Shown here one piece after another: positions 1 to 64,000 of a stretch of 64,000 bases of DNA. The DNA is from Vitreoscilla filiformis (GTDB lineage Bacteria; Pseudomonadota; Gammaproteobacteria; Burkholderiales; Burkholderiaceae_C), in the NCBI RefSeq assembly GCF_002222655.1, contig NZ_CP022423.1, positions 744,001-808,000 of the forward strand, written 5' to 3'. The notes below the pieces were generated by a model, which worked only from the letters and a program-made list of their open reading frames with translations, ran no database searches and was not told where the DNA came from. The number at the start of each line of letters is the position of its first letter. Within the stretch, counting starts at the first letter, position 1. The translations under genes and the position numbers were made by a program.

Positions 1-540
1 CAGGGTGTCACTGCCGCTTTCCAGCACCCCGCCGACCAAGGCGAGCACCTCGGTCAGACGCATGCCGGCGACGTCCAGCGGGTAGCGCCCTGGCCGCCCG
101 ACCATGCCCAGCACGTTGACTTGGTTGGCACGCACCTGGGTCACCAGGATCGACACCTGGGGGTTACGCAGCAGTCCGCCCTGTTGCAGAGCCTTGCTGA
201 GGCGGGTTTCGGCTTCCGGCAGGGTGAGCCCGCCCAAGTGAACCGTGCCCAGCAGCGGATAGGAAATGGTGCCCGCCTCGGTGAGCCGGGTCTCCAGCGA
301 CAAGTCGGTGCTTTGGTAGACGGTGATGCGGATCATGTCGCCAGCGCCGAGGCGGTAACCCTCGGTGCCAGCCAGGGTGGCTGGCGCGGGGGCGGCAGCC
401 GGCAAAGCCGTCCCTGCCGCCCAGGCGGAGGTGGCCCACCCGCCAGACAAGGCCAGGCCCAGCAGCCCGGCGCCCAGCAAGGGCCGGAGCCGGGGGACGA
501 CGCGGGAGGGGAAAGGGGAACGGCAGGGGTTCATGGGCAT
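1..540 (-). CDS. epsE: Polysaccharide export outer-membrane protein, Wza/EpsE type (partial, 3' end off window)
   Basis: First 180 codons of an outer-membrane polysaccharide export protein. A signal peptide (basic start, hydrophobic stretch, cut near SAWAAG) is followed by a polysaccharide-export domain beginning GYRLGAGDMIRITVYQ and then an SLBB-like part with VLGMVGRPGRYPLD. In this family the protein forms the channel through which exopolysaccharide leaves the cell. Two in-frame ATGs lie 6 bases apart (540 and 534); the first is used here. It sits 20 bases downstream of epsD in the same direction, as in EpsB/EpsG-type exopolysaccharide operons. The end of the gene lies outside the window. 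Confidence 0.85.
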   Translation of the reverse strand, partial: MPMNPCRSPFPSRVVPRLRPLLGAGLLGLALSGGWATSAWAAGTALPAAAPAPATLAGTEGYRLGAGDMIRITVYQSTDLSLETRLTEAGTISYPLLGTVHLGGLTLPEAETRLSKALQQGGLLRNPQVSILVTQVRANQVNVLGMVGRPGRYPLDVAGMRLTEVLALVGGVLESGSDTL

Positions 541-560
541 TCAGGGCTGGAAGAAGTGGA

Positions 561-1613
561 TCACTTCTGCGGCTGTGAGGCCACGTCCGGCAAAGACACT
601 TGGATGCTGGGGCTGGTCTGCCCGGGCAGGCTGACGGTGGTGCCCCCCGTGGTGGGGTTGGACAGTTGCACTTGGGAAGCGGCTTCCGTGGTGGGTTGCA
701 GCGTCACGCCAGAGGCGGGGGACGACGCGGATTCCACCTGGAATTTCATGCCCGAAAACTTGCCTTGGTATTCGACCTTGGCCGATTCGCGCAGCAGGCG
801 CAGGTCGTTGTTCAGGGTGTCCCGGCGGGCCATGTTGACCAAGAACTGCTCGACGGCGGGGCGTGCGCGCTCGAAGTCCACCGGGTCGGGGCGGCTGGCC
901 GAACGGAACAGGATGCGCATGGCCGGGCCCTTGTCCTGCACGACCAGGGCCGAGCCATCGCCGAGGGCGGCCAGTTTGGTCAGCAGATCCATGGGGATTT
1001 GTTCGGCGGGTCGCTGGGCGGCGCTGCTGTTGGCCCGCAGATCCGAGGATTTCACCCAGTTGGCGAACTCACTGGGGGATTTGGCGCTGAGCGCTTGCCG
1101 GCGCACTTCCTCGATTTTTTCCTGCGGAACGTTGGGCAGCACAAACTCTTGCAACAAATAAATCTGACGCTTAGAGAACAGCTCAGGATGGTCTTGATAA
1201 TACTGCTTGATTTGATTTTCCTGCGGGCGCAGCGGATTGGCCGTCACCTGCTCGACATACGCTCGTGCCAGCACCTCGCGCCGGGCTGCTTCCAGGGCTT
1301 GTAAAACACGCGGGGTTTTATCGAGTTTTTGATCCAGGGCTTTTTGCACCACCAGCTCTTGGTCGATGAGCTGATTCAGGAACACTTTGCTGGCCTCTTC
1401 GGTATCTTCGGGGCGCAGGCGGGCCTGTTGCAGCCGGAAATTCAGTTGGTGAACGGTGACGTCTTGGCCGTTGACCCGGGCAGCGACTTGGGTGGGATCA
1501 TTTTTCTCTTCCCCGCCGCCACAGCCTGTCAGGGCAAAAGTGGTGGCCAGCAGCACGGTGGTGGCCCACATCCCGGAGATCCGCCCGTTGTGCCGTGAAG
1601 ATTGCTGTTGCAT
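561..1613 (-). CDS. epsD: EpsD-family peptidyl-prolyl cis-trans isomerase, lipoprotein
   Basis: 350-residue SurA/PpiC-like protein of the EpsD family linked to exopolysaccharide export. The start is taken at the ATG after a GAGGA-like site (1613); the frame stays open 39 codons further upstream but that stretch lacks signal character. The N-terminus has a lipobox (ALTG-C, lipidated Cys 31). A SurA-like helical domain follows (VNGQDVTVHQLNFRLQQARL onward), then a degenerate parvulin region. The C-terminal 50 residues are Ser/Thr/Pro-rich. The likely role is folding of export partners in the periplasm. It lies between epsG and epsE. Confidence 0.8.
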   Translation of the reverse strand: MQQQSSRHNGRISGMWATTVLLATTFALTGCGGGEEKNDPTQVAARVNGQDVTVHQLNFRLQQARLRPEDTEEASKVFLNQLIDQELVVQKALDQKLDKTPRVLQALEAARREVLARAYVEQVTANPLRPQENQIKQYYQDHPELFSKRQIYLLQEFVLPNVPQEKIEEVRRQALSAKSPSEFANWVKSSDLRANSSAAQRPAEQIPMDLLTKLAALGDGSALVVQDKGPAMRILFRSASRPDPVDFERARPAVEQFLVNMARRDTLNNDLRLLRESAKVEYQGKFSGMKFQVESASSPASGVTLQPTTEAASQVQLSNPTTGGTTVSLPGQTSPSIQVSLPDVASQPQK

Positions 1614-1719
1614 GAGTATTCCTCGTTGAGGTGAATGAGCGATTTTTTCGGCGCCGTGATCCACGGGCATGGCTGGAAAAATTGTAGCCACGTGGCTCGG
1701 ATATTTCTGCCATTTGGAT

Positions 1720-2586
1720 TCAGAAATCATGGATCACCGTCCCTAACATCAAAGTGCCGCTGTGGCGCAAGGCGTCGATCAGCGCCCGGGCATGGCGGGT
1801 GCGGGTGTGCTGCGGGCGCACCACCAACAGCGAAGCCTGGCAGCGTGCGCAGATGGCCAGCACGTCGGAGCCGGTGGTGTAGGCGGGGGTGTCCAACACG
1901 ATGTGGTCGAAGCGTTGACTCAGCTCGGCCAACAGGGCCGTGAAACCCGGACTCTCCAGCAGCTCCAACGGATGAACAGGCACCGTGCCACTGGGCAGGA
2001 CGAACAACGGTGCCATGTCATCCACGGCTTGAATGGCCTCGGCAGCGCTCGGATCGGCCAACAGCGCGGCCAACCCGCCATGGGGTCCAGGGAGGTCGAA
2101 CACCTGGTGTTGGCGTGGCCGGCGCAAGTCGGCGTCGATGAGCAAGGTGCGCCGGCCCAGTTGGGCCAGCGACACCGCGAGGTTGGCCGCCAACCGGGTA
2201 CGCCCTTCGCCAGATTCGGCACTCACCACCGCCAAGGTTCGTAAGTGTGTGCTCACGTCTTGGGGGCCCGTGGCCATGCGCAGCAGCAACTGCGCCCGGG
2301 TCGCCCGGATCGATTCGGCGTGCAGGCCGTGGGGCTGGTGCAACAGGGTCAACTCGGGGCTGCGCTGGCACCGTTCGGGGCTGGCCACGACATGGCCAAA
2401 CTGGCAAGCCAACGCTTGCTGTATCCCCTGGGGGGTCACCAGGCCCAGGGCCAGGGCCGCTTCGCCGAAACGCACGGGGTGCGTGGCTTGGTAGGTCAGC
2501 ACCCGGGGGATGTCATCGGGTTGAAGCGCACCGTGCGCGACCAGCCAATCACCGATGCGCTGTGAACGCGGGGCAGGCAGATCCAT
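1720..2586 (-). CDS. epsG: EpsG-type chain-length determinant tyrosine kinase
   Basis: 288-residue cytoplasmic BY-kinase-like ATPase of the EpsG type. Residues 10-62 form a helical domain like the N-terminus of GspE/PilB ATPases (FGEAALALGLVTPQGIQQAL). The P-loop is SAESGEGRTR (122-131), Walker A' LLIDADLRRP (148-157) and Walker B DHIVLDTP (228-235). The P-loop Lys is replaced by Arg, which I recall as usual for EpsG. The tail ends GTVIHDF with no tyrosine cluster, so autophosphorylation sites are not evident. It would couple ATP use to polymer length control with a Wzz-like partner outside this window. Confidence 0.8.
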   Translation of the reverse strand: MDLPAPRSQRIGDWLVAHGALQPDDIPRVLTYQATHPVRFGEAALALGLVTPQGIQQALACQFGHVVASPERCQRSPELTLLHQPHGLHAESIRATRAQLLLRMATGPQDVSTHLRTLAVVSAESGEGRTRLAANLAVSLAQLGRRTLLIDADLRRPRQHQVFDLPGPHGGLAALLADPSAAEAIQAVDDMAPLFVLPSGTVPVHPLELLESPGFTALLAELSQRFDHIVLDTPAYTTGSDVLAICARCQASLLVVRPQHTRTRHARALIDALRHSGTLMLGTVIHDF

Positions 2587-2614
2587 GGGGGGCGGGCTGT
2601 TCGCAGGCCAGGGG

Positions 2615-3874
2615 TCAGGGAGACGCCGCTGGCACGCCAGTCAAGCGCAACACCTGGGCCACTTGGGTGCGGATGTCCGGTGGCGGACGGATGCCGGCGC
2701 GCAGGCGTGGCCACAGGGCGGGATCGTCCAGGGCCTGCTCCAGCGTCGAGGCCAGCGCCGCTGGATCGCGGGCGCGGAAATGCAAGCCGTCCACGTTGTG
2801 GCGAACCTTTTCGGCCATGCCTCCGATGTTGGCTGCGATCACGGGCCGGCCCAGGCTGAACGCCTCCTGGATCACCAAGGGACTGTTCTCCCACCAGATG
2901 GACGGCACGATGACCCAGCCAATCCCGTCCATGAGCGTTTGCAAGTCCTCCTTGCGGTAGGGGCCGTGGAATTGCACATGCGGCTGCAAGGCTTCGAGTT
3001 TCGCTTCGATGGCTTGGCGCACCTCGGGCGCTTGGTGTTCCAGGTTGGCGCCGTGGACATTGAGCATCGGCAACGGTGCGTCCTCGGGGCGGCGCTCCAG
3101 CACGATGCGCATGGCTTCCAGCAGCACATCCAAGCCTTTCCAGCGGTTGATTTGGCCGAAAAACGCAAAGTTGTGCGCCGGGCGACTGCCGGGGCGATCG
3201 TCGGCGGCGTGCAGGGCGAACGCTTGGCCATTTTCGATCATGTGCAGGCGGTCGGCGGGCAAACCCCATTGGATATAACGCTGCCGCAGGAATTCACTCG
3301 GCGCAATAAAATGATCCACCCCAGCCAAATGGGCTTGGATGAAACGCTGGCGCAGCAGAAAATCCTCAGGTGAATATTCCGGGAAGCACTGGTGGCAGCG
3401 CCGGGGCGAGGATTCTTCGCAGAGCTGCTGGTTGGTGCGCACCATCAGGCCCTCACGGTGGCACAGCGCCCAGAATTCGTGCAGGGTCAGCAGGATTTGC
3501 GCTTGGGGCAGGGTGCGCCGGGCTTCGCTTAGCAATTCCACGCCGAGCTGCATATAGTGGTGAAAATGCACCACATCCGGTTTCAAATGCTCCAAGAAAC
3601 GCCGGAAACCCGACCACACCATGTGTTTGATGGGCTGGGACAGGCGAAAATAATCCCCCATGTCGGAGTGGAACAAATACTCGCCGGGTTCTCGGTGAAC
3701 AGAAAATGGCGTGCCACCATGGCCCATGTGCAACGGGGCCCGCGCCAGCAAAAAGGGTTCGACGCCCGGCACTTGCTGAAGCGTCCGGAATTCATCGTAA
3801 GCGGCTTGTTCGGCCCCGCCACGGCTGAAGTCGGGGTGGCCGTGCGCGATGATCAAGACACGGGTCGGCTTCAT
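2615..3874 (-). CDS. Glycosyltransferase family 4
   Basis: 419-residue GT-B fold glycosyltransferase. The N-terminal acceptor domain starts RVLIIAHGHPDFSRGGAEQ (RGGAEQ at 18-23). The donor domain has FFGQINRWKGLDVLLEA (238-254) and the EX7E-like stretch PSIWWENSPLVIQEA (324-338), then SLGRPVIAANIGGMAE. A Cys-rich patch (LCEESSPRRCHQC, 151-163) may bind metal. The ATG at 3874 overlaps the stop of the upstream GT2 gene (ATGA), so the two are translationally coupled; a longer open frame to 4066 runs inside that gene and is rejected. It probably adds a sugar to the exopolysaccharide repeat unit; donor and acceptor are unknown. Confidence 0.85.
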   Translation of the reverse strand: MKPTRVLIIAHGHPDFSRGGAEQAAYDEFRTLQQVPGVEPFLLARAPLHMGHGGTPFSVHREPGEYLFHSDMGDYFRLSQPIKHMVWSGFRRFLEHLKPDVVHFHHYMQLGVELLSEARRTLPQAQILLTLHEFWALCHREGLMVRTNQQLCEESSPRRCHQCFPEYSPEDFLLRQRFIQAHLAGVDHFIAPSEFLRQRYIQWGLPADRLHMIENGQAFALHAADDRPGSRPAHNFAFFGQINRWKGLDVLLEAMRIVLERRPEDAPLPMLNVHGANLEHQAPEVRQAIEAKLEALQPHVQFHGPYRKEDLQTLMDGIGWVIVPSIWWENSPLVIQEAFSLGRPVIAANIGGMAEKVRHNVDGLHFRARDPAALASTLEQALDDPALWPRLRAGIRPPPDIRTQVAQVLRLTGVPAASP

Positions 3875-5892
3875 GCGGGCAGCTCCTGGGTCAGGCGGGT
3901 GATGGCGTCGTCCCAGCGACGGCTGTGGCGCCAGCAGTTGAAAAGCGTCAGCAGCATGCGGGTGGTGACTTGTGCGCGCAATCCCTGGGATTGGCGTTCC
4001 AGGTGGTAAAGCCGTGCATCCGGCACCAAGTAGGGTTTCAAGCCCAAGGCGCGCACCTTGAGGCACAGATCCGAATCCTCGAAATCCCCCCGGATGTACC
4101 CTTCATCCAATCCCCCGACGCGCTGGTAGAGCTCACGCGCCATCAGCACACACGCGCCGGTGAGGGCTTGCACTTCGCGGGTGGGGCCGTCCAGCATCCA
4201 GGCGGCGGGCCAGCCCTTGCCGGGGTGCAGGTTGGTCCACAACCCACCCCAGTGCGGGTAGCGCTCGAACACCATGCCAGCGTGCTGCACCGACTCGTCG
4301 CTGTACAGCAGCGCCGGCCCGACCATGCCGATGTCAGGCTGGGACGCCAGCACCTCGCGCAGCCGACCCAGCCAACCCGGGGTGGTGGGGATGATGTCCG
4401 AGTTGAGCAGCAGCACTTCGCGCCCCCTCGCCACCGAGATGGCCGCATTGTTGGCCCCCGCAAAGCCCAAGTTTTCACCGGCATAAGCCAAGGTGAAGGG
4501 CACCTCGTAGAGCGGCCAGGTGCTGCGCCAGTAATCCACGATGGCATCGTGGATCGAGGGATCGTCCACAAAATAAATCAGCTCGTGCTGGCGCAGTTCG
4601 GGGTCTTGGCGGAACAGCGCGAGTTGGTATTCGATGAAGTCCCAGCGGCCATACAGCGGGATGATGAGGCTCACCGGCGGGTCGGCCACCACAGGCCCGA
4701 ACTGCAAGGTCTGCACTTGCGGGCGCGAGGTGCGCCGCTGGCGGGTGAACAACTGCTCCAGGGCCGGGCCCAAATGCAGGTCATACAACTGGCGCATGTG
4801 CGGTGCCGTGACGGGCACCAGGTGCAGCAAGCGAGCGGCCACGTCGGGATCGGTGTCGGGGGTGACTTCGGCGGTGCAGCCGGCCAAGCCACCTTGGCCG
4901 TCCAGATGCCAGAAACGCCAAGTGGTGGCCGTGGGGCTGTCTTGGGTGTCCGGCAGCCAGGCGATGAAGCCGACGTTGGGATCCGGCAAATGGCGCTCTT
5001 GGCTGAGGGAGGCGACCACGTCGGGCCGGCTCATGCGGCTGGTGGCGGCCATCAGCAGCGGGGCGCCCGCCGCTTGGGCTTGCACCAGCAGACCGCCGGG
5101 GGTGGGACGACCATGGGCGTCAAAACTCCAACCCGAAATGAACAACCCCGACCCGATGCGCACGGCGTGTTCAATTTTCAAACGCGCTGGCGTGGGCGTG
5201 ATGGTCATCACTTCGGGAGGCACCCGGGCCAGCAGGGGGGCCAAGTCGGTGCGCAGCTCGTCGTCGTGCAGCAAATCACCCAGGGCGGGCAACAGCCAGC
5301 TTTGCAGCATGTGGGGCGTCAACAAGGTCTGCAAAGCCTGGGGGTTGTCGCACACGGGCAACTCCCAGCTCAGAGGAGGGCCTGCCACCCGCAGCGCTTG
5401 CAGCGACACCGTGGTGCGGTCGGACGCCAGAGGCACCAAGGCGCAAAACCCCATGGCCGTGCCTTCGGCCAGAACGTACCCGCTTTGGGCATAGTGGGTG
5501 CGCATGCCGGCGTCCACATCCAGGCGGGTGTGGGTGCTGGGGCTCGGGGCCAGGGGGATGGGAGGCGCGTCAGAGGCAGGCGCTTCCCCAGTGGCCTGTA
5601 AAGCTGCGATCTGGCGTGCGGGATCGACCAACCACCCCTGCACCAAGGCCAAGCGGGCATGCAGGGGCAAGCAGTGCTCGACCAACAGGTGGGCCGCCGG
5701 GTAGGTGCCTGGGGTGTCGGTGCCTCGCCGGCCCATCAGGCGCCGGTTGGCGGGGCTGGGGGTTTCCTCCCGGGGATCGATCAGCCGCGTTCGGGGCAAC
5801 GCGGGGCCGCTGGTGGTCCGAAAGGCGCGAGGTGGGGGCGATTCAGTGTGGCTCATGGGCGATCCGGGGCGATCCTCTGGGCGGTGGTTCAT
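3871..5892 (-). CDS. Glycosyltransferase family 2 with long N-terminal extension
   Basis: 673-residue protein. About 400 N-terminal residues have no domain I recognise (Pro-rich first 120). A GT-A fold GT2 domain then runs from 407 (VSLIIPLYGRWDF) to about 640. It contains AYAGENLGFAGANNAAI, the metal-binding NSD (497-499) and the late acidic motif GDFEDSDLC (602-610). The N-terminal region may carry a second binding or regulatory function. Start at 5892 gives MNHRPED; a second ATG 12 codons later (MSHTESPP) is also possible. The gene begins 21 bases after the rsmI stop on the same strand, so it may share a transcript with rsmI. Confidence 0.8.
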   Translation of the reverse strand: MNHRPEDRPGSPMSHTESPPPRAFRTTSGPALPRTRLIDPREETPSPANRRLMGRRGTDTPGTYPAAHLLVEHCLPLHARLALVQGWLVDPARQIAALQATGEAPASDAPPIPLAPSPSTHTRLDVDAGMRTHYAQSGYVLAEGTAMGFCALVPLASDRTTVSLQALRVAGPPLSWELPVCDNPQALQTLLTPHMLQSWLLPALGDLLHDDELRTDLAPLLARVPPEVMTITPTPARLKIEHAVRIGSGLFISGWSFDAHGRPTPGGLLVQAQAAGAPLLMAATSRMSRPDVVASLSQERHLPDPNVGFIAWLPDTQDSPTATTWRFWHLDGQGGLAGCTAEVTPDTDPDVAARLLHLVPVTAPHMRQLYDLHLGPALEQLFTRQRRTSRPQVQTLQFGPVVADPPVSLIIPLYGRWDFIEYQLALFRQDPELRQHELIYFVDDPSIHDAIVDYWRSTWPLYEVPFTLAYAGENLGFAGANNAAISVARGREVLLLNSDIIPTTPGWLGRLREVLASQPDIGMVGPALLYSDESVQHAGMVFERYPHWGGLWTNLHPGKGWPAAWMLDGPTREVQALTGACVLMARELYQRVGGLDEGYIRGDFEDSDLCLKVRALGLKPYLVPDARLYHLERQSQGLRAQVTTRMLLTLFNCWRHSRRWDDAITRLTQELPA

Positions 5893-5913
5893 TGTTGCAT
5901 GGGGGGTGGCGCG

Positions 5914-6873
5914 TCACGGGGCGGGCGCCTCTGGGGCTTCACGCAGTTGCAGCGCCGCTTGGTAGAGCGGATTGCGCGCCACCCCGGTGATTTGGGTCGC
6001 CAAACTGACCGCTTGCTTGAGTGGCAGTTCCGCCAGCAGCACACGCAGGACGTGCAAGGCGGTGTCGGGGACGGCGGGCGGCGCATCGGCCACATCGGGC
6101 GGCGCTTCCGCATGAATGGCCTGGGTGAATTCCCCCTTGAGCCGCTGTGCATCGGCCCCCAGCCAAGCCGGCAGATCGACCGCCAGCAGGGTGTGGATTT
6201 GCTCAAACTGCTTGGTCAGCTCGCGCCCCAACGTGACGCGGCGTTGGGGGGCGGTGTCGGCCAGGCGCTGGGCCAAGTCTTCGATGCGGTGGGGAGCTTC
6301 CAGCAGCAGCACACTGCCCGAGCGTTGCAGGGCCGCCTCCAACTGCGCTTGTCGTGACGCGCCTTTGGCCGGCAAGAAACCCACAAAACTGAACCCCAGC
6401 CCCTGGGTGGCGGCGTGCGCGTCCCCGGCGGCACTCAGCAGTGTCACGCCGCTGCTGGCTCCGGGCAGGGGCATCACCCGAAAACCAGCGGCCTGGGCTT
6501 GGGCGCACAAGGCGGCACCCGGGTCGGAAATGGCGGGGGTGCCCGCGTCGCTGACATAGGCGACGCGCTCACCCCGCCCCAGCCGCTCCAGCACCCGAGG
6601 GGCCGCGCTGGACTCGTTGTGCTCGTGGAGGGCCAAGAGCGGTTTGTCCACCCCCAAATGGCGCAGCAATCCGGCGCTGACACGTGTGTCCTCACAAGCG
6701 ATGGCGTCCACCAAAGCCAAAACGTGGATGGCCCGCAAACTGAAGTCTGCCAAGTTGCCGATGGGCGTGGCCACCATGTACAGCGTGGCTGGCGGGAAGT
6801 TCTGGTGCGCCGCCGCTGCGGCGGCAGCCTGCACCAGCGAAAAGCCTGTGGGGGCCGAGGTGGGAGCAATCAT
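5914..6873 (-). CDS. rsmI: 16S rRNA (cytidine1402-2'-O)-methyltransferase
   Basis: 319-residue SAM-dependent methyltransferase of the tetrapyrrole-methylase fold that modifies C1402 of 16S rRNA. Family marks are YMVATPIGNLADFSLRA, ACEDTRVSAGLLRHLG, YVSDAGTPAISDPGA and LLEAPHRIEDL. The ATG at 6873 is preferred; a GTG at 6915 would add 14 residues. This start shares two bases with the opposite-strand start of yraN. The first 30 residues are an Ala-rich extension before the conserved core. The rsmI/yraN/SIS/dolP neighbourhood matches E. coli yraL-yraN-diaA-yraP apart from a missing lpoA. Confidence 0.92.
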   Translation of the reverse strand: MIAPTSAPTGFSLVQAAAAAAAHQNFPPATLYMVATPIGNLADFSLRAIHVLALVDAIACEDTRVSAGLLRHLGVDKPLLALHEHNESSAAPRVLERLGRGERVAYVSDAGTPAISDPGAALCAQAQAAGFRVMPLPGASSGVTLLSAAGDAHAATQGLGFSFVGFLPAKGASRQAQLEAALQRSGSVLLLEAPHRIEDLAQRLADTAPQRRVTLGRELTKQFEQIHTLLAVDLPAWLGADAQRLKGEFTQAIHAEAPPDVADAPPAVPDTALHVLRVLLAELPLKQAVSLATQITGVARNPLYQAALQLREAPEAPAP

Positions 6874-7279
6874 GGACAAAAAGCAAACAGAGGCCGCAGC
6901 GCGGCGACAAGCCACGGGACAACAAGCCGAAGATCGGGCGCTGGCCTACCTAGAGCACCAGGGGCTGTCGCTGGTGCGGCGGCATTATCAGGTGGCGCGG
7001 GGGCCTGGCCGGCTGGGGGGCGAGATCGACTTGATCATGCGGGACCGCGACGGCACGCTGGTGTTTGTCGAGGTGCGGGCACGTGTGCAGGCCGGGTACG
7101 GCGGAGCGGCGGCCAGCGTGAACGCCGCCAAGCAGCGGCGCTTGATTTGGACCGCGCAGCACTACCTGCGAGGGGTGCCGTGCTGGCCGCCGTGTCGCTT
7201 CGATGTGGTGGCGATCACGGCTGGCGTGTTGGAGTGGCTGCCAGCGGCCTTCGAGGTGCAGGGAGTGGGCCGCTTATGA
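6872..7279 (+). CDS. yraN: YraN family (UPF0102) endonuclease-like protein
   Basis: 135-residue UPF0102 protein. The core GGEIDLIMRDRDGTLVFVEV is the restriction-endonuclease-like motif of the family (E-x-D ... F-V-E-V); the usual Lys after EV is Arg (EVRAR). Function is unknown in most bacteria; a role in DNA processing is suggested for the fold. The start ATG at 6872 has a good ribosome site (gggag, 8 bases upstream). The stop overlaps the start of the next gene (ATGA at 7276), so the two are coupled. Confidence 0.88.
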   Translation: MDKKQTEAAARRQATGQQAEDRALAYLEHQGLSLVRRHYQVARGPGRLGGEIDLIMRDRDGTLVFVEVRARVQAGYGGAAASVNAAKQRRLIWTAQHYLRGVPCWPPCRFDVVAITAGVLEWLPAAFEVQGVGRL

Positions 7280-7866
7280 TCCCGGCCATGCTCGAAGCCC
7301 ATGTGCAGCACTTTTTCTTTGAATCCGCCGACCTGATCAACCAGGTGGCCGACATCCTGGCTGGCCCGGTGACCGAGGCGGCTGAGGCCGCTGTGGCCTG
7401 CTTGACCGCCGGCGGCAAGCTGCTGGTGTGTGCCCAGCGCGTCGACGTTTCGCTGGCCCAAGGGCTGTGCGCCGCGTTGATGCACGGATTCGAGCGTGAG
7501 CGCCCGGGGCTGCCGGCGCTGCTGTTGGAGGGCTCGCGCTGGACCACGGCGGTGGCGCCCGAGGACGAGCTGGCCACCCAGATCCGCACCCTGGGGCAGC
7601 CGGGCGACTTGCTGGTGGTGTTCGCCGGCACCGTGGGGGACGACGTCCGCTTGCTGGCGGCGGTGGCGGAGGCCCACGCCCGCGATCTCAGCGTCATCTT
7701 GCTGACAGGGGGTGAGCCCGGACACTGGCCGGATGCGCTGGCCGAAACCGATGTCTGGATTCCCGTTGCGCACGAGCGTCCGCTGCGTGTGCGTGAGCTG
7801 CATGGGCTGGTCATGCACGCGCTGTGTGACGCCATTGATCTGCAACTTCTGGGCGAGGCGGGTTGA
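7276..7866 (+). CDS. diaA: SIS-domain protein, DiaA/GmhA-like
   Basis: 196-residue single SIS (sugar isomerase) domain protein. It starts MIPAMLEAHVQHFFFESADL, like DiaA/phosphoheptose isomerase. The phosphosugar-binding loop is degenerate (GGKLLVCAQRVDVSLAQ instead of a Gly-Asn-Gly-Gly-Ser pattern), so isomerase activity is doubtful. In E. coli the gene at this place, diaA, binds DnaA and helps start replication; that role is inferred from synteny. The start overlaps the yraN stop by 4 bases. Confidence 0.75.
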   Translation: MIPAMLEAHVQHFFFESADLINQVADILAGPVTEAAEAAVACLTAGGKLLVCAQRVDVSLAQGLCAALMHGFERERPGLPALLLEGSRWTTAVAPEDELATQIRTLGQPGDLLVVFAGTVGDDVRLLAAVAEAHARDLSVILLTGGEPGHWPDALAETDVWIPVAHERPLRVRELHGLVMHALCDAIDLQLLGEAG

Positions 7867-7927
7867 GCGGGCGCGCAAGCGTCGGTGCCAACGCCTCATC
7901 GTGTTCACGTTCTGATGAGTGATAGCC

Positions 7928-8566
7928 ATGATGTTCCCGCGTCGTTTCTGGATTTCCTCCTTGCTGCTGGCCAGTGCCTTGAACAGCGGGTGCGTGGCGC
8001 CGCTGTTGGTGGTGGGTGGCATGGCCGCTGGGGGGGTGATGGTCAATGCCGATCGCCGCTCGGCAGGCACCCAATTGGAGGATGAGTCGATTGAACTCAA
8101 GGCGTCGGGGCGGGTGCGCACCTTCATGAATGGCCGGTCGTACCATCTGAACGTCACCTCGTTCAACCGGGTGGTGCTCATCACCGGTGAGGTGATGACG
8201 GCGCCCGAGCGCGACGCCGTGGCCGAGTTGGTGGCCTCGGTTGAGCAAGTGCGCTCGGTCATCAACGAATCGGTGGTCGGCTTTCCCAGCTCGCTGGGAG
8301 AACGCTCTCAAGACGCACTGCTGACCACTCGGGTGCGCGCTGCGCTGCTGGAGTCGCAGAACGTCAACCCAGGCGCGTTCAAGGTGGTGACGGAACGCGG
8401 GGTGGTGTACCTGATGGGGCTGGCCACCCAAGCCGAGGCCGACCGGGCCGTGGCGCTGGCGCGCAATGTGTCGGGGGTGCGCAAGGTGGTGCAGGCGGTG
8501 GAGATTCTGAGCACGGACGATGTGCTCAACCTGCGTCTGGGTTCCGGCCAAACCCAGAACCCGTGA
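7928..8566 (+). CDS. dolP: BON-domain outer-membrane lipoprotein, DolP/YraP-like
   Basis: About 212 residues. A signal sequence ends in a lipobox (ALNSG-C), followed by two BON domains: residues about 45-115 (DESIELKASGRVRTFM ... VRSVINE) and 130-205 (TTRVRAALLES ... VRKVVQAVEIL). DolP binds phospholipid and supports outer-membrane integrity in E. coli. ATGs at 7928 and 7931 and a GTG at 7919 are all possible starts. It is 61 bases after the SIS gene on the same strand. Confidence 0.85.
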   Translation: MMFPRRFWISSLLLASALNSGCVAPLLVVGGMAAGGVMVNADRRSAGTQLEDESIELKASGRVRTFMNGRSYHLNVTSFNRVVLITGEVMTAPERDAVAELVASVEQVRSVINESVVGFPSSLGERSQDALLTTRVRAALLESQNVNPGAFKVVTERGVVYLMGLATQAEADRAVALARNVSGVRKVVQAVEILSTDDVLNLRLGSGQTQNP

Positions 8567-8571
8567 GCCAG

Positions 8572-8589
8572 CGGCGCCCGGTGGCGCCG
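8572..8589. terminator. Hairpin between convergent genes
   Basis: Perfect 7-bp inverted repeat (cggcgcc / ggcgccg, loop cggt) in the 24-base gap between the ends of dolP (+) and the dehydrogenase (-). There is no T run on either side, so intrinsic termination is uncertain. Confidence 0.4.
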
Positions 8590-8590
8590 A

Positions 8591-9490
8591 TCAGCGCAGG
8601 CGTTTGATGAGGCTGGAGGTGTCCCAGCGTCCGCCGCCCAGGGTTTGCACGTCGGCGTAAAACTGATCCACCAGAGCGGTGACCGGCAAGCGAGCGCCGT
8701 TGCGTCGGGCTTCTTGCAGCACCAGGCCCAGGTCTTTGCGCATCCAGTCCACGGCAAAACCGAAGTCGAAGCGGTCATCGACCATGGTGTGGCCTCGGTT
8801 GTCGAGTTGCCAGCTTTGCGCGGCGCCTTGGCCGATGACGTCGAGCACTTGGTGCATGTCCAGCCCCGCCCGCTCGCCGAACGCAATCGCTTCGGACAGG
8901 CCCTGCACCAGACCAGCGATGCAAATCTGATTCACCATCTTGGCCAGTTGCCCGGCCCCGCTGGCGCCCACATGGGTGACTGCGCGAGCAAACGCCAAGG
9001 CCACGGGTTTCATGGCGTCGAAGGGTTCGGCGTTGCCACCGCACATCACCGTGAGCATGCCGTTGACGGCCCCCGCTTGCCCACCGGAAACAGGGGCATC
9101 GATGAAGTGCAAACCAAGGGCCTGCGCCTGGGCCGACAACTCACGCGCCACCTCAGCCGACGCCGTGGTGTGATCCACAAAAATCGCCCCGGGCGCCATG
9201 CCGGCGAACGCCCCCTGCGGCCCGAGGGTGACGGCGCGCAGATCGTCGTCGTTGCCGACACAGGCGAACACGATTTGGGCACCCTGCGCCGCTTCGCCAG
9301 GCGTGGCCGCACAGCGACCACCGAAGGCCGCCACCCAAGCCTGGGCCTTGGCCGCTGTGCGGTTGTAGACGCAGACCTCGTGCCCAGCCCGGTGCAGATG
9401 AGCAGCCATCGGGCCACCCATCACACCCAGCCCCAGGAAGGCCACACGGTGCGGTGTCACTGGGGCGTATGTGCGCGGGGGAATGTTCAT
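8591..9490 (-). CDS. NAD(P)-dependent 3-hydroxyisobutyrate dehydrogenase / tartronate semialdehyde reductase family
   Basis: 299-residue beta-hydroxyacid dehydrogenase. The N-terminal Rossmann fold carries VAFLGLGVMGGPMAAHL; the substrate-binding motif is FIDAPVSGGQAGA; the catalytic Lys lies in GAGQLAKMVNQI. These enzymes reduce or oxidise small 3-hydroxy acids (3-hydroxyisobutyrate, tartronate semialdehyde); the exact substrate cannot be told from sequence. The ATG at 9490 is chosen; an upstream frame extension of 6 codons is dropped. The neighbours (dolP, pilU) do not indicate a pathway. Confidence 0.85.
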   Translation of the reverse strand: MNIPPRTYAPVTPHRVAFLGLGVMGGPMAAHLHRAGHEVCVYNRTAAKAQAWVAAFGGRCAATPGEAAQGAQIVFACVGNDDDLRAVTLGPQGAFAGMAPGAIFVDHTTASAEVARELSAQAQALGLHFIDAPVSGGQAGAVNGMLTVMCGGNAEPFDAMKPVALAFARAVTHVGASGAGQLAKMVNQICIAGLVQGLSEAIAFGERAGLDMHQVLDVIGQGAAQSWQLDNRGHTMVDDRFDFGFAVDWMRKDLGLVLQEARRNGARLPVTALVDQFYADVQTLGGGRWDTSSLIKRLR

Positions 9491-9504
9491 GACGATGCCC
9501 GATC

Positions 9505-10641
9505 TCAAACGATTTTCAGGTGTTCCGTGCCCGAATTCAGGTCACTGCTGCGGTTGCGTTTGCCATTGAGCTTGAGCTGCAAGCGCAGATCGTTGACCGA
9601 GTCGGCGTTGCGCAAAGCTTCTTCGTAGCTGATGTTGTGGTTTTCGTACAGGTCGAACAGCGCTTGGTCGAAGGTTTGCATGCCTACCTCACGCGAGCGC
9701 TTCATCAAATCCTTGAGATCGCCGATTTGCCCCCGGAAAATCAAGTCCGACGCCAGCGGGGTGTTGAGCAAAATTTCGATCGCGGCCATCCGCCCCCGAC
9801 CATCTTCGCGTGGCACCAGGCGCTGTGAAATCAGGGCCTTCATGTTGAGCGACAAATCCATCAGCAACTGCTCGCGCCGTTCTTCGGAGAAGAAGTTGAT
9901 GATGCGATCCAGCGCTTGGTTGGCGCTGTTGGCGTGCAGCGTGGCCATGCACAAGTGGCCGGTTTCGGCAAAACCCACCGCCATTTCCATGGTTTCGCGG
10001 TCGCGGATTTCGCCCATCAGCACCACGTTGGGGGCTTGGCGCAGGGCATTCTTCAGCGCGGCTTCCCAGTTGGCTGTGTCAATGCCCACTTCGCGCTGCG
10101 AGACGATCGAATTCTTGTGCGGATGCACAAATTCAATCGGATCTTCGATCGTAAAAATGTGGTCGCAAGCGTGCTCGTTGCGCCAGTCCACCATGGCCGC
10201 CAAGGTGGTGGATTTGCCCGAACCCGTGCCGCCCACCAAGATGATCAAGCCGCGCTTGGTCATTGACACTTCTTTGATGATCGGCGGCAGTTTCATGTCC
10301 TCCAAGTTGGGCAACTTGGTCGGGATGACACGCAACACCATCGCCACTTGCCCTTGTTGCACAAAGGCGTTCACGCGAAAACGGCCAATGCCGCCCGGCG
10401 AAATGGCGAAGTTGCACTCCTTGGTGCTTTCGAACTCGCTGGCTTGCTTGTCGTTCATGATGGCGCGGGCCAGCATCATGGTGTGCGCCCCGGTCAGCGG
10501 CGTGGGGGACACCCGCGTAACCTTGCCGTCCAACTTCATGGCCGGCGGGAAGTCGGCGGTGATGAACAAGTCCGAGCCGCCTCGGCTGATCATCAGCCGC
10601 AGCAAATCATTGATGAATTTTGAAGCCTGGTCGCGTTCCAT
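9505..10641 (-). CDS. pilU: PilU, type IV pilus retraction ATPase paralogue
   Basis: 378-residue PilT/PilU-family hexameric ATPase that assists pilus retraction from the cytoplasmic side. Walker A GGTGSGKST and Walker B GEIRDRETM are present, with the Asp box IFTIEDPIEFVH and a His box in CMATLHANSANQAL. The PilU-type C-terminal extension ends in a charged tail (NGKRNRSSDLN). It lies 20 bases downstream of pilT, so the two form an operon. Length is normal. Confidence 0.93.
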   Translation of the reverse strand: MERDQASKFINDLLRLMISRGGSDLFITADFPPAMKLDGKVTRVSPTPLTGAHTMMLARAIMNDKQASEFESTKECNFAISPGGIGRFRVNAFVQQGQVAMVLRVIPTKLPNLEDMKLPPIIKEVSMTKRGLIILVGGTGSGKSTTLAAMVDWRNEHACDHIFTIEDPIEFVHPHKNSIVSQREVGIDTANWEAALKNALRQAPNVVLMGEIRDRETMEMAVGFAETGHLCMATLHANSANQALDRIINFFSEERREQLLMDLSLNMKALISQRLVPREDGRGRMAAIEILLNTPLASDLIFRGQIGDLKDLMKRSREVGMQTFDQALFDLYENHNISYEEALRNADSVNDLRLQLKLNGKRNRSSDLNSGTEHLKIV

Positions 10642-10661
10642 GCGTCATCCGTGGAAAGGGG

Positions 10662-11705
10662 TTAACCGGGGAAGTTTTCCGGGAATTTGGCTTTGGAGCG
10701 CGCTTCCTCGACGGAAATTTTGTTGCGCCGCACCAAGTCGGCCAGCGCTTGATCCAGGGTCTGCATGCCCAGGCTTTGGCCGGTTTGGATGGCCGAATAC
10801 ATCTGGGCGATCTTGCCCTCGCGGATCAGGTTGCGCAGGGCGGGCGTGCCCACCATGATTTCGTGCGCGGCGGCACGGCCATTGCCGTCCTTGGTTTTGC
10901 ACAGCGTCTGGGAAATGATGGCCACCAGCGATTCGGAGAGCATCGAGCGCACCATCGCTTTTTCTTCGGCGGGGAACACGTCCACGATCCGGTCAATGGT
11001 TTTGGCGGCGCTGGAGGTGTGCAGTGTGCCGAACACCAAGTGGCCGGTTTCGGCGCCGGTCAGGGCCAGGCGGATGGTTTCCAAGTCCCGCATTTCCCCC
11101 ACCAGAATCGCATCCGGGTCTTCGCGCAGGGCGGATTTGAGCGCGTTGGCGAAGCTGTGCGTGTGGGGCCCGACTTCGCGCTGATTCACCAGGCACTTTT
11201 TGGGCTCATGCACAAACTCGATCGGGTCTTCGAGGGTGAGGATGTGACCATACTCGTTGGTGTTCAGATAGTCGAGGATGGCCGCCATCGTGGTCGATTT
11301 GCCGGAGCCCGTCGGCCCCGTGACCAGCACCACGCCGCGTGGCGACAGAGCGATTTTGGAGAAAATCGGCGGCGAGTTGAGCTGTTCGAGCGACAGGATC
11401 TTGGACGGGATTGTCCGCAACACCGCTGCGGCACCGCGCTGCTGGTGGAATGCGTTGACCCGAAAGCGCGCCAGCCCTTGGATTTCGAAACTGAAGTCAC
11501 ACTCCAGGTTTTCTTCGTACTCCTTGCGCTGGGTGTCGTTCATGATGTCGTAGATCAGCGCATGCACCTGCTTGTGATCCAGGGGCTCGACGTTGATGCG
11601 CCGCACGTCTCCGTGGACGCGAATCAGCGGCGGCAAGCCAGCGGAGAGGTGCAAGTCGGAGGCTTTGTTCTTGACAGAAAAAGCAAGCAGTTGCGTGATG
11701 TCCAT
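10662..11705 (-). CDS. pilT: PilT, type IV pilus twitching motility retraction ATPase
   Basis: 347-residue retraction ATPase. It starts MDITQLLAFSVKNKASDLHL, classic for PilT. Walker A is GPTGSGKST, Walker B GEMRDLETIRLAL, and the retraction motif is ALRNLIREGKIAQMY near the C-terminus. The ATG at 11705 is the right start; the open frame continues to 12323 antisense to the YggS gene and is spurious there. It is divergent from the YggS gene with a 54-base gap, an arrangement common in beta- and gammaproteobacteria. Confidence 0.95.
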   Translation of the reverse strand: MDITQLLAFSVKNKASDLHLSAGLPPLIRVHGDVRRINVEPLDHKQVHALIYDIMNDTQRKEYEENLECDFSFEIQGLARFRVNAFHQQRGAAAVLRTIPSKILSLEQLNSPPIFSKIALSPRGVVLVTGPTGSGKSTTMAAILDYLNTNEYGHILTLEDPIEFVHEPKKCLVNQREVGPHTHSFANALKSALREDPDAILVGEMRDLETIRLALTGAETGHLVFGTLHTSSAAKTIDRIVDVFPAEEKAMVRSMLSESLVAIISQTLCKTKDGNGRAAAHEIMVGTPALRNLIREGKIAQMYSAIQTGQSLGMQTLDQALADLVRRNKISVEEARSKAKFPENFPG

Positions 11706-11759
11706 GAATGCGTTCCAACACAGTGGCGCCAGCGGGCGCTGGCTTATGCTCGGGAAATC

Positions 11760-12473
11760 ATGTTGAGTATCGCTGAGAACCTTGAGGCCGTGCGCCAGCG
11801 CCTGGCGCGTGCGGCGACCTGTGCTGGGCGTGCCCCGCAAGCGGTTGGCTTGCTGGCGGTGAGCAAAACTTGTTCGGCTGAGGCTGTGCGGGCGGCGTAT
11901 GCCGCAGGGCAGCGGGCTTTTGGTGAAAACTACGTTCAAGAAGCGTTGGACAAAATCCACGCTTTGGCCGATGTGCGCTCCGAATTGGCGTGGCACCTCA
12001 TTGGCCCGCTGCAAAGCAACAAGACCCGTGTCGTGGCCGAAGCGTTCGACTGGGTTCACAGCGTCGATCGGCTCAAGATTGCTCAGCGTCTGAGTGAGCA
12101 GCGGCCCGTGTGGTTGCCGCCGCTCCAGGTGTGTTTGCAAGTCAACGTCAGTGGTGAGTTGAGCAAAAGCGGCGTGCCGCTTCATGAAGTGGCCGCGTTG
12201 GCACAAGCGGTGGCCGTGCTGCCGCGTTTGCAACTGCGTGGGCTGATGGCCATTCCGGAACCTGCGGATTCTGAGGCCGCGCAGCGCGAGCCCCACCGGC
12301 GGCTCCATGCGTGTCTGATGCAACTTCAGGCCCAGGGTCTGGCGCTCGATACCCTGTCGATGGGCATGAGTGCCGACTTGGAAGCCGCCGTGTTGGAGGG
12401 CGCGACCTGGGTGCGCGTGGGCACCGCTATTTTTGGGGCTCGGGCGCCGCGCTCAGGGCTTGCGCCCCAGTAG
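11760..12473 (+). CDS. YggS/PLPBP family pyridoxal-phosphate homeostasis protein
   Basis: 237-residue single-domain PLP-binding protein with an alanine-racemase-like barrel. The PLP Lys is K36 in GLLAVSKTCS. The family motifs FGENYVQEALDK, WHLIGPLQSNKTR, VNVSGELSKSG and the end motif LSMGMSADLEAAV ... VRVGTAIFG are all present. It buffers PLP and affects amino-acid balance; no enzyme activity is known. The start is the ATG at 11760. Its 3' end overlaps the convergent uraA gene by 21 bases. Confidence 0.93.
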   Translation: MLSIAENLEAVRQRLARAATCAGRAPQAVGLLAVSKTCSAEAVRAAYAAGQRAFGENYVQEALDKIHALADVRSELAWHLIGPLQSNKTRVVAEAFDWVHSVDRLKIAQRLSEQRPVWLPPLQVCLQVNVSGELSKSGVPLHEVAALAQAVAVLPRLQLRGLMAIPEPADSEAAQREPHRRLHACLMQLQAQGLALDTLSMGMSADLEAAVLEGATWVRVGTAIFGARAPRSGLAPQ

Positions 12474-13736
12474 GGCGTGCAGCAGCACGGCGCCGAACGT
12501 CGCGGTGCCGATGCCGCCCAGCGCGAAGCTGCCGAATTGCAGCGTGTAGTCCCCGGTGCCCAGGATCAGGGGGATGGCGGCCACCAGCAAATTGGCGTTT
12601 TCGCGGAAGTCCACGCGGTTGTCCACCCAGATTTTGGCGCCGGCCACGGCAATCAGGCCGAACACCACGATGGACACGCCCCCCATCACCGCCAGCGGGA
12701 TGGTCTGGATCAGCGCGCCGAACTTGGGCGAAAAGCCCAGCACGATGGCCACACCCGCTGCCACCACGAACATCGCACTCGAATAGATGCGCGTGGCGGC
12801 CATCACGCCGATGTTTTCCGCGTAGGTGGTGACGCCCGAGCCACCGATGGCGCCCGACACCATGGTGGCCACCCCGTCGCCGACAAACGCGCAGCCGATC
12901 TTGTCGTCCAAGTTGCGCCCGGTCATGGCGCTGACGGCCTTGATGTGGCCGAGGTTTTCCGCCACCAAAATCAGCGCCACGGGGGCGATGAGCAGCATGG
13001 CGTTGCCATCGAACACGGGGGCCGCAAAATTCGGCATACCCAGCCAGGGTGCGGCGGCCAGGGCACCGAGGTCGATGGGTTTGCCCAGGCCCAGCCCGTT
13101 GGTCAGCACCGCATAGAGGACGCTGGCCAGCAGCAGGCCGACCAAAATCAGCAGCCGTTGCACCATGCCCGATGTGCGCACGGCCACCCAGCCGACGCAC
13201 AGGAAGGTCAGGGCTTGCATCCACTTGTCAAAGTCCGTCGGGGCCATGTTTTTGATGGGAACGCTGGCCAAGTTCAAGCCGATCACCGCCACCACGGTGC
13301 CGGTCACGACGGGGGGCATGAGGCGCTCGATCCAGCGAGTGCCTGCAAACTTCACCAGCACACCGAACAAGGTGTAGAGCGCGCCGCAGGCCATGATGCC
13401 GCCCAAGGCCAGGCCGATGTGGGGGTTGGGGCCGCTCTGGCCCGCATAGCCGGTGGCAGCGATCACCACGCCGATGAAGGCGAAACTGGAGCCGAGGTAA
13501 CTGGGCACTTGGCCACCGACCAAGGCGAAGAAAATCAGCGTCCCCACGCCAGAGGTGAGGATGGCGACGTTGGGGTCAAACCCCATCAACAGCGGTGCCA
13601 AGACGGTGGCGCCGAACATGGCGATGACGTGCTGAAAGCCCAAGGCCACGGTTTGTGGCCAGGCCAGCCGTTCGTCGGGGGCGACGACGCGGCCCGGCTC
13701 GGCCGGGACTTCGCGCCAATGAGGGATGAAGCTCAT
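12453..13736 (-). CDS. uraA: Uracil/xanthine permease, nucleobase:cation symporter-2 family
   Basis: 427-residue inner-membrane transporter with about 14 membrane segments, likely importing uracil with protons. Family marks are FQHVIAMFGATVLAPLLMG near the N-terminus, the ENLGHIKAVSAMTG motif, GGSGVTTYAENIGVMAATR, and PLAVMGGVSIVVFGLIAVAG. The ATG at 13736 has AGGAG 7 bases upstream; an earlier in-frame ATG at 13757 lies before it and is not used. Substrate (uracil rather than xanthine) is inferred from the UraA-like pattern. Confidence 0.88.
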   Translation of the reverse strand: MSFIPHWREVPAEPGRVVAPDERLAWPQTVALGFQHVIAMFGATVLAPLLMGFDPNVAILTSGVGTLIFFALVGGQVPSYLGSSFAFIGVVIAATGYAGQSGPNPHIGLALGGIMACGALYTLFGVLVKFAGTRWIERLMPPVVTGTVVAVIGLNLASVPIKNMAPTDFDKWMQALTFLCVGWVAVRTSGMVQRLLILVGLLLASVLYAVLTNGLGLGKPIDLGALAAAPWLGMPNFAAPVFDGNAMLLIAPVALILVAENLGHIKAVSAMTGRNLDDKIGCAFVGDGVATMVSGAIGGSGVTTYAENIGVMAATRIYSSAMFVVAAGVAIVLGFSPKFGALIQTIPLAVMGGVSIVVFGLIAVAGAKIWVDNRVDFRENANLLVAAIPLILGTGDYTLQFGSFALGGIGTATFGAVLLHALLGRKP

Positions 13737-13885
13737 GACAGACTCCTGCAAAGGCACCGGGTTGGTGCGGGCGGCAGTGTAGGTTCGGTGTGCCCCACAC
13801 TTGAGGCCGCGTGAGCCGGAAGCCTTGGCTTGCTTGGTCTGGATGAGAATCGGAAAATGGGGCGGGACTTTGGTGCCTGTTATGT

Positions 13886-13913
13886 CAGACGTGGTTTGTA
13901 AATCAAATGTCTG
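13886..13913. promoter_or_regulatory. Nested inverted repeat upstream of giant secretion substrate
   Basis: In the 262-base gap between uraA and the 13999 gene, cagac pairs with gtctg and, inside them, tttg pairs with caaa around taaat. It lies about 85-115 bases before the start codon and could be an operator or a leader RNA stem. The rest of the gap shows no clear -35/-10 pair. The ribosome site for the gene is gaaagg 5 bases before ATG 13999. Confidence 0.25.
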
Positions 13914-13998
13914 ATTTTGTGAGAAATGTTTCTAAGGTTTGGCGAATCCACCCGATGCGGTCATTTGCCATTAAGTTCAGCAAAAGATCGAAAGGTTC

Positions 13999-16900
13999 AT
14001 GATGTCCATCGCGGGTTGGAAAGTTGCCCAGGCTGAGCTGGCACAAGCGTCCTCCGACACCATCCTCGGCTCGACCGCCACGACGGCGAGTGTGAGTGTG
14101 ACGGGGTCGGCTTCCAGTGCGGTCAATACAGCAGGTGATCAGGATTGGTGGAAGGTGACGCTGTCGGCGGGCACGACGTACACGTTCAAGCTGAACGCGG
14201 GCACGGGTTCGACGTTGGATGCCTACCTGCGGTTGCTCAACAGCAGCGGCACCCAAGTGGGGGTGAACAACGACGCGGCTACGGGCACCAAGAACGCACA
14301 GATCACGGTCAAAGCCACAGTTAGTGGCACGTATTACCTGTCGGCGCAGGGTTACAACAGCACCACGGGAGCTTACGCGCTGTCGGTGGCGGCGACGGAC
14401 ACGGTGCTGGGAACGAAGGCGACGACCGCCAGCGTGGCGGTGAACGGTTCAGCCAGCAGCACGGTGGATTTTGCGGGCGATCAAGACTGGTGGAAGGTGA
14501 CGCTGTCGGCGGGCACGACGTACACGTTCAAGCTGAACGCGGGCACGGGCTCGACGCTGGATGCCTACCTGCGGTTGCTCAACAGCAGCGGCACCCAAGT
14601 GGGGGTGAACAACGACGCGGCTACGGGCACCAAGAACGCACAGATCACGGTCAAAGCCACAGTTAGTGGCACGTATTACCTGTCGGCGCAGGGTTACAAC
14701 AGCACCACGGGAGCTTACGCGCTGTCGGTGGCGGCGACGGACACGGTGCTGGGAACGAAGGCGACGACCGCCAGCGTGGCGGTGAACGGTTCAGCCAGCA
14801 GCACGGTGGATTTTGCGGGCGATCAAGACTGGTGGAAGGTGACGCTGTCGGCGGGCACGACGTACACGTTCAAGCTGAACGCGGGCACGGGCTCGACGTT
14901 GGATGCCTACCTGCGGTTGCTCAACAGCAGCGGCACCCAGATGCTGTCGAACAACGACGCAGCCACGGGCACCAAAAACGCGCAGATCACATTCACGGCG
15001 ACGACCAGCGGCACCTATTACCTGTCCGCACAAGGCAACGGCACATCGACGGGGGCTTATGCGCTGTCGGTGGTGGCCACAGACACGGTGCTGGGCACGA
15101 CGGCGACGACATCAAGCGCGGTCATCAATGGCACGGCCAGCAGCACGGTGGATTTTGCGGGCGATCAAGACTGGTGGAAGGTCACCCTCTCGGCGGGGAC
15201 GACGTACACATTCAAGCTGAACGCGGGCACGGGTTCGACGTTGGATGCCTACCTGCGGTTGCTCAACAGCAGCGGTACCCAGGTGGGAGCGAACAACGAC
15301 GCGGCCACGGGTGATAAGAACGCGCAGATCACGGTCACGGCGACGACCAGCGGCACCTATTACCTGTCCGCACAAGGCAACGGCACATCGACGGGGGCTT
15401 ATGCGCTGTCGGTGGTGGCCACAGACACGGTGCTGGGCACGACGGCGACGACATCAAGCGCGGTCATCAATGGCACGGCCAGCAGCACGGTGGATTTTGC
15501 GGGCGATCAAGACTGGTGGAAGGTCACCCTCTCGGCGGGGACGACGTACACATTCAAGCTGAACGCGGGCACGGGTTCGACGTTGGATGCCTACCTGCGG
15601 TTGCTCAACAGCAGCGGTACCCAGGTGGGAGCGAACAACGACGCGGCCACGGGTGATAAGAACGCGCAGATCACGGTCACGGCGACGACCAGCGGCACCT
15701 ATTACCTGTCGGCGCAAGGCAACGGCACATCGACAGGGGCTTACGCGCTGTCGGTGGTGGCCACAGACACGGTGCTGGGCACGACGGCGACGACATCAAG
15801 CGCGGTCATCAATGGCACGGCCAGCAGCACGGTGGATTTTGCGGGCGATCAAGACTGGTGGAAGGTCACCCTCTCGGCGGGGACGACGTACACATTCAAG
15901 CTGAACGCGGGCACGGGTTCGACGTTGGATGCCTACCTGCGGTTGCTCAACAGCAGCGGTACCCAGGTGGGAGCGAACAACGACGCGGCCACGGGTGATA
16001 AGAACGCGCAGATCACGGTCACGGCGACGACCAGCGGCACCTATTACCTGTCCGCACAAGGCAACGGCACATCGACGGGGGCTTACGCGCTGTCGGTGGT
16101 GGCCACAGACACGGTGCTGGGCACGACGGCGACGACATCAAGCGCGGTCATCAATGGCACGGCCAGCAGCACGGTGGATTTTGCGGGCGATCAAGACTGG
16201 TGGAAGGTCACCCTCTCGGCGGGGACGACGTACACATTCAAGCTGAACGCGGGCACGGGTTCGACGTTGGATGCCTACCTGCGGTTGCTCAACAGCAGCG
16301 GTACCCAGGTGGGAGCGAACAACGACGCGGCCACGGGTGATAAGAACGCGCAGATCACGGTCACGGCGACGACCAGCGGCACCTATTACCTGTCCGCACA
16401 AGGCAACGGCACATCGACGGGGGCTTACGCGCTGTCGGTGGTGGCCACAGACACGGTGCTGGGCACGACGGCGACGACATCAAGCGCGGTCATCAATGGC
16501 ACGGCCAGCAGCACGGTGGATTTTGCGGGCGATCAAGACTGGTGGAAGGTCACCCTCTCGGCGGGGACGACGTACACATTCAAGCTGAACGCGGGCACGG
16601 GTTCGACGTTGGATGCCTACCTGCGGTTGCTCAACAGCAGCGGTACCCAGGTGGGAGCGAACAACGACGCGGCCACGGGTGACAAGAACGCGCAGATCAC
16701 GGTCACGGCGACGACCAGCGGCACCTATTACCTGTCCGCACAAGGCAACGGCACATCGACGGGGGCTTATGCGCTGTCGGTGGTGGCCACAGACACGGTG
16801 CTGGGCACGACGGCGACGACATCAAGCGCGGTCATCAATGGCACGGCCAGCAGCACGGTGGATTTTGCGGGCGATCAAGACTGGTGGAAGGTGACGCTGT

Positions 16901-19900
16901 CGGCGGGCACGACGTACACGTTCAAGCTGAACGCGGGCACGGGTTCGACGTTGGATGCCTACCTGCGGTTGCTCAACAGCAGCGGCACCCAGGTGGCCAG
17001 CAACGACAACGCCACCAGCGGCACATCCAGCGCGCAGATCACCGTCACGGCCACTGCGAACGGAACGTACTACCTTGCAGCCCAAGGCAGCGGCGGCACA
17101 ACCGGCGCCTACGTGCTTGACGTGCTGGCCACAGACACCATCCTAGGCTCCACTGCCACAACCGCCAGCGTTGCGGTGAACGGTTCATCCGGCAGCACGG
17201 TGGATTTTGCGGGCGATCAAGACTGGTGGAAGGTCACCCTCTCAGCGGGGACGACGTACACATTCAAGCTGAACGCGGGCACAGGTTCGGTGCTGGATGC
17301 GTACCTGCGGGTGCTCAACAGCAGCGGCACCCAGGTGGCCAGCAACGACAACGCCACCAGTGGCACATCCAGCGCACAGATCACTTTCACGGCCACGGCC
17401 AACGGAACGTACTACCTTGCAGCCCAAGGCAGCGGCAGCACAACCGGCGCCTACGTGCTCGACGTGCTGGCCACCGACACCATCCTGGGCTCTACCGCCA
17501 CGACCGCCAGCGTGGGCATCAACGACTCGGCCAACAGCACCGTGGACTATGCAGGTGAGCAGGACTGGTGGAAGGTGACTCTCTCGGCCGGTACCACCTA
17601 CACCTTCGACCTGAAAGCCCGCAGCGGATCGCTGTTGGATGCGTACTTGCGCTTGTTGGACAGCAACGGTGTGCAACTGAAGGTCAATGACGCCGCGTCC
17701 GATGGCGCCCTGGATGCCCAAATCACCTTCACCGCGACCCGCAACGGCACTTACCACCTGTCCGCCCAAGGGGCTAGCGGGACGAGTGGCGCTTACGTGC
17801 TGTCTGTGCAGGCCCTCGATGCGGTCAAAGGCTCCACCGCCACCACCGACAGCGTGACCCTCAACGCCACCGCCGTCGAAAGCACCGTGGACTTTGCAGG
17901 GGATCAGGACTGGTGGAAAGTCACCCTCACAGCAGGCACGACGTACACGTTTAAGCTCGGTGCCGGGACGGATTCGACGCTGGATGCGTACCTGCGGGTG
18001 CTCAGCAGCACGGGGGCGTTGCTCAGCGTCAACAATGACGCCTCCTCTTCGACAACGGATGCCGAGATCACGTTCACGGCGGGCAGCAGCGGCACGTATT
18101 ACCTCTCGGCCCAGGGCAATGGCACCTCCACGGGGGCTTACACCCTGTTCGCCACCACCGACACCATCGTGGCTTCGTCCTCGACCGCATCGATCCAAGC
18201 GGTCAACGCCTCCGCCAGCGACAGCGCCATCGACTTCAGGGGCGACCAAGACTGGTGGAAAGTCTCCCTGGTGGCCGGAACCACCTATGTGTTCGAACTG
18301 AAGGCCTCGGCGGGCTCGTCTCTGGACGCTTTCCTGCGCCTCATCGATGACAGCGGCAGCCAAGTCGGCGCCCGAGACGGTGGGTTCAGCTCCGGGACGG
18401 ACGCCAAAATCACCTACACCGCGACCACCAGTGGCACCTACTACCTGTCGGCGCAGGGGGCTGATGGCACCACGGGGGACTACACCGTGTTCGCCACCAC
18501 CGACTTGATCGCAGGATCGACGGAAACCACGTCCACGGTGGGACTCGATGGCACGGCCAGCACCGACGTCATCGACTATGCCGGCGACCAAGACTGGTGG
18601 ACCGCCACCCTGACCGCCGGCACCACCTATGTGTTCTACCTGTCCGCATCGACGGACTCGTCCTTGGATGCCTACCTGCGGTTGCTTGATGGCAACGGGG
18701 CGGTGCTGGAAACCAACAACAACCAGTCATCGGACACGGCCAATGCCCGCGTTGTCTACGAGGCCACGCAGAGCGGCACCTACTACCTGTCGGCACAGGG
18801 GGTCAGTGGATCGCTCGGGGCCTACGACGTGTTCACCATCGTCGATGCCGTGCCTGGCTCCACCGCCACCACCTCGGAACTCAGCACAGCGCCGGGGGCA
18901 GCCAGCTCGGGCACCATCGATTACGGCACCGACCAAGACTGGTGGAAAATCACCCTGGTGGCCGGGCGCACCTACACCTTCCGCTTGGGGGCCGATGTGG
19001 ACTCTCCGCTCGACGCCTACTTGCGCCTGGTCGACCAAGACGGCACCCAATTGGCTGCGGGCAATGACAGCACCAATGGATCGGTGGCCTCCAAGGATGC
19101 GCGTGTGACCTACACCGCGACCTACAGCGGCACTTACTATGTTTCAGCGCAGGGCTACAGCGGGTCGGAGGGGAACTATGTGATGTCGGTGGGTTCGGAC
19201 GCCATCGACGGTTCGGTCAACACCACGGCATCCCTGACGGTCAACGGAGCGGCTGGCTCCAGCGACATTGACGAGTCAGCCGACCAAGATTGGTGGCGCA
19301 TTCGCCTGTCGGCGGGCTCGTCCTACACCTTCCGGCTCACAGCCCCCTCGGGCTCCAGTTTGGATCCGTACCTGCGTTTGCTCAACAGCACGGGTGTGGA
19401 GTTGGTGGTCAACGATGACAGCGGATCGTCCACACAAGATTCGCTCATCTCGTTCACGGCCACGGCCACTGGGGTGTACTACCTGTCTGCCCAGGGGGCT
19501 GGCACCACGTTTGGCAGCTACAACATCCAGGCGTTCGGGGATGCCATCGCCGGCTCCACCGACACCACCGCCGTGCTGACCATGAACACCACGGGCACCA
19601 GCACCATCGACACCGTGGGCGATCAAGACTGGTGGAAGGTGACCCTGACTGCCGGCACGGCCTACGAATTCCAACTGCAAGCGGCGGATGGTTCGTCCAT
19701 TGATGCCTACTTGCGCTTGCTGAACGCATCGGGCAACTTGGTGACGTTCAACGATGACAACGGTTCCTTGCGCGATTCGCTGTTGATCTACACCCCGACG
19801 ACGTCCGGCACCTACTACCTGTCGGCGCAGAGCCGGGACGTCACCGGGGATTACGTGATTTCGGCGATGGCTTCGGATGCGATTCCGGGCACGATCGAAT

Positions 19901-21639
19901 CGACCGTCACGCTGGATGTGAATGGTGTGGCCGGGGCCAGCGTGGTCGATTTGGCCACCGACCAAGACTGGTGGAAGATCACCCTGACCGCTGGGGCCAC
20001 CTACACCTTCCTGATGAAGCCGCAGACCGGATCGACGCTGGATCCCTACCTGCGGCTGATGAACAGCGAAGGGCAAGAGCTGGCCAGTAACAACGACCGC
20101 AACGGCAGCACCGTCAACGCTTACATCACCTACACCGCGACCACCAGCGGCACGTATTTCTTGGCGGCGCAGTCCAACAGCGGTGCTTCGGGGGATGCGC
20201 TGGCCGGGTTGTACACCATCAAAGCCAACTCGGTGGACATCATCGACGGCGCCAATACCACCACGTCGGTGCTGGTGATCAGCGGGGCCGAGGGCTCCAG
20301 CATGATCGACAGCAGCACCGACCAAGATTGGTGGAAAGTAGAACTGACGGCTGGCACGGCCTACACCTTCCGCCTCAGCGCGGCCGCAGACTCCCCGCTG
20401 GATGCCTACCTGCGCTTGCTCAACAGCGATGGCACCGCAGTGGCCTCCAACGATGACAGTGGCAGCAGCAAAAACTCGGTCATCTCCTACACGGCCAAGA
20501 CCACGGGGGTGTTCTACCTGTCGGCTCAGGGTTATGGGGCCTCGACAGGGGCGTATGTGATCTCGGCCACCTCAACGGCGTCCGACAGCATCCCAGGCAC
20601 CCGCGCCACCCGGGCGGTGCTCACCGTCGGTGGGGATGCGGGCAGCAGCACGGTGGACGCCACCTCCGACCAAGACTGGTGGAAGGTCACCCTGGTGTCG
20701 GGCACCACGTACACCTTTGACCTGAAGGCGGCAGCAGACTCGTCGTTGGACAGCTACCTGCGCCTGCTCGACAGCAACGGCGTGCTCCTCACCTACAACG
20801 ATGACAACAACGGAGCCGACGATGCGCAAATCATCTACACGGCGACCAAGAGTGGCACGTTCTACCTGTCGGCCCAGGGTTACGGTTCTTCGACCGGCGC
20901 TTATTCGCTGACGGCCACCGCCAATGCGGCTGACACCATCCCGGGCAGCGCTTCGACCACGGCCACACTCACGGTCAACGGCGAGGCGGGCAGCAGTGCG
21001 ATCGATTCGACCGGGGATCAGGATTGGTGGAAGGTGCGTCTGAAGGTGGGGGTGACCTACGTTTTCACCCTCTCGGCAGATGTCGATTCGACTTTGGATC
21101 CCACCTTGCGCCTGCTGAACAGCGCCGGCACCAAACTGACCTCCAACGACGACATCAACGACAGCAACAAGAACTCGCGCATCACGTACACGGCATCGGC
21201 CACGGGCACCTACTACCTGTCGGCCCAGGGGTACAACAGCACGGGGGCTTACACGATTGCGGTTGTGTCCAGTGGGGCTGCGAGTTTGGCCCAGGCTGCC
21301 AGCGAGACGTCCACGTCCACCCCAGACGCCGAGGTGTTCAGCTTCACCGCTACCCGCAGCGAGGTGACCACGATCCGCGACTTTGACACCGGCACGGATC
21401 GGATCGAAGTCACCAGCAGCAACTTCGGCGGGCTGAAGGTGGGGGCGCTGTCCGCTGCCAATTTCCAAGCGGCGGGTTCGACGCTCACCAGCCGCGCCGC
21501 CGTTTTCCTCTACGACAACACCACAGGCGCACTCGCCTTCGACGCCGATGGCATCGGGGCAGGGGCCGCCGTGCAAATCGCCCAACTCACGGGCGCTCGC
21601 ACGCTGCGTGCGTCGGACATCTTCGTCGTCAACGGCTGA
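13999..21639 (+). CDS. Giant PPC-repeat protein, predicted type I secretion substrate
   Basis: 2546 residues. There is no N-terminal signal peptide. Residues 20-2420 are 21 tandem units of about 114 residues with the pattern DTxxGSTATT...DQDWWKVTL-AGTTYTF-L-A-LDAYLRLL-S-G...GTYYLSAQG...GAY, which resembles the pre-peptidase C-terminal (PPC) beta-sandwich. The last 110 residues (EVFSFTATRSEVTTIRDFD ... VFLYDNTTGALAFDADGIG ... LTGARTLRASDIFVVNG) look like the C-terminal secretion region of RTX-type proteins. No GGxGxD nonapeptide and no cysteine are seen. Directly downstream are an ABC exporter and a membrane-fusion gene, so export to the cell surface is the simplest reading. Role (adhesin, sheath or matrix protein) is inference. 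Start: ATG 13999 after gaaagg, or ATG 14002. Confidence 0.9.
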   Translation: MMSIAGWKVAQAELAQASSDTILGSTATTASVSVTGSASSAVNTAGDQDWWKVTLSAGTTYTFKLNAGTGSTLDAYLRLLNSSGTQVGVNNDAATGTKNAQITVKATVSGTYYLSAQGYNSTTGAYALSVAATDTVLGTKATTASVAVNGSASSTVDFAGDQDWWKVTLSAGTTYTFKLNAGTGSTLDAYLRLLNSSGTQVGVNNDAATGTKNAQITVKATVSGTYYLSAQGYNSTTGAYALSVAATDTVLGTKATTASVAVNGSASSTVDFAGDQDWWKVTLSAGTTYTFKLNAGTGSTLDAYLRLLNSSGTQMLSNNDAATGTKNAQITFTATTSGTYYLSAQGNGTSTGAYALSVVATDTVLGTTATTSSAVINGTASSTVDFAGDQDWWKVTLSAGTTYTFKLNAGTGSTLDAYLRLLNSSGTQVGANNDAATGDKNAQITVTATTSGTYYLSAQGNGTSTGAYALSVVATDTVLGTTATTSSAVINGTASSTVDFAGDQDWWKVTLSAGTTYTFKLNAGTGSTLDAYLRLLNSSGTQVGANNDAATGDKNAQITVTATTSGTYYLSAQGNGTSTGAYALSVVATDTVLGTTATTSSAVINGTASSTVDFAGDQDWWKVTLSAGTTYTFKLNAGTGSTLDAYLRLLNSSGTQVGANNDAATGDKNAQITVTATTSGTYYLSAQGNGTSTGAYALSVVATDTVLGTTATTSSAVINGTASSTVDFAGDQDWWKVTLSAGTTYTFKLNAGTGSTLDAYLRLLNSSGTQVGANNDAATGDKNAQITVTATTSGTYYLSAQGNGTSTGAYALSVVATDTVLGTTATTSSAVINGTASSTVDFAGDQDWWKVTLSAGTTYTFKLNAGTGSTLDAYLRLLNSSGTQVGANNDAATGDKNAQITVTATTSGTYYLSAQGNGTSTGAYALSVVATDTVLGTTATTSSAVINGTASSTVDFAGDQDWWKVTLSAGTTYTFKLNAGTGSTLDAYLRLLNSSGTQVASNDNATSGTSSAQITVTATANGTYYLAAQGSGGTTGAYVLDVLATDTILGSTATTASVAVNGSSGSTVDFAGDQDWWKVTLSAGTTYTFKLNAGTGSVLDAYLRVLNSSGTQVASNDNATSGTSSAQITFTATANGTYYLAAQGSGSTTGAYVLDVLATDTILGSTATTASVGINDSANSTVDYAGEQDWWKVTLSAGTTYTFDLKARSGSLLDAYLRLLDSNGVQLKVNDAASDGALDAQITFTATRNGTYHLSAQGASGTSGAYVLSVQALDAVKGSTATTDSVTLNATAVESTVDFAGDQDWWKVTLTAGTTYTFKLGAGTDSTLDAYLRVLSSTGALLSVNNDASSSTTDAEITFTAGSSGTYYLSAQGNGTSTGAYTLFATTDTIVASSSTASIQAVNASASDSAIDFRGDQDWWKVSLVAGTTYVFELKASAGSSLDAFLRLIDDSGSQVGARDGGFSSGTDAKITYTATTSGTYYLSAQGADGTTGDYTVFATTDLIAGSTETTSTVGLDGTASTDVIDYAGDQDWWTATLTAGTTYVFYLSASTDSSLDAYLRLLDGNGAVLETNNNQSSDTANARVVYEATQSGTYYLSAQGVSGSLGAYDVFTIVDAVPGSTATTSELSTAPGAASSGTIDYGTDQDWWKITLVAGRTYTFRLGADVDSPLDAYLRLVDQDGTQLAAGNDSTNGSVASKDARVTYTATYSGTYYVSAQGYSGSEGNYVMSVGSDAIDGSVNTTASLTVNGAAGSSDIDESADQDWWRIRLSAGSSYTFRLTAPSGSSLDPYLRLLNSTGVELVVNDDSGSSTQDSLISFTATATGVYYLSAQGAGTTFGSYNIQAFGDAIAGSTDTTAVLTMNTTGTSTIDTVGDQDWWKVTLTAGTAYEFQLQAADGSSIDAYLRLLNASGNLVTFNDDNGSLRDSLLIYTPTTSGTYYLSAQSRDVTGDYVISAMASDAIPGTIESTVTLDVNGVAGASVVDLATDQDWWKITLTAGATYTFLMKPQTGSTLDPYLRLMNSEGQELASNNDRNGSTVNAYITYTATTSGTYFLAAQSNSGASGDALAGLYTIKANSVDIIDGANTTTSVLVISGAEGSSMIDSSTDQDWWKVELTAGTAYTFRLSAAADSPLDAYLRLLNSDGTAVASNDDSGSSKNSVISYTAKTTGVFYLSAQGYGASTGAYVISATSTASDSIPGTRATRAVLTVGGDAGSSTVDATSDQDWWKVTLVSGTTYTFDLKAAADSSLDSYLRLLDSNGVLLTYNDDNNGADDAQIIYTATKSGTFYLSAQGYGSSTGAYSLTATANAADTIPGSASTTATLTVNGEAGSSAIDSTGDQDWWKVRLKVGVTYVFTLSADVDSTLDPTLRLLNSAGTKLTSNDDINDSNKNSRITYTASATGTYYLSAQGYNSTGAYTIAVVSSGAASLAQAASETSTSTPDAEVFSFTATRSEVTTIRDFDTGTDRIEVTSSNFGGLKVGALSAANFQAAGSTLTSRAAVFLYDNTTGALAFDADGIGAGAAVQIAQLTGARTLRASDIFVVNG
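14056..21270 (+). repeat. 21 tandem PPC-like repeats (114-aa / ~342-bp unit)
   Basis: Unit starts 14056, 14398, 14740, 15082 and so on are exactly 342 bases apart through 17134, then vary slightly. DQDWW occurs once in every unit (unit 11 has EQDWW). Units 1-10 are close copies; units 11-21 keep the framework but differ widely in sequence. The gradient fits older units at the C-terminal side and recent amplification toward the N-terminus. Confidence 0.9.
15082..17133 (+). repeat. Six near-identical 342-bp units (units 4-9)
   Basis: Units starting at 15082, 15424, 15766, 16108, 16450 and 16792 differ by only a few bases (for example ccgcacaaggc/ggcgcaaggc and gataag/gacaag). Unit 9 diverges in its second half. 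Such repeats can change copy number by homologous recombination and are a likely assembly trouble spot. Confidence 0.9.
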
Positions 21640-21662
21640 CGATCGACACTCCCCCCGTTCTT

Positions 21663-21690
21663 CGGCCGGCTTCGCGCCGGCCGTTTTCTT
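21663..21690 (+). terminator. Intrinsic terminator between secretion substrate and its exporter
   Basis: Perfect 8-bp stem cggccggc / gccggccg with loop ttcgc, followed by ttttctt. It begins 24 bases after the stop of the giant gene and ends only 6 bases before the exporter ATG. It may stop most transcripts and let a fraction read into the exporter genes. Confidence 0.8.
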
Positions 21691-21696
21691 CCTGCC

Positions 21697-23865
<2,169 letters not shown>

Positions 23866-23867
23866 GC

Positions 23868-25208
23868 ATGTCCTCCCCTTCGACCCCACCGGCTTGGCTG
23901 GTGCCCTTTCTTCCCCCCGCGCAAGCCCTGGAACTCGACGGCCCCAGCCCGCGCAGCCGTGCCGTGCTCTACACCTTGGTGGCCTTGGTGTTGGTGAGTG
24001 TGCTGTGGTCGGCGCTGGCGCAAATCGACAAAATGGTCATTGGTCGAGGGCGCATCGTCGTGCCCACGCGCAACTTGGTGGTGCAGCCGCTGGAGACCGG
24101 CGTGCTGCGTTCCATCGACGTCCACATCGGGCAAAAGGTGGCCAAGGGCACGGTGCTGGCCACCCTCGACCCGACCTTCGCCACCGCCGACGCCAACGCC
24201 CTGACCTCGCGCAGCCAAGCCTTGGGCTGGCAAGTGCAACGCCTGAACGCCGAAGCGCACAGCGACCGCACCGCGTTCCGCGCCTCCGCGCCCGGCGATG
24301 GGCCCGAAGCGCAATTGCAACGCCAGTTGTTGGACGAACGCCGCGCCATGTACGCCGCCAAAGTGTTGCAGTACGAGGAAACGATTCGGCGCCTTCAGGC
24401 TTCGCAGGAAACCAACCGCCAGGATCAAGAAGTGCTGGCCCGGCGCCTCAAGGCGTTGCAACAGCTCGAAGACATGCACCGCGAGCTGGCAGATGAGCGT
24501 TACATCGCCCCGGCGCAAAAGCTGTCGATGGAAGAGCGACGCATTGACGTGGAACGCGAGCACCGCCAAGCGGTCAACCGCGCCCAAGAGTTGGGGCGTG
24601 AGTTGGCCTCGACCCGCGCCGAGCTGCTGGCCTTCCAAAAGACCTTCCGCCAAGATGCGATGGAGCAGCTCACCAGCGTGACCCAGCAGCGCCGTGAGAC
24701 CGACGAGCAACTCGCCAAAGCCCAACTGCGCGCCCGCTTGGTGACGCTGACAGCGCCGGAAGACGCCATCGTGCTGGCGATCGAAAACCGCTCGATTGGC
24801 TCGGTGATGAAAGAGGCGGAACCGTTGTTTTCCCTCGTGCCGCAAAACCAGACGCTGGAAGCGGAGGTGGAAATCACCCCGTCGGAAATCGCCGACGTGC
24901 GGGTAGGCGATACGGTGCGCCTCAAACTGGACGCCTATCCGTTCCAAAAACACGGCGCCGCCCAAGGCAAGATCATCGCCCTGACCCCGGACGCGCTGAC
25001 GCGCCAAGGGGCCATGGGGGAAAACATCTCCTACTACATGGCCCGGGTGGCGTTCACCCACGTGAAGCTAGAGCAGTTGCCGGCTGCGCCCACGCTGCTG
25101 CCGGGCATGACCCTGTCGGGTGAAGTGGTGACGGGCCAGCGCTCGGTGCTGTCCTTCTTCACGTACCCGATCTGGCGCGTCATGGACGAGTCCCTGCGGG
25201 AGCGTTGA
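23868..25208 (+). CDS. Type I secretion membrane fusion protein (HlyD family)
   Basis: 446-residue periplasmic adaptor with a single membrane segment (AVLYTLVALVLVSVLWSALAQ, about 30-52). A lipoyl-like half-motif follows (VVQPLETGVLRSIDVHIGQKV), then a long coiled-coil hairpin (about 145-300, rich in Arg/Glu/Gln) and a C-terminal beta-barrel ending with GMTLSGEVVTGQRSVLSFF, typical of HlyD/PrtE. ATG 23868 has AAGGAG upstream and starts 2 bases after the exporter stop. No TolC-like outer-membrane gene is adjacent, so a shared TolC is presumed. The 3' end overlaps the convergent nhaR-like gene by 29 bases. Confidence 0.9.
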   Translation: MSSPSTPPAWLVPFLPPAQALELDGPSPRSRAVLYTLVALVLVSVLWSALAQIDKMVIGRGRIVVPTRNLVVQPLETGVLRSIDVHIGQKVAKGTVLATLDPTFATADANALTSRSQALGWQVQRLNAEAHSDRTAFRASAPGDGPEAQLQRQLLDERRAMYAAKVLQYEETIRRLQASQETNRQDQEVLARRLKALQQLEDMHRELADERYIAPAQKLSMEERRIDVEREHRQAVNRAQELGRELASTRAELLAFQKTFRQDAMEQLTSVTQQRRETDEQLAKAQLRARLVTLTAPEDAIVLAIENRSIGSVMKEAEPLFSLVPQNQTLEAEVEITPSEIADVRVGDTVRLKLDAYPFQKHGAAQGKIIALTPDALTRQGAMGENISYYMARVAFTHVKLEQLPAAPTLLPGMTLSGEVVTGQRSVLSFFTYPIWRVMDESLRER

Positions 25209-26103
25209 CGCCTTGCAGCAGGCGCTGCACCAGCGGATGCATGACGCGCTTTTCGGTGCCGATGGCCCAGAACGCTTCTTCCACACCCGTGCAACGCCCG
25301 AGCAGGCGCACGCCGTAGGTGTCGCACAGTTCATCGCCCACCAGCTCGGCGGCGGGAAACACCCCCAGGCCGCCTGCGCCGAAGGTTTTGAGCAACGCGC
25401 TGTCCTGAAATTCACCGACGACTTGCGGGCGCAGGTTGTGGCGCTCGAACCAAGCGTCCAGTGCGGCGCGGGTGGTGGCGTGGGCGCTGGGCAGCAGCAC
25501 GGGCAGGCGTTGCAGGCTGTGGGGGAAATCGGCTTGCGCGGCAGCGTCCACCAGCGTGGGCGTGCCGTACCACGCCAGGGCCGATGCGCCGAGCCGGTGG
25601 CTGTAGAGCCGCAGCGTGCCGTGCGGCGGCGGGGCGGGCCGATCCGCCAAGACGACATCCAAGCGGTGCAGCGCCAGTTGCGCCAACAGGCCGTCGAAGG
25701 CATCTTCGTGGCAGAGCAGCCGCAGGTGCGGTTCGGCCAACACCGGCAGCATCAGGCGATGCACCACGAGTTTGGGCAGGCTGTCGGCCACGCCCACGGC
25801 CAGGCGAACCACGGGCGTGGTGGCGGCGTCGCGCACCCGGTCGGGCAATTGCTGGCCGAGTTGGAAAATCAGCTCCGCTTGTTCGAACGCGGCTTGCCCG
25901 GCTTCCGTCAAAGCCAGCCCGCGCCCGGCGGGTTTGAACAGCGCGTGGCCCAGAGACTGTTCCAACTCTCGCACCTGGGCGCTGACGGTTTGCACCGCCA
26001 GGCCCAAGCGCTCTGCTGCGCGTGCCATGCCCCCTTCCTTGGCCACCAGCCAGAAGTAGTGCAGATGGCGATAGCTGAAGCTTGGCGTTTGAGCGGTGAT
26101 CAT
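25180..26103 (-). CDS. nhaR: LysR-family regulator, NhaR-like
   Basis: 307-residue LysR regulator. The N-terminal helix-turn-helix reads HYFWLVAKEGGMARAAERLG followed by AVQTVSAQVRELEQSLG, very like NhaR (HLYYFWMVAREGSVARAAE as I recall). A LysR substrate-binding domain follows (about 95-300) with LAVGVADSLPKLVVHRLM. E. coli NhaR activates nhaA for Na+/H+ antiport; no antiporter is next to it here, so the target is unknown. It is divergent from the 26227 gene, with a 123-base gap between them. Confidence 0.8.
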   Translation of the reverse strand: MITAQTPSFSYRHLHYFWLVAKEGGMARAAERLGLAVQTVSAQVRELEQSLGHALFKPAGRGLALTEAGQAAFEQAELIFQLGQQLPDRVRDAATTPVVRLAVGVADSLPKLVVHRLMLPVLAEPHLRLLCHEDAFDGLLAQLALHRLDVVLADRPAPPPHGTLRLYSHRLGASALAWYGTPTLVDAAAQADFPHSLQRLPVLLPSAHATTRAALDAWFERHNLRPQVVGEFQDSALLKTFGAGGLGVFPAAELVGDELCDTYGVRLLGRCTGVEEAFWAIGTEKRVMHPLVQRLLQGVNAPAGTRP

Positions 26104-26226
26104 GGGGTAAAACTGCGGTTTTTCCGAACTGAAGTTTCGTGATTTTCTGGTTTTTTCGCAGGGACGATCGTCTTATCGTAGAGGCTCATTCAACCCCATC
26201 GGCCCAAGTGGCCAGGAGTGATCCCC

Positions 26227-26658
26227 ATGCGCAGTTATCCCCGCAACAGCCCCGAAGCCGCCGCCCGCATCGTCGCGCTGGCCTTGCTGGCCGACGGGCA
26301 TCTGTGTGACCGTGAAATGAGCGTGCTCAACCGCTGGGACGTGGCCAGCCAGCTCGGCCTGACCCCGATTCGCTTGCAGCATGTGGTGCGCGAGTTCTGC
26401 GAAGACATGCAGCAAAGCGAACGCCTGCACTGGTCGGGAGCGGAAGCGCTGGAAGACGGGGTGTTGCAAGGTTTGTTGGCCGACGTCAGCGACCCCACGC
26501 TGCGGCTGGTGGTATTACGGTTGTGCGCCCAAATCGTTGAAGCCGATGGCCGTGTGACCGAAGGCGAATCCCGCGTGATGGCCGTCGCGTGTGCCCACTG
26601 GGGGGTGTTGCGCGAGGCCCTCGCCCCCGAACCCGAAACGTGGCTGCGCGCTGCGTAA
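26227..26658 (+). CDS. TerB-like helical cytoplasmic protein
   Basis: 143 residues, all-helical. It has two repeats of an acidic motif: LLADGHLCDREMSVLNRW near the N-terminus and QIVEADGRVTEGESRVMAVA near the C-terminus. This D-G-x(3)-E-x(3) pattern is the one seen in TerB/DjlA-N domains, which may bind metal. ATG 26227 lies 9 bases after AGGAG. It is followed 81 bases later by a TerC gene, so a shared membrane or metal stress role is possible. Family call is moderate. Confidence 0.6.
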   Translation: MRSYPRNSPEAAARIVALALLADGHLCDREMSVLNRWDVASQLGLTPIRLQHVVREFCEDMQQSERLHWSGAEALEDGVLQGLLADVSDPTLRLVVLRLCAQIVEADGRVTEGESRVMAVACAHWGVLREALAPEPETWLRAA

Positions 26659-26686
26659 GGCATTACCCACAAGACAAACCAACCCA

Positions 26687-26712
26687 GGGAGCCCGGCGTA
26701 CGCTGGGCTCCC
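26687..26712 (+). promoter_or_regulatory. Near-perfect 26-base palindrome before terC
   Basis: gggagcccggcgt / acgctgggctccc forms a stem of up to 13 bp with one G-T pair. It lies in the 81-base gap between the TerB-like gene and terC, ending 27 bases before the GTG start. No T run follows. It could be a terminator, an operator or a leader structure. I do not see the conserved core of the yybP-ykoY manganese riboswitch known before some terC-like genes. Confidence 0.5.
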
Positions 26713-26739
26713 ATCCGCATTGAATCGGAGGACAGCGTC

Positions 26740-27756
26740 GTGGAATGGATGATGGCATCGCTCACCAGCCCCTTGTGGGGCACACCGGTGTGGCTGTGGT
26801 TGGCGTTTGCAGGCGTGGTGGTCACGCTGCTGGCGCTGGATTTGGGCGTGTTGCACAAGGAGGAGCGCGAAATCGGCGTGCGTGAAAGCCTCCTGCTTTC
26901 GGCGGGTTACATCGGCATGGCGTCGCTGTTTGGCACCTGGGTGTGGTGGCTGTTGGGCGCCCAAGCGGGCACGGAGTTTTTCACGGGCTTTTTGATTGAG
27001 AAGTCGCTGTCGATGGACAACGTTTTCGTCATCGCCCTGGTGTTCAGTTTCTTTGCCGTGCCGCGTGTGTACCAGCACCGGGTGTTGTTCTGGGGCATCC
27101 TGGGCGTGATCGTGCTGCGGGCCATTTTGATTGGCTTGGGCGCGGCGCTGGTGCATCAGTTTTCGTGGGTGCTGTACCTGTTCGGGGCGTTCCTGATCAT
27201 CACGGGTTTCAAAATGTGGTGGATGGCCGACCATGAGCCGGACATCGCCAACAACCCGCTGCTGAAGTTTTTGCGCCGCCACCTGCGGGTGACGCCGACG
27301 CTGGAAGGCAAGGCCTTCTTCGTCACCCGCCCCGATCCGGTGACCGGCCAATCCGTGCGCTGGGTGACGCCGCTGTTCCTGGCGCTGTGTTTGGTGGAGT
27401 TCGTGGACTTGGTGTTCGCGGTGGACTCGGTGCCGGCGATTTTTGCGATCACCAGCGATCCGTTCATCGTCTACACGAGCAACATTTTTGCGATCTTGGG
27501 CCTGCGGGCGCTGTACTTTGCGCTGGCGGCGATGATTCACCGCTTCGCTTATCTGAAGTACGCCCTGGCCTTGGTGCTGGTGTTCATTGGCAGCAAGATT
27601 TTCCTGGTGAACATCATCGGCAAGACGCCGGCCTGGATCTCGCTGAGTGTGACGCTGGGCTTGATTGCGGGTGGCGTGGTGGTGTCCTTGTGGAAGACAC
27701 GGGGGCAGGAGGAAGGCCAGCCGGTCGTGGGCGGATCGGAGTCGTCCGCTCGGTGA
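26740..27756 (+). CDS. TerC-family integral membrane protein (Alx-like)
   Basis: 338 residues with about 8-9 membrane segments. TerC marks are LDLGVLHKEEREIGVRESLL, FFTGFLIEKSLSMDNVFVIA and a second acidic site VEFVDLVFAVDSVPAIFAI, which match the Asp pairs thought to carry Mn2+ in Alx/TerC. It probably exports or senses Mn2+. The start is GTG 26740 with GGAGGA 7 bases upstream; ATG 26749 is an alternative. IS5-like debris begins right after the stop. A second, shorter TerC of another subfamily lies at 58079. Confidence 0.88.
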   Translation: MEWMMASLTSPLWGTPVWLWLAFAGVVVTLLALDLGVLHKEEREIGVRESLLLSAGYIGMASLFGTWVWWLLGAQAGTEFFTGFLIEKSLSMDNVFVIALVFSFFAVPRVYQHRVLFWGILGVIVLRAILIGLGAALVHQFSWVLYLFGAFLIITGFKMWWMADHEPDIANNPLLKFLRRHLRVTPTLEGKAFFVTRPDPVTGQSVRWVTPLFLALCLVEFVDLVFAVDSVPAIFAITSDPFIVYTSNIFAILGLRALYFALAAMIHRFAYLKYALALVLVFIGSKIFLVNIIGKTPAWISLSVTLGLIAGGVVVSLWKTRGQEEGQPVVGGSESSAR

Positions 27757-28236
27757 GCGGGCGGGCTCCACCACACGCTGCTGGGCGTCGTAGCCCTTGT
27801 CGGCGATGAGCGTGGAGCCTTCGGGCACATCACCCAGCAGTGCATCGGCCCCAACCAAGTCGCGGGCTTGTCCCTCGGTGAGCTGGAACGCCGTTGGATA
27901 GCACCTGAGCGCGCCAGATGCACGCTGCGCAACACGCCGACGATGGCATGGCCTAGCACGCCTAAGTCGAGCCTGTGCGCATCAGCTTTCACACAGCACA
28001 CCGGAGTCCTTGATCAATCGTGGCAGCACGGTGATCATTCCCCCCAGGGCCAAGCAGCCACGTGGCTATGACAAGCACCTGTATCGCGCACGTCGTGCGG
28101 TGGAGAACTTCTTTGCCAAGTTCAAGCAGTACCGCGCCATTGCCACACGCTACAAAAAGACCACCTGTAACTTTTTTAGGGGAGTTCTCTTAGCTTCATC
28201 TCTCATCTGGCTGGCTTGATTTATGACACGCCCTAG
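27757..28236. mobile_element. Scrambled remnants of an IS5-family element
   Basis: Two transposase pieces lie head to head. On the minus strand, 27757-27905 encodes TAFQLTEGQARDLVGADALL and on through IADKGYDAQQRVVEP, the middle of an IS5-type DDE transposase. On the plus strand, about 27990-28220 encodes VIIPPRAKQPRGYDKHLYRA, RRAVENFFAKFKQYRAIATR and a stop, the C-terminal third including the DDE glutamate region. In an intact element these would be consecutive on one strand, so one piece is inverted. ggcttgatttatgacacgcc at 28214 onward may be the right terminal repeat; I find no matching left end. The element is dead. Confidence 0.75.
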
Positions 28237-28655
28237 TATCCTAAACACCCTTTCACGAACCCTACTGCGGCACCCACTGCGGCACCACGTGAACTACCCT
28301 CAAGACGACCACCAACTGAGTCAATGACAGCAGGTGCCAAACCCCTTTGAGCACAATTACCAATTGCGGTGATCGCCTGATTTGAAAGATAAACAGGTTG
28401 TGGTGAAAAACCCATGCTGCGCAAACCAGAGTCCGGATACATAAATCTAGACTGACTTGTGCTTGTGGGCTGCTGAGCTCTTTGATAGTAAGAGGCATTG
28501 CGCTGAGCCTCTCGCTCGCTCGCCATTCGCTGTTGTTGCGCCAGGTACTGCTGACTTGGCTGAAGGGTGCTACCGTAGCCGTACTGCTGCGCAGAGGCGC
28601 CCCCTCCGGAGATAGTAAGCACCACTGCAGAAATTCCGAGCAACGAGAGCTTCAT
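28233..28655 (-). CDS. Secreted small protein with Gly-zipper-like tail, unknown function
   Basis: 140 residues. A signal peptide (MKLSLLGISAVVLTISGGG, cut near ASA-QQ) precedes a Gln/Tyr/Ser-rich middle and a C-terminal GAAVGAAVGFVKGCLGY. The alternating Gly/Ala stretch is like glycine-zipper membrane segments. Two Cys (NCAQRG and KGCLG) could form a disulphide. ATG 28655 has AGGAG upstream. The stop codon TAG comes from the ccctag at the edge of the IS end, so the protein may have been cut short by the insertion. Base composition is clearly lower in GC than the chromosome around it. Confidence 0.6.
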   Translation of the reverse strand: MKLSLLGISAVVLTISGGGASAQQYGYGSTLQPSQQYLAQQQRMASEREAQRNASYYQRAQQPTSTSQSRFMYPDSGLRSMGFSPQPVYLSNQAITAIGNCAQRGLAPAVIDSVGGRLEGSSRGAAVGAAVGFVKGCLGY

Positions 28656-28789
28656 GGTTTACTCCTGCTAAAGTCAGGCTCAAAGTATTACGCACGATGT
28701 AAGTTGTGTCAATGCTGAGTTTTTTTATCTGGTATTCGGGTGGTATGTAAATACTTGAGCATACACTCGTAACTCTTGTCGGGGGAGAT

Positions 28790-29461
28790 ATGAAACGACG
28801 TGCTATATTGCAAATGACAGCCAGCTCGCTTACGAGCTATCCCTTCGCATCTGCCATGGCTTTCGATCCTGTGAGCGTAACAATTCTACTCAGTCTAATC
28901 GGGGCAGCCTCGGCTGTTTTGGCTTCTCGACAAGGAGCAGACGGGATGAGAGATAGTGCTGCCATAGCCTCTGAAAACCAAGTTTTGCTAGAGCGCTTAC
29001 GCCAAGAACATGCTTTTAAGATGGCGCGCTTCCAGATGGGAGATGCTGCTGTTTTGCAAGAGATTGCTGTTACACGCAGTGGTCAGCTTGGTTCTGTCGC
29101 TTGGACAGACAATCTTGACGGGTTCGGTACTTATGCTGGTGTTGCTCGCGGTCAAGTTGGTGTCGCTCGCGGTCAGTATCGCGGCACCATGTCGACTGCT
29201 GAGGCGTCTCGACTTTCCAGGGGAGTATGGCAGGGGCGAACCATGCCCGTTCCGGTTGGAGACGGTTATTTGACACCGTCTACGAAACAGCACGATGACA
29301 TTAAGGCCGCTTTGCAGCTCCCATCGTCCAGCAACGTGGTTGCAGTCAGACCGTACTCGTCTGCAAGAAGTCCAACGTCTGACGGGTGGGATATCCAAAC
29401 AGTTCTTTTTGCTAATCGAGAAAACCAAGTTGACGCACTTGTTATGAACCGAATGGCTTAA
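28790..29461 (+). CDS. Hypothetical protein with twin-arginine-like N-terminus
   Basis: 223 residues, family not recognised. It begins MKRRAILQMTASSL, a weak Tat-like motif, then a hydrophobic stretch (DPVSVTILLSLIGAASAVLA, about 26-45). A heptad-like segment (IASENQVLLERLRQEHAFKM) suggests a coiled coil. A short internal repeat, GVARGQVGVARGQ, is notable. ATG 28790 has ggggga upstream. It is followed by the PDZ gene 12 bases later, so they are probably co-transcribed. Lower GC and rarer codons than neighbours suggest transfer. Confidence 0.6.
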   Translation: MKRRAILQMTASSLTSYPFASAMAFDPVSVTILLSLIGAASAVLASRQGADGMRDSAAIASENQVLLERLRQEHAFKMARFQMGDAAVLQEIAVTRSGQLGSVAWTDNLDGFGTYAGVARGQVGVARGQYRGTMSTAEASRLSRGVWQGRTMPVPVGDGYLTPSTKQHDDIKAALQLPSSSNVVAVRPYSSARSPTSDGWDIQTVLFANRENQVDALVMNRMA

Positions 29462-29473
29462 TCACGTTCTTGG

Positions 29474-29989
29474 ATGTGCAAGAAGAGCTGGTGCGGCTTG
29501 GTAGCCACTATATTTTCTGTATGCGCGGTAGCGCAGCTTCCTCCTGTTGTGCGTGATTTTCCGGAAGCTGGTGGGGTTACAATTCCGGCATGCCAAGATC
29601 ACCCCATCAGCCCTGACGGGCGCAGAGCCTTCTTTGGTGTAGAGGTTAATAGATGCTTTTCCAGTAGTGGCGATCCAGGAGTTTACATTGTTGGCTTTTA
29701 CATGATAAATGGGGTATCTCCTGCACTTGACGCCGGCCTCAAACTTGGCAGCAGAATAAAAATTGTTCGAGGTTGCCCCGTTAATAAACCCTCTGAGCTG
29801 CGACGGATTATTAAAACCACCGCCCCCGGTAGTGGCGTTTTTTTTGAAGTAGAGAACTCCTCAGGTCAGGTATATAGTTTATTGATACGAACTTTGGAGT
29901 TTGAGCCTTCTGATGAGCTGAGGTTGGATATGCCTGCCTTAAGAAAATGTGAGACGATCGGTCTAAAACAAGCGCCCTACCTTTACTAA
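29474..29989 (+). CDS. Secreted PDZ-domain-like protein
   Basis: 171 residues. A signal peptide (CGLVATIFSVCAVAQL, cut near AVA-QL) leads to a region with two Cys (PACQDH, NRCFSS), then a PDZ-like fold: GFYMINGVSPALDAGLKLGS RIK (about 75-97) and a ligand-type LRRIIKTTAPGSGVFFEVEN. No protease domain is present. PDZ modules bind C-termini or act as adaptors in envelope protein quality control. No clear ribosome site precedes ATG 29474; coupling to the upstream gene is likely. Confidence 0.6.
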   Translation: MCKKSWCGLVATIFSVCAVAQLPPVVRDFPEAGGVTIPACQDHPISPDGRRAFFGVEVNRCFSSSGDPGVYIVGFYMINGVSPALDAGLKLGSRIKIVRGCPVNKPSELRRIIKTTAPGSGVFFEVENSSGQVYSLLIRTLEFEPSDELRLDMPALRKCETIGLKQAPYLY

Positions 29990-30023
29990 ATCTGATTTTC
30001 CGTTGGTGACGAACGGTGGCAAC

Positions 30024-30368
30024 CTAAAATCCCGCTTGTGTGCGCCAGATGAAACGAACCCGTTGAGCTGCGGACTCGGCAGGCAGGTTGAGCGTGGATT
30101 CGATGTGGTTCACCACCTCCCACCCGCTGCGCTGGAGGGCCAGCGTTACAGACCCACCGGGCTTGGCATTCGGGAACGCCAGCGCAAACGTGCCATCGTT
30201 CCGGCTGACCGTGTCGTTGGTGCCCGGCGCACTCACCGCCACATTCGCCAACGGCTGCCCGCGCTCCTCGTTCTGCACCACGATGCCTTGCAGCACCGCC
30301 GCCGCCAGCGCCACCCCCGGCCCGGCCAGCACACACCCCAACAACCACTGCCGCACAGCTTGTTTCAT
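30024..30368 (-). CDS. Secreted carboxypeptidase-regulatory-like domain protein, possibly truncated
   Basis: 114 residues. A signal peptide (LLGCVLAGPGVALAA) is followed by one beta-sandwich of the carboxypeptidase D regulatory type: LQGIVVQNEERGQPLANVAV then NDGTFALAFPNAKPGGSVTL. Such domains are usually N-terminal parts of larger surface proteins, so the short tail after VRFIWRTQAGF may be a remnant. ATG 30368 has GGGGAG upstream; GTG 30371 is an alternative. GC content is high, unlike the neighbours on its left. Confidence 0.6.
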   Translation of the reverse strand: MKQAVRQWLLGCVLAGPGVALAAAVLQGIVVQNEERGQPLANVAVSAPGTNDTVSRNDGTFALAFPNAKPGGSVTLALQRSGWEVVNHIESTLNLPAESAAQRVRFIWRTQAGF

Positions 30369-30560
30369 CACGCTACTCCCCGTGTTGTCTGTACAACTCT
30401 ACGCGCTTTGTGTGAATGCTAAACCCAGGCCCGCGCCAAGCGCGTCGCCGCATCGGTTCCAACCGTGTCCGAGGTTGAGGCGGCATAACGCGGTGATCAT
30501 GAGGGTTAAAACGGACGCTCACATTGGATATGATGGCCAATCCAGTGGAAGGATCCCGTG

Positions 30561-30980
30561 ATGCTAATTCAACTCACATATGCAAGCCGCGCCTCTGTTG
30601 AGGTGACGCCTCAAGTGGTTCGCGATATTGCAGAAAAATCGCAGAAAAACAATTCAGCGGTTGGTATTACCGGTGCCTTGTGTTATTCGAATGGGATTTT
30701 CCTTCAAAAACTGGAAGGTGATCGACGATTTGTCAGCCGTGTTTATCACAAAATACAAAGCGACGCCCGCCATGCAGAGGCCGTTATCGTTGATTATTCG
30801 GAGATGGATTGCCGTGATTTTACGGGCTGGGGCATGGGGTTCATGGTCGCAACAAATGAGAATCAAGAGCTGTTTTTAAAATACTCCACAACGCACGAAT
30901 TCAATCCTTATTTGATGAGTGCAAAGGCGCTCCGGCTGTTTTTCAACGAAATCAAGGAAAACGTTCGTTGGTTAAAATAG
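30561..30980 (+). CDS. Short BLUF-domain blue-light photoreceptor
   Basis: 139 residues, a single BLUF domain that binds FAD. The photocycle residues stand at the spacing of AppA: Tyr7 (LTYASR), Asn31 (NNSAVGITGAL), Gln49 (FLQKLEG), Trp90 and Met92 (GWGMGF). The C-terminal helices (about 95-139) have no output domain, so it must act through a partner, as PixD and similar short BLUF proteins do. No EAL/GGDEF gene is nearby. ATG 30561 lies 7 bases after AAGGA; GTG 30558 is less well spaced. The 3' end overlaps yejF by 29 bases. Confidence 0.88.
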   Translation: MLIQLTYASRASVEVTPQVVRDIAEKSQKNNSAVGITGALCYSNGIFLQKLEGDRRFVSRVYHKIQSDARHAEAVIVDYSEMDCRDFTGWGMGFMVATNENQELFLKYSTTHEFNPYLMSAKALRLFFNEIKENVRWLK

Positions 30981-32856
30981 GCGGTGTCACTTTCGGGGTG
31001 GCGTTGTGCCGCCACCCTTTTGCCACCGCCCCCATCAAGCGCCGCGTGTACTCCTGCTGCGGGTTCAGCAAAATGTCTTCTGCCGACGCCTGCTCGACCA
31101 CCTCGCCTTCTTTCATCACCAGCACTTCGTCGGCCATGAAACGCACCACGGCCAAATCGTGGCTGATGAAAACGTAGGCCAAACCCAACTCGTCTTGCAA
31201 GTCTCGCAGCAGATTCAGCACCTGGGCTTGCACGGACACATCCAATGCACTCACCGCCTCGTCCAACACCAGCACTTCGGGGTTGAGCGTCAAACAGCGC
31301 GCAATGGCGATGCGCTGGCGTTGCCCGCCCGAAAACTCGTGCGGGTACTGCTCCAGCGCTTCCTCCGGCAACCCCACTTTGTGCAGCAGCGCCCGCGCTC
31401 GCGCCAAACGCTCGGCTTCATCGGCACCGATGCGGTGGATGCGCATCGGCTCCAACAGCGTTTGCGCCACCGTGAAGCGCGGGTTGAGCGAGGCATACGG
31501 GTTTTGAAACACGATCTGGATGCGCTGGCGCATCGCTTGGCGCTCGCTTGGGCTCAGGGTCAACAGGTTGCGGTCGTGGAAAAACACCTCCCCACCGCTC
31601 GGTTCGTGCAGGCGCAGCAGCGTCAACCCCATCGTCGTTTTGCCTGAGCCGGATTCGCCCACCACGCCCAGCGTGTGCCCCCGGCGCAGCGTGAAGTTCA
31701 CCCCTTGCACGGCCTTGAATTCACGCTGGCCCCACAGCCCCGTTTTGATGAAAAAACGCTTGGCCAGCGCCCGAGCTTCCAGCACCACGGGCGCGTTGGC
31801 GTCTTTGGGAGGAGTCCCCCTCTCCCCGACCCTCTCCCACGAGGGGAGAGGGAGTAAGGAAGCCCCTCTCCCCTCGTGGGAGAGGGGTTGGGGAGAGGGG
31901 GACGCCCCAGCCATGTGCGCCTCAATCACCGGCAGCCGCGCTGGCCGCTCGTGCAGCGAAGGGCGGCAGGCCAACAGCGCTTGCGTGTAGGCATCCTGCG
32001 GGCGCGTGAACACCGCCCCGGCCCAGCCCGATTCGCGCACCGTGCCGTGGCGCATCACCACCACGCTGTCGGCGATCTCGCCCACCAGCGCCAGATCGTG
32101 GCTGATGAACAGCATCGACAGCCCGAGCTTGGCCTTCAAGCGCGCCAACAGTTCGATGATTTGGCGTTGGATCGTCACGTCCAGCGCCGTGGTCGGCTCA
32201 TCGGCGATCAACAGTTTGGGTTCGCAGGCCAGCGCCATGGCGATCATCACCCGCTGCTGCTGCCCGCCAGACAACTCATGGGGATAACTGTTCAAGCGCC
32301 GCGCCGGTTCCGGAATGCCCACCTCGGCCAGCAGTTCAGCCGCCCGCGCCAGTGCCGCCCGCCGACCCATCTTCAGGTGCAGCCGCAGCGGTTCGATGAG
32401 CTGTTCGCCGATGGTGAACACCGGGTTGAGGGAGGATATCGGGTCTTGGAAGACGCAAGCGATGTCCCGCCCGCGCAGTGCGCGCAGGGTCGCCGGGGCG
32501 GTTTGCAGCAGATCCCGCGCCGCGCCGCCCGGCGGTTGCCAGAGGATGCGGCCTTGGCAGCGGGCGTTGTCCGGCAGCAGGCCGACGATGGACATCGCCG
32601 TCACGCTTTTTCCCGAACCGGACTCACCCACCAGCGCCACCGTGGTGTTCACCGGCACCGTGAAGCTCACCCCCTGCAAACCCCGGCCCACGGCTTCGAC
32701 GTGCTGCGGCTGGCCGCGCTCATCCCGCTCCAGCTCGAAACCCACGCGCAGTTCTTGCACGTCCAACAGCGTGGGCGGAGGTGTCCAGACCGTTGCGTCG
32801 GGCGAGGCGCCCGACCAAATCAGCGGGGCGGGGAGTTCCATTTCGGGGAGATTCAT
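30952..32856 (-). CDS. yejF: Oligopeptide-type ABC importer, fused dual ATPase (YejF-like)
   Basis: 634 residues, two ATPase domains in one chain. Domain 1 has Walker [24 protein letters not shown] and [13 protein letters not shown]. Domain 2 has [23 protein letters not shown] and [13 protein letters not shown]. The linker between them carries an in-frame palindromic repeat (31816-31901). The C-terminal tail ([10 protein letters not shown] onward) is longer than the family end I expect and overlaps the BLUF gene, so its native stop may have been lost. ATG 32856 overlaps the yejE stop (ATGA). It powers peptide or related solute uptake with YejB and YejE. Confidence 0.9.
31816..31901. repeat. 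86-bp palindromic repeat inserted in the yejF linker
   Basis: Left arm 31816-31852 and right arm 31863-31901 are nearly exact reverse complements (ccccctctcccc...acgaggggagaggg), separated by about 10 bases. Translated on the minus strand it adds about 29 residues including SHEGRG and [11 protein letters not shown] without a stop. It resembles short palindromic elements that are usually intergenic in proteobacteria. Confidence 0.85.
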
Positions 32857-33908
32857 GCCTGACCCTTCAGCTTGGGATCGAGCGCATCGCGCCAGGCGTC
32901 GGCCATGAGCGAAAACGCGGTGACGAACACGGCCATGAACACCGTGGCGGTGGCCAGTTGCCACCAGTGGCCGAGGATCAGCTCGCTTTGGGCTTCGGCC
33001 AACATCGTGCCCCAGCTCACTTGGTCGATGGGCACCCCCAGGCCCAGGTAGGACAGGATGACTTCACTCTTGATGAACCCCACCACCATCAAACTCATGC
33101 GCACCAGGATGACGTGGCTGATGTTGGGCAAGATGTGCTGGAACATGCGGGCGCTGGGGCTGGCACCGATGGCCTCAGCGGCGCGCACGTAGTCGCGTGA
33201 GCGGTGTTTCATGAATTCGGCGCGCACTTGGCGGTACAGGCCCGTCCAGCCCACCAGCCCGAGGATCACCACCACCGTCGTCAAGCCCCGGCCGAACACG
33301 GCGGCGAAGGCGAAGATCAACAAAATGTCCGGCACAGCGGTGAAGACGTTGTAGACCCACTCCAGCACGTCATCCACCCAGCGGCCGAAAAAGCCCGCCA
33401 ACGCGCCCAGCAGCGTGCCGATGCCCGTGGCCAGCACCGCTGCCAACACCCCGACGAACACCGAAATCTCCGTGCCTTTGACGGCCTTGGCCAGCACATC
33501 GCGGCCCATGCGGTCGCCGCCCAGGGGCAGGGTGTCGGCGCGCACCGGGTCGGCGCTGCGGTAGTGCTTGGCGCGTTCGGCCCATTCGGCGTAGCGCGGC
33601 GCCAGTGGGTCGATGTCGGTCAAATCGACGTTGGGCCCGCTGGGTTGAATCGCTCCTTCGGCGGCGTCGGGCGGGCGGGGGCCGAGAACGTGAGGTGGTG
33701 CGCTGGGCACGCCGACTTCTTGTTGCCACTGCCGCGCCACCAGCCCGCTGGCCGAGGCCACGATGAGCAGCAGGAACGCCAGCACCACGCCCAGGCTCAC
33801 CAAGCCGACGCGATCCCGCCGAAAACGGCGCCACGCGGCACGCCAAACGCTGTCGGAGCGGGGGGGAGACACGGTGGCGGGTGGGGTTGCGGTTGTTGTC
33901 GGCATCAT
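32853..33908 (-). CDS. yejE: Oligopeptide-type ABC importer permease (YejE-like)
   Basis: 351-residue inner-membrane permease. After a cytoplasmic start (RFRRDRVGLVSLGVVLAFLL) comes a periplasmic insert typical of YejE/DppC (LTDIDPLAPRYAEWAERAKH), then LPLGGDRMGRDVLAKAVKG. The permease signature is in EAIGASPSARMFQHILPNI. About six membrane segments are present. Start and stop overlap yejB and yejF by 4 bases each, so the three are translationally coupled. Confidence 0.9.
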   Translation of the reverse strand: MMPTTTATPPATVSPPRSDSVWRAAWRRFRRDRVGLVSLGVVLAFLLLIVASASGLVARQWQQEVGVPSAPPHVLGPRPPDAAEGAIQPSGPNVDLTDIDPLAPRYAEWAERAKHYRSADPVRADTLPLGGDRMGRDVLAKAVKGTEISVFVGVLAAVLATGIGTLLGALAGFFGRWVDDVLEWVYNVFTAVPDILLIFAFAAVFGRGLTTVVVILGLVGWTGLYRQVRAEFMKHRSRDYVRAAEAIGASPSARMFQHILPNISHVILVRMSLMVVGFIKSEVILSYLGLGVPIDQVSWGTMLAEAQSELILGHWWQLATATVFMAVFVTAFSLMADAWRDALDPKLKGQA

Positions 33909-34843
33909 TTCAGCACCACCCGTGGATCGACGACCTTGTAAAGCAGGTCGGTGCCCAAGTTGATGAGCATGGTGAGCACGGCGAGGTACACCGTGGTGGC
34001 TTGGATCACCGGATAGTCGCTGCGGTTGACCGCCAACAACACCTCGCGGCCCAGCCCCGGGATGGAGAAAAACACCTCGATCAAGAACGAGCCGATGAAG
34101 ATGCCCGGCAGCGCCATGCCGATGTTCGTCAAGATGGGGATCATGGCGTTCCTCAGCACATGGCGGTAGAACACGGCGCCTTCGCTCAAACCTTTGGCGC
34201 GGGCGGTGCGCACGTAGTCTTGGCCGAGTTCATCGAGGAAGAAACTGCGGTACAGCCGCGTTTGCGGCGACAGTCCCACCAACACCACCAGCAGCACCGG
34301 CAACGGCACGTAGGTGGTGAGGTTCGTCCAGACGCTGTCGCTCCAGCCTTGCACCGGGAACCAGCCGAGCTGGTAGCCAAACAGGTACTGCCCCACGATG
34401 ACATACACGAGGAAGGAGATGGACAGCGCCACCGTCGTCACCACCATCAACACCCGGTCGGTGAGCGAGCCGCGCACCCGCGCCACGGCCAGCGCCAGCG
34501 GAATGGCCAGCAGCGCATCGAGCACAAACATCGGCGTCATGACCGTCAGCGTGGCAGGCAGACGGGTGGCGAACAGGTGGGCGACGGTTTCGCCGGTGGC
34601 CCAGCTCTTGCCCCAATCGAAGGTGATGATCTGCTTGAGGAAGATGCCGAGCTGGAACCACCAGGGCTGATCCAGCCCCAGCTCTTGGCGGATGGCGGCG
34701 ATCTGCGCTTGGGTGGCGTTTTGCCCGGCTAAGAGCACGGCCGGATCGGCCCCAAACCCTTTGAACAGGGCGAACACCAGCAGCACCACGCCCAACAGCG
34801 TGGGCACCATCTGCCAGAGGCGACGAATCAGGTAGGCAAGCAT
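33905..34843 (-). CDS. yejB: Oligopeptide-type ABC importer permease (YejB-like)
   Basis: 312-residue permease of the DppB/YejB type. It begins MLAYLIRRLWQMVPTLLGVV, with QAQIAAIRQELGLDQPW in the periplasmic part and the coupling helix in ARAKGLSEGAVFYRHVLRN. About six membrane segments. It is the first gene of the minus-strand importer operon; the binding protein genes are on the other strand at 36521 and 38347. Length is usual for YejB-like permeases lacking an insert. Confidence 0.88.
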   Translation of the reverse strand: MLAYLIRRLWQMVPTLLGVVLLVFALFKGFGADPAVLLAGQNATQAQIAAIRQELGLDQPWWFQLGIFLKQIITFDWGKSWATGETVAHLFATRLPATLTVMTPMFVLDALLAIPLALAVARVRGSLTDRVLMVVTTVALSISFLVYVIVGQYLFGYQLGWFPVQGWSDSVWTNLTTYVPLPVLLVVLVGLSPQTRLYRSFFLDELGQDYVRTARAKGLSEGAVFYRHVLRNAMIPILTNIGMALPGIFIGSFLIEVFFSIPGLGREVLLAVNRSDYPVIQATTVYLAVLTMLINLGTDLLYKVVDPRVVLK

Positions 34844-34888
34844 GGGCAGAGTTTAGGGCGCTCCCCGGCGTGCCGCAGAATGCCAGGC

Positions 34889-36524
34889 ATGAGCGCCTCA
34901 CCTTTGTCACGCCGCAAGCTGCCGATTGGCATTCAGACCTTCCGCGAAATTCGCGAGGATGGGGCCTATTACGTTGACAAAACCAGCTACGCCGTGGCGT
35001 TGCAGCATACCGGCAAGTGTTACTTCCTGAGCCGCCCGCGCCGCTTCGGCAAGCGCTTGTTTCTGGACACGCTCAAAGAGCTGTTCGAAGGCAACCGCGC
35101 CTTGTTCACTGGGCTGTACGCCGACACGCACTGGGACTGGACGCGGCGTTATCCGGTGATTCGCATCAGCTTTGGCGGTGGCGTCTGGCCACAACCGGCG
35201 GAGTTGGAGCTGCGCTTGCACGAGATGCTGGGAGAACACGCCCAGCGCCTGGGCGTCCACCTCACCCACACCAGCCTGACTGGGCGGTTTGCGCAGTTGA
35301 TCGAGCAGGCCCACGTCCGCACGGGCGAGCGCGTGGTGGCTCAGCGCGCCACAGGGCCGGTGGTGTTGACCCCACGTCCGCACGGGCGAGCGCGTGGTGG
35401 TGCTGATCGATGAGTACGACAAACCCATTCTGGACAACATCACCGACAGCGCCCGCGCCATCGCCATGCGCGAGGCGCTCAAAAACCTCTACAGCGTGCT
35501 GAAAGACAGCGACGCGCATCTGAAATTTGTGTTCCTCACGGGCGTGTCCAAATTCAGCAAAGTGAGTTTGTTTTCCGGGCTGAACCACCTGCAAGACATC
35601 ACGCTGGATGCCCGCTACAGCGCCATTTGCGGCTACACCGATGAGGATGTCGATACGGTGTTCGCGCCCGAGTTGCCGGGCTTGGATCGCGAAGAAATCC
35701 GGCGTTGGTACAACGGCTACAACTGGCTCGGGCAAGGCGTTTACAACCCGTTTGACATGCTGCTGTTGTTTGATCGGCGGGCGTTTCGGCCCTACTGGTT
35801 TGAAACCGGTACGCCGACGTTTTTGGTGAAACTGCTGACCGAACGGCAGTTTTTCACGCCGGATTTGGGCCAGGTGTTGGCGGAAGAAAAACTGCTGTCC
35901 TCGTTCGATGTGAACGACATGGCCACCGAGGCGCTGCTGTTCCAGACGGGCTACCTGACGGTGGACTCGGTCTGGCACATTCCCGGGCGCACCGAACTGA
36001 CGCTCAAGTATCCGAACCTGGAGGTTCAAGGCAGTTTGAACGAAAGTTTGTTGGGGCAGTTGTGTGGTTCCCGCACGACCACGGGGCGTCAAGTGGGGCA
36101 GCTCTACCGCTTGTTGGCGGCGACAGATTTAGAGGGGCTGAGGTGTTTGTTCCATGCGTTTTACGCCACGATCCCGCACGATTGGTATCGGAAGAACGAG
36201 TTGGCGGGGTTCGAGGGTTACTACGCCAGTATTTTCTACAGCTACTTTGCCTCGCTTGGCCTCGATATTCGGCTCGAAGACACCACCAACCATGGCCGCA
36301 TCGACATGGCGGTGTTGTTCAACGGCACGGTGTGGCTGTTCGAATTCAAAGTGGTGGAGCTGGTGCCCGAAGGCAAAGCGTTGGCCCAGTTACAAGCACG
36401 CGGCTACGCCGAAAAATACCGGGCGCGTGGCGAACCGATTCGCCTGATTGGCGTGGAATTCAGCCGCACCACGCGCAACATCGTGGCGTTTGAAGTTGCC
36501 ACCGAGGGGGAAACATCAGCATGA
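34889..36524 (+). pseudogene. AAA-ATPase-like / PD-(D/E)XK nuclease-like gene, frameshifted by a 61-bp duplication
   Basis: Two frames make up one family member (AAA-ATPase-like plus PDDEXK domain). Frame 1 (34889-35413) has LPIGIQTFREIREDGAYYVD and a P-loop-like SRPRRFGKRLFLDTL, with Arg after GK where Ser or Thr is usual. Frame 2 (about 35394-36524) opens with the Walker B VVLIDEYDKPIL and ends with a nuclease core GRIDMAVLFNGTVWLFEFK (D and E-x-K). Removing 61 bases joins the frames into about 524 residues, close to the family length. Genes of this family are widespread, often in many copies; function is unknown. The stop overlaps the ATG of the next gene. Confidence 0.85.
35310..35400 (+). 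repeat. 30-bp direct repeat flanking a 31-bp spacer
   Basis: The 30 bases at 35310-35339 recur at 35371-35400; the offset is 61 bases, which is 1 mod 3 and causes the frameshift. Recombination between the copies would delete exactly 61 bases and restore the reading frame. Confidence 0.95.
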
Positions 36525-38344
36525 GTCGCCGCGCGTTTTTGGCGCACACCGCCACCTTGGCCGCCAGTACGGCCCTGCCCGATGGGGCGTTCGCGCAAGG
36601 AAGCGCAGCCCGGGCGCTCAAGCGTTTGCGTGTGGCCTTCAACACGGCGGAAACCGGCTTCGACCCGGCGCAAATCTCCGACCTGTATTCGGCCACGGTG
36701 ATTGCCCACATCATCGAGCCGCCCTACACCTACGATCACTTGGCCCGTCCGGTGCAAGTGCGCCCGCTCACAGCGGCGGGGCCGTTGGAATCGTCGGCGG
36801 ACTTTCTCAGCCACACGTTGCGCATTCGGCCCGGGATTTTTTTTGCCGACGATCCGGCGTTCAACGGCCAGCCGCGTGAACTCGTCGCAGCCGACTACGC
36901 TTACGCGCTGCGCCGCCATTTCGACCCGCGCTACAAAAGCCCGAACCGCGCTGGCTTGGCCGACGCGCAAATCCTCGGGCTGCAAGCGCTGTACGAGGAG
37001 GCGCTGAAAACGCGCCAGCCGTTCGACTATGACCGCCCGGTGCCCGGCGTGGAGGTGCTGGATCGGTACACGTTGCGCATCCGCTTGGGCAAGCCCGACC
37101 CGCGTTTCATTCACATGCTGACTTCGGCGTCGCTCATGGGGGCGGTGGCGCGTGAGGTGGTGGAGCGCTACGGCGACGACATCATGGCCCACCCCGTGGG
37201 CACCGGCCCGTTTCGGTTGGTGCAATGGCGGCGCAGTTCGCTCATTGCATTGGAGCGCAACCCGACGTTTCGTGAGATGCGTTACGAGGCCCACCCGGCG
37301 CCTGACGATGCCGCCGGGCAAGCGATTCTGCAAAAACTGGGTGGGCAGCGGCTGCCGTTGGTGGATCGGATCGAGTTTTCCATCATCGAAGGTGTGCAGC
37401 CGGGTTGGTTGGCCTTTTTGGCCGGTGATCTGGACATGACCAGCGTGCCGCCCGACTACGCCGCCAGCGCGATGCAGAACGGCCACACGGCGCCCAACTT
37501 GGCGCGCCAAGGCATCACGGTGCAGCGTGTGCCCCGTGCTGATGTGGCCTACACCTACTTCAATATGGCCGATCCGGTGGTGGGGGGCTACACGCCGGAG
37601 AAGGTCGCGCTGCGCCGGGCGATTTCGCTGGCCTACGACGTGGAGCGTGAGATTCGCCAGGTGCGCCGAGGGTTGGCCATCGCGGCGCAAGGCGTGGTGC
37701 CGCCGCAGACGTATGGGTTCGACGACCGCACGCGCTCTGGCATGAGCGATTACGACCCCGCACGGGCCAAAGCCCTGCTCGACCTCTATGGCTACCTCGA
37801 CCGCAATGGCGACGGGTGGCGCGAGTTGCCCGATGGGCGTCCGTTGGTGCTGCGTTACCCCACGCAAAGCGACGAGGGCAACCGTCCGTTCACCGAGCTG
37901 TGGCGCAAGTGCATGAAAGAGGTGGGGCTGAACATGGTGTTCGAGTATGGGCAGTGGGGCGCGCAGCTCAAGCAGGCCCAGGCCGGGACGCTCATGATGT
38001 GGACGCTGGGCAGTGCCGCCAGCACGCCCGATGGGCAAGATCCGTTGAGCATGGTGTACGGCCCGCTCAAAGGGGCGGGCAACTTCAGCGGTTTTGACCT
38101 GCCGGCGTTCAATCAAGTGTTTGACCGCATGGGGCGCTTGCCCGATGGCCCCGAGCGCTTGGCCCTGTTCGCCCAAGCGCGTCGGCTGATGGTGGCTTGG
38201 ATGCCGGTGAAAGCGCACAGCCACCGCATCCGTTTGCTGGCGGTGCAGCCGTGGCTGGTGGGCTACCAAGAGCATCCGTTCAATCGGGATTTCGGGCGGT
38301 ATGTGGATGTCGATCCAAACCGCCAACCCGCCGCACGGGCTTGA
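36521..38344 (+). CDS. Extracellular solute-binding protein family 5 (first paralogue)
   Basis: 607-residue periplasmic binding protein for peptides or similar solutes. The N-terminus MSRRAFLAHTATLAAS fits the twin-arginine signal pattern. Family-5 features include NTAETGFDPAQISDLYSATV, EPPYTYDHLARPV, HPVGTGPFRLVQWRRSS and TYFNMADPVVGGYTPEKV. ATG overlaps the preceding frameshifted gene (ATGA), so that gene was once coupled to it. It should deliver substrate to YejBEF encoded on the opposite strand. A close paralogue follows 2 bases downstream. Confidence 0.9.
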   Translation: MSRRAFLAHTATLAASTALPDGAFAQGSAARALKRLRVAFNTAETGFDPAQISDLYSATVIAHIIEPPYTYDHLARPVQVRPLTAAGPLESSADFLSHTLRIRPGIFFADDPAFNGQPRELVAADYAYALRRHFDPRYKSPNRAGLADAQILGLQALYEEALKTRQPFDYDRPVPGVEVLDRYTLRIRLGKPDPRFIHMLTSASLMGAVAREVVERYGDDIMAHPVGTGPFRLVQWRRSSLIALERNPTFREMRYEAHPAPDDAAGQAILQKLGGQRLPLVDRIEFSIIEGVQPGWLAFLAGDLDMTSVPPDYAASAMQNGHTAPNLARQGITVQRVPRADVAYTYFNMADPVVGGYTPEKVALRRAISLAYDVEREIRQVRRGLAIAAQGVVPPQTYGFDDRTRSGMSDYDPARAKALLDLYGYLDRNGDGWRELPDGRPLVLRYPTQSDEGNRPFTELWRKCMKEVGLNMVFEYGQWGAQLKQAQAGTLMMWTLGSAASTPDGQDPLSMVYGPLKGAGNFSGFDLPAFNQVFDRMGRLPDGPERLALFAQARRLMVAWMPVKAHSHRIRLLAVQPWLVGYQEHPFNRDFGRYVDVDPNRQPAARA

Positions 38345-38346
38345 CA

Positions 38347-40152
38347 ATGGCGGCCTGCACGCGACGTCATTGGCTGACCTGGGCGGGGGTCGGTGGTGGT
38401 GCTGCGGTGGTGGTGGGCAACGGCCCGTCCGCCCACGCGGGAGAACACCTCAAAGTGCTGCGCTATGCCCTGCGCGTGGCCGAAACCACGTTCGACCCCG
38501 TGCAGGTGCAGGATGTGTATTCGGCCATCCCGCTGGAACACATGCTGGAGGGCCTGTACACCTACGATCACCTCGCCCGGCCCGTGCGTCTCAAACCGTT
38601 GACAGCAGCGGGGATGCCGGAAGTGTCGGCGGACTTTCGGGTGTTCACGATCCGGGTGCGGCCCGGGATTTTCTTCGCCGACGACCCCGTGTTTCGCGGC
38701 CAGCCGCGTGAGCTGGTGGCCGCCGACTACGTGTACAGCATCAAACGCTACGCCGATCCGGTGAACAAAAGTCCGAACTGGAGCAGCGTGGACGAGCTGG
38801 GCATCGTCGGCTTGGCCGAGCTGCGAGCGCAAGCCCTGCAACAGCGCCGCGCACTGGCGTACGACCACGACATCCCGGGCCTGCGGGCGTTGGATCGGTA
38901 CACCTTGCGCATCACGCTGCGCGAGCCCCGCCCGCGCCTGGTGCAAAAGTTGGTGGGTGGATTTGTGGCCGTGGCCCGAGAAGTGATCGACGGTTATCCC
39001 GGGCGCAGTGGGGAGCATCCGGTGGGCACGGGGCCGTTTCGTTTGGCGGCTTGGCGGCGCAGTTCGCACATCGTGCTGGAGCGCAATCCGCGTTACCGCG
39101 AGCACGTTTACGACGCCGAACCTGCCGCCGATGACGCGGAAGGCCAAGCCCTGTTGGCTCGCTTCAAGGGGCGGCGCTTGCCGATGATCGACCGGGTGGA
39201 GTTGTCGGTGATCGAGGAGAACCAGCCGCGCTGGTTGTCGTTCCTCGACGGCTCGCATGACCTCATTGCCCATGTGCCGGAAGCGTTCATCCCAGCGGCC
39301 CTGCCGGGCGGTCGGCTCGGCCCGCATTTGGCGCGGCGCGGCATCCAGGCCCAGCGCAGCCTGACGCCCGATGTGGTGACGACGATTTTCAACATGGACG
39401 ATCCCGTGGTCGGCGGCTACACACCCGAGAAGGTGGCGCTGCGCCGCGCCATCAGTTTGGGGCTGGATGTGCAGCGGGAAATCCGCGATGTGCGCCAAGG
39501 CCAGGGCGTGCCGGCCAACTCCTTGGTGCAGCCGTTCACCTGGGGATTCGATCCGCGTTTCAAAACGGAGATGAGCGATCACGACCCCGCCCGCGCCCAG
39601 GCTTTGCTCGACCTGTACGGCTACCTCGATCGCGATGGCGATGGCTGGCGCGAGCTGCCCGACGGGCGCCCACTCACCTTGCTGAAGTCCACCCAGGCCG
39701 ACCAAACCTCGCGCCAGCTCGACGAGCTGTGGCGCCGCGACATGACGGCGCTGGGCCTGCGCTTGCAATTCAAGGTCGCGCAGTGGCCGGAGAACTTGAA
39801 GGCCGCGCAAGCCGGGCAATTCATGCTGTGGGGGGTGGCGTCGTCGGCAGAGTCGGTCGATGGGGCGGAGTCACTGGCGTGGCTGTATGGGCCGATGGTG
39901 GATGGCGGCAATTTGGCGCACTTTCGCTGGCCAGCGTTTGACACGCTGTACGCCCAGATGCAAGCGCTGCCGGATGGGCCAGAGCGTGCCGCCCGGCTGC
40001 GCCAAGCCCAGCGCTTGGCCATCGCGCTGATGCCTTGCAAGACGCACTTGCACCGCTACGTCACCGATTTGCTGCACCCGTGGGTGCAGGGCTACCGTCG
40101 CCCGGTGTTTTGGCAGCGCTGGTGGGACCATGTGGACGTGGTGCGCTCCTGA
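38347..40152 (+). CDS. Extracellular solute-binding protein family 5 (second paralogue)
   Basis: 601-residue binding protein, colinear with the 36521 protein along its whole length (for example TYDHLARPV, FFADDPVFRGQPRELVAADY, DPVVGGYTPEKVALRRAIS). It arose by tandem duplication. The N-terminus MAACTRRHWLTWAGVGG again looks twin-arginine. Divergence is spread over the protein, including VARE/HPVGTG flanks and the C-terminal lobe, which fits different ligand preferences for one importer. It starts 2 bases after its paralogue and ends 12 bases before the convergent LysR gene. Confidence 0.9.
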   Translation: MAACTRRHWLTWAGVGGGAAVVVGNGPSAHAGEHLKVLRYALRVAETTFDPVQVQDVYSAIPLEHMLEGLYTYDHLARPVRLKPLTAAGMPEVSADFRVFTIRVRPGIFFADDPVFRGQPRELVAADYVYSIKRYADPVNKSPNWSSVDELGIVGLAELRAQALQQRRALAYDHDIPGLRALDRYTLRITLREPRPRLVQKLVGGFVAVAREVIDGYPGRSGEHPVGTGPFRLAAWRRSSHIVLERNPRYREHVYDAEPAADDAEGQALLARFKGRRLPMIDRVELSVIEENQPRWLSFLDGSHDLIAHVPEAFIPAALPGGRLGPHLARRGIQAQRSLTPDVVTTIFNMDDPVVGGYTPEKVALRRAISLGLDVQREIRDVRQGQGVPANSLVQPFTWGFDPRFKTEMSDHDPARAQALLDLYGYLDRDGDGWRELPDGRPLTLLKSTQADQTSRQLDELWRRDMTALGLRLQFKVAQWPENLKAAQAGQFMLWGVASSAESVDGAESLAWLYGPMVDGGNLAHFRWPAFDTLYAQMQALPDGPERAARLRQAQRLAIALMPCKTHLHRYVTDLLHPWVQGYRRPVFWQRWWDHVDVVRS

Positions 40153-40164
40153 GGCCCCACTGCG

Positions 40165-41091
40165 TCAACCGCGCTCCAGCCGTTGGCGAATCGCGTCGCC
40201 GACATGCTGCATGAACACCCGCACGCGGGCGGTGTTGCGCAGATCGGGGTGGGTCAGCATCCACACCGGCACCTCCAGCTCGGGAATGGGCTCCGAGATG
40301 GCCACCAAGTTGGGGTGTCTATCTTCCATGAACGTCGGCAAGATGCCCACGCCGATGCCGGTGTGCAGCATGGCGGCCACGGCGTTGAAGATGTCCACCC
40401 GCAGGCGGATTTGCTGAGGTGGCAAGTGCTGACGCATCCAACGGTCGTAGACGCGGGATTGGCCGTCGCGCTCGAACGCCACCCAGGGCGCGTCGCGCAG
40501 CAGGGTGGACAGAGGGGTGACATCCTGCGGCAAATGGGCCGCACCGCGCAGGGCGTAGACCTTGCAGCGAGCCGGCCCCAGCGGTCGCCCGACCAGATGT
40601 TCAGCGACGTTGGCCGAGATGCGCACGGCCACATCGGCTTCGCGCTGGGCCCAACTTTGGGCCGAATCGTGGTTGCGCCGCGCCAGATCGACGAGGAAGG
40701 CGTTTTCCACCACTTCCACCTCAATGCCCGGATACGCCCGCGCAAACTGCGCCAGCGGCTGCGGCAACAGATGTTCCATCAACACGAAGGCGGTGGTGAC
40801 GCGCAACGGCCCGGTGTGTTCACGGTCGCGGCCCAGCACGCGGCGCTCGATTTCATCGGCTTGATCGGCCATGCGCTGGGCTTGTTCGAGCACCAGTTGG
40901 CCCGCTTCCGTGGGGGTGTAGCCGCTGCGTTGACGGTCAAAGAGCCGGGCACCGAGGCGGGCTTCGAGCGCATCCAGCCGGCGCAGCACGGTGCTGTGAT
41001 TCACCCCCAGCCGCTGCGCAGCGGCGGTGAGAGAACCGCCATGGCCGATGGCCAGTGCGTAGCGCAGATCGCTCCAATCCAATCCGGCCAT
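40165..41091 (-). CDS. LysR-family transcriptional regulator
   Basis: 308 residues. The helix-turn-helix is RYALAIGHGGSLTAAAQRLG then VNHSTVLRRLDALEARLG. The effector domain starts near 93 (LRVTTAFVLMEHLLPQPLAQ). The split between a GTP-like start and the effector domain is typical of the LysR group that includes AaeR/AllS-like regulators. The target is unknown; neither neighbour is divergent from it, so autoregulation with an upstream gene is not indicated. Confidence 0.85.
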   Translation of the reverse strand: MAGLDWSDLRYALAIGHGGSLTAAAQRLGVNHSTVLRRLDALEARLGARLFDRQRSGYTPTEAGQLVLEQAQRMADQADEIERRVLGRDREHTGPLRVTTAFVLMEHLLPQPLAQFARAYPGIEVEVVENAFLVDLARRNHDSAQSWAQREADVAVRISANVAEHLVGRPLGPARCKVYALRGAAHLPQDVTPLSTLLRDAPWVAFERDGQSRVYDRWMRQHLPPQQIRLRVDIFNAVAAMLHTGIGVGILPTFMEDRHPNLVAISEPIPELEVPVWMLTHPDLRNTARVRVFMQHVGDAIRQRLERG

Positions 41092-41136
41092 GGTGTGCGG
41101 TGCCTCCTCGTTGTGGTGAGGGGCGATTGTGCGGCG

Positions 41137-41442
41137 TTACTTCGCGATGTTTTGTTTGATCAAGGTGGCCGTCGTCGGGTCGAAGTAGGCTTCGACCACA
41201 GTGCCATCTTTGAAGCCGTAGATCTCATAACAACTGTCATTCGAGATCTTGAAAATCGAGATGCGGTAGCCCTTGGATTCGGCAATGCGGTACATGTCCT
41301 TGACGGGTATCCACTTTTCTTTGGGCTGCTGAGTACACACGACTTTGGGATGCGAAAGATCCACGGCGCCGGCATAGAGGCTCGGCGTCAAAGCGAGTCC
41401 GCAAACGCCGAGGAGCAGTGGAATTCGGGAGAGGCGTGGCAT
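41137..41442 (-). CDS. Small secreted PepSY-like protein
   Basis: 101 residues. A signal peptide (IPLLLGVCGLALTPSLYAGA) is followed by a single PepSY-like unit: WIPVKDMYRIAESKGYRISI, then YEIYGFKDGTVVEAYFDPTT. Two Cys (VVCTQQ, DSCYEI) may form a disulphide. PepSY units often inhibit proteases or sit in envelope sensors. It is separated from pntB by 135 bases that hold a terminator. Confidence 0.7.
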   Translation of the reverse strand: MPRLSRIPLLLGVCGLALTPSLYAGAVDLSHPKVVCTQQPKEKWIPVKDMYRIAESKGYRISIFKISNDSCYEIYGFKDGTVVEAYFDPTTATLIKQNIAK

Positions 41443-41514
41443 GTTGTCGGCAATGAGAGAGGGAGGGGGCTCGCTTTTAACTCGAGGGAATTAACGAATT
41501 GTTACTGCCGATCC

Positions 41515-41538
41515 ATTAAAAAGCCGGCAAAGCCGGCT
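41515..41538 (-). terminator. Intrinsic terminator of the pnt operon
   Basis: On the minus strand agccggc / gccggct with a ttt loop is followed by tttttaat. It lies 40 bases downstream of the pntB stop. Confidence 0.85.
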
Positions 41539-41577
41539 GATGTGATGACAAGTGATGAAAACGTGTCGTCGCGTTGG

Positions 41578-42999
41578 CTACTCGACGGCTTTCACCATGT
41601 CTTCCACCACCTTTTTGGCATCGCCGAACACCATCATGGTTTTGTCCATGTAGAACAGCTCGTTGTCCAGGCCAGCGTAGCCCGCCGCCATCGAGCGCTT
41701 GTTCACGATGATGGTTTTGGCCTTGTAGGCTTCCAAAATCGGCATGCCGTAAATGGGAGTGCCTTTTTGCAGCGCGGCGGGGTTCACCACGTCGTTGGCG
41801 CCCAGGATGATGGCCACGTCGGCTTGGCCGAATTCGCCGTTGATGTCCTCCATCTCGAACACCTGGTCGTAAGGCACTTCGGCTTCGGCCAGCAGCACGT
41901 TCATGTGGCCGGGCATGCGGCCCGCCACCGGGTGAATGGCGTACTTCACCGTGATGCCCTTGTGGATGAGCTTCTCGGCCAGTTCGTTCACCGCATGTTG
42001 GGCGCGTGCCACCGCCAAGCCGTAGCCTGGCACGATGATGACGGTCTCAGCGTTGGCCAGGATGTAAGCGGCATCGTCGGCGCTGCCGCTTTTCACATGG
42101 CGCTGCTCCTTGCCGCCCGCTTCACCGGGGCCAACTTCGGCGCCAAAGCCACCCAAAATCACGCTGAAGAACGAGCGGTTCATCGCCTTGCACATGATGT
42201 AGCTGAGGATCGCACCCGACGAGCCCACCAGCGAGCCGGCAATGATGAGCATCGAGTTGTTCAAGCTGAAGCCAATGCCCGCCGCTGCCCAGCCCGAGTA
42301 GCTGTTCAGCATGGACACCACCACCGGCATGTCCGCCCCGCCGATGGGGATGATGATGAGCACGCCCATCACAAAGGCCAAGGCCAGCATAGCGAAGAAC
42401 GCCGGCCAGCTTTCCGTGGCCATGAAGGCCAAACCCAGGCCCAGCGTGGCCAGGCCCAGCACCAAGTTCAGCATGTGTTGGCCGGCGAACGTCACCGGGG
42501 CGCCTTGGAACAGGCGGAACTTGTACTTGCCCGAGAGCTTGCCAAATGCGATCACCGACCCCGAGAAGGTGATGGCCCCGATGGCTGCGCCCAAGAACAG
42601 CTCCAGCCGGTTGCCTGCCGGAATCTCCATGCCCTTGGGCGCGATGCCGAAGGCGTAAGGCTCGGCCACAGCGGCAATGGCGATGAACACCGCCGCCAGG
42701 CCGATCATGCTGTGCATGAAGGCCACCAGCTCGGGCATCTTGGTCATTTCGACCTTGTTGGCCATGTAGGCGCCGGCGCCGCCGCCGATCACCAGCCCGG
42801 CCAGCACATACCCCAAGCCGATGGGCGAGCCCGCCAGCTTGACGATGAGCGCCGCCGTGGTGAGCACGGCAATCGTCATGCCGGTCATGCCAAAGAGGTT
42901 GCCCCGGATGGAGGTCGTGGGGTGCGACAGGCCCTTTAAGGCCTGGATGAAACACACGCTGGCGATGAGGTACAGCAGTGTGACGAGGTTCAGACTCAT
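41578..42999 (-). CDS. pntB: NAD(P) transhydrogenase subunit beta
   Basis: 473 residues. Nine or so N-terminal membrane segments carry the proton channel, followed by the NADP-binding domain III (VIIVPGYGLAVARAQHAVNE, then HPVAGRMPGHMNVLLAEAEV, and the DDVN-like GANDVVNPAA). With PntA it moves hydride from NADH to NADP+ using the proton gradient. ATG 42999 overlaps the stop of the small upstream gene. Full length. Confidence 0.95.
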   Translation of the reverse strand: MSLNLVTLLYLIASVCFIQALKGLSHPTTSIRGNLFGMTGMTIAVLTTAALIVKLAGSPIGLGYVLAGLVIGGGAGAYMANKVEMTKMPELVAFMHSMIGLAAVFIAIAAVAEPYAFGIAPKGMEIPAGNRLELFLGAAIGAITFSGSVIAFGKLSGKYKFRLFQGAPVTFAGQHMLNLVLGLATLGLGLAFMATESWPAFFAMLALAFVMGVLIIIPIGGADMPVVVSMLNSYSGWAAAGIGFSLNNSMLIIAGSLVGSSGAILSYIMCKAMNRSFFSVILGGFGAEVGPGEAGGKEQRHVKSGSADDAAYILANAETVIIVPGYGLAVARAQHAVNELAEKLIHKGITVKYAIHPVAGRMPGHMNVLLAEAEVPYDQVFEMEDINGEFGQADVAIILGANDVVNPAALQKGTPIYGMPILEAYKAKTIIVNKRSMAAGYAGLDNELFYMDKTMMVFGDAKKVVEDMVKAVE

Positions 43000-43217
43000 G
43001 CTTGACCCTTCGAGTCAGCGGCCCCAGCCGGCTGTTGTGCAGCGCTGGCGGCCATGGCTTTGCGAACGAAGTGAATGCCGAGGGCTTCGATCACCATCGT
43101 GACCAGCCCCGCGCCGATGCCCACAGGCAAGGACACCATTTCGGCCAACACCACCGCGATGAAACTGGCGTTGAGCAACGCGAAGACAAAGAGGACGAGG
43201 TTGACCAGCGCCTTCAT
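42996..43217 (-). CDS. Small two-segment membrane protein within pnt operon
   Basis: 73 residues with two membrane segments (LVNLVLFVFALLNASFIAVV and GIGAGLVTMVIEALGIHFV) and an Ala/Gln-rich tail. It overlaps both pntAB (43214-43217) and pntB (42996-42999) by 4 bases, so it is translated with the transhydrogenase subunits. I do not recognise a family. It may be an assembly or stability factor for the membrane part. Confidence 0.65.
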   Translation of the reverse strand: MKALVNLVLFVFALLNASFIAVVLAEMVSLPVGIGAGLVTMVIEALGIHFVRKAMAASAAQQPAGAADSKGQA

Positions 43218-43540
43218 GCTTTGCCTTCAGCCGCAACGGCTGCCGGCTTCTTCTCTTTCTTTTTGAACATTTCCAGCATCCGGCGCGTGACCAAGAAGCC
43301 ACCAAAGACGTTCACAGCGGCCAGCGCCACGGCGAGCACGCCCATGGTTTTGCCCAGGCCGGTTTCGGTCAGGGCGGCGGCCAGCATGGCGCCCACGATG
43401 ACGATGGCCGACACGGCATTCGTCACCGCCATCAGCGGCGTGTGCAGTGCGGGCGTGACCGTCCAGACGACGTGGTAGCCCACGTAAATGGCCAGCACAA
43501 AAATAACGAGGTTGATGAGGGTGGGGGACACAACATCCAT
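43214..43540 (-). CDS. pntAB: NAD(P) transhydrogenase subunit alpha part 2
   Basis: 108 residues, the membrane half of split PntA (domain II). It has three to four membrane helices: LVIFVLAIYVGYHVVWTVTP, VSAIVIVGAMLAAALTE and VLAVALAAVNVFGGFLVT, then a basic tail MLEMFKKKEKK. The split into PntAA and PntAB is common in alpha- and betaproteobacteria. It lies 30 bases downstream of pntAA. Confidence 0.93.
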   Translation of the reverse strand: MDVVSPTLINLVIFVLAIYVGYHVVWTVTPALHTPLMAVTNAVSAIVIVGAMLAAALTETGLGKTMGVLAVALAAVNVFGGFLVTRRMLEMFKKKEKKPAAVAAEGKA

Positions 43541-43570
43541 GAGAACGCTCCTGTGATCGGGGATGGCCGC

Positions 43571-44701
43571 TTACTTGCGCTTGACCTCGCCGCCCTGCGT
43601 CATGAGGCAGGCGGCGACGATGTCGTCGTCCATCGGCACGCTGAACGAGCCGTCTTTGGCCAGCACCAGCTTCAAAAAGTCCAGCACGTTGCGGGCGTAG
43701 AGCGCCGATGCATCGGCCGCCACCAGCGCCGGCAGGTTGGTTTCCCCCACCAGGATGACGTTGTGCTTGACCACGGTTTTGCCCGCTTCCGTGAGCGGGC
43801 AGTTGCCATCGGTGCCGTGGGCGCCTTTGCCAGCCGCGATGTCGATGATGACCGCGCCCGGTTTCATCGCTTTCACCATGTCTTCGGTGATGAGCACCGG
43901 CGCAGCGCGGCCCGGGATCAGCGCGGTGGAAATCACCACATCGGCTTGCGCCACGCGCTTGGCCACTTCGATTTTTTGCCGATCCAGCCAGCTTTGCGGC
44001 ATCGGTCGGGCGTAGCCGCCCACGCCTTCGGCGGCTGCTTTTTCCTCGGCGGTTTCATAGGGCACGTCGATGAACTTGGCGCCCAGCGATTCGACCTGTT
44101 CTTTCACCGAAGGGCGCACATCCGACGCCTCGATCACCGCGCCCAAGCGCTTGGCGGTGGCGATGGCCTGCAAACCCGCCACGCCCACGCCCAAGATGAC
44201 CACGCGGGCGGCCTTCACGGTGCCGGCGGCGGTCATCAGCATGGGGAAGAATTTTTGGTAGCGATCCGCCGCCATGATCACCGCCTTGTAGCCGGCGATG
44301 TTGGCTTGGGAGGACAGCACGTCCATGCTCTGGGCTCGCGTGGTGCGCGGCGCGGCTTCCAGCGCGAAGCTGGTGAGCTGGGCGGCGGCCAGCGCATCCA
44401 GGCCGGCACGATCAAACGGATCGAGCATGCCGACGAGCACCGCGCCCGGTTTCATCTGCGCGAGTTCCTCGGCGCTGGGGCGGCGCACCTTGAGCACCAG
44501 TTCGGTGGCCAGCGCCTCAGCCTGGCTGACGATCTGCGCCCCGGCGGCTTGGTAAGCCGCATCGGTGACCGCTGCGCGCAAGCCCGCACCGCTGGCCACG
44601 CGCACGCTGTGGCCCTGGGCCACGTATTTTTTTGCCGTCTCAGGGGTGACGGCGACGCGCGTCTCCCCGGCCGCCGTTTCCAGCGGAACACCGATCAGCA
44701 T
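43571..44701 (-). CDS. pntAA: NAD(P) transhydrogenase subunit alpha part 1
   Basis: 376 residues, the soluble NAD(H)-binding domain I. It starts MLIGVPLETAAGETRVAVTP; the alanine-dehydrogenase-like Rossmann region has VVILGVGVAGLQAIATAKRLG, and the mobile loop follows (about 220-240). First gene of the operon pntAA-pntAB-small protein-pntB. The protein binds NADH in the cytoplasm and passes hydride to domain III of PntB. Confidence 0.95.
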   Translation of the reverse strand: MLIGVPLETAAGETRVAVTPETAKKYVAQGHSVRVASGAGLRAAVTDAAYQAAGAQIVSQAEALATELVLKVRRPSAEELAQMKPGAVLVGMLDPFDRAGLDALAAAQLTSFALEAAPRTTRAQSMDVLSSQANIAGYKAVIMAADRYQKFFPMLMTAAGTVKAARVVILGVGVAGLQAIATAKRLGAVIEASDVRPSVKEQVESLGAKFIDVPYETAEEKAAAEGVGGYARPMPQSWLDRQKIEVAKRVAQADVVISTALIPGRAAPVLITEDMVKAMKPGAVIIDIAAGKGAHGTDGNCPLTEAGKTVVKHNVILVGETNLPALVAADASALYARNVLDFLKLVLAKDGSFSVPMDDDIVAACLMTQGGEVKRK

Positions 44702-44903
44702 GGGTTTCTCCTCTTGAACGCCCGGTTGGGACGGGAGTGCGCGCTGCGGCGCATCTCCCAGTGGGTCAGTCGGATGAGCTTAGCGGAGAGGCACTGTCAC
44801 AGCGCACCCGGGGCAGACCCTGCCCCTTCTTCGGAAAAACCCGGGTTTTGACGGGTCAACCCGAGGTGTCCTGGGGCGGCGATGGGCGGGCTAAGATGCC
44901 CGA
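44702..44903. other. Intergenic gap between divergent pntAA and nudJ
   Basis: 202 bases. It holds a 7-bp hairpin at 44810-44826 (ggggcag / ctgcccc, loop acc, followed by ttcttc) and a perfect 14-bp palindrome at 44836-44849 (aaaacccgggtttt). Either could be a regulatory site for one of the flanking genes; neither matches a site I know. No small gene is evident. Confidence 0.4.
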
Positions 44904-45404
44904 ATGGCTGAAATTCGTTGGAAACCGAGCGTAACCGTGGCCGCCATCATTGAGCGCGACGGGCGTTATTTGCTGGTCGAAGAGCACACCTCGGTGGGCT
45001 TGCGCCTCAACAACCCGGCGGGGCATTTGGAGCCGGGTGAGTCGCTGGTGAACGCTGTCATCCGCGAAGTGCTGGAGGAAACGGCCTGCGCTTTCACCCC
45101 CGAAGCGTTGGTGGGCGTGTACCTGTCGCGCAGCGAACACCCGCGCACGGGTGAGGACATCACGTATCTGCGCTTCACCTTCTGCGGCAGCGTGGGCGAG
45201 CCGCAGCCCGGGCGGGCGTTGGACACGCCCATCGTGCGCACCCTCTGGCTGACACCGGAGGAGGTGTACCTCGCTCGTAACTCGCACCGCAGCCCGTGGG
45301 TGGCGCAGTGCATCACCGATCACCAAGCGGGTCAGCGCTTCCCGCTCGATCTGCTGCACACTCACCCGAGTGTGACGCTGCTCCAAAACTCAGCAGCGGT
45401 CTGA
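44904..45404 (+). CDS. nudJ: NUDIX hydrolase, NudJ-like
   Basis: 166 residues. The Nudix box is [20 protein letters not shown] followed by T, matching GX5EX7REUXEEXGU except at the last positions. Upstream is [17 protein letters not shown]. NudJ hydrolyses nucleoside di- and triphosphates and a thiamine precursor pyrophosphate. It lies 41 bases before mnmA, the same order as in E. coli, and the two are probably co-transcribed. Confidence 0.87.
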
Positions 45405-45445
45405 AGGGCGCCGTTGAGCGTCGGCTTTATTTCATCATCTGGAAA

Positions 45446-46552
45446 ATGAAACCACAGCGTGTGGTCGTCGGGCTGTCCGGCGGCGTGGATTCGGCGGTGT
45501 CGGCGTGGCTGTTGAAGCAGCAGGGGCACGAGGTCGTCGGCATCTTCATGAAGAACTGGGAGGATGATGACGACAGCGAATATTGTTCGTCCCGCCAAGA
45601 CTTTTTGGATGCGGCCAGCGTGGCCGACGTGATCGGCATCGAGATCGAGCACGTGAACTTTGCGGCCGAGTACAAGGATCGGGTCTTCGCCGAGTTCCTG
45701 CGCGAGTACCAGGCCGGGCGCACCCCCAACCCGGACGTGTTGTGCAACGCCGAGATCAAGTTCAAGGCGTTTTTAGACCACGCCATGCGCTTGGGTGCAG
45801 AAAAAATCGCCACCGGTCACTATGCGCGGGTGCGCGAACGGGGTGGGCGCGTGGAGCTGCTCAAGGGCCTCGATCCTCTCAAAGATCAGAGTTATTTTCT
45901 GCACCGTTTGAACCAAGCGCAGCTCCGTCAAACGCTGTTTCCGGTGGGCGAGTTGCCTAAAACCGAGGTGCGGCGCATCGCTGAAGACATCGGCCTGCCC
46001 AACGCCAAAAAGAAGGACTCGACCGGGATTTGTTTCATCGGTGAGCGGCCATTCCGCGAGTTCCTCAACCGCTATCTGAGCCACCAGCCCGGCCCGATCC
46101 TCGACGACCGAGGGCGCAAACTGGGCGAGCACCTGGGCTTGAGTTTCTACACCTTGGGGCAGCGCCAAGGGTTGGGCATCGGCGGCGTGAAGGACAAAAA
46201 AGCGCCGCGTGGTGGCGGGGATCACGCCCCGTGGTTCGTGGCGCGCAAGGACATGGCGCGCAACGCGCTGATCGTTGTGCAAGGCCACGACCATCCGTGG
46301 CTGCAATACCGCTGGCTGGAAGCGGGCGACACAAGCTGGGTGGCCGGTGCCGCGCCAGCGGCGGGAGCCATCGGTTCGAAAGCGCGTTACCGTCAGGCCG
46401 ATGCGCCGTGTGTGCTGGGGCCGGACGCCGGAGCCACCTTCCGATTGGCGTTCCCGGAGCAGGCGCAGTGGGCGGTGACACCCGGCCAATCCGCAGTGCT
46501 TTACGACGGCGAGGTGTGCCTGGGCGGCGGCATCATCACCCAGGCCGGGTGA
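45446..46552 (+). CDS. mnmA: tRNA-specific 2-thiouridylase
   Basis: 368 residues. The PP-loop is [18 protein letters not shown]. The nucleophile Cys is in [14 protein letters not shown] and the second catalytic Cys in [12 protein letters not shown]. Both match MnmA, which makes s2U34 in tRNA for Lys, Glu and Gln using ATP and a sulfur relay. The ATG at 45446 is used; the frame is open 50 codons upstream but overlaps nudJ. Family length is normal. Confidence 0.95.
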
Positions 46553-46562
46553 GCCGGGGGGC

Positions 46563-47129
46563 TCAGATGCCGAACATTGCCGCCAGTTGGGCGGTTTCTG
46601 CCGAACCGGCGTGGGCGGCGTAGGTGCCGCTGCGGGCGTTGCGGAACAGCACCACGGGCACGCTGGTGGAGCCGATCTTCTCGAAGATCGCGGTGTTGGT
46701 CTTCACCTTGGCCAGGGCGGCTTCTGACAGGTTGTCTGCCACAGCGATGCCACCTTGGCGGTTCATGAGGCGGGTTTCGTGGGTGGTCATGGCGGCCACG
46801 GGATCGGCTGCGCTCAGGATGGTGGCGCCTTGTTTGGTGGAGATCGGGCGCAGGAAACCCACCGGCATCCACACCATTTTGATTTTGGTGCGCAGCGGGG
46901 CCGAGCTGGTCCACAGATGGGCGCAGTGCGGACAGGTGGTGTCGAAGAACACATACACCGTGTTGGCCGCCATCATCGGCCCGACGGTGAAACCTTGGCC
47001 GCCCGTGGCCAGCTTGTAAGCCTCCTCGGGGCTGACCTTCATTTCGGGAGTGGATTGGGCCTGGGCCACAGTGGCCAGGCTGCCCCAAGCCACAGCGGTG
47101 GACAACAGGGCGAATTGACGACGGTTCAT
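46563..47129 (-). CDS. Periplasmic thioredoxin-like protein, DsbC/DsbG type without dimer domain
   Basis: 188 residues. A signal peptide (N-terminus NRRQFALLSTAVAWGSLA, twin-Arg-like RRQFAL) precedes a thioredoxin fold with active site TTCPHCAHLW and the cis-Pro loop STSVPVVLFRN. The CPHC dipeptide is that of DsbA, but the overall order follows DsbG/DsbC. The N-terminal dimerisation domain is absent, so it is likely a monomeric oxidase or isomerase. ATG 47129 is used; GTG 47132 is in frame. Confidence 0.75.
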   Translation of the reverse strand: MNRRQFALLSTAVAWGSLATVAQAQSTPEMKVSPEEAYKLATGGQGFTVGPMMAANTVYVFFDTTCPHCAHLWTSSAPLRTKIKMVWMPVGFLRPISTKQGATILSAADPVAAMTTHETRLMNRQGGIAVADNLSEAALAKVKTNTAIFEKIGSTSVPVVLFRNARSGTYAAHAGSAETAQLAAMFGI

Positions 47130-47178
47130 CACGGCAAAATTCCTCTTTTGGCAGGCCCCAGGCCCGCAACGAAAAGCA

Positions 47179-47203
47179 CACAGCCGGCTAGAAGCTGGCT
47201 GTG
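47179..47203 (-). terminator. Hairpin downstream of the SWIB gene
   Basis: cacagccggc / gctggctgtg (one G-T pair, loop tagaa); on the minus strand it is followed by tgcttttcg. It lies 60 bases after the SWIB stop and ahead of the Dsb-like gene. Confidence 0.6.
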
Positions 47204-47262
47204 CGGGAAAGTTTCATGCGATGCATGGCGGGGTGACCCACAGCCGGGGCCACCGTCCAGCC

Positions 47263-47670
47263 TCAGCCCTTGAGATGGGGGCTGATGAGCTTGGCCATTT
47301 CGAACATCGTGACTTGGTCTTGGCCGAACACGGCCTTGAGCTTGGCGTCGGCGTTGATCACGGTGCGCTTGGTTTCGTCTTGAAGCTTGTGCTTCTTGAT
47401 GTATTCCCAGAGCTTCTTGGTGACTTCCGTGCGCGGCAGGGCTTTCTTGCCGACGACAGCGGCGAGTTCCTTGGAAGGCGTGAGCGCCTTCATGAACCCC
47501 TTGGTCGGAGCGGCTTCCTCTGTCTTTTTGCTGCTGCGCTTTTTGGCCGGAGCCTCCGTCGCAGCGGGAGCCTCGGCAGGCACCGGGGCGGCAGCGGCCT
47601 TTTTGGCCGGGGTCTTTGGGGTGACCTCAGCGTCTTGTGAGGTCGCAGCCGCCTTTTTCGCAGTTGCCAT
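47263..47670 (-). CDS. SWIB/MDM2-domain protein with Lys/Ala-rich N-terminus
   Basis: 135 residues. The first 55 are Lys/Ala/Pro-rich and disordered (histone-H1-like). A SWIB domain follows (about 60-135): LTPSKELAAVVGKKALPRTE, LWEYIKKHKLQDETKRTVIN and LKAVFGQDQVTMFEMAKLI. SWIB domains are best known in eukaryotic chromatin complexes and in chlamydiae; related genes occur in Burkholderiales. DNA binding or nucleoid association is likely from the basic tail. Monocistronic, with a hairpin downstream. Confidence 0.85.
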   Translation of the reverse strand: MATAKKAAATSQDAEVTPKTPAKKAAAAPVPAEAPAATEAPAKKRSSKKTEEAAPTKGFMKALTPSKELAAVVGKKALPRTEVTKKLWEYIKKHKLQDETKRTVINADAKLKAVFGQDQVTMFEMAKLISPHLKG

Positions 47671-47788
47671 GTGGTTGTTCTCCGTCGAAATCGGTCGTAT
47701 GGGAGCGTCGTATCAAGCCGGGTGGCTGATCGTGGGAGGATGGTACTTCGTCGCGAAGCGGAATGTCACGCGCATGTCGTTTCGACAG

Positions 47789-49456
47789 TTAATCTTCCCC
47801 TTTGGCTTGGGCGGCTTGGTGCCGCCGTTCAGCCTCCAGTTCGCGCAGCCGGGACTGGATGACACTCAGCTCGACGTAATCCGCCGACGCATCGCCCCGG
47901 ACGCTTTGCTGTGCGGTGCGCAGCCGGTCGATGGCACCGGGCAGGTCACCTTGGATGGCCACCGCTTCAGCCGATGCACGGGCGGCTCGCAGGGCTTGGC
48001 CGCTGGCTTGGGCGGTTTGTGCCAGGGTCTGCCAAGCCAGCACGTCTTGGCGATGCAGCACCACCCGAGTTTGCAAAGCCTGCGTGCTTTGCCGCAGCGC
48101 CGTGTGGGCGGCGGTGGCGTCGGGTGCAGCTCGCCAAGCCGCCAAGGCCACCTGGGCCCGCAGCAGCAGGGTGGGGCGGGTGTCCTCCTGAGCCAGAAGG
48201 GGCGAGGTTTGGAGCTGGGCCAGCGCTTGCAAAGCGTTGCGTTGCGCCAGTATTTCCAGGTGCAGCAGCTCGAACACCCGGTGCAGCGCGGGTGCGTCTC
48301 CGTGGTGCGAGCGGATCAGTTGTCGCCCGGCGGCCAGGGCCTGTTCGGCGGTCGTCGGTTCTCTCAGCAGCGAGGAGGCCAAAGCCGCACCGTACAAAGC
48401 ACCCAGTCGTGTGGCGGTCACATCGGGCGAGCCCGGTGCGCCCAACATCTGGGCGCGGCGCAAGCTGGGCTCGCTGGTGTCCATCAGCACACGGCTGCGC
48501 ACTTGCATGAGAAGGTGTTCGGCAGGGCTGGGATGTTGGCGCAACGCCTCCGTCGATCCCGCCGTGGGGACGTCGCCAGCCCGCAGGCGTGCATCGGCGA
48601 TGCGTTCAATGGTCAGCGGGTGGCTGCGCAGGTAGGGGTACTGGTTGCTGTCGTTGAGATGGTGGCTGCTGTCGAGCTTTTCGAACATCGCGGCCATGCC
48701 GTTGGGGGCGAAGCCCGCCTGGGTCAAGATTTGCCAGCCGATGCGGTCGGCTTCGCGCTCCATGTCACGCGAGAAATTGAGTTGGCCTTGGATGGCGGCG
48801 GCCTGTCCGGTGGTGATCACCGCCTGGGCGGCGTTGGGGGACACGTTGCTGCGCGTGGCCAGCAGCAAACCCACGATCAGCGCGGCGGTCGAAGCCAAAC
48901 TCTGGCGCTGGCTGTTGATCATGCTGCGCACAATGTGGCGCTGGGTGACGTGGGTCAGCTCGTGGGCCAGCACCGAAGCCAGTTCATCCGGGCGGGTGGT
49001 CAACGCGATCAGGCCCAGATGCACGCCCACAAACCCCCCCGGCAAAGCAAAGGCGTTGACACTGCGGTCACGCACTTGGAACAGCTCCCATGCGTCGATG
49101 CGTTCCAAGTCTGGAGAGATGTCGCCGCGTACACGGGCCGATTGGAGCAGGGGCTGCCACAGCCGGTCGAGGTACTCACCGAGCAGGGGGTCGTCCAGAT
49201 AAGCCGGATCGCGGCGCACGCTGCGCATGATCTGATCACCGAGTTTGCGTTCGGCTGGCAGATCGAGGGCCTCAATGTCCTGGTCACCCAGGCTGGGCAA
49301 GGTGGAGGTGGGACTCTGTGCCCACACGGGTGCTGTCCCTCCCGGGGCCACGCTGAGCAGCGTCGCACCCAGCAGCCAAGAGGACAGGCGCAACCACGGA
49401 CGACGCAACTCAGCAGGAACGAACACGGTATCTCCTCGGGGCGTGGCCCGTATCAT
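47789..49456 (-). CDS. bepA: M48-family metalloprotease with TPR region, BepA-like
   Basis: 555 residues. A signal peptide ends near VWAQS. The zinc site is [15 protein letters not shown] (HExxH) and the third ligand is in [11 protein letters not shown]. From about 300 on, TPR-like helices rich in Ala/Leu/Gln run to the C-terminus. BepA-like proteases handle outer-membrane assembly (LptD, BAM) in the periplasm. It is divergent from moaC with 29 bases between the starts. ATG 49456 is used; a shorter start would still hold the signal peptide. Confidence 0.85.
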
Positions 49457-49485
49457 CGCACCCCGTTGTCAAGTCCCGGTTTCTC

Positions 49486-49989
49486 ATGAGCGACGCTGTT
49501 TTGACCCATTTTGATGCCCAGGGGCAAGCCCACATGGTGGATGTGGCTGCCAAGTCGGCAACCCATCGCGTGGCCCGTGCCACAGGGCGCATTCGCATGC
49601 AGCCCGACACTTTGGCGCGGGTGGCTGCCGGCAACGCGAAAAAAGGCGATGTGATTGGGATTGCCCGCATCGCGGCGATCCAGGCGGCCAAGCGCACCAG
49701 CGACCTCATTCCGCTGTGCCATCCCCTGCCACTGACGCACGTGGCCGCCGAGTTCATCCTCGACGAGGCCCAGAGCAGCATCCATTGCACCGTGCAAGCC
49801 GAAACGCTGGGCCGCACCGGTGTGGAGATGGAAGCCCTGACCGCTGTGCAAGTCGGCTTGCTGACCATTTACGACATGTGCAAGGCCATCGACCGAGGCA
49901 TGGTGATGGAGGGCATTCAGTTGCTGGAGAAGCGTGGCGGCAAGTCGGGAGACTGGCACGCCACGGCAGGGGCTCAAGGCGCGGGTTGA
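49486..49989 (+). CDS. moaC: Cyclic pyranopterin monophosphate synthase
   Basis: 167 residues. MoaC makes cyclic pyranopterin monophosphate from the MoaA product in molybdenum cofactor synthesis. Family motifs are [36 protein letters not shown] and [20 protein letters not shown]. Lys in KRTSDL and Asp in TIYDM are conserved catalytic residues. Its 3' end overlaps the ligase gene by 16 bases. No other moa/moe gene is in the window. Confidence 0.95.
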
Positions 49990-51782
49990 TCGAGGAAGTC
50001 TTGCCAGCGCCAGGTTCGGCTGGCGAGTTGGCACTGATAGGGCAAGTCGGCAGCGCTGGCTTCGGGGGGCTGCTTGCAAGGGGCAAAGTAGTCCGCCGTG
50101 GCGGGATTGCGGAATTCGCGGATGCGGGCGGCCAAGTAGCGCGCCTGATCGACTTGGCCGGCTTGGGCCAGGGCGTCGGCCCAGGCGGTCATGAGCCGGG
50201 TGTCGAGCAGCGAGTGGGTGGTGCGTGTTAATCCGAGCAGGGCTGCTGGCGAAGGGTCGTTGACGGTGGCGGCGGCATAGTCGGCGTGGTGGGCAAACAG
50301 CAAACTCTGCTGGCCCTGTTCAATGCGCTCCTCCAGTGACAGGGTGGTGTTGCCCGGCTGGTAAATGATGACCACACGCTGGTAGTCGATGGCTGCCAGC
50401 ACGGCCCCCAAAATCATCAGCAGCGCCAACACCATGCGCCAAGGTTCGTACAACACGGAGGCTGGCGGCGGAGACCATGTCCCCGCCGTGGGGGCTGGTG
50501 GCGGCGCCGTGACCCACAGCGGATGAGGCCGCAGTGCCAAACCAAACGCCCAGGCGGTGGGCAGCAAGAAATAGCCGTACCACAGAGGGTACTCCAGCAA
50601 GCTGTGAACCCCGGCGATCATCACCACCATGGTGGCCGCCCGACTGGTGGCGCTGATGTCTTCGTCGGTCTGCGCGAAGCTGCGCTGCCAAGCTTGCCAC
50701 AGGCCCCAGCACAAAGCGAGCGTCAGGGCAACCGCAGCGGGCAGGCCCATCTCGACGGCCACATGCAGCGGCAGGTTGTGGGCGTGGTCAAAGAAGGCCA
50801 CGGGCCGGCCCGGGAAGGGAGTCAGCGACCAAGCATAGTTAAAGTTGCCGATGCCCACCCCCGTCCAAGGCTGAGCCAGTATCAAATCCCAGGCGTTGCG
50901 CCAGATGCCAAAACGGGAGGCCGACAGATCGGCCTCGGCCAAACGTGCCTCGCCGCCGAACGTGGCGTGGGTCAGGTGTGACCAACCGGCCATGACCAAC
51001 CAGCCCAGCAGGTACACCAGGGGCGCGGCCATGAGCGCGTGGCGGATCGGGCGATTCAAGCGCCGGTCGAATGCCCCCCACACGCTCAACATCAAGATGC
51101 CCACCACCCCGGTGCGTGAAGCGGTCAACACCACGCCCAAAGTCAAGAGGCTGCCCAGACCGAGCAGGGTTCGCCCGGAGACACGCCAGCCCAGCAACTG
51201 ACCACTGCGGGCCACGGGCACCAGGGCGATCAGGCTCCACAGCAGCAAGGTGCTGAGGTGATTGGGTTGGCGAACGTTGCCAACGGCTCGGCCAGGCAGC
51301 CCTGAGCGGGCAATCAGCACGCCATCGGCCCAGTGCGGCCAGAACACCTGGATCAATGCGATGAGGCTGGACAGCCCACCCGCCAGCAGCAGGGCTGCCC
51401 AAAAGATACCGCCGTGTTCGGCCAAACCCGCTGGGGCGGTGACGGCCCCTCGCATCACCAGCACCGCGCACACCAGCATGAGCACGGTGGACAAGGTCAT
51501 GGACAGAGGCACCGATGCCCAACCCCACGACAACCCTGCCGCGACCACCAAGCTGGCCAGCGCCAGCAAGGGCCAGCGCACCGCCGAAGCGGCAGCCGAA
51601 CTGGACAGCGGTTGCACCATCGGCGTGCTCACGCCGAGCAGCATCCCCCAAACCGCCACCGACAGCAGTTGGTTGAGCAGTGTGGACGACGGGCTGAAAC
51701 TGATGGCCAACAGGTACGGACTGGCCAGAAGCGCCGCCGCGATCAACAGGCGCCCAGAAGCTTGGCGGGAGGGACTCAGCAT
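49974..51782 (-). CDS. O-antigen ligase / pilin O-oligosaccharyltransferase family membrane protein (PglL-like)
   Basis: 602 residues with about 12 membrane segments and a C-terminal soluble helical region (about 470-602). It has [20 protein letters not shown] near residue 175 and [20 protein letters not shown] near 330, the conserved loops of the Wzy_C/PglL family that transfers lipid-linked glycans to pilin. It is the last gene of a minus-strand run that starts at pilA, which supports a pilin-modifying job over lipid A core ligation. TTG 51791 and ATG 51782 are both in frame; ATG is used. Confidence 0.8.
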
Positions 51783-51805
51783 GGGCGGCAATCTTACCGG
51801 CCCCG

Positions 51806-53401
51806 TCAGGCCCGACTCGCGGGGGTGTCCTTGCCGGTTTCTTCGTGGTACTCGTCGTCGATGTTGACGGCCCAGATGGCGGACTTGTCGGATCGGCCCT
51901 GCACGATGGCTTCGACCGCCAATTTGGCCGAGAGCATCGAATGGTCTTGGTTGTTGTAGCGGTGCATGCCGTTTCTCCCCACCAAGTACAGGTTGGGCAG
52001 GGTGTCCAGCGCCGCCCGCAGGTGATCAAACTGAGCGTAGGCCGAACCAAAGTAGCCCGGATAGGCCTTAGGCATGCGAATGACCGTGATGTCCAGCGCA
52101 TCGGCCGCGTCGGCCATGCCAATTTGCTCCATTTCGCGCAGGGCCAGGGCCTTGAGTGCGTCGTCCGACTGTGCCCACAGTGCATCGTCTTCGCGGGCGA
52201 AGAACTCCAAGCCCACCCACACGGTGTCCGGATCGGCCACCAAATAGGGGCTCCAGTTGTTGAAAATCTGCAAACGTCCGACCTTGACACCGGGTTCTTG
52301 GATGTAAATCCAGTTGTCAGGAACGAGGTGGGTGCGTGGGTGGATGGACGCTCGCGTGGGGCGCAGCTTGCGGTACAGCACGCCGACGGTGATGAAATCG
52401 CGGTACAGCAGCTGCTCCCCGATGCGGGTGACTTCTGCCGGCAAGGCGGGGGTCAGCGCCAGGGTCAGGTCGCGCACGGGCATGGTGGAAATCACATGGG
52501 AGACCGCCCGCTTTTGCACCGAACCATCGGGCCGACGGAAGCTCACCGCCTCAATGCCCCGCTCCCCCCGGTGCAGTTGTTGCACCTGGGCTTGCATCAG
52601 CAGCTCACCACCTCGGCGGGTAAAGCGCTCGGCCACCGTCTCCCACATCTGACCCGGGCCCAGTTTCGGATAGAGAAAATGTTCGATGAGGGACGTTTGC
52701 TGCGCGCTGGCTTGGCCGTTCAGCCGCTTGCGCAGGGCGTGCAGCAGCATCTTGGACACCGACAAACTCTTGACGCGCTGCGCGCCCCAATCGGCGCTGA
52801 TCTGATCGCACGGAACCCCCCAGACCTTTTCGGTGTACTCCTTGAAAAACTGGAGATAGAGCGAACGCCCGAAGCGGTTGATGAAAAAATCTTCCAGCGA
52901 ACGCTCCGGCTGGATGGGGCGCAGCGAAGACAGCGCGTAGCTGGCCGCAAAGCGGGCGCACTTCACAGCGCCGAGCTTGCGGGCGGTGTCCAGGCCGGGG
53001 CGCAGCGGATAGTCAAAAAACTCACCGCTGAACAGGATGCGGGAGAGGCGGTTGCGAACCAGCATCACGTCCGCATCCTGCTCGTGGGCACGGATGTCTT
53101 GGGCGCCGAGCAGACGCTGTGCGCCTTGGTACGCCAGACGGAACGAGGTTTCGTCCGAGGTTTGCTCGGGCAGGGCGATGGGCAGGGTGTTGCGCCACCA
53201 GTCCATCACCCAGTCGGATTTTGAGAAGAAGCGATGGCCCCCGATGTCGATGCGGTTGCCTTTGTGGTTGACCGTGCGCGAGAGACCACCGATGTAATCG
53301 GTGGCTTCAAGGACGGTGATCTGGGGAACCCCAGCGCGTTGAAGCTCGGTGGCAGCCGTCAATCCGGCAGGCCCGGCCCCGATGACCAGAACGGAATTCA
53401 T
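51806..53401 (-). CDS. FAD-dependent oxidoreductase, UDP-galactopyranose mutase-like
   Basis: 531 residues. The N-terminal dinucleotide-binding motif is [21 protein letters not shown] and then [20 protein letters not shown], the pattern of the UDP-galactopyranose-mutase-like amine-oxidase group (GGHRFFSK). [19 protein letters not shown] and the C-terminal [20 protein letters not shown] also fit. It may make a furanose donor or act on another sugar nucleotide; the substrate is not known. It is coupled to the GtrA gene by a 4-base overlap. Confidence 0.75.
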
Positions 53402-53865
53402 GCAGAGGAAGCGCGAGTGGTGAACAGGGCCATTTTGCGCAAGATGAAGTTGATGCCGAAGCTGCCGAGGGCAGCCACCCCCTTAGATGCCATGTAAGGC
53501 AGCCCGCCCCACTCGGTGCAGCTCCACAGCAAGCTGGTGTTGATCACCAAACCGACCAGCCCGATCAAAGTGAAAGCCAAGAAACCGTCATGCCAGCGGC
53601 GAAACGAGTGTTCTTCGAACACCCACACGGTGCTGAGCACAAAAGCCACGAGTGAACCCAAGGTGAAACACAGCACGGCAGCCGGCAGGTAATGCCAGTG
53701 GGCTTTTTCGACCAGCAAAAACAACCCGCCAGCGTCCACCAGCAAGGCCAGGAGGCTGACGCCGAAATAGCGGAGGAATTCGCGAATCCGAAAAATCGGC
53801 GGGGGTTTGGGGAGGGGCTCAGACGGTTCGGGGTCGAGTGTCCAAGTGGGAGTAGAGGAGCTCAC
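53398..53865 (-). CDS. GtrA-family membrane protein
   Basis: 155 residues with four membrane segments: [59 protein letters not shown] and [20 protein letters not shown]. GtrA-like proteins flip lipid-linked sugars or assist such transfer in O-antigen and arabinofuranose pathways. The start is GTG 53865, 9 bases after the stop of the membrane protein upstream. It overlaps the oxidoreductase start by 4 bases. Confidence 0.85.
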
Positions 53866-53874
53866 GGCAGATGT

Positions 53875-55716
53875 TCAATCCAGTCGAGGTGGTGTAGCGG
53901 TGCGCCTGAGTTGAGCGCAATCGAAAATGGACAGCGTCGGATCGGTATAAGGCGCGTACGGATGGGGGATTTGATGAGTGGCATCTGGGTATTGGCCCTG
54001 AAGCAACAAGAAATCCAGTTCAACATCAGCGCACAAGCCAGCGGGGTTGGTTGCCATGGTGGCATCCAGGCGGCGGCCTCCTGACTCCTGAATGCCCATC
54101 TCCGCGATAAGATTTAACCGCCTGCTAATTTCAAGCGTTAATTGACGTGAAAAAATAGCACCCGCGCCCTGCTGAAAACTGGCGTAGCTTGCACGATTGA
54201 GAACCAGCCAGGTGTGCGTCAATCCCTGATCCCAGTAGACGACGGCGCCGGGCGGCACGATCGCTTGGATCGAACGAACGTCAGGAGGGGCTTCATCCAT
54301 TGTTTTCCATTGCGCATAGATCGCATAGCCGCTGCACACGGTGACGATGGCGGCGACCAACGCTTGCGGAATTGTGGGTTTGGGTAGTTTTTGGGTCAAC
54401 CACAGTGAGCCTGCAATAAGGGGCAGAGTGATGACAGGTTCTTGGCTTAAAGCAAATAAAACCGGGAATGCAGCCGTGGTTTGGCTAAAAATGAAAATGT
54501 GAACAACAATATCCGGATAAATGGCAGGTAGTGTGAGTGCAAAAATTCCAGCAGCAACGAGGATGCTGGGATATTTTATTCGCGGATGATTGTTGAAAAA
54601 CTCCCGCCCTTGGGGGGTTGTGATCCACAGTGCAAGAGGCAGGCAGAGATGAATTGACCAACTCTGGCTGACCAACATAGCAATGACCATCATGGTGTGG
54701 ATGAGGTCGGGTGTTTTCCAATTGGCTGGGGCATGCAGAGTTTGTACCCACAGCGCAGGGATGAGAATTTGACCCACCCACAACACCCGCCACAATTGAA
54801 GCTGCACCAGCAATGCATTTCGAGCGTAAATCCCCAGTGCCCAGAGGCAGAGATCAATCACAATCAGGTATCCCGTGACCTGTGCCAAACGCCGCAATAT
54901 CGGGCGGTTTTCAACCCGAACCACATGCCAGCAGAGAATTAACAGACCGATGGTGCCGGTGATACGGTAGGGCGGCCAAGTCAGCGGGGTGATGTAAATA
55001 TTGCGACTGCTAATGACATCCCACCACGGTGCATCAAGCACCGTCAGTATCCGACCAAAAGGATCAATGTTCAAAAAAACAGCCAAAGAGATGAGCAGGC
55101 AACCGATTCCACCCGTGAGGTTGCGTATGCGTGGGGGTGTCATTCCCCACACAATCACCAAAGTGGGTAGCGCCATCAGCGGGTGAAACAGCAAGGCTGT
55201 ACCGCCCAGTATCCAAGCGGTGAGGTTTTTATTTTTGATGGATTGGCTGATCGCTAGCAGCGATAAACCTTCAGCCCAGCATCGAGGGGTGACGATGGCC
55301 TCACCAAACTTGAAAAACCCTACACCATCGTAAGTGCTAGGCAAGAGCATCACCAAAGCCAAGGTGGCCACTCGGAATGAGGTAGGTTGGTTTTGCGTTA
55401 GGTTATATGCCAGAGCCAAGGCGCCAATCGCCCATACGCTGCGGCCCCCGAAACTCATCAACCAAGCAGCGTGCTTTATCCCCATGAATTGAATTGCATG
55501 GGCATATAAGCTGCCAAAAATGCTGTAGTTTCCTTGGGTAAAACTATCAAAAAAGATATCACGGCTAAAATTCAAAACCAGCAGATGGCGGAGAGCTTCA
55601 CCTGAATAAAAAATGCCATCGTGATCGGCGGGCCCAAGAAACTCCCGAGATAGCCACCAAATGCCCATGATCCATATCATGGGCCACATGGCCGTGTTGC
55701 TGGCGTTGAGTTTCAT
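53875..55716 (-). CDS. Large multi-membrane-segment protein, possible GT-C glycosyltransferase
   Basis: 613 residues with about 12 predicted membrane segments and a soluble C-terminal end (about 490-613). The first luminal loop has REFLGPADHDGIFYSGEALR with an Asp-His-Asp, in the place where GT-C enzymes have their acidic catalytic residue. I do not recognise the family. It lies directly after pilA and before GtrA and the mutase-like gene. Composition has lower GC than the flanking housekeeping genes, which suggests transfer of this part of the cluster. Confidence 0.65.
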   Translation of the reverse strand: MKLNASNTAMWPMIWIMGIWWLSREFLGPADHDGIFYSGEALRHLLVLNFSRDIFFDSFTQGNYSIFGSLYAHAIQFMGIKHAAWLMSFGGRSVWAIGALALAYNLTQNQPTSFRVATLALVMLLPSTYDGVGFFKFGEAIVTPRCWAEGLSLLAISQSIKNKNLTAWILGGTALLFHPLMALPTLVIVWGMTPPRIRNLTGGIGCLLISLAVFLNIDPFGRILTVLDAPWWDVISSRNIYITPLTWPPYRITGTIGLLILCWHVVRVENRPILRRLAQVTGYLIVIDLCLWALGIYARNALLVQLQLWRVLWVGQILIPALWVQTLHAPANWKTPDLIHTMMVIAMLVSQSWSIHLCLPLALWITTPQGREFFNNHPRIKYPSILVAAGIFALTLPAIYPDIVVHIFIFSQTTAAFPVLFALSQEPVITLPLIAGSLWLTQKLPKPTIPQALVAAIVTVCSGYAIYAQWKTMDEAPPDVRSIQAIVPPGAVVYWDQGLTHTWLVLNRASYASFQQGAGAIFSRQLTLEISRRLNLIAEMGIQESGGRRLDATMATNPAGLCADVELDFLLLQGQYPDATHQIPHPYAPYTDPTLSIFDCAQLRRTATPPRLD

Positions 55717-55730
55717 TGCAAAAATTCAAT

Positions 55731-55758
55731 AAAAAAGCCGGTGCATAGCACCGGCTTT
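55731..55758 (-). terminator. Intrinsic terminator downstream of pilA
   Basis: aaagccggtgc / gcaccggcttt, an 11-bp stem with loop ata; on the minus strand it runs into six T. It lies 38 bases after the pilA stop and 14 bases before the ATG of the next gene. It may reduce read-through from the strong pilin promoter. Confidence 0.88.
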
Positions 55759-55796
55759 GATGAGATGAGCGAACCCGCGCAGAGCGCGGACTCAAA

Positions 55797-56237
55797 TCAA
55801 GAGGTGGCGCATTGGCCCGGCAGGTACTTGGCGTTCATGCCAGGAGCGGTACAGCGCCAGGTGCCTTCAGTTACAGAGCGCGTCCACACCAAGCTGGAGG
55901 TCGCCAACTTGGCATTGGCACCGGGGCGGTTCAGGGCGCAGGAGACAGTCTGGTTGGTGGTCAGAGTTCCCACGACCGAGACGGTGCAATAGGTGGTGGT
56001 GGTACCAATACCGATGTAACCATCGTTGTTCGAGGCGGTGTTCTGCGACACAACGCCCTTGGCGATGAACACCTCAACTTGCTCCTTGGCCGGGGTGATT
56101 TCCTTCAAAGCCGAAGTCGCTTGGGCCTTGATGGTGTAGTCTTGGTAAGCGGGCAGGCCCACGGCAGCCAGAATACCGATGATCGCCACCACGATCATCA
56201 GTTCGATCAGGGTGAAGCCCTTCTGAACGCGTTGCAT
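55797..56237 (-). CDS. pilA: Type IV major pilin
   Basis: 146 residues. The prepilin leader is MQRVQKG, then [20 protein letters not shown] with Glu at +5, the class IVa mark cut and methylated by PilD. The rest is a globular domain with a C-terminal pair of Cys ([17 protein letters not shown]) for the D-loop disulphide, plus two more Cys (YCTVS, VSCAL). The last residues (CATS) end in Ser, as in pilins that are glycosylated at a C-terminal Ser by TfpO/PilO; that is an inference. AAGGAG precedes the ATG; a sigma-54 promoter candidate lies at 56304. Confidence 0.93.
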
Positions 56238-56303
56238 AACAAACTCCTTGAGAAACCAGCTGTCGAGGCTGGGGAGAAGAAAAAACCGACGACGCGCAAG
56301 GTT

Positions 56304-56320
56304 AAGCAGATATCATGCCG
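56304..56320 (-). promoter_or_regulatory. Candidate sigma-54 promoter of pilA
   Basis: On the minus strand the site reads cggcatgatatctgctt: GG, 10 bases, GC, with flanks close to TGGCACG-N4-TTGCW. It lies about 67-83 bases before the pilA start, so the leader RNA would be near 57 bases. pilA is sigma-54/PilR controlled in many proteobacteria. Confidence 0.65.
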
Positions 56321-56438
56321 GCGCCGATCTGCCTTGTCGCTGGCGAAGAATGACGTGATGAGACAGTGCCGTAACAATTCAGCGCGGTCGGATTGACATT
56401 TTCTGTCAGAGGGAGTGGCGTGACAAAAAACGTCAGGT

Positions 56439-57062
56439 TCAGCACTGGATGAACTGCATCCGGGTGCCGGCCAGCTCAATCAAGTCGCCGTTCTTCAGCG
56501 GGGTGACACCATCCGCAACGTCCTGTCCATTCACCCTGGGACGCACAGGGCCTTCGACGTGCGCTAGAACATAGCCCGTAGGACGCTTGGCGATCGAAGC
56601 CACCTGCGTGCCGGGTTTTCCGACCGTCGTCACAGCCTTGTTGAGTACCACTTCCCGGCCGGCAGCACCACCGTTGAGCACTTTGAGTGAGGCCGGTAGC
56701 TGGGGGGCTGGTGGCGGGGGGGCGGCTGAGTGGGCTCCGCTGGGGCGCAGAATCATCGTGCGCTCGTAGTCGGGTGACTCGGCCATGTAGCGGATGCGGT
56801 ACTTGCCGATCTCAATCAGGTCATTGTGAGCCAGCAGTTGTTTTTTGACGGCTTTCCCATTGATGTAGGTGCCATTGGTGCTGTTGAGATCTTCAATGAA
56901 CACATCGCCGCCCACCGAGTGCAGCACTGCGTGCTCGCCGCTGACGGCGAGATTGTCGATAACGACGTCGTTGTAGGGGCGGCGGCCCACCGTGACCCGA
57001 TCCTTCAGGAGCGGGGCTTCTTTCACCACAACGTTGTCGAGCGAAACTACCAGCTTGCCCAT
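56439..57062 (-). CDS. Protein with two FHA domains
   Basis: 207 residues. FHA 1 (about 20-95) has VGRRPYNDVVIDNLAVSGEH and LNSTNGTYINGKAV, with Arg, Ser, His and Asn at the phosphothreonine-binding sites. A Pro-rich linker (SAAPPPPAPQLP) leads to a second, degenerate FHA-like domain (about 125-207, PRVNGQDVADGVTPLKNGDL). It probably reads phosphoproteins in Ser/Thr signalling together with the PP2C phosphatase 34 bases upstream. ATG 57062 is used; an upstream in-frame extension is not. Confidence 0.88.
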   Translation of the reverse strand: MGKLVVSLDNVVVKEAPLLKDRVTVGRRPYNDVVIDNLAVSGEHAVLHSVGGDVFIEDLNSTNGTYINGKAVKKQLLAHNDLIEIGKYRIRYMAESPDYERTMILRPSGAHSAAPPPPAPQLPASLKVLNGGAAGREVVLNKAVTTVGKPGTQVASIAKRPTGYVLAHVEGPVRPRVNGQDVADGVTPLKNGDLIELAGTRMQFIQC

Positions 57063-57096
57063 GTCTTCCCTCAAAAACTGCCGGGATGGCGGGATG

Positions 57097-57930
57097 TCAG
57101 CGCTTGAAGAGCCACCCAGAGCGCTTGGGTGCCGAGGGCACACCATGTGCTTTTGTTAGCACGACAGCGATGTTATCGCGCCCCCCTGCGGCGTTGGCGG
57201 CATCCACCAAAGCGCGGCCTTGCGCCGATAGGGGGGCTGCTGTACTTAGCAAGGCCGCGATTTGGGCATCCGGCAGCATGTCGGACAAGCCATCAGAACA
57301 TAACAGCACGACATCACCGGCGCGCAGATCGTGCCCGCTCACGTCGAGGCTGACCATCGGCTCCACACCCAGCGCCCGGGTGACCAGGTTGCGATGGATC
57401 GAAAACTTGGCTTCTTCGGGCGTGAGCAGCCCCGCGTCGATCTGATCCTGCAACAAGGAGTGATCCCGGGTGATCTGTTCGAGTTTGCCTTCGCGGTAAC
57501 GGTAGCCACGCGAGTCCCCGATGTGGCCGATCCAGAACCGATCCATGCCGTACAGCGCGACCACCAAGGTGGTGCCCATGCCCGCATACTCTGGCACGCG
57601 CTGGGCGGCGGTGTAGACCACCTGATTGGCTCGTTGTGCGCTGGCGATCAGCGCCCGGCGGATGTCTTGATCGCGGGTGCTGACCTGCCCGGCTGCGACC
57701 CAGCGCGCAAACTCATCCCGCACTTCCCGCACGGTCATCTCACTGGCGACTTCACCGGCGTTGTAACCCCCCATGCCGTCGGCCAAGATGCACAGTGCCA
57801 GGGACTCGTCAATCAACGCCGCGTCCTCGTTGTTTTGGCGGGTTTTGCCGGGATCGAGGAAGCTGAAGTATTCGAGGCTGATGTCCGTGGGCGCTTTGAA
57901 AAAGGGGGTCAGGGACAGGAAGTCAAGCAT
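57097..57930 (-). CDS. PP2C-family Ser/Thr phosphatase
   Basis: 277 residues. All metal-binding motifs are seen: TRQNNEDAAL, ILADGMGGYNAGEVASE, GMGTTLVVAL, GHIGDSRGYRYR, LLCSDGLSDML and GGRDNIAVVL. This is the bacterial Stp1/PstP type that reverses Ser/Thr kinase action. It forms an operon with the FHA gene; no kinase is in the window. ATG 57930 is chosen; the upstream 16 codons are dropped. Confidence 0.92.
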   Translation of the reverse strand: MLDFLSLTPFFKAPTDISLEYFSFLDPGKTRQNNEDAALIDESLALCILADGMGGYNAGEVASEMTVREVRDEFARWVAAGQVSTRDQDIRRALIASAQRANQVVYTAAQRVPEYAGMGTTLVVALYGMDRFWIGHIGDSRGYRYREGKLEQITRDHSLLQDQIDAGLLTPEEAKFSIHRNLVTRALGVEPMVSLDVSGHDLRAGDVVLLCSDGLSDMLPDAQIAALLSTAAPLSAQGRALVDAANAAGGRDNIAVVLTKAHGVPSAPKRSGWLFKR

Positions 57931-58078
57931 GGTACACAGCGGCGGCGAAGTGACGCGGCGCGGGGTCGCCAGACACATGCCTGGCCGGAGTCTGGCCTCG
58001 CGGACGTGCTGGCGATTGTCCGTGTTTTATGTCACCGCTGCGGAGGCTTCTCCCATCCGGCCTTGGGGGTGGGCGCTG

Positions 58079-58828
58079 TCAGGAAGCTTTGGAGGCGTCC
58101 GCGCTGGGACGGCGCATCATCACCACCTTGCCGATGATCAGCACCAGCAACGCACCCACCACACCTGCACCGTAGCGCACGCTGGACAGCACTTCCGGTG
58201 CGGCGCCCTCTCGGGTGGCTGGCAGCGTGGGCAGGTGGCCCAAAATGGCGGGGTCGCTCACGGCCATGGTGCCGGCAATCCAGCCCAGCAACATGCCGCC
58301 CAAGACGATGATCATCGGGAAGCGGTCCATGAGCTTGATCACCAACTGGCTGCCCCAAACAATGATGGGAATGCTCACCAACAGGCCAAACACCACCAGC
58401 GGCATTTGGTGGTCACCGCCGGCGCCTTGCGCGGCTCCGGCGATGGCGATGACGTTGTCCACACTCATCACCAAGTCGGCCACGATCACGGTTTTGACAG
58501 CGCCCCACAGTTTGTCGGAGGACGCGATGTTGCCGTGTTCATCCTCATCATCGGGGGCAAGCAGTTTGACGCCAATCCACACCAGCAGCGCTGCACCGGC
58601 CAATTTGAGGAAGGGAATCGCCAGCAGGGTGAGCGCAAAAAAGATCAAGATCACGCGCAGCACGATGGCACCCGCCGTGCCCCAAAGAATGCCTTTGGTG
58701 CGTTGCGAATCCGGCAGCTTGCGGCAGGCCAGGGCGATGACCACGGCGTTGTCGCCGCCCAGCAGGATGTCGATCATGATGATCTGACCGACCGCCAGCC
58801 AGAACTCGGCGTGCATGAACTGTTCCAT
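58079..58828 (-). CDS. TerC-family membrane protein (YjbE type)
   Basis: 249 residues with about 7 membrane segments. Two repeats of the acidic motif are seen: IDILLGGDNAVVIALACR and VIVADLVMSVDNVIAIAGA. The TerC/YjbE proteins are linked to manganese export and to supply of Mn2+ to secreted enzymes. It is distinct from the longer TerC at 26740. ATG 58828 is used; the open frame goes 25 codons further with no ribosome site I trust. Confidence 0.88.
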   Translation of the reverse strand: MEQFMHAEFWLAVGQIIMIDILLGGDNAVVIALACRKLPDSQRTKGILWGTAGAIVLRVILIFFALTLLAIPFLKLAGAALLVWIGVKLLAPDDEDEHGNIASSDKLWGAVKTVIVADLVMSVDNVIAIAGAAQGAGGDHQMPLVVFGLLVSIPIIVWGSQLVIKLMDRFPMIIVLGGMLLGWIAGTMAVSDPAILGHLPTLPATREGAAPEVLSSVRYGAGVVGALLVLIIGKVVMMRRPSADASKAS

Positions 58829-58912
58829 AGGGTAAAACTGTGTGTTGGTGGATGAAGCAGGGGGCGAGTGTAGAAGCCCACTCGGTTGGATGCCGAAGGA
58901 CAATTACAAATC

Positions 58913-58932
58913 CTGACAGCACAAGCTGTCAG
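58913..58932. promoter_or_regulatory. Perfect 8-bp inverted repeat upstream of terC (YjbE type)
   Basis: ctgacagc / gctgtcag with an acaa spacer, about 85 bases before the terC start. It may be an operator or, on the minus strand where T-rich sequence follows, a weak terminator. Confidence 0.4.
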
Positions 58933-58989
58933 CACTCCGGCAAACCCATTCGTGTTTACCCTTGGTTCAGCAAGGAGCCCGCCAAGCAA

Positions 58990-59012
58990 ACAGGCCGCAC
59001 GAGGCGGCCTGT
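58990..59012 (-). terminator. Terminator downstream of sucD
   Basis: acaggccgc / gcggcctgt, 9-bp stem with loop acgag; on the minus strand tttgctt follows. It lies 55 bases after the sucD stop. Confidence 0.75.
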
Positions 59013-59066
59013 GTGGGGAGACGGTGCAAGCCCACCGGAGACGGCGGGCGAGGCGTCAGACGTGCA

Positions 59067-59960
59067 TCAGAGCATGGCCTTCAGCAGACGGGCCATTTCC
59101 GACGGGTTGCGCGTCACCTTGAAGCCGCACTCTTCCATGATGGCGAGCTTGGCGTCGGCGGTGTCAGCGCCGCCGGAGATCAGCGCGCCAGCGTGGCCCA
59201 TGCGCTTGCCCGGAGGGGCGGTGACGCCAGCGATGAAGCCGACGACCGGCTTCTTCATGTTGTCTTTGACCCAACGTGCGGCTTCGGCTTCGTCCGGGCC
59301 ACCGATTTCACCGATCATGATCACGGCGTCGGTGTCCGGATCGTCGTTGAAAGCCTTCATCACGTCGATGTGCTTCAGACCGTTGATCGGGTCACCACCG
59401 ATGCCGACGGCGGACGATTGGCCCAGGCCGATTTCGGTCAGCTGTGCCACGGCTTCATAGGTCAGCGTGCCCGAGCGCGACACGACACCGATGCGGCCCT
59501 TGCGGTGGATGTGACCGGGCATGATGCCGATCTTGATTTCTTCCGGGGTGATCAGGCCGGGGCAGTTCGGGCCCAGCAGCAGGGTCTTCTTGCCGCCGGC
59601 GGCTTCCTTGGCCTTCATCTTGTTGCGCACCATCAGCATGTCCCGGACGGGGATGCCTTCGGTGATGCAGATGGCCAGATCCAGATCGGCTTCCACGGCT
59701 TCCCAGATGGCGGCAGCAGCGCCAGCGGGCGGCACGTAGATCACCGACACGGTGGCGCCGGTTTCAGAAGCCGCTTCCTTGACCGAAGCGTAGATGGGAA
59801 TTTCGGAGAACTTCTCACCGGCCTTCTTGGGGTTCACGCCGGCAACAAAGCAGTTCTTGCCGTTGGCGTAAGCCTGGCAGCCCAGGGTGTGGAATTGACC
59901 GGTCTTGCCCGTGATGCCCTGGGTGATGACCTTGGTGTCCTTGTTGATGAAGATCGACAT
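59067..59960 (-). CDS. sucD: Succinyl-CoA synthetase alpha subunit
   Basis: 297 residues. The CoA-binding Rossmann domain starts [20 protein letters not shown], and the phospho-His lies in [14 protein letters not shown]. The subunit makes succinate and ATP or GTP from succinyl-CoA in the TCA cycle with SucC. Gap to sucC is 27 bases. Full length. Confidence 0.97.
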
Positions 59961-59987
59961 GTTCGTGTTCCTTGGCTCGGGCAGGGC

Positions 59988-61148
<1,161 letters not shown>

Positions 61149-61166
61149 GGGGGTCTTTTCGTGAGG

Positions 61167-61808
61167 TCAGGACGAAAGAGGAGGAGCGGCGGGAGCCGTC
61201 TCGGGGACGCCCGCCGAAGAGGGTGAATTCACCGGCGGGAGATTCTGCGACAGATTGTTGGCGCCGGGCTGACGGAACCAGCGCGGGTAGTGCAAGCGCA
61301 CGACTTCGCCGGTGGTCACCAGGGCGTGGCAGCGGTCAAGCTGGAAGGGTTTTTCGTCACCGTCGCCCACAGGGTGGATCACTTCGCCCACCATGGACTG
61401 CACCACGGCGGTGGGCAGCACGGTGGCCAGCTCGGTGAGGTGGGTGCAGCCTTGGGCGCCGCCCACGCGTTCGCGCACGGCGTGGCGGAAGCCTTGCATC
61501 AGGTTCAGGCCGACCAAGCGGGCGTAGACGTCACCATGCGCTTCACAGTGGCCGGGATAGGGCACGCTGCGAGACTCGGAGCCGGCTTGCAAGATGTTGA
61601 AATTCAGATCCACCACCAAGCGCAGCATCAGATCATGCACCGGCTCACCCGCCGGGTGGATGCCTCGGCCAACGAACACCGAACGGCCTTTGACATCGGT
61701 GACGCGGGCGTCGATTTCCCACAGGCCATCGGCGCGCTCGAACGCTTGCACCTCCAGGGTGCGGCGGTGGCGGAATTGGCGTGAAGGGTCGGAAGGCGGC
61801 AGCGGCAT
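61167..61808 (-). CDS. DUF2889-family protein
   Basis: 213 residues. The core reads RQFRHRRTLEVQAFERADGL then WEIDARVTDVKGR, and ends VVRLHYPRWFRQ. Function is unknown; the gene lies between recX and sucC in many Betaproteobacteria. A 90-base gap with an 18-base palindrome is in front of its ATG 61808. The upstream frame extension to 61943 runs through that palindrome and is not used. Ser/Pro-rich C-terminal tail. Confidence 0.8.
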   Translation of the reverse strand: MPLPPSDPSRQFRHRRTLEVQAFERADGLWEIDARVTDVKGRSVFVGRGIHPAGEPVHDLMLRLVVDLNFNILQAGSESRSVPYPGHCEAHGDVYARLVGLNLMQGFRHAVRERVGGAQGCTHLTELATVLPTAVVQSMVGEVIHPVGDGDEKPFQLDRCHALVTTGEVVRLHYPRWFRQPGANNLSQNLPPVNSPSSAGVPETAPAAPPLSS

Positions 61809-61825
61809 GGGCTGGCAAACGCAAA

Positions 61826-61843
61826 AACGAACGACCGTTCGTT
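61826..61843. promoter_or_regulatory. Perfect 18-base palindrome before the DUF2889 gene
   Basis: aacgaacg-ac-cgttcgtt, 17 bases upstream of the ATG. It resembles operators bound by TetR-family repressors. On the minus strand tttttgcg follows, so it could instead terminate the recA-recX transcript. Confidence 0.5.
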
Positions 61844-61905
61844 GCTGGGTTGAAACAGCCCGGGACTGTATCACCGTGCTGCAACGCAACATAGGCACGC
61901 CAAAC

Positions 61906-62430
61906 CTAGGGTTTTCCTGGATCTTCGTCCCCTGCTGGGTCATGGAGAACGCGGCGGATCACGTCGCCTGAAAACCCTCGGGCGGCCAAAAAACGCATCT
62001 GGCGGGCTTGTTCACGCACGTCCTGCGCGGGGGTGCCGAAGCGGCGTTGCCACAGCGCCCGCGCCCGATCCAGCTCGGTGCTGCGCAACGTCTGGGCCAA
62101 ATCGTCGGGGAGTTCGACCCCGTGGCGGGCCAACTCTTGGCGAATGCGGGCCTGGCCTTGCCCTGCTGCCCGAGTGTGAACCCGAGATTCAGCGAAACGG
62201 GCATCGCTCAGATAACGCTGGGCTTCCAACTCGTCCAGCAGGGTGTCGATGGCGCGTTGCCAATCGGTGTCCTCGCCGGAGCCATCGGGATCGGCGGCCC
62301 CGATTTTGCGAGCGTGGGCCCACAGCTTGGTGCTCAGCTCGTGGCGGCTGTGCTCGCGCCGCGCCAGCAATGCCAGAGCCTGGCCTTTGAGGCTCAGGGC
62401 AGGACGTTGGCGGGGCGGTCGAGGGTTCAC
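61906..62430 (-). CDS. recX: RecX regulatory protein
   Basis: 174 residues of tandem three-helix repeats: [20 protein letters not shown], then [20 protein letters not shown], then [20 protein letters not shown]. RecX blocks RecA filament growth. Start is GTG 62430, which overlaps the recA stop (GTGA), so it is coupled to recA; the open frame extends inside recA but that part is a shadow. Confidence 0.93.
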
Positions 62431-63458
62431 TCGGCGGGGGCTTCGTTGAGCAGCGGCACCCCGAAGTGGGCGCGCACCCGGTTTTCGATTTCGCGTGCCA
62501 GCTCGGGGTTTTCTTTCAGGAATTCGCGGGAGTTGTCCTTGCCTTGGCCGATTTTTTCGCCTTTGTAGGAGTACCAAGCCCCCGCTTTGTCCACGATTTT
62601 GGCTTGCACGCCCAGGTCGATGATCTCCCCTTCGCGACTGGTGCCTTCACCGTACAGGATGTCGAATTCCGCTTCCTTGAAAGGTGGGGACACTTTGTTT
62701 TTCACCACCTTCACGCGGGTTTCGTTGCCGATGATGTCCTCGCCCTTTTTGATCGAACCGATGCGGCGGATGTCCAGCCGCACCGACGCGTAGAACTTGA
62801 GCGCATTGCCGCCCGTGGTGGTCTCCGGGCTGCCAAACATCACACCGATCTTCATGCGGATCTGGTTGATGAAAATGACGGTGCAGTTCGATTTTTTGAT
62901 CGTCGCGGTGAGTTTGCGCAGGGCCTGGCTCATGAGGCGGGCCTGCAAGCCGGGCAACTGGTCGCCCATTTCCCCCTCGATTTCGGCCTTGGGCGTGAGG
63001 GCCGCCACCGAGTCCACGACCACCAGATCGACCGCCCCCGAACGCACCAGCGAATCCACAATCTCCAGTGCTTGTTCGCCCGTGTCCGGCTGGCTGATGA
63101 GCAGTTCTTGCAGGTTCACACCCAGCTTTTGGGCGTATTGCGCGTCCAGTGCGTGTTCCGCGTCGATGAAAGCAGCCACCCCGCCGATTTTTTGCATCTC
63201 GGCCACCACTTGCAGGGTGAGCGTGGTTTTGCCCGACGACTCTGGGCCGTAGATCTCGATGACGCGCCCACGCGGTAGGCCCCCCACGCCCAATGCAATG
63301 TCCAGCCCGAGCGAGCCGGTAGAGACGACTTGGATGTCCTCCACCTGCTCACCCGCGCCCAGCCGCATGATCGAGCCCTTGCCAAACTGCTTTTCGATTT
63401 GCGCCAATGCGGCTTGCAGGGCTTTGGCTTTGTCGGGGTTGAGGGTCTTGGGATCCAT
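62427..63458 (-). CDS. recA: Recombinase A
   Basis: 343 residues. Walker A is GPESSGKTT; Walker B and the L1/L2 loops are in [20 protein letters not shown] and [20 protein letters not shown]. RecA drives strand exchange and LexA cleavage. ATG 63458 has AGGAG upstream; a longer frame of 10 codons is not used. An SOS box lies 40 bases upstream. Confidence 0.97.
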
Positions 63459-63494
63459 CGAAGCTCCTGAGATGGCGATAAACGGCAATGATCA

Positions 63495-63514
63495 AGCTGT
63501 ATATTCGTACAGTA
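63495..63514 (-). promoter_or_regulatory. LexA (SOS) box of recA
   Basis: CTGT-N8-ACAG core at 63497-63512 with tac flank, a full match to the E. coli-type SOS consensus core. It lies 39 bases upstream of the recA ATG. Confidence 0.9.
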
Positions 63515-63618
63515 TGGCGTTCCCGTCAACTGTCAGGGGTCAGGGCTCTGCCTAAAATCAACGGTTCTAAGAACCGGCTGGAACTGGCCCGCAAAGCCGG
63601 TTCGCGAGGAGACCCCCC

Positions 63619-64000
63619 ATGCGAATCCTGATTGCTGAAGATGACCAGGTGCTGGCCGATGGCCTGCTGCGCTCGCTGCGCAGCTCGGGCTATGCGGTCG
63701 ACCAGGTCAGCAGTGGCAGCGAGGCCGATGCCGCCTTGGCATCCCACGAATTTGACTTGCTCATCCTAGATTTGGGCCTGCCGCGATTGCACGGCTTGGA
63801 AGTGTTGCGGCGTCTGCGTGCGCGTGGCAGCGCCGTGCCCGTGTTGATCCTCACAGCGGCGGACTCGGTCGAGCAGCGCGTCAAAGGCTTGGATCTCGGG
63901 GCCGATGACTTCATGGCCAAGCCCTTTTCCTTGCAAGAGCTGGAAGCGCGTGTGCGAGCCTTGACCCGGCGCGGTCTGGGCACCGCCAGCAATGTCATCA
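63619..64000 (+). CDS. OmpR-family response regulator (partial, 3' end off window)
   Basis: First 127 codons. It begins MRILIAEDDQVLADGLLRSL with acidic pocket D8-D9, phospho-acceptor D51 (LLILDLGLPRLHG), the Thr in VLILTAADSVEQR and Lys in FMAKPFSLQELEARVRALTR. The DNA-binding domain is outside the window. A GAGGAG-like site precedes ATG 63619. It is divergent from recA; similar QseB/TctD-like regulators often lie here in Burkholderiales, next to a histidine kinase. Confidence 0.88.
   Translation, partial: MRILIAEDDQVLADGLLRSLRSSGYAVDQVSSGSEADAALASHEFDLLILDLGLPRLHGLEVLRRLRARGSAVPVLILTAADSVEQRVKGLDLGADDFMAKPFSLQELEARVRALTRRGLGTASNVI

Follow-up and report, generated by a model that had tools for sequence, protein, structure and literature searches.

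The closest described counterpart of the locus reported here is SiiE/SiiF from the SPI-4 type I secretion system (T1SS) of Salmonella. As described in the available portions of two papers (PMC12607715, PMC5466336), SiiE is a giant non-RTX cargo composed of repeated β-sandwich domains that carries a C-terminal signal, and the exporter has a C39-like N-terminal domain. In the same portions, SiiE is distinguished by 53 bacterial Ig (BIg) domains, two types of calcium site, an N-terminal coiled coil, and the accessory proteins SiiA and SiiB. The accessible part of PMC5466336 describes calcium sites in the Ig-type repeats of SiiE as contributing to secretion and rigidity, and its authors propose that they act much as RTX repeats do. 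An RTX domain in a cargo can correlate with a C39-like domain in its exporter, and the reverse (PMC8277102, in the part available), and SiiE/SiiF, as described in the extract of PMC12607715, is an exception to this correlation. SiiE/SiiF is the known precedent for pairing a repeat cargo of the non-RTX type with an exporter that has a C39-like domain.

The PPC (pre-peptidase C-terminal) domain is treated as a protease appendage in the open-licence literature that was found. In the available portion of PMC8799719, VhaC is described as a collagenase whose PPC domain binds collagen, with important roles for aromatic and acidic residues. Here we describe a locus in which PPC units take up nearly the whole length of a predicted T1SS cargo. 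It was found in the window, which denotes the whole 64-kb stretch of DNA that was analyzed. Unlike SiiE, the window cargo is composed of PPC units, is accompanied by an exporter and an adaptor only (three genes in all), and ends in an RTX-type C-terminal domain. The approximately 20 residues that precede its first unit leave no room for a coiled coil, and no bacterial Ig family is present among its Pfam matches. The cargo may nevertheless work like SiiE.

Cargo Protein and PPC Array

The cargo gene (13999..21639, + strand) was found to encode a protein of 2546 aa (259.5 kDa, pI 4.1) with 21 PPC units and a C-terminal secretion domain. The protein is acidic, rich in Thr, Ser, Ala, and Gly, and, as the initial annotation had stated, free of Cys. 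The absence of a classical signal peptide, which that annotation implies, agrees with the hydropathy of the first 60 aa (Kyte-Doolittle, 19-residue mean), where the maximum is 0.73. The GGxGxD motif occurs 0 times in the translation, including the 120 aa ahead of the C-terminal domain. The GGxGxDxUx nonapeptides of the RTX family are thus missing, and an assignment of the cargo as an RTX protein was rejected on this count. No remnant of a catalytic domain was detected in the cargo by the Pfam search. The Pfam matches to GBD_IRG7_N, Por_Secre_tail, PepSY, RHIM, and UPF0176_N were discounted as effects of composition or overlap because all of them lie inside the PPC array and, with the exception of GBD_IRG7_N, no stretch passes alone. 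The matches to IcmT_TraK and BSAP5i were dismissed as effects of the same kind.

The PPC array (14059..21276, + strand; approximately 342 nt per unit) was delimited using PF04151 and an alignment of the units. All 21 matches to PF04151 exceed the gathering cutoff of 25.9 bits (lowest, 30.0 bits; whole protein, 604 bits). The sequence DWW occurs 21 times at a spacing of 113-120 residues; in unit 11 it is part of EQDWW and in the other 20 of DQDWW, which confirms the [DE]QDWW motif noted for every unit. Eighteen positions are invariant in all 21 units, including Q28, D29, W30, W31, and D54, and D23 and D27 are nearly so. From this conservation, D29, D54, D23, and D27 are candidate calcium-site residues.

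The structure of the PPC units was predicted using AlphaFold, and the model is of moderate quality (mean pLDDT of 70.9 and pTM of 0.54, with the linker at residues 114-119 below 50). It is for this reason that a stiff rod is not established. In the structural comparison with VIA-align, residues 118-342 of the model are the well-covered part. The modeled units adopt a predicted β-sandwich fold similar to that of solved PPC and collagen-binding domains, which together with the Pfam matches supports their identification as PPC. The collagen-binding domains of the clostridial collagenases ColG and ColH (PDB 2o8o and 3jqw) are accessory domains of proteases and are 15-17% identical to the model. 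A sequence search of the PDB with the PPC units returned nothing convincing.

A tandem array with a period of 342 was reported by TRF at 14137-17669, and the order of the repeats is far beyond chance. Units 4-8 (15085..16794, + strand) are identical in protein sequence and 98.5-100% identical in DNA sequence, and thus all of their differences are synonymous. We attribute these five units to a recent tandem duplication or gene conversion. Units 13-21 are 42-57% identical to one another as proteins. The array can be read as old, with one part that has grown recently and a protein that is under selection. Elsewhere in the genome, PPC was matched only once at E ≤ 0.001, in a 485-aa frame with one copy.

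Distribution of PPC Arrays

At E ≤ 1e-9, a cutoff that misses weaker units, PPC was detected in 11 of 200 sampled genomes of the order, including that of the window; the 10 others have one per frame. A relative from the same genus (G009) has a pair of PPC domains in one frame of 788 aa. When 7993 candidates from the protein database were scored, at least 84 PPC homologues were obtained. Among the 84 listed, 36 have at least 10 units as counted with our own PPC profile, 34 have no Cys, 34 have no GGxGxD, and 4 consist of at least 90% PPC. Neither arrays nor the lack of Cys is therefore unusual, and the suggestion that PPC otherwise occurs only as a single add-on is contradicted both by these counts and by the pair in G009. 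By the precomputed Pfam accessions, a peptidase domain (clostripain, matrixin, and others) stands beside PPC in approximately 39 of the 84 homologues listed. In this count, PF01457 and PF00082 were entered under the family names that we take to be theirs.

The multi-PPC proteins of the database include P0001, P0002, P0007, and P0021 with 19, 24, 20, and 12 units, respectively, and P0005 which, like the more distant cassette cargo L038, also has a clostripain domain. The four nearly pure arrays resemble the window cargo in that the first unit begins at residue 3-18 and Cys is absent, but they lack its C-terminal domain at E ≤ 1e-3. The database PPC proteins that do have this domain differ from the window cargo in carrying RTX motifs ahead of it. 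Among the proteins examined, a nearly pure PPC array joined to this secretion domain without RTX repeats is found only here. The novelty that had been claimed for a pure PPC array was too strong, given the four database proteins; what stands is that no such array was found as a T1SS cargo in the open-licence literature. The terms pre-peptidase C-terminal domain and type I secretion were not found together in that literature.

C-Terminal Secretion Domain

The final 104 aa of the cargo, which make up its C-terminal T1SS domain (21325..21636, + strand), are homologous to the cargo ends of three other loci, L018, L020, and L022, with identities of 46, 42, and 46%, respectively, and phmmer E-values of approximately 1e-11 to 1e-13. 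The comparison proteins are those encoded directly upstream of the orthologous exporters. A Ser/Thr/Ala-rich linker is found in the window cargo where the other three have nonapeptides. The initial annotation had described an RTX-type C-terminal region without nonapeptides, and both halves of that description hold. A profile built from the four C-terminal domains plus the preceding stretch matches serralysins, alkaline protease, and mannuronan epimerases in the PDB, in part because of the RTX columns contributed by the L018, L020, and L022 rows.

A search with the domain by itself at E ≤ 1e-10 covered 300 genomes sampled from the order. Matches were obtained in 24 of them, that of the window included, and number 53 when the window cargo is left aside; the protein database gave one match, P0205. 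Combining the 53 order-wide matches with 3 cassette loci, 1 protein from the same genome, and 16 database proteins (E ≤ 1e-3, drawn from the 85 homologues listed, which are the 84 PPC homologues and P0205) gives 73 other holders of the domain. At least one GGxGxD is present near the domain in all 72 that could be judged, whereas the window cargo has none; the motif was counted in the first 12 residues of the domain and the 120 that precede it, L227 was left out since it lies at a contig end, and the rows of the domain model come mostly from RTX proteins and may favor matches of the RTX type. The RTX T1SS cargos L018, L020, L022, and P0205 thus share the C-terminal domain of the window cargo, and the first three also share its gene order and an orthologous exporter, but all four have RTX nonapeptides before the domain and carry different passengers.

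The one other holder in this genome (L217:9196-10179, - strand; contig C1, approximately 1.795 Mb) is a small RTX protein (PF00353), and no exporter is evident among the ORFs listed in 18 kb at that locus. The existence of this second holder suggests that the exporter of the window may have other clients.

Exporter, Adaptor, and Orthologous Cassettes

The gene that follows the cargo (21697..23865, + strand) encodes an ABC exporter with an N-terminal C39-like domain. Its best NCBIfam model is TIGR01846 at 650.9 bits, under the cutoff of 725.55, and it is thus named HlyB-like only. HlyB is the closest solved relative (residues 17-719 aligned to 10-705). In HlyB, the catalytic Cys of C39 is replaced by Y9 (PMC8277102, in the portion available). 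The corresponding position of the window exporter, beside the first aligned residue, is T16, and Ser or Thr is found there in 10 of 10 aligned orthologues. From the sequence, the C39-like domain is predicted to be devoid of peptidase activity, and an active C39 exporter acting on a double-glycine leader was ruled out because the catalytic Cys position is Thr.

The adaptor (23868..25208, + strand) is a membrane fusion protein of the HlyD type (TIGR01843, 300.7 bits; cutoff 208.65). Its ORF is open from a GTG at 23841, and the ATG at 23868, 2 nt past the exporter stop, is the more likely start as judged from the sequence. The exporter and HlyD-type adaptor that had been proposed to follow the cargo were thus both recovered. 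A TolC-like gene with an outer-membrane efflux protein (OEP) pair is located elsewhere in the genome (G000:C1:3069251-3070465). Judged by the ABC exporter and the HlyD-type adaptor that adjoin the cargo, and by TolC in the genome, the locus is predicted to be a type I secretion system. Another HlyD of the same genome (L125, C1:354000-373000; 291.7 bits) adjoins, by eye, an ABC-exporter-like ORF of 608 aa and a glycosyltransferase-like gene, with no evident cargo alongside. An outer-membrane efflux protein is also found with equal scores at C1:1824489-1825019, C1:2259136-2259666, and C3:27898-28428, where C3 is a small contig. The threefold occurrence, the copy on C3, and the membrane-fusion-type matches nearby point to a mobile or repeated cassette.

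Between the cargo stop and the exporter (21663..21683, + strand), a hairpin with 8 G-C pairs precedes TTTTCTTCCT and fits the terminator pattern in a scan of the window. Its z-score of -1.88 is modest, as 11 of 200 shuffles fold equally well. Hairpins of differing sequence directly follow the cargo stop in L018, L020, and L022 as well (z of -2.73, -4.80, and -5.73, respectively). The hairpin may control the dosage of cargo relative to exporter.

In a FastTree phylogeny of 32 exporters, that of the window groups with L018, L019, L020, and L022 (support 1.0), away from L010-L017, which are the exporter homologues from its own genus and family. The identities to the window exporter are 66-71% for the former group, no more than 43% for the latter, and 59% for L038. 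The order of cargo, exporter, and adaptor is common to the window, L018, L020, and L022. The passenger has been exchanged behind this exporter: the cargo body of L018 is RTX, that of L020 combines M23 peptidase, Ig-like, and RTX, and that of L022 has one PPC, five Calx-beta, and a serralysin C-terminus. In L019, no cargo is located directly upstream of the exporter; a long ORF there with five GGxGxD has the opposite orientation, and beyond the adaptor the contig ends with an incomplete ORF that has two GGxGxD. The cargo of L038 has seven PPC, four Big_5, and a clostripain domain, and lacks this C-terminal domain by phmmer.

Of the 20 loci with orthologous exporters that were examined, all except L019 and L030 have a long ORF directly upstream, and 13 of these 18 ORFs have no GGxGxD, although some may not be cargos (L021 has Sel1 repeats and L034 has 11 Cys). 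By this motif count, they also break the correlation between RTX cargos and C39-like exporters. A non-RTX cargo behind a C39-like exporter was therefore no longer regarded as exceptional in itself, given SiiF/SiiE and the GGxGxD-free ORFs at 13 of 18 loci. In L026-L029, L031-L033, and L035 (Bradyrhizobium and one Acetobacteraceae MAG), the ORFs beside the exporter orthologues are 1367-2229 aa long and have no GGxGxD; a domain scan of that in L027 gave DUF4082, cadherin-like, and DMFA2_C.

Genomic Setting

Among named relatives, the best for the housekeeping protein MnmA come from Ideonella (86% identity), and the host is thus probably a member of the Burkholderiales close to that genus. The cassette lies between a permease gene of the PF00860 family (12453..13757, - strand) and a gene for an OppDF-type ATPase (30952..32964, - strand), which are close together in relatives from the genus. 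The permease was matched at E ≤ 1e-80 in 13 of 15 such relatives. In the window, 17.2 kb lie between it and OppDF. Of the 8 relatives whose permease loci were compared, 7 have a gap of between 10 nt and 2.3 kb; in the eighth, the contig ends before OppDF. The cassette is absent from the permease-OppDF sites of the relatives. From this difference in spacing, we conclude that the segment entered or was shuffled at the junction. It contains the cassette, a LysR gene, an Alx/TerC gene, a DDE transposase remnant, low-GC ORFs, and a BLUF protein. The LysR gene (25180-26103) is next to the right of the adaptor on the opposite strand, and so the cassette ends with the adaptor. LysR and Alx/TerC genes adjoin in 6 of 11 LysR loci of the relatives. 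The transposase remnant (28010..28219, + strand) scores slightly under the cutoffs for PF13586 (28.0 versus 29.2 bits) and PF01609 (21.3 versus 23). A foreign base composition was not seen for the cassette, whose GC content is 0.62-0.65 (14-25 kb) versus 0.59-0.68 in the flanks (8-14 and 25-28 kb), and base composition yields no date for the segment.

The small ORFs at 28233-29989 have a GC content of approximately 0.50 and are probably foreign; those of 223 and 171 aa had no match in Pfam, NCBIfam, or PADLOC. The low-GC part also contains the gene for the BLUF blue-light sensor protein (30558-30980, + strand; PF04940, 94.4 bits). Beside the Opp genes are two paralogous SBP_bac_5 genes in tandem (36521-40152, + strand), and at least two copies (three in L152) are also located there in 6 of the 7 relatives from the genus whose compared region includes Opp genes. 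No Rfam match was obtained in the 64-kb window at the gathering threshold, and PADLOC gave none for the four window ORFs submitted to it.

Discussion

The explanation that we favor, with appreciably more confidence than doubt, is that the locus is an operon-like T1SS cassette, probably gained horizontally, that exports a long multivalent adhesive or matrix fibre. By analogy with described systems, a fibre of this kind is the most likely identity for the cargo. The protein would be synthesized without a signal peptide, and its C-terminal domain would dock on the HlyB-like exporter, where the C39-like domain would perhaps tether the unfolded chain. With the channel completed by HlyD and an unlinked TolC, the chain would exit C-terminus first and the PPC units would fold outside, perhaps driven by calcium. 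The expected result is a long multivalent protein, probably at the cell surface, that could bind an insoluble polymer or neighboring cells. A LapA-type adhesin was ruled out: there is no match to PF06035, the LapG family, in the genome, and the short stretch before the first unit has no room for an N-terminal retention module. For the same two reasons, the protein may simply be released. Further points that weigh against the favored explanation are the exporter score under the TIGR01846 cutoff, the moderate structural model, the modest hairpin, the second holder of the C-terminal domain as a possible other client, and the lack of a cargo directly upstream in L019.

A less probable explanation is that the cargo is the substrate-binding remnant of a PPC-protease secreted by a T1SS that has lost its catalytic domain, and that it now acts as a non-catalytic competitor, shield, or binder, or is on its way out. 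The frequency of peptidase domains beside PPC in the homologues listed is consistent with such an origin, as is the pairing of seven PPC units with clostripain behind the exporter of L038. We consider it unlikely, as the ORF is intact across 2546 codons, the five protein-identical units differ by synonymous changes only, Pfam detects no catalytic remnant, and 4 of the 84 homologues listed are also at least 90% PPC. It is equally improbable that, instead of an outward-reaching fibre, the protein forms a layer that covers the cell, such as a sheath or an S-layer-like coat. An acidic, Cys-free repeat protein rich in Thr, Ser, Ala, and Gly would suit a coat. The PPC part of FibA is one of the dominant proteins in the cuticula of Myxococcus spores (PMC3236237), and S-layer proteins are exported by T1SS in other bacteria (PMC4648471), according to the portions of these papers at hand. 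No anchoring domain was seen, however, and only approximately 20 residues precede the first unit. It is very improbable that the cargo is an ordinary soluble exoprotein for nutrient scavenging, with PPC units that attach to an extracellular polymer and so release or sequester it, for no catalytic domain was found in the cargo, even though PPC domains are substrate-binding modules of secreted enzymes (PMC8799719, in the part available) and a LapG-type retention system is absent.

Within the fibre explanation, it is conceivable, and we put it forward tentatively as the less likely course, that the PPC array has assumed the function of the RTX repeats: the sequence of the C-terminal domain was kept, the nonapeptides were lost, and the 21 units would now draw the chain out of the cell through their own calcium-dependent folding. 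This proposal arises from the nearest structural relatives of the units, which are collagen-binding domains, some of them solved with calcium. If true, the cassette would be a natural demonstration of passenger and ratchet being swapped behind one exporter.

Giant secreted repeat adhesins and multi-PPC proteins were known previously; what is new is PPC as the brick of a giant predicted cargo that lacks the calcium repeats usual for its secretion signal. The repeat bricks of giant secreted proteins would thereby be extended to the PPC/collagen-binding fold. Within a single exporter clade, the same C-terminal domain is found on RTX cargos and on one cargo devoid of RTX, and the clade provides a natural comparison for asking whether exporters with a C39-like domain need RTX repeats or whether any module that folds outside the cell will suffice.
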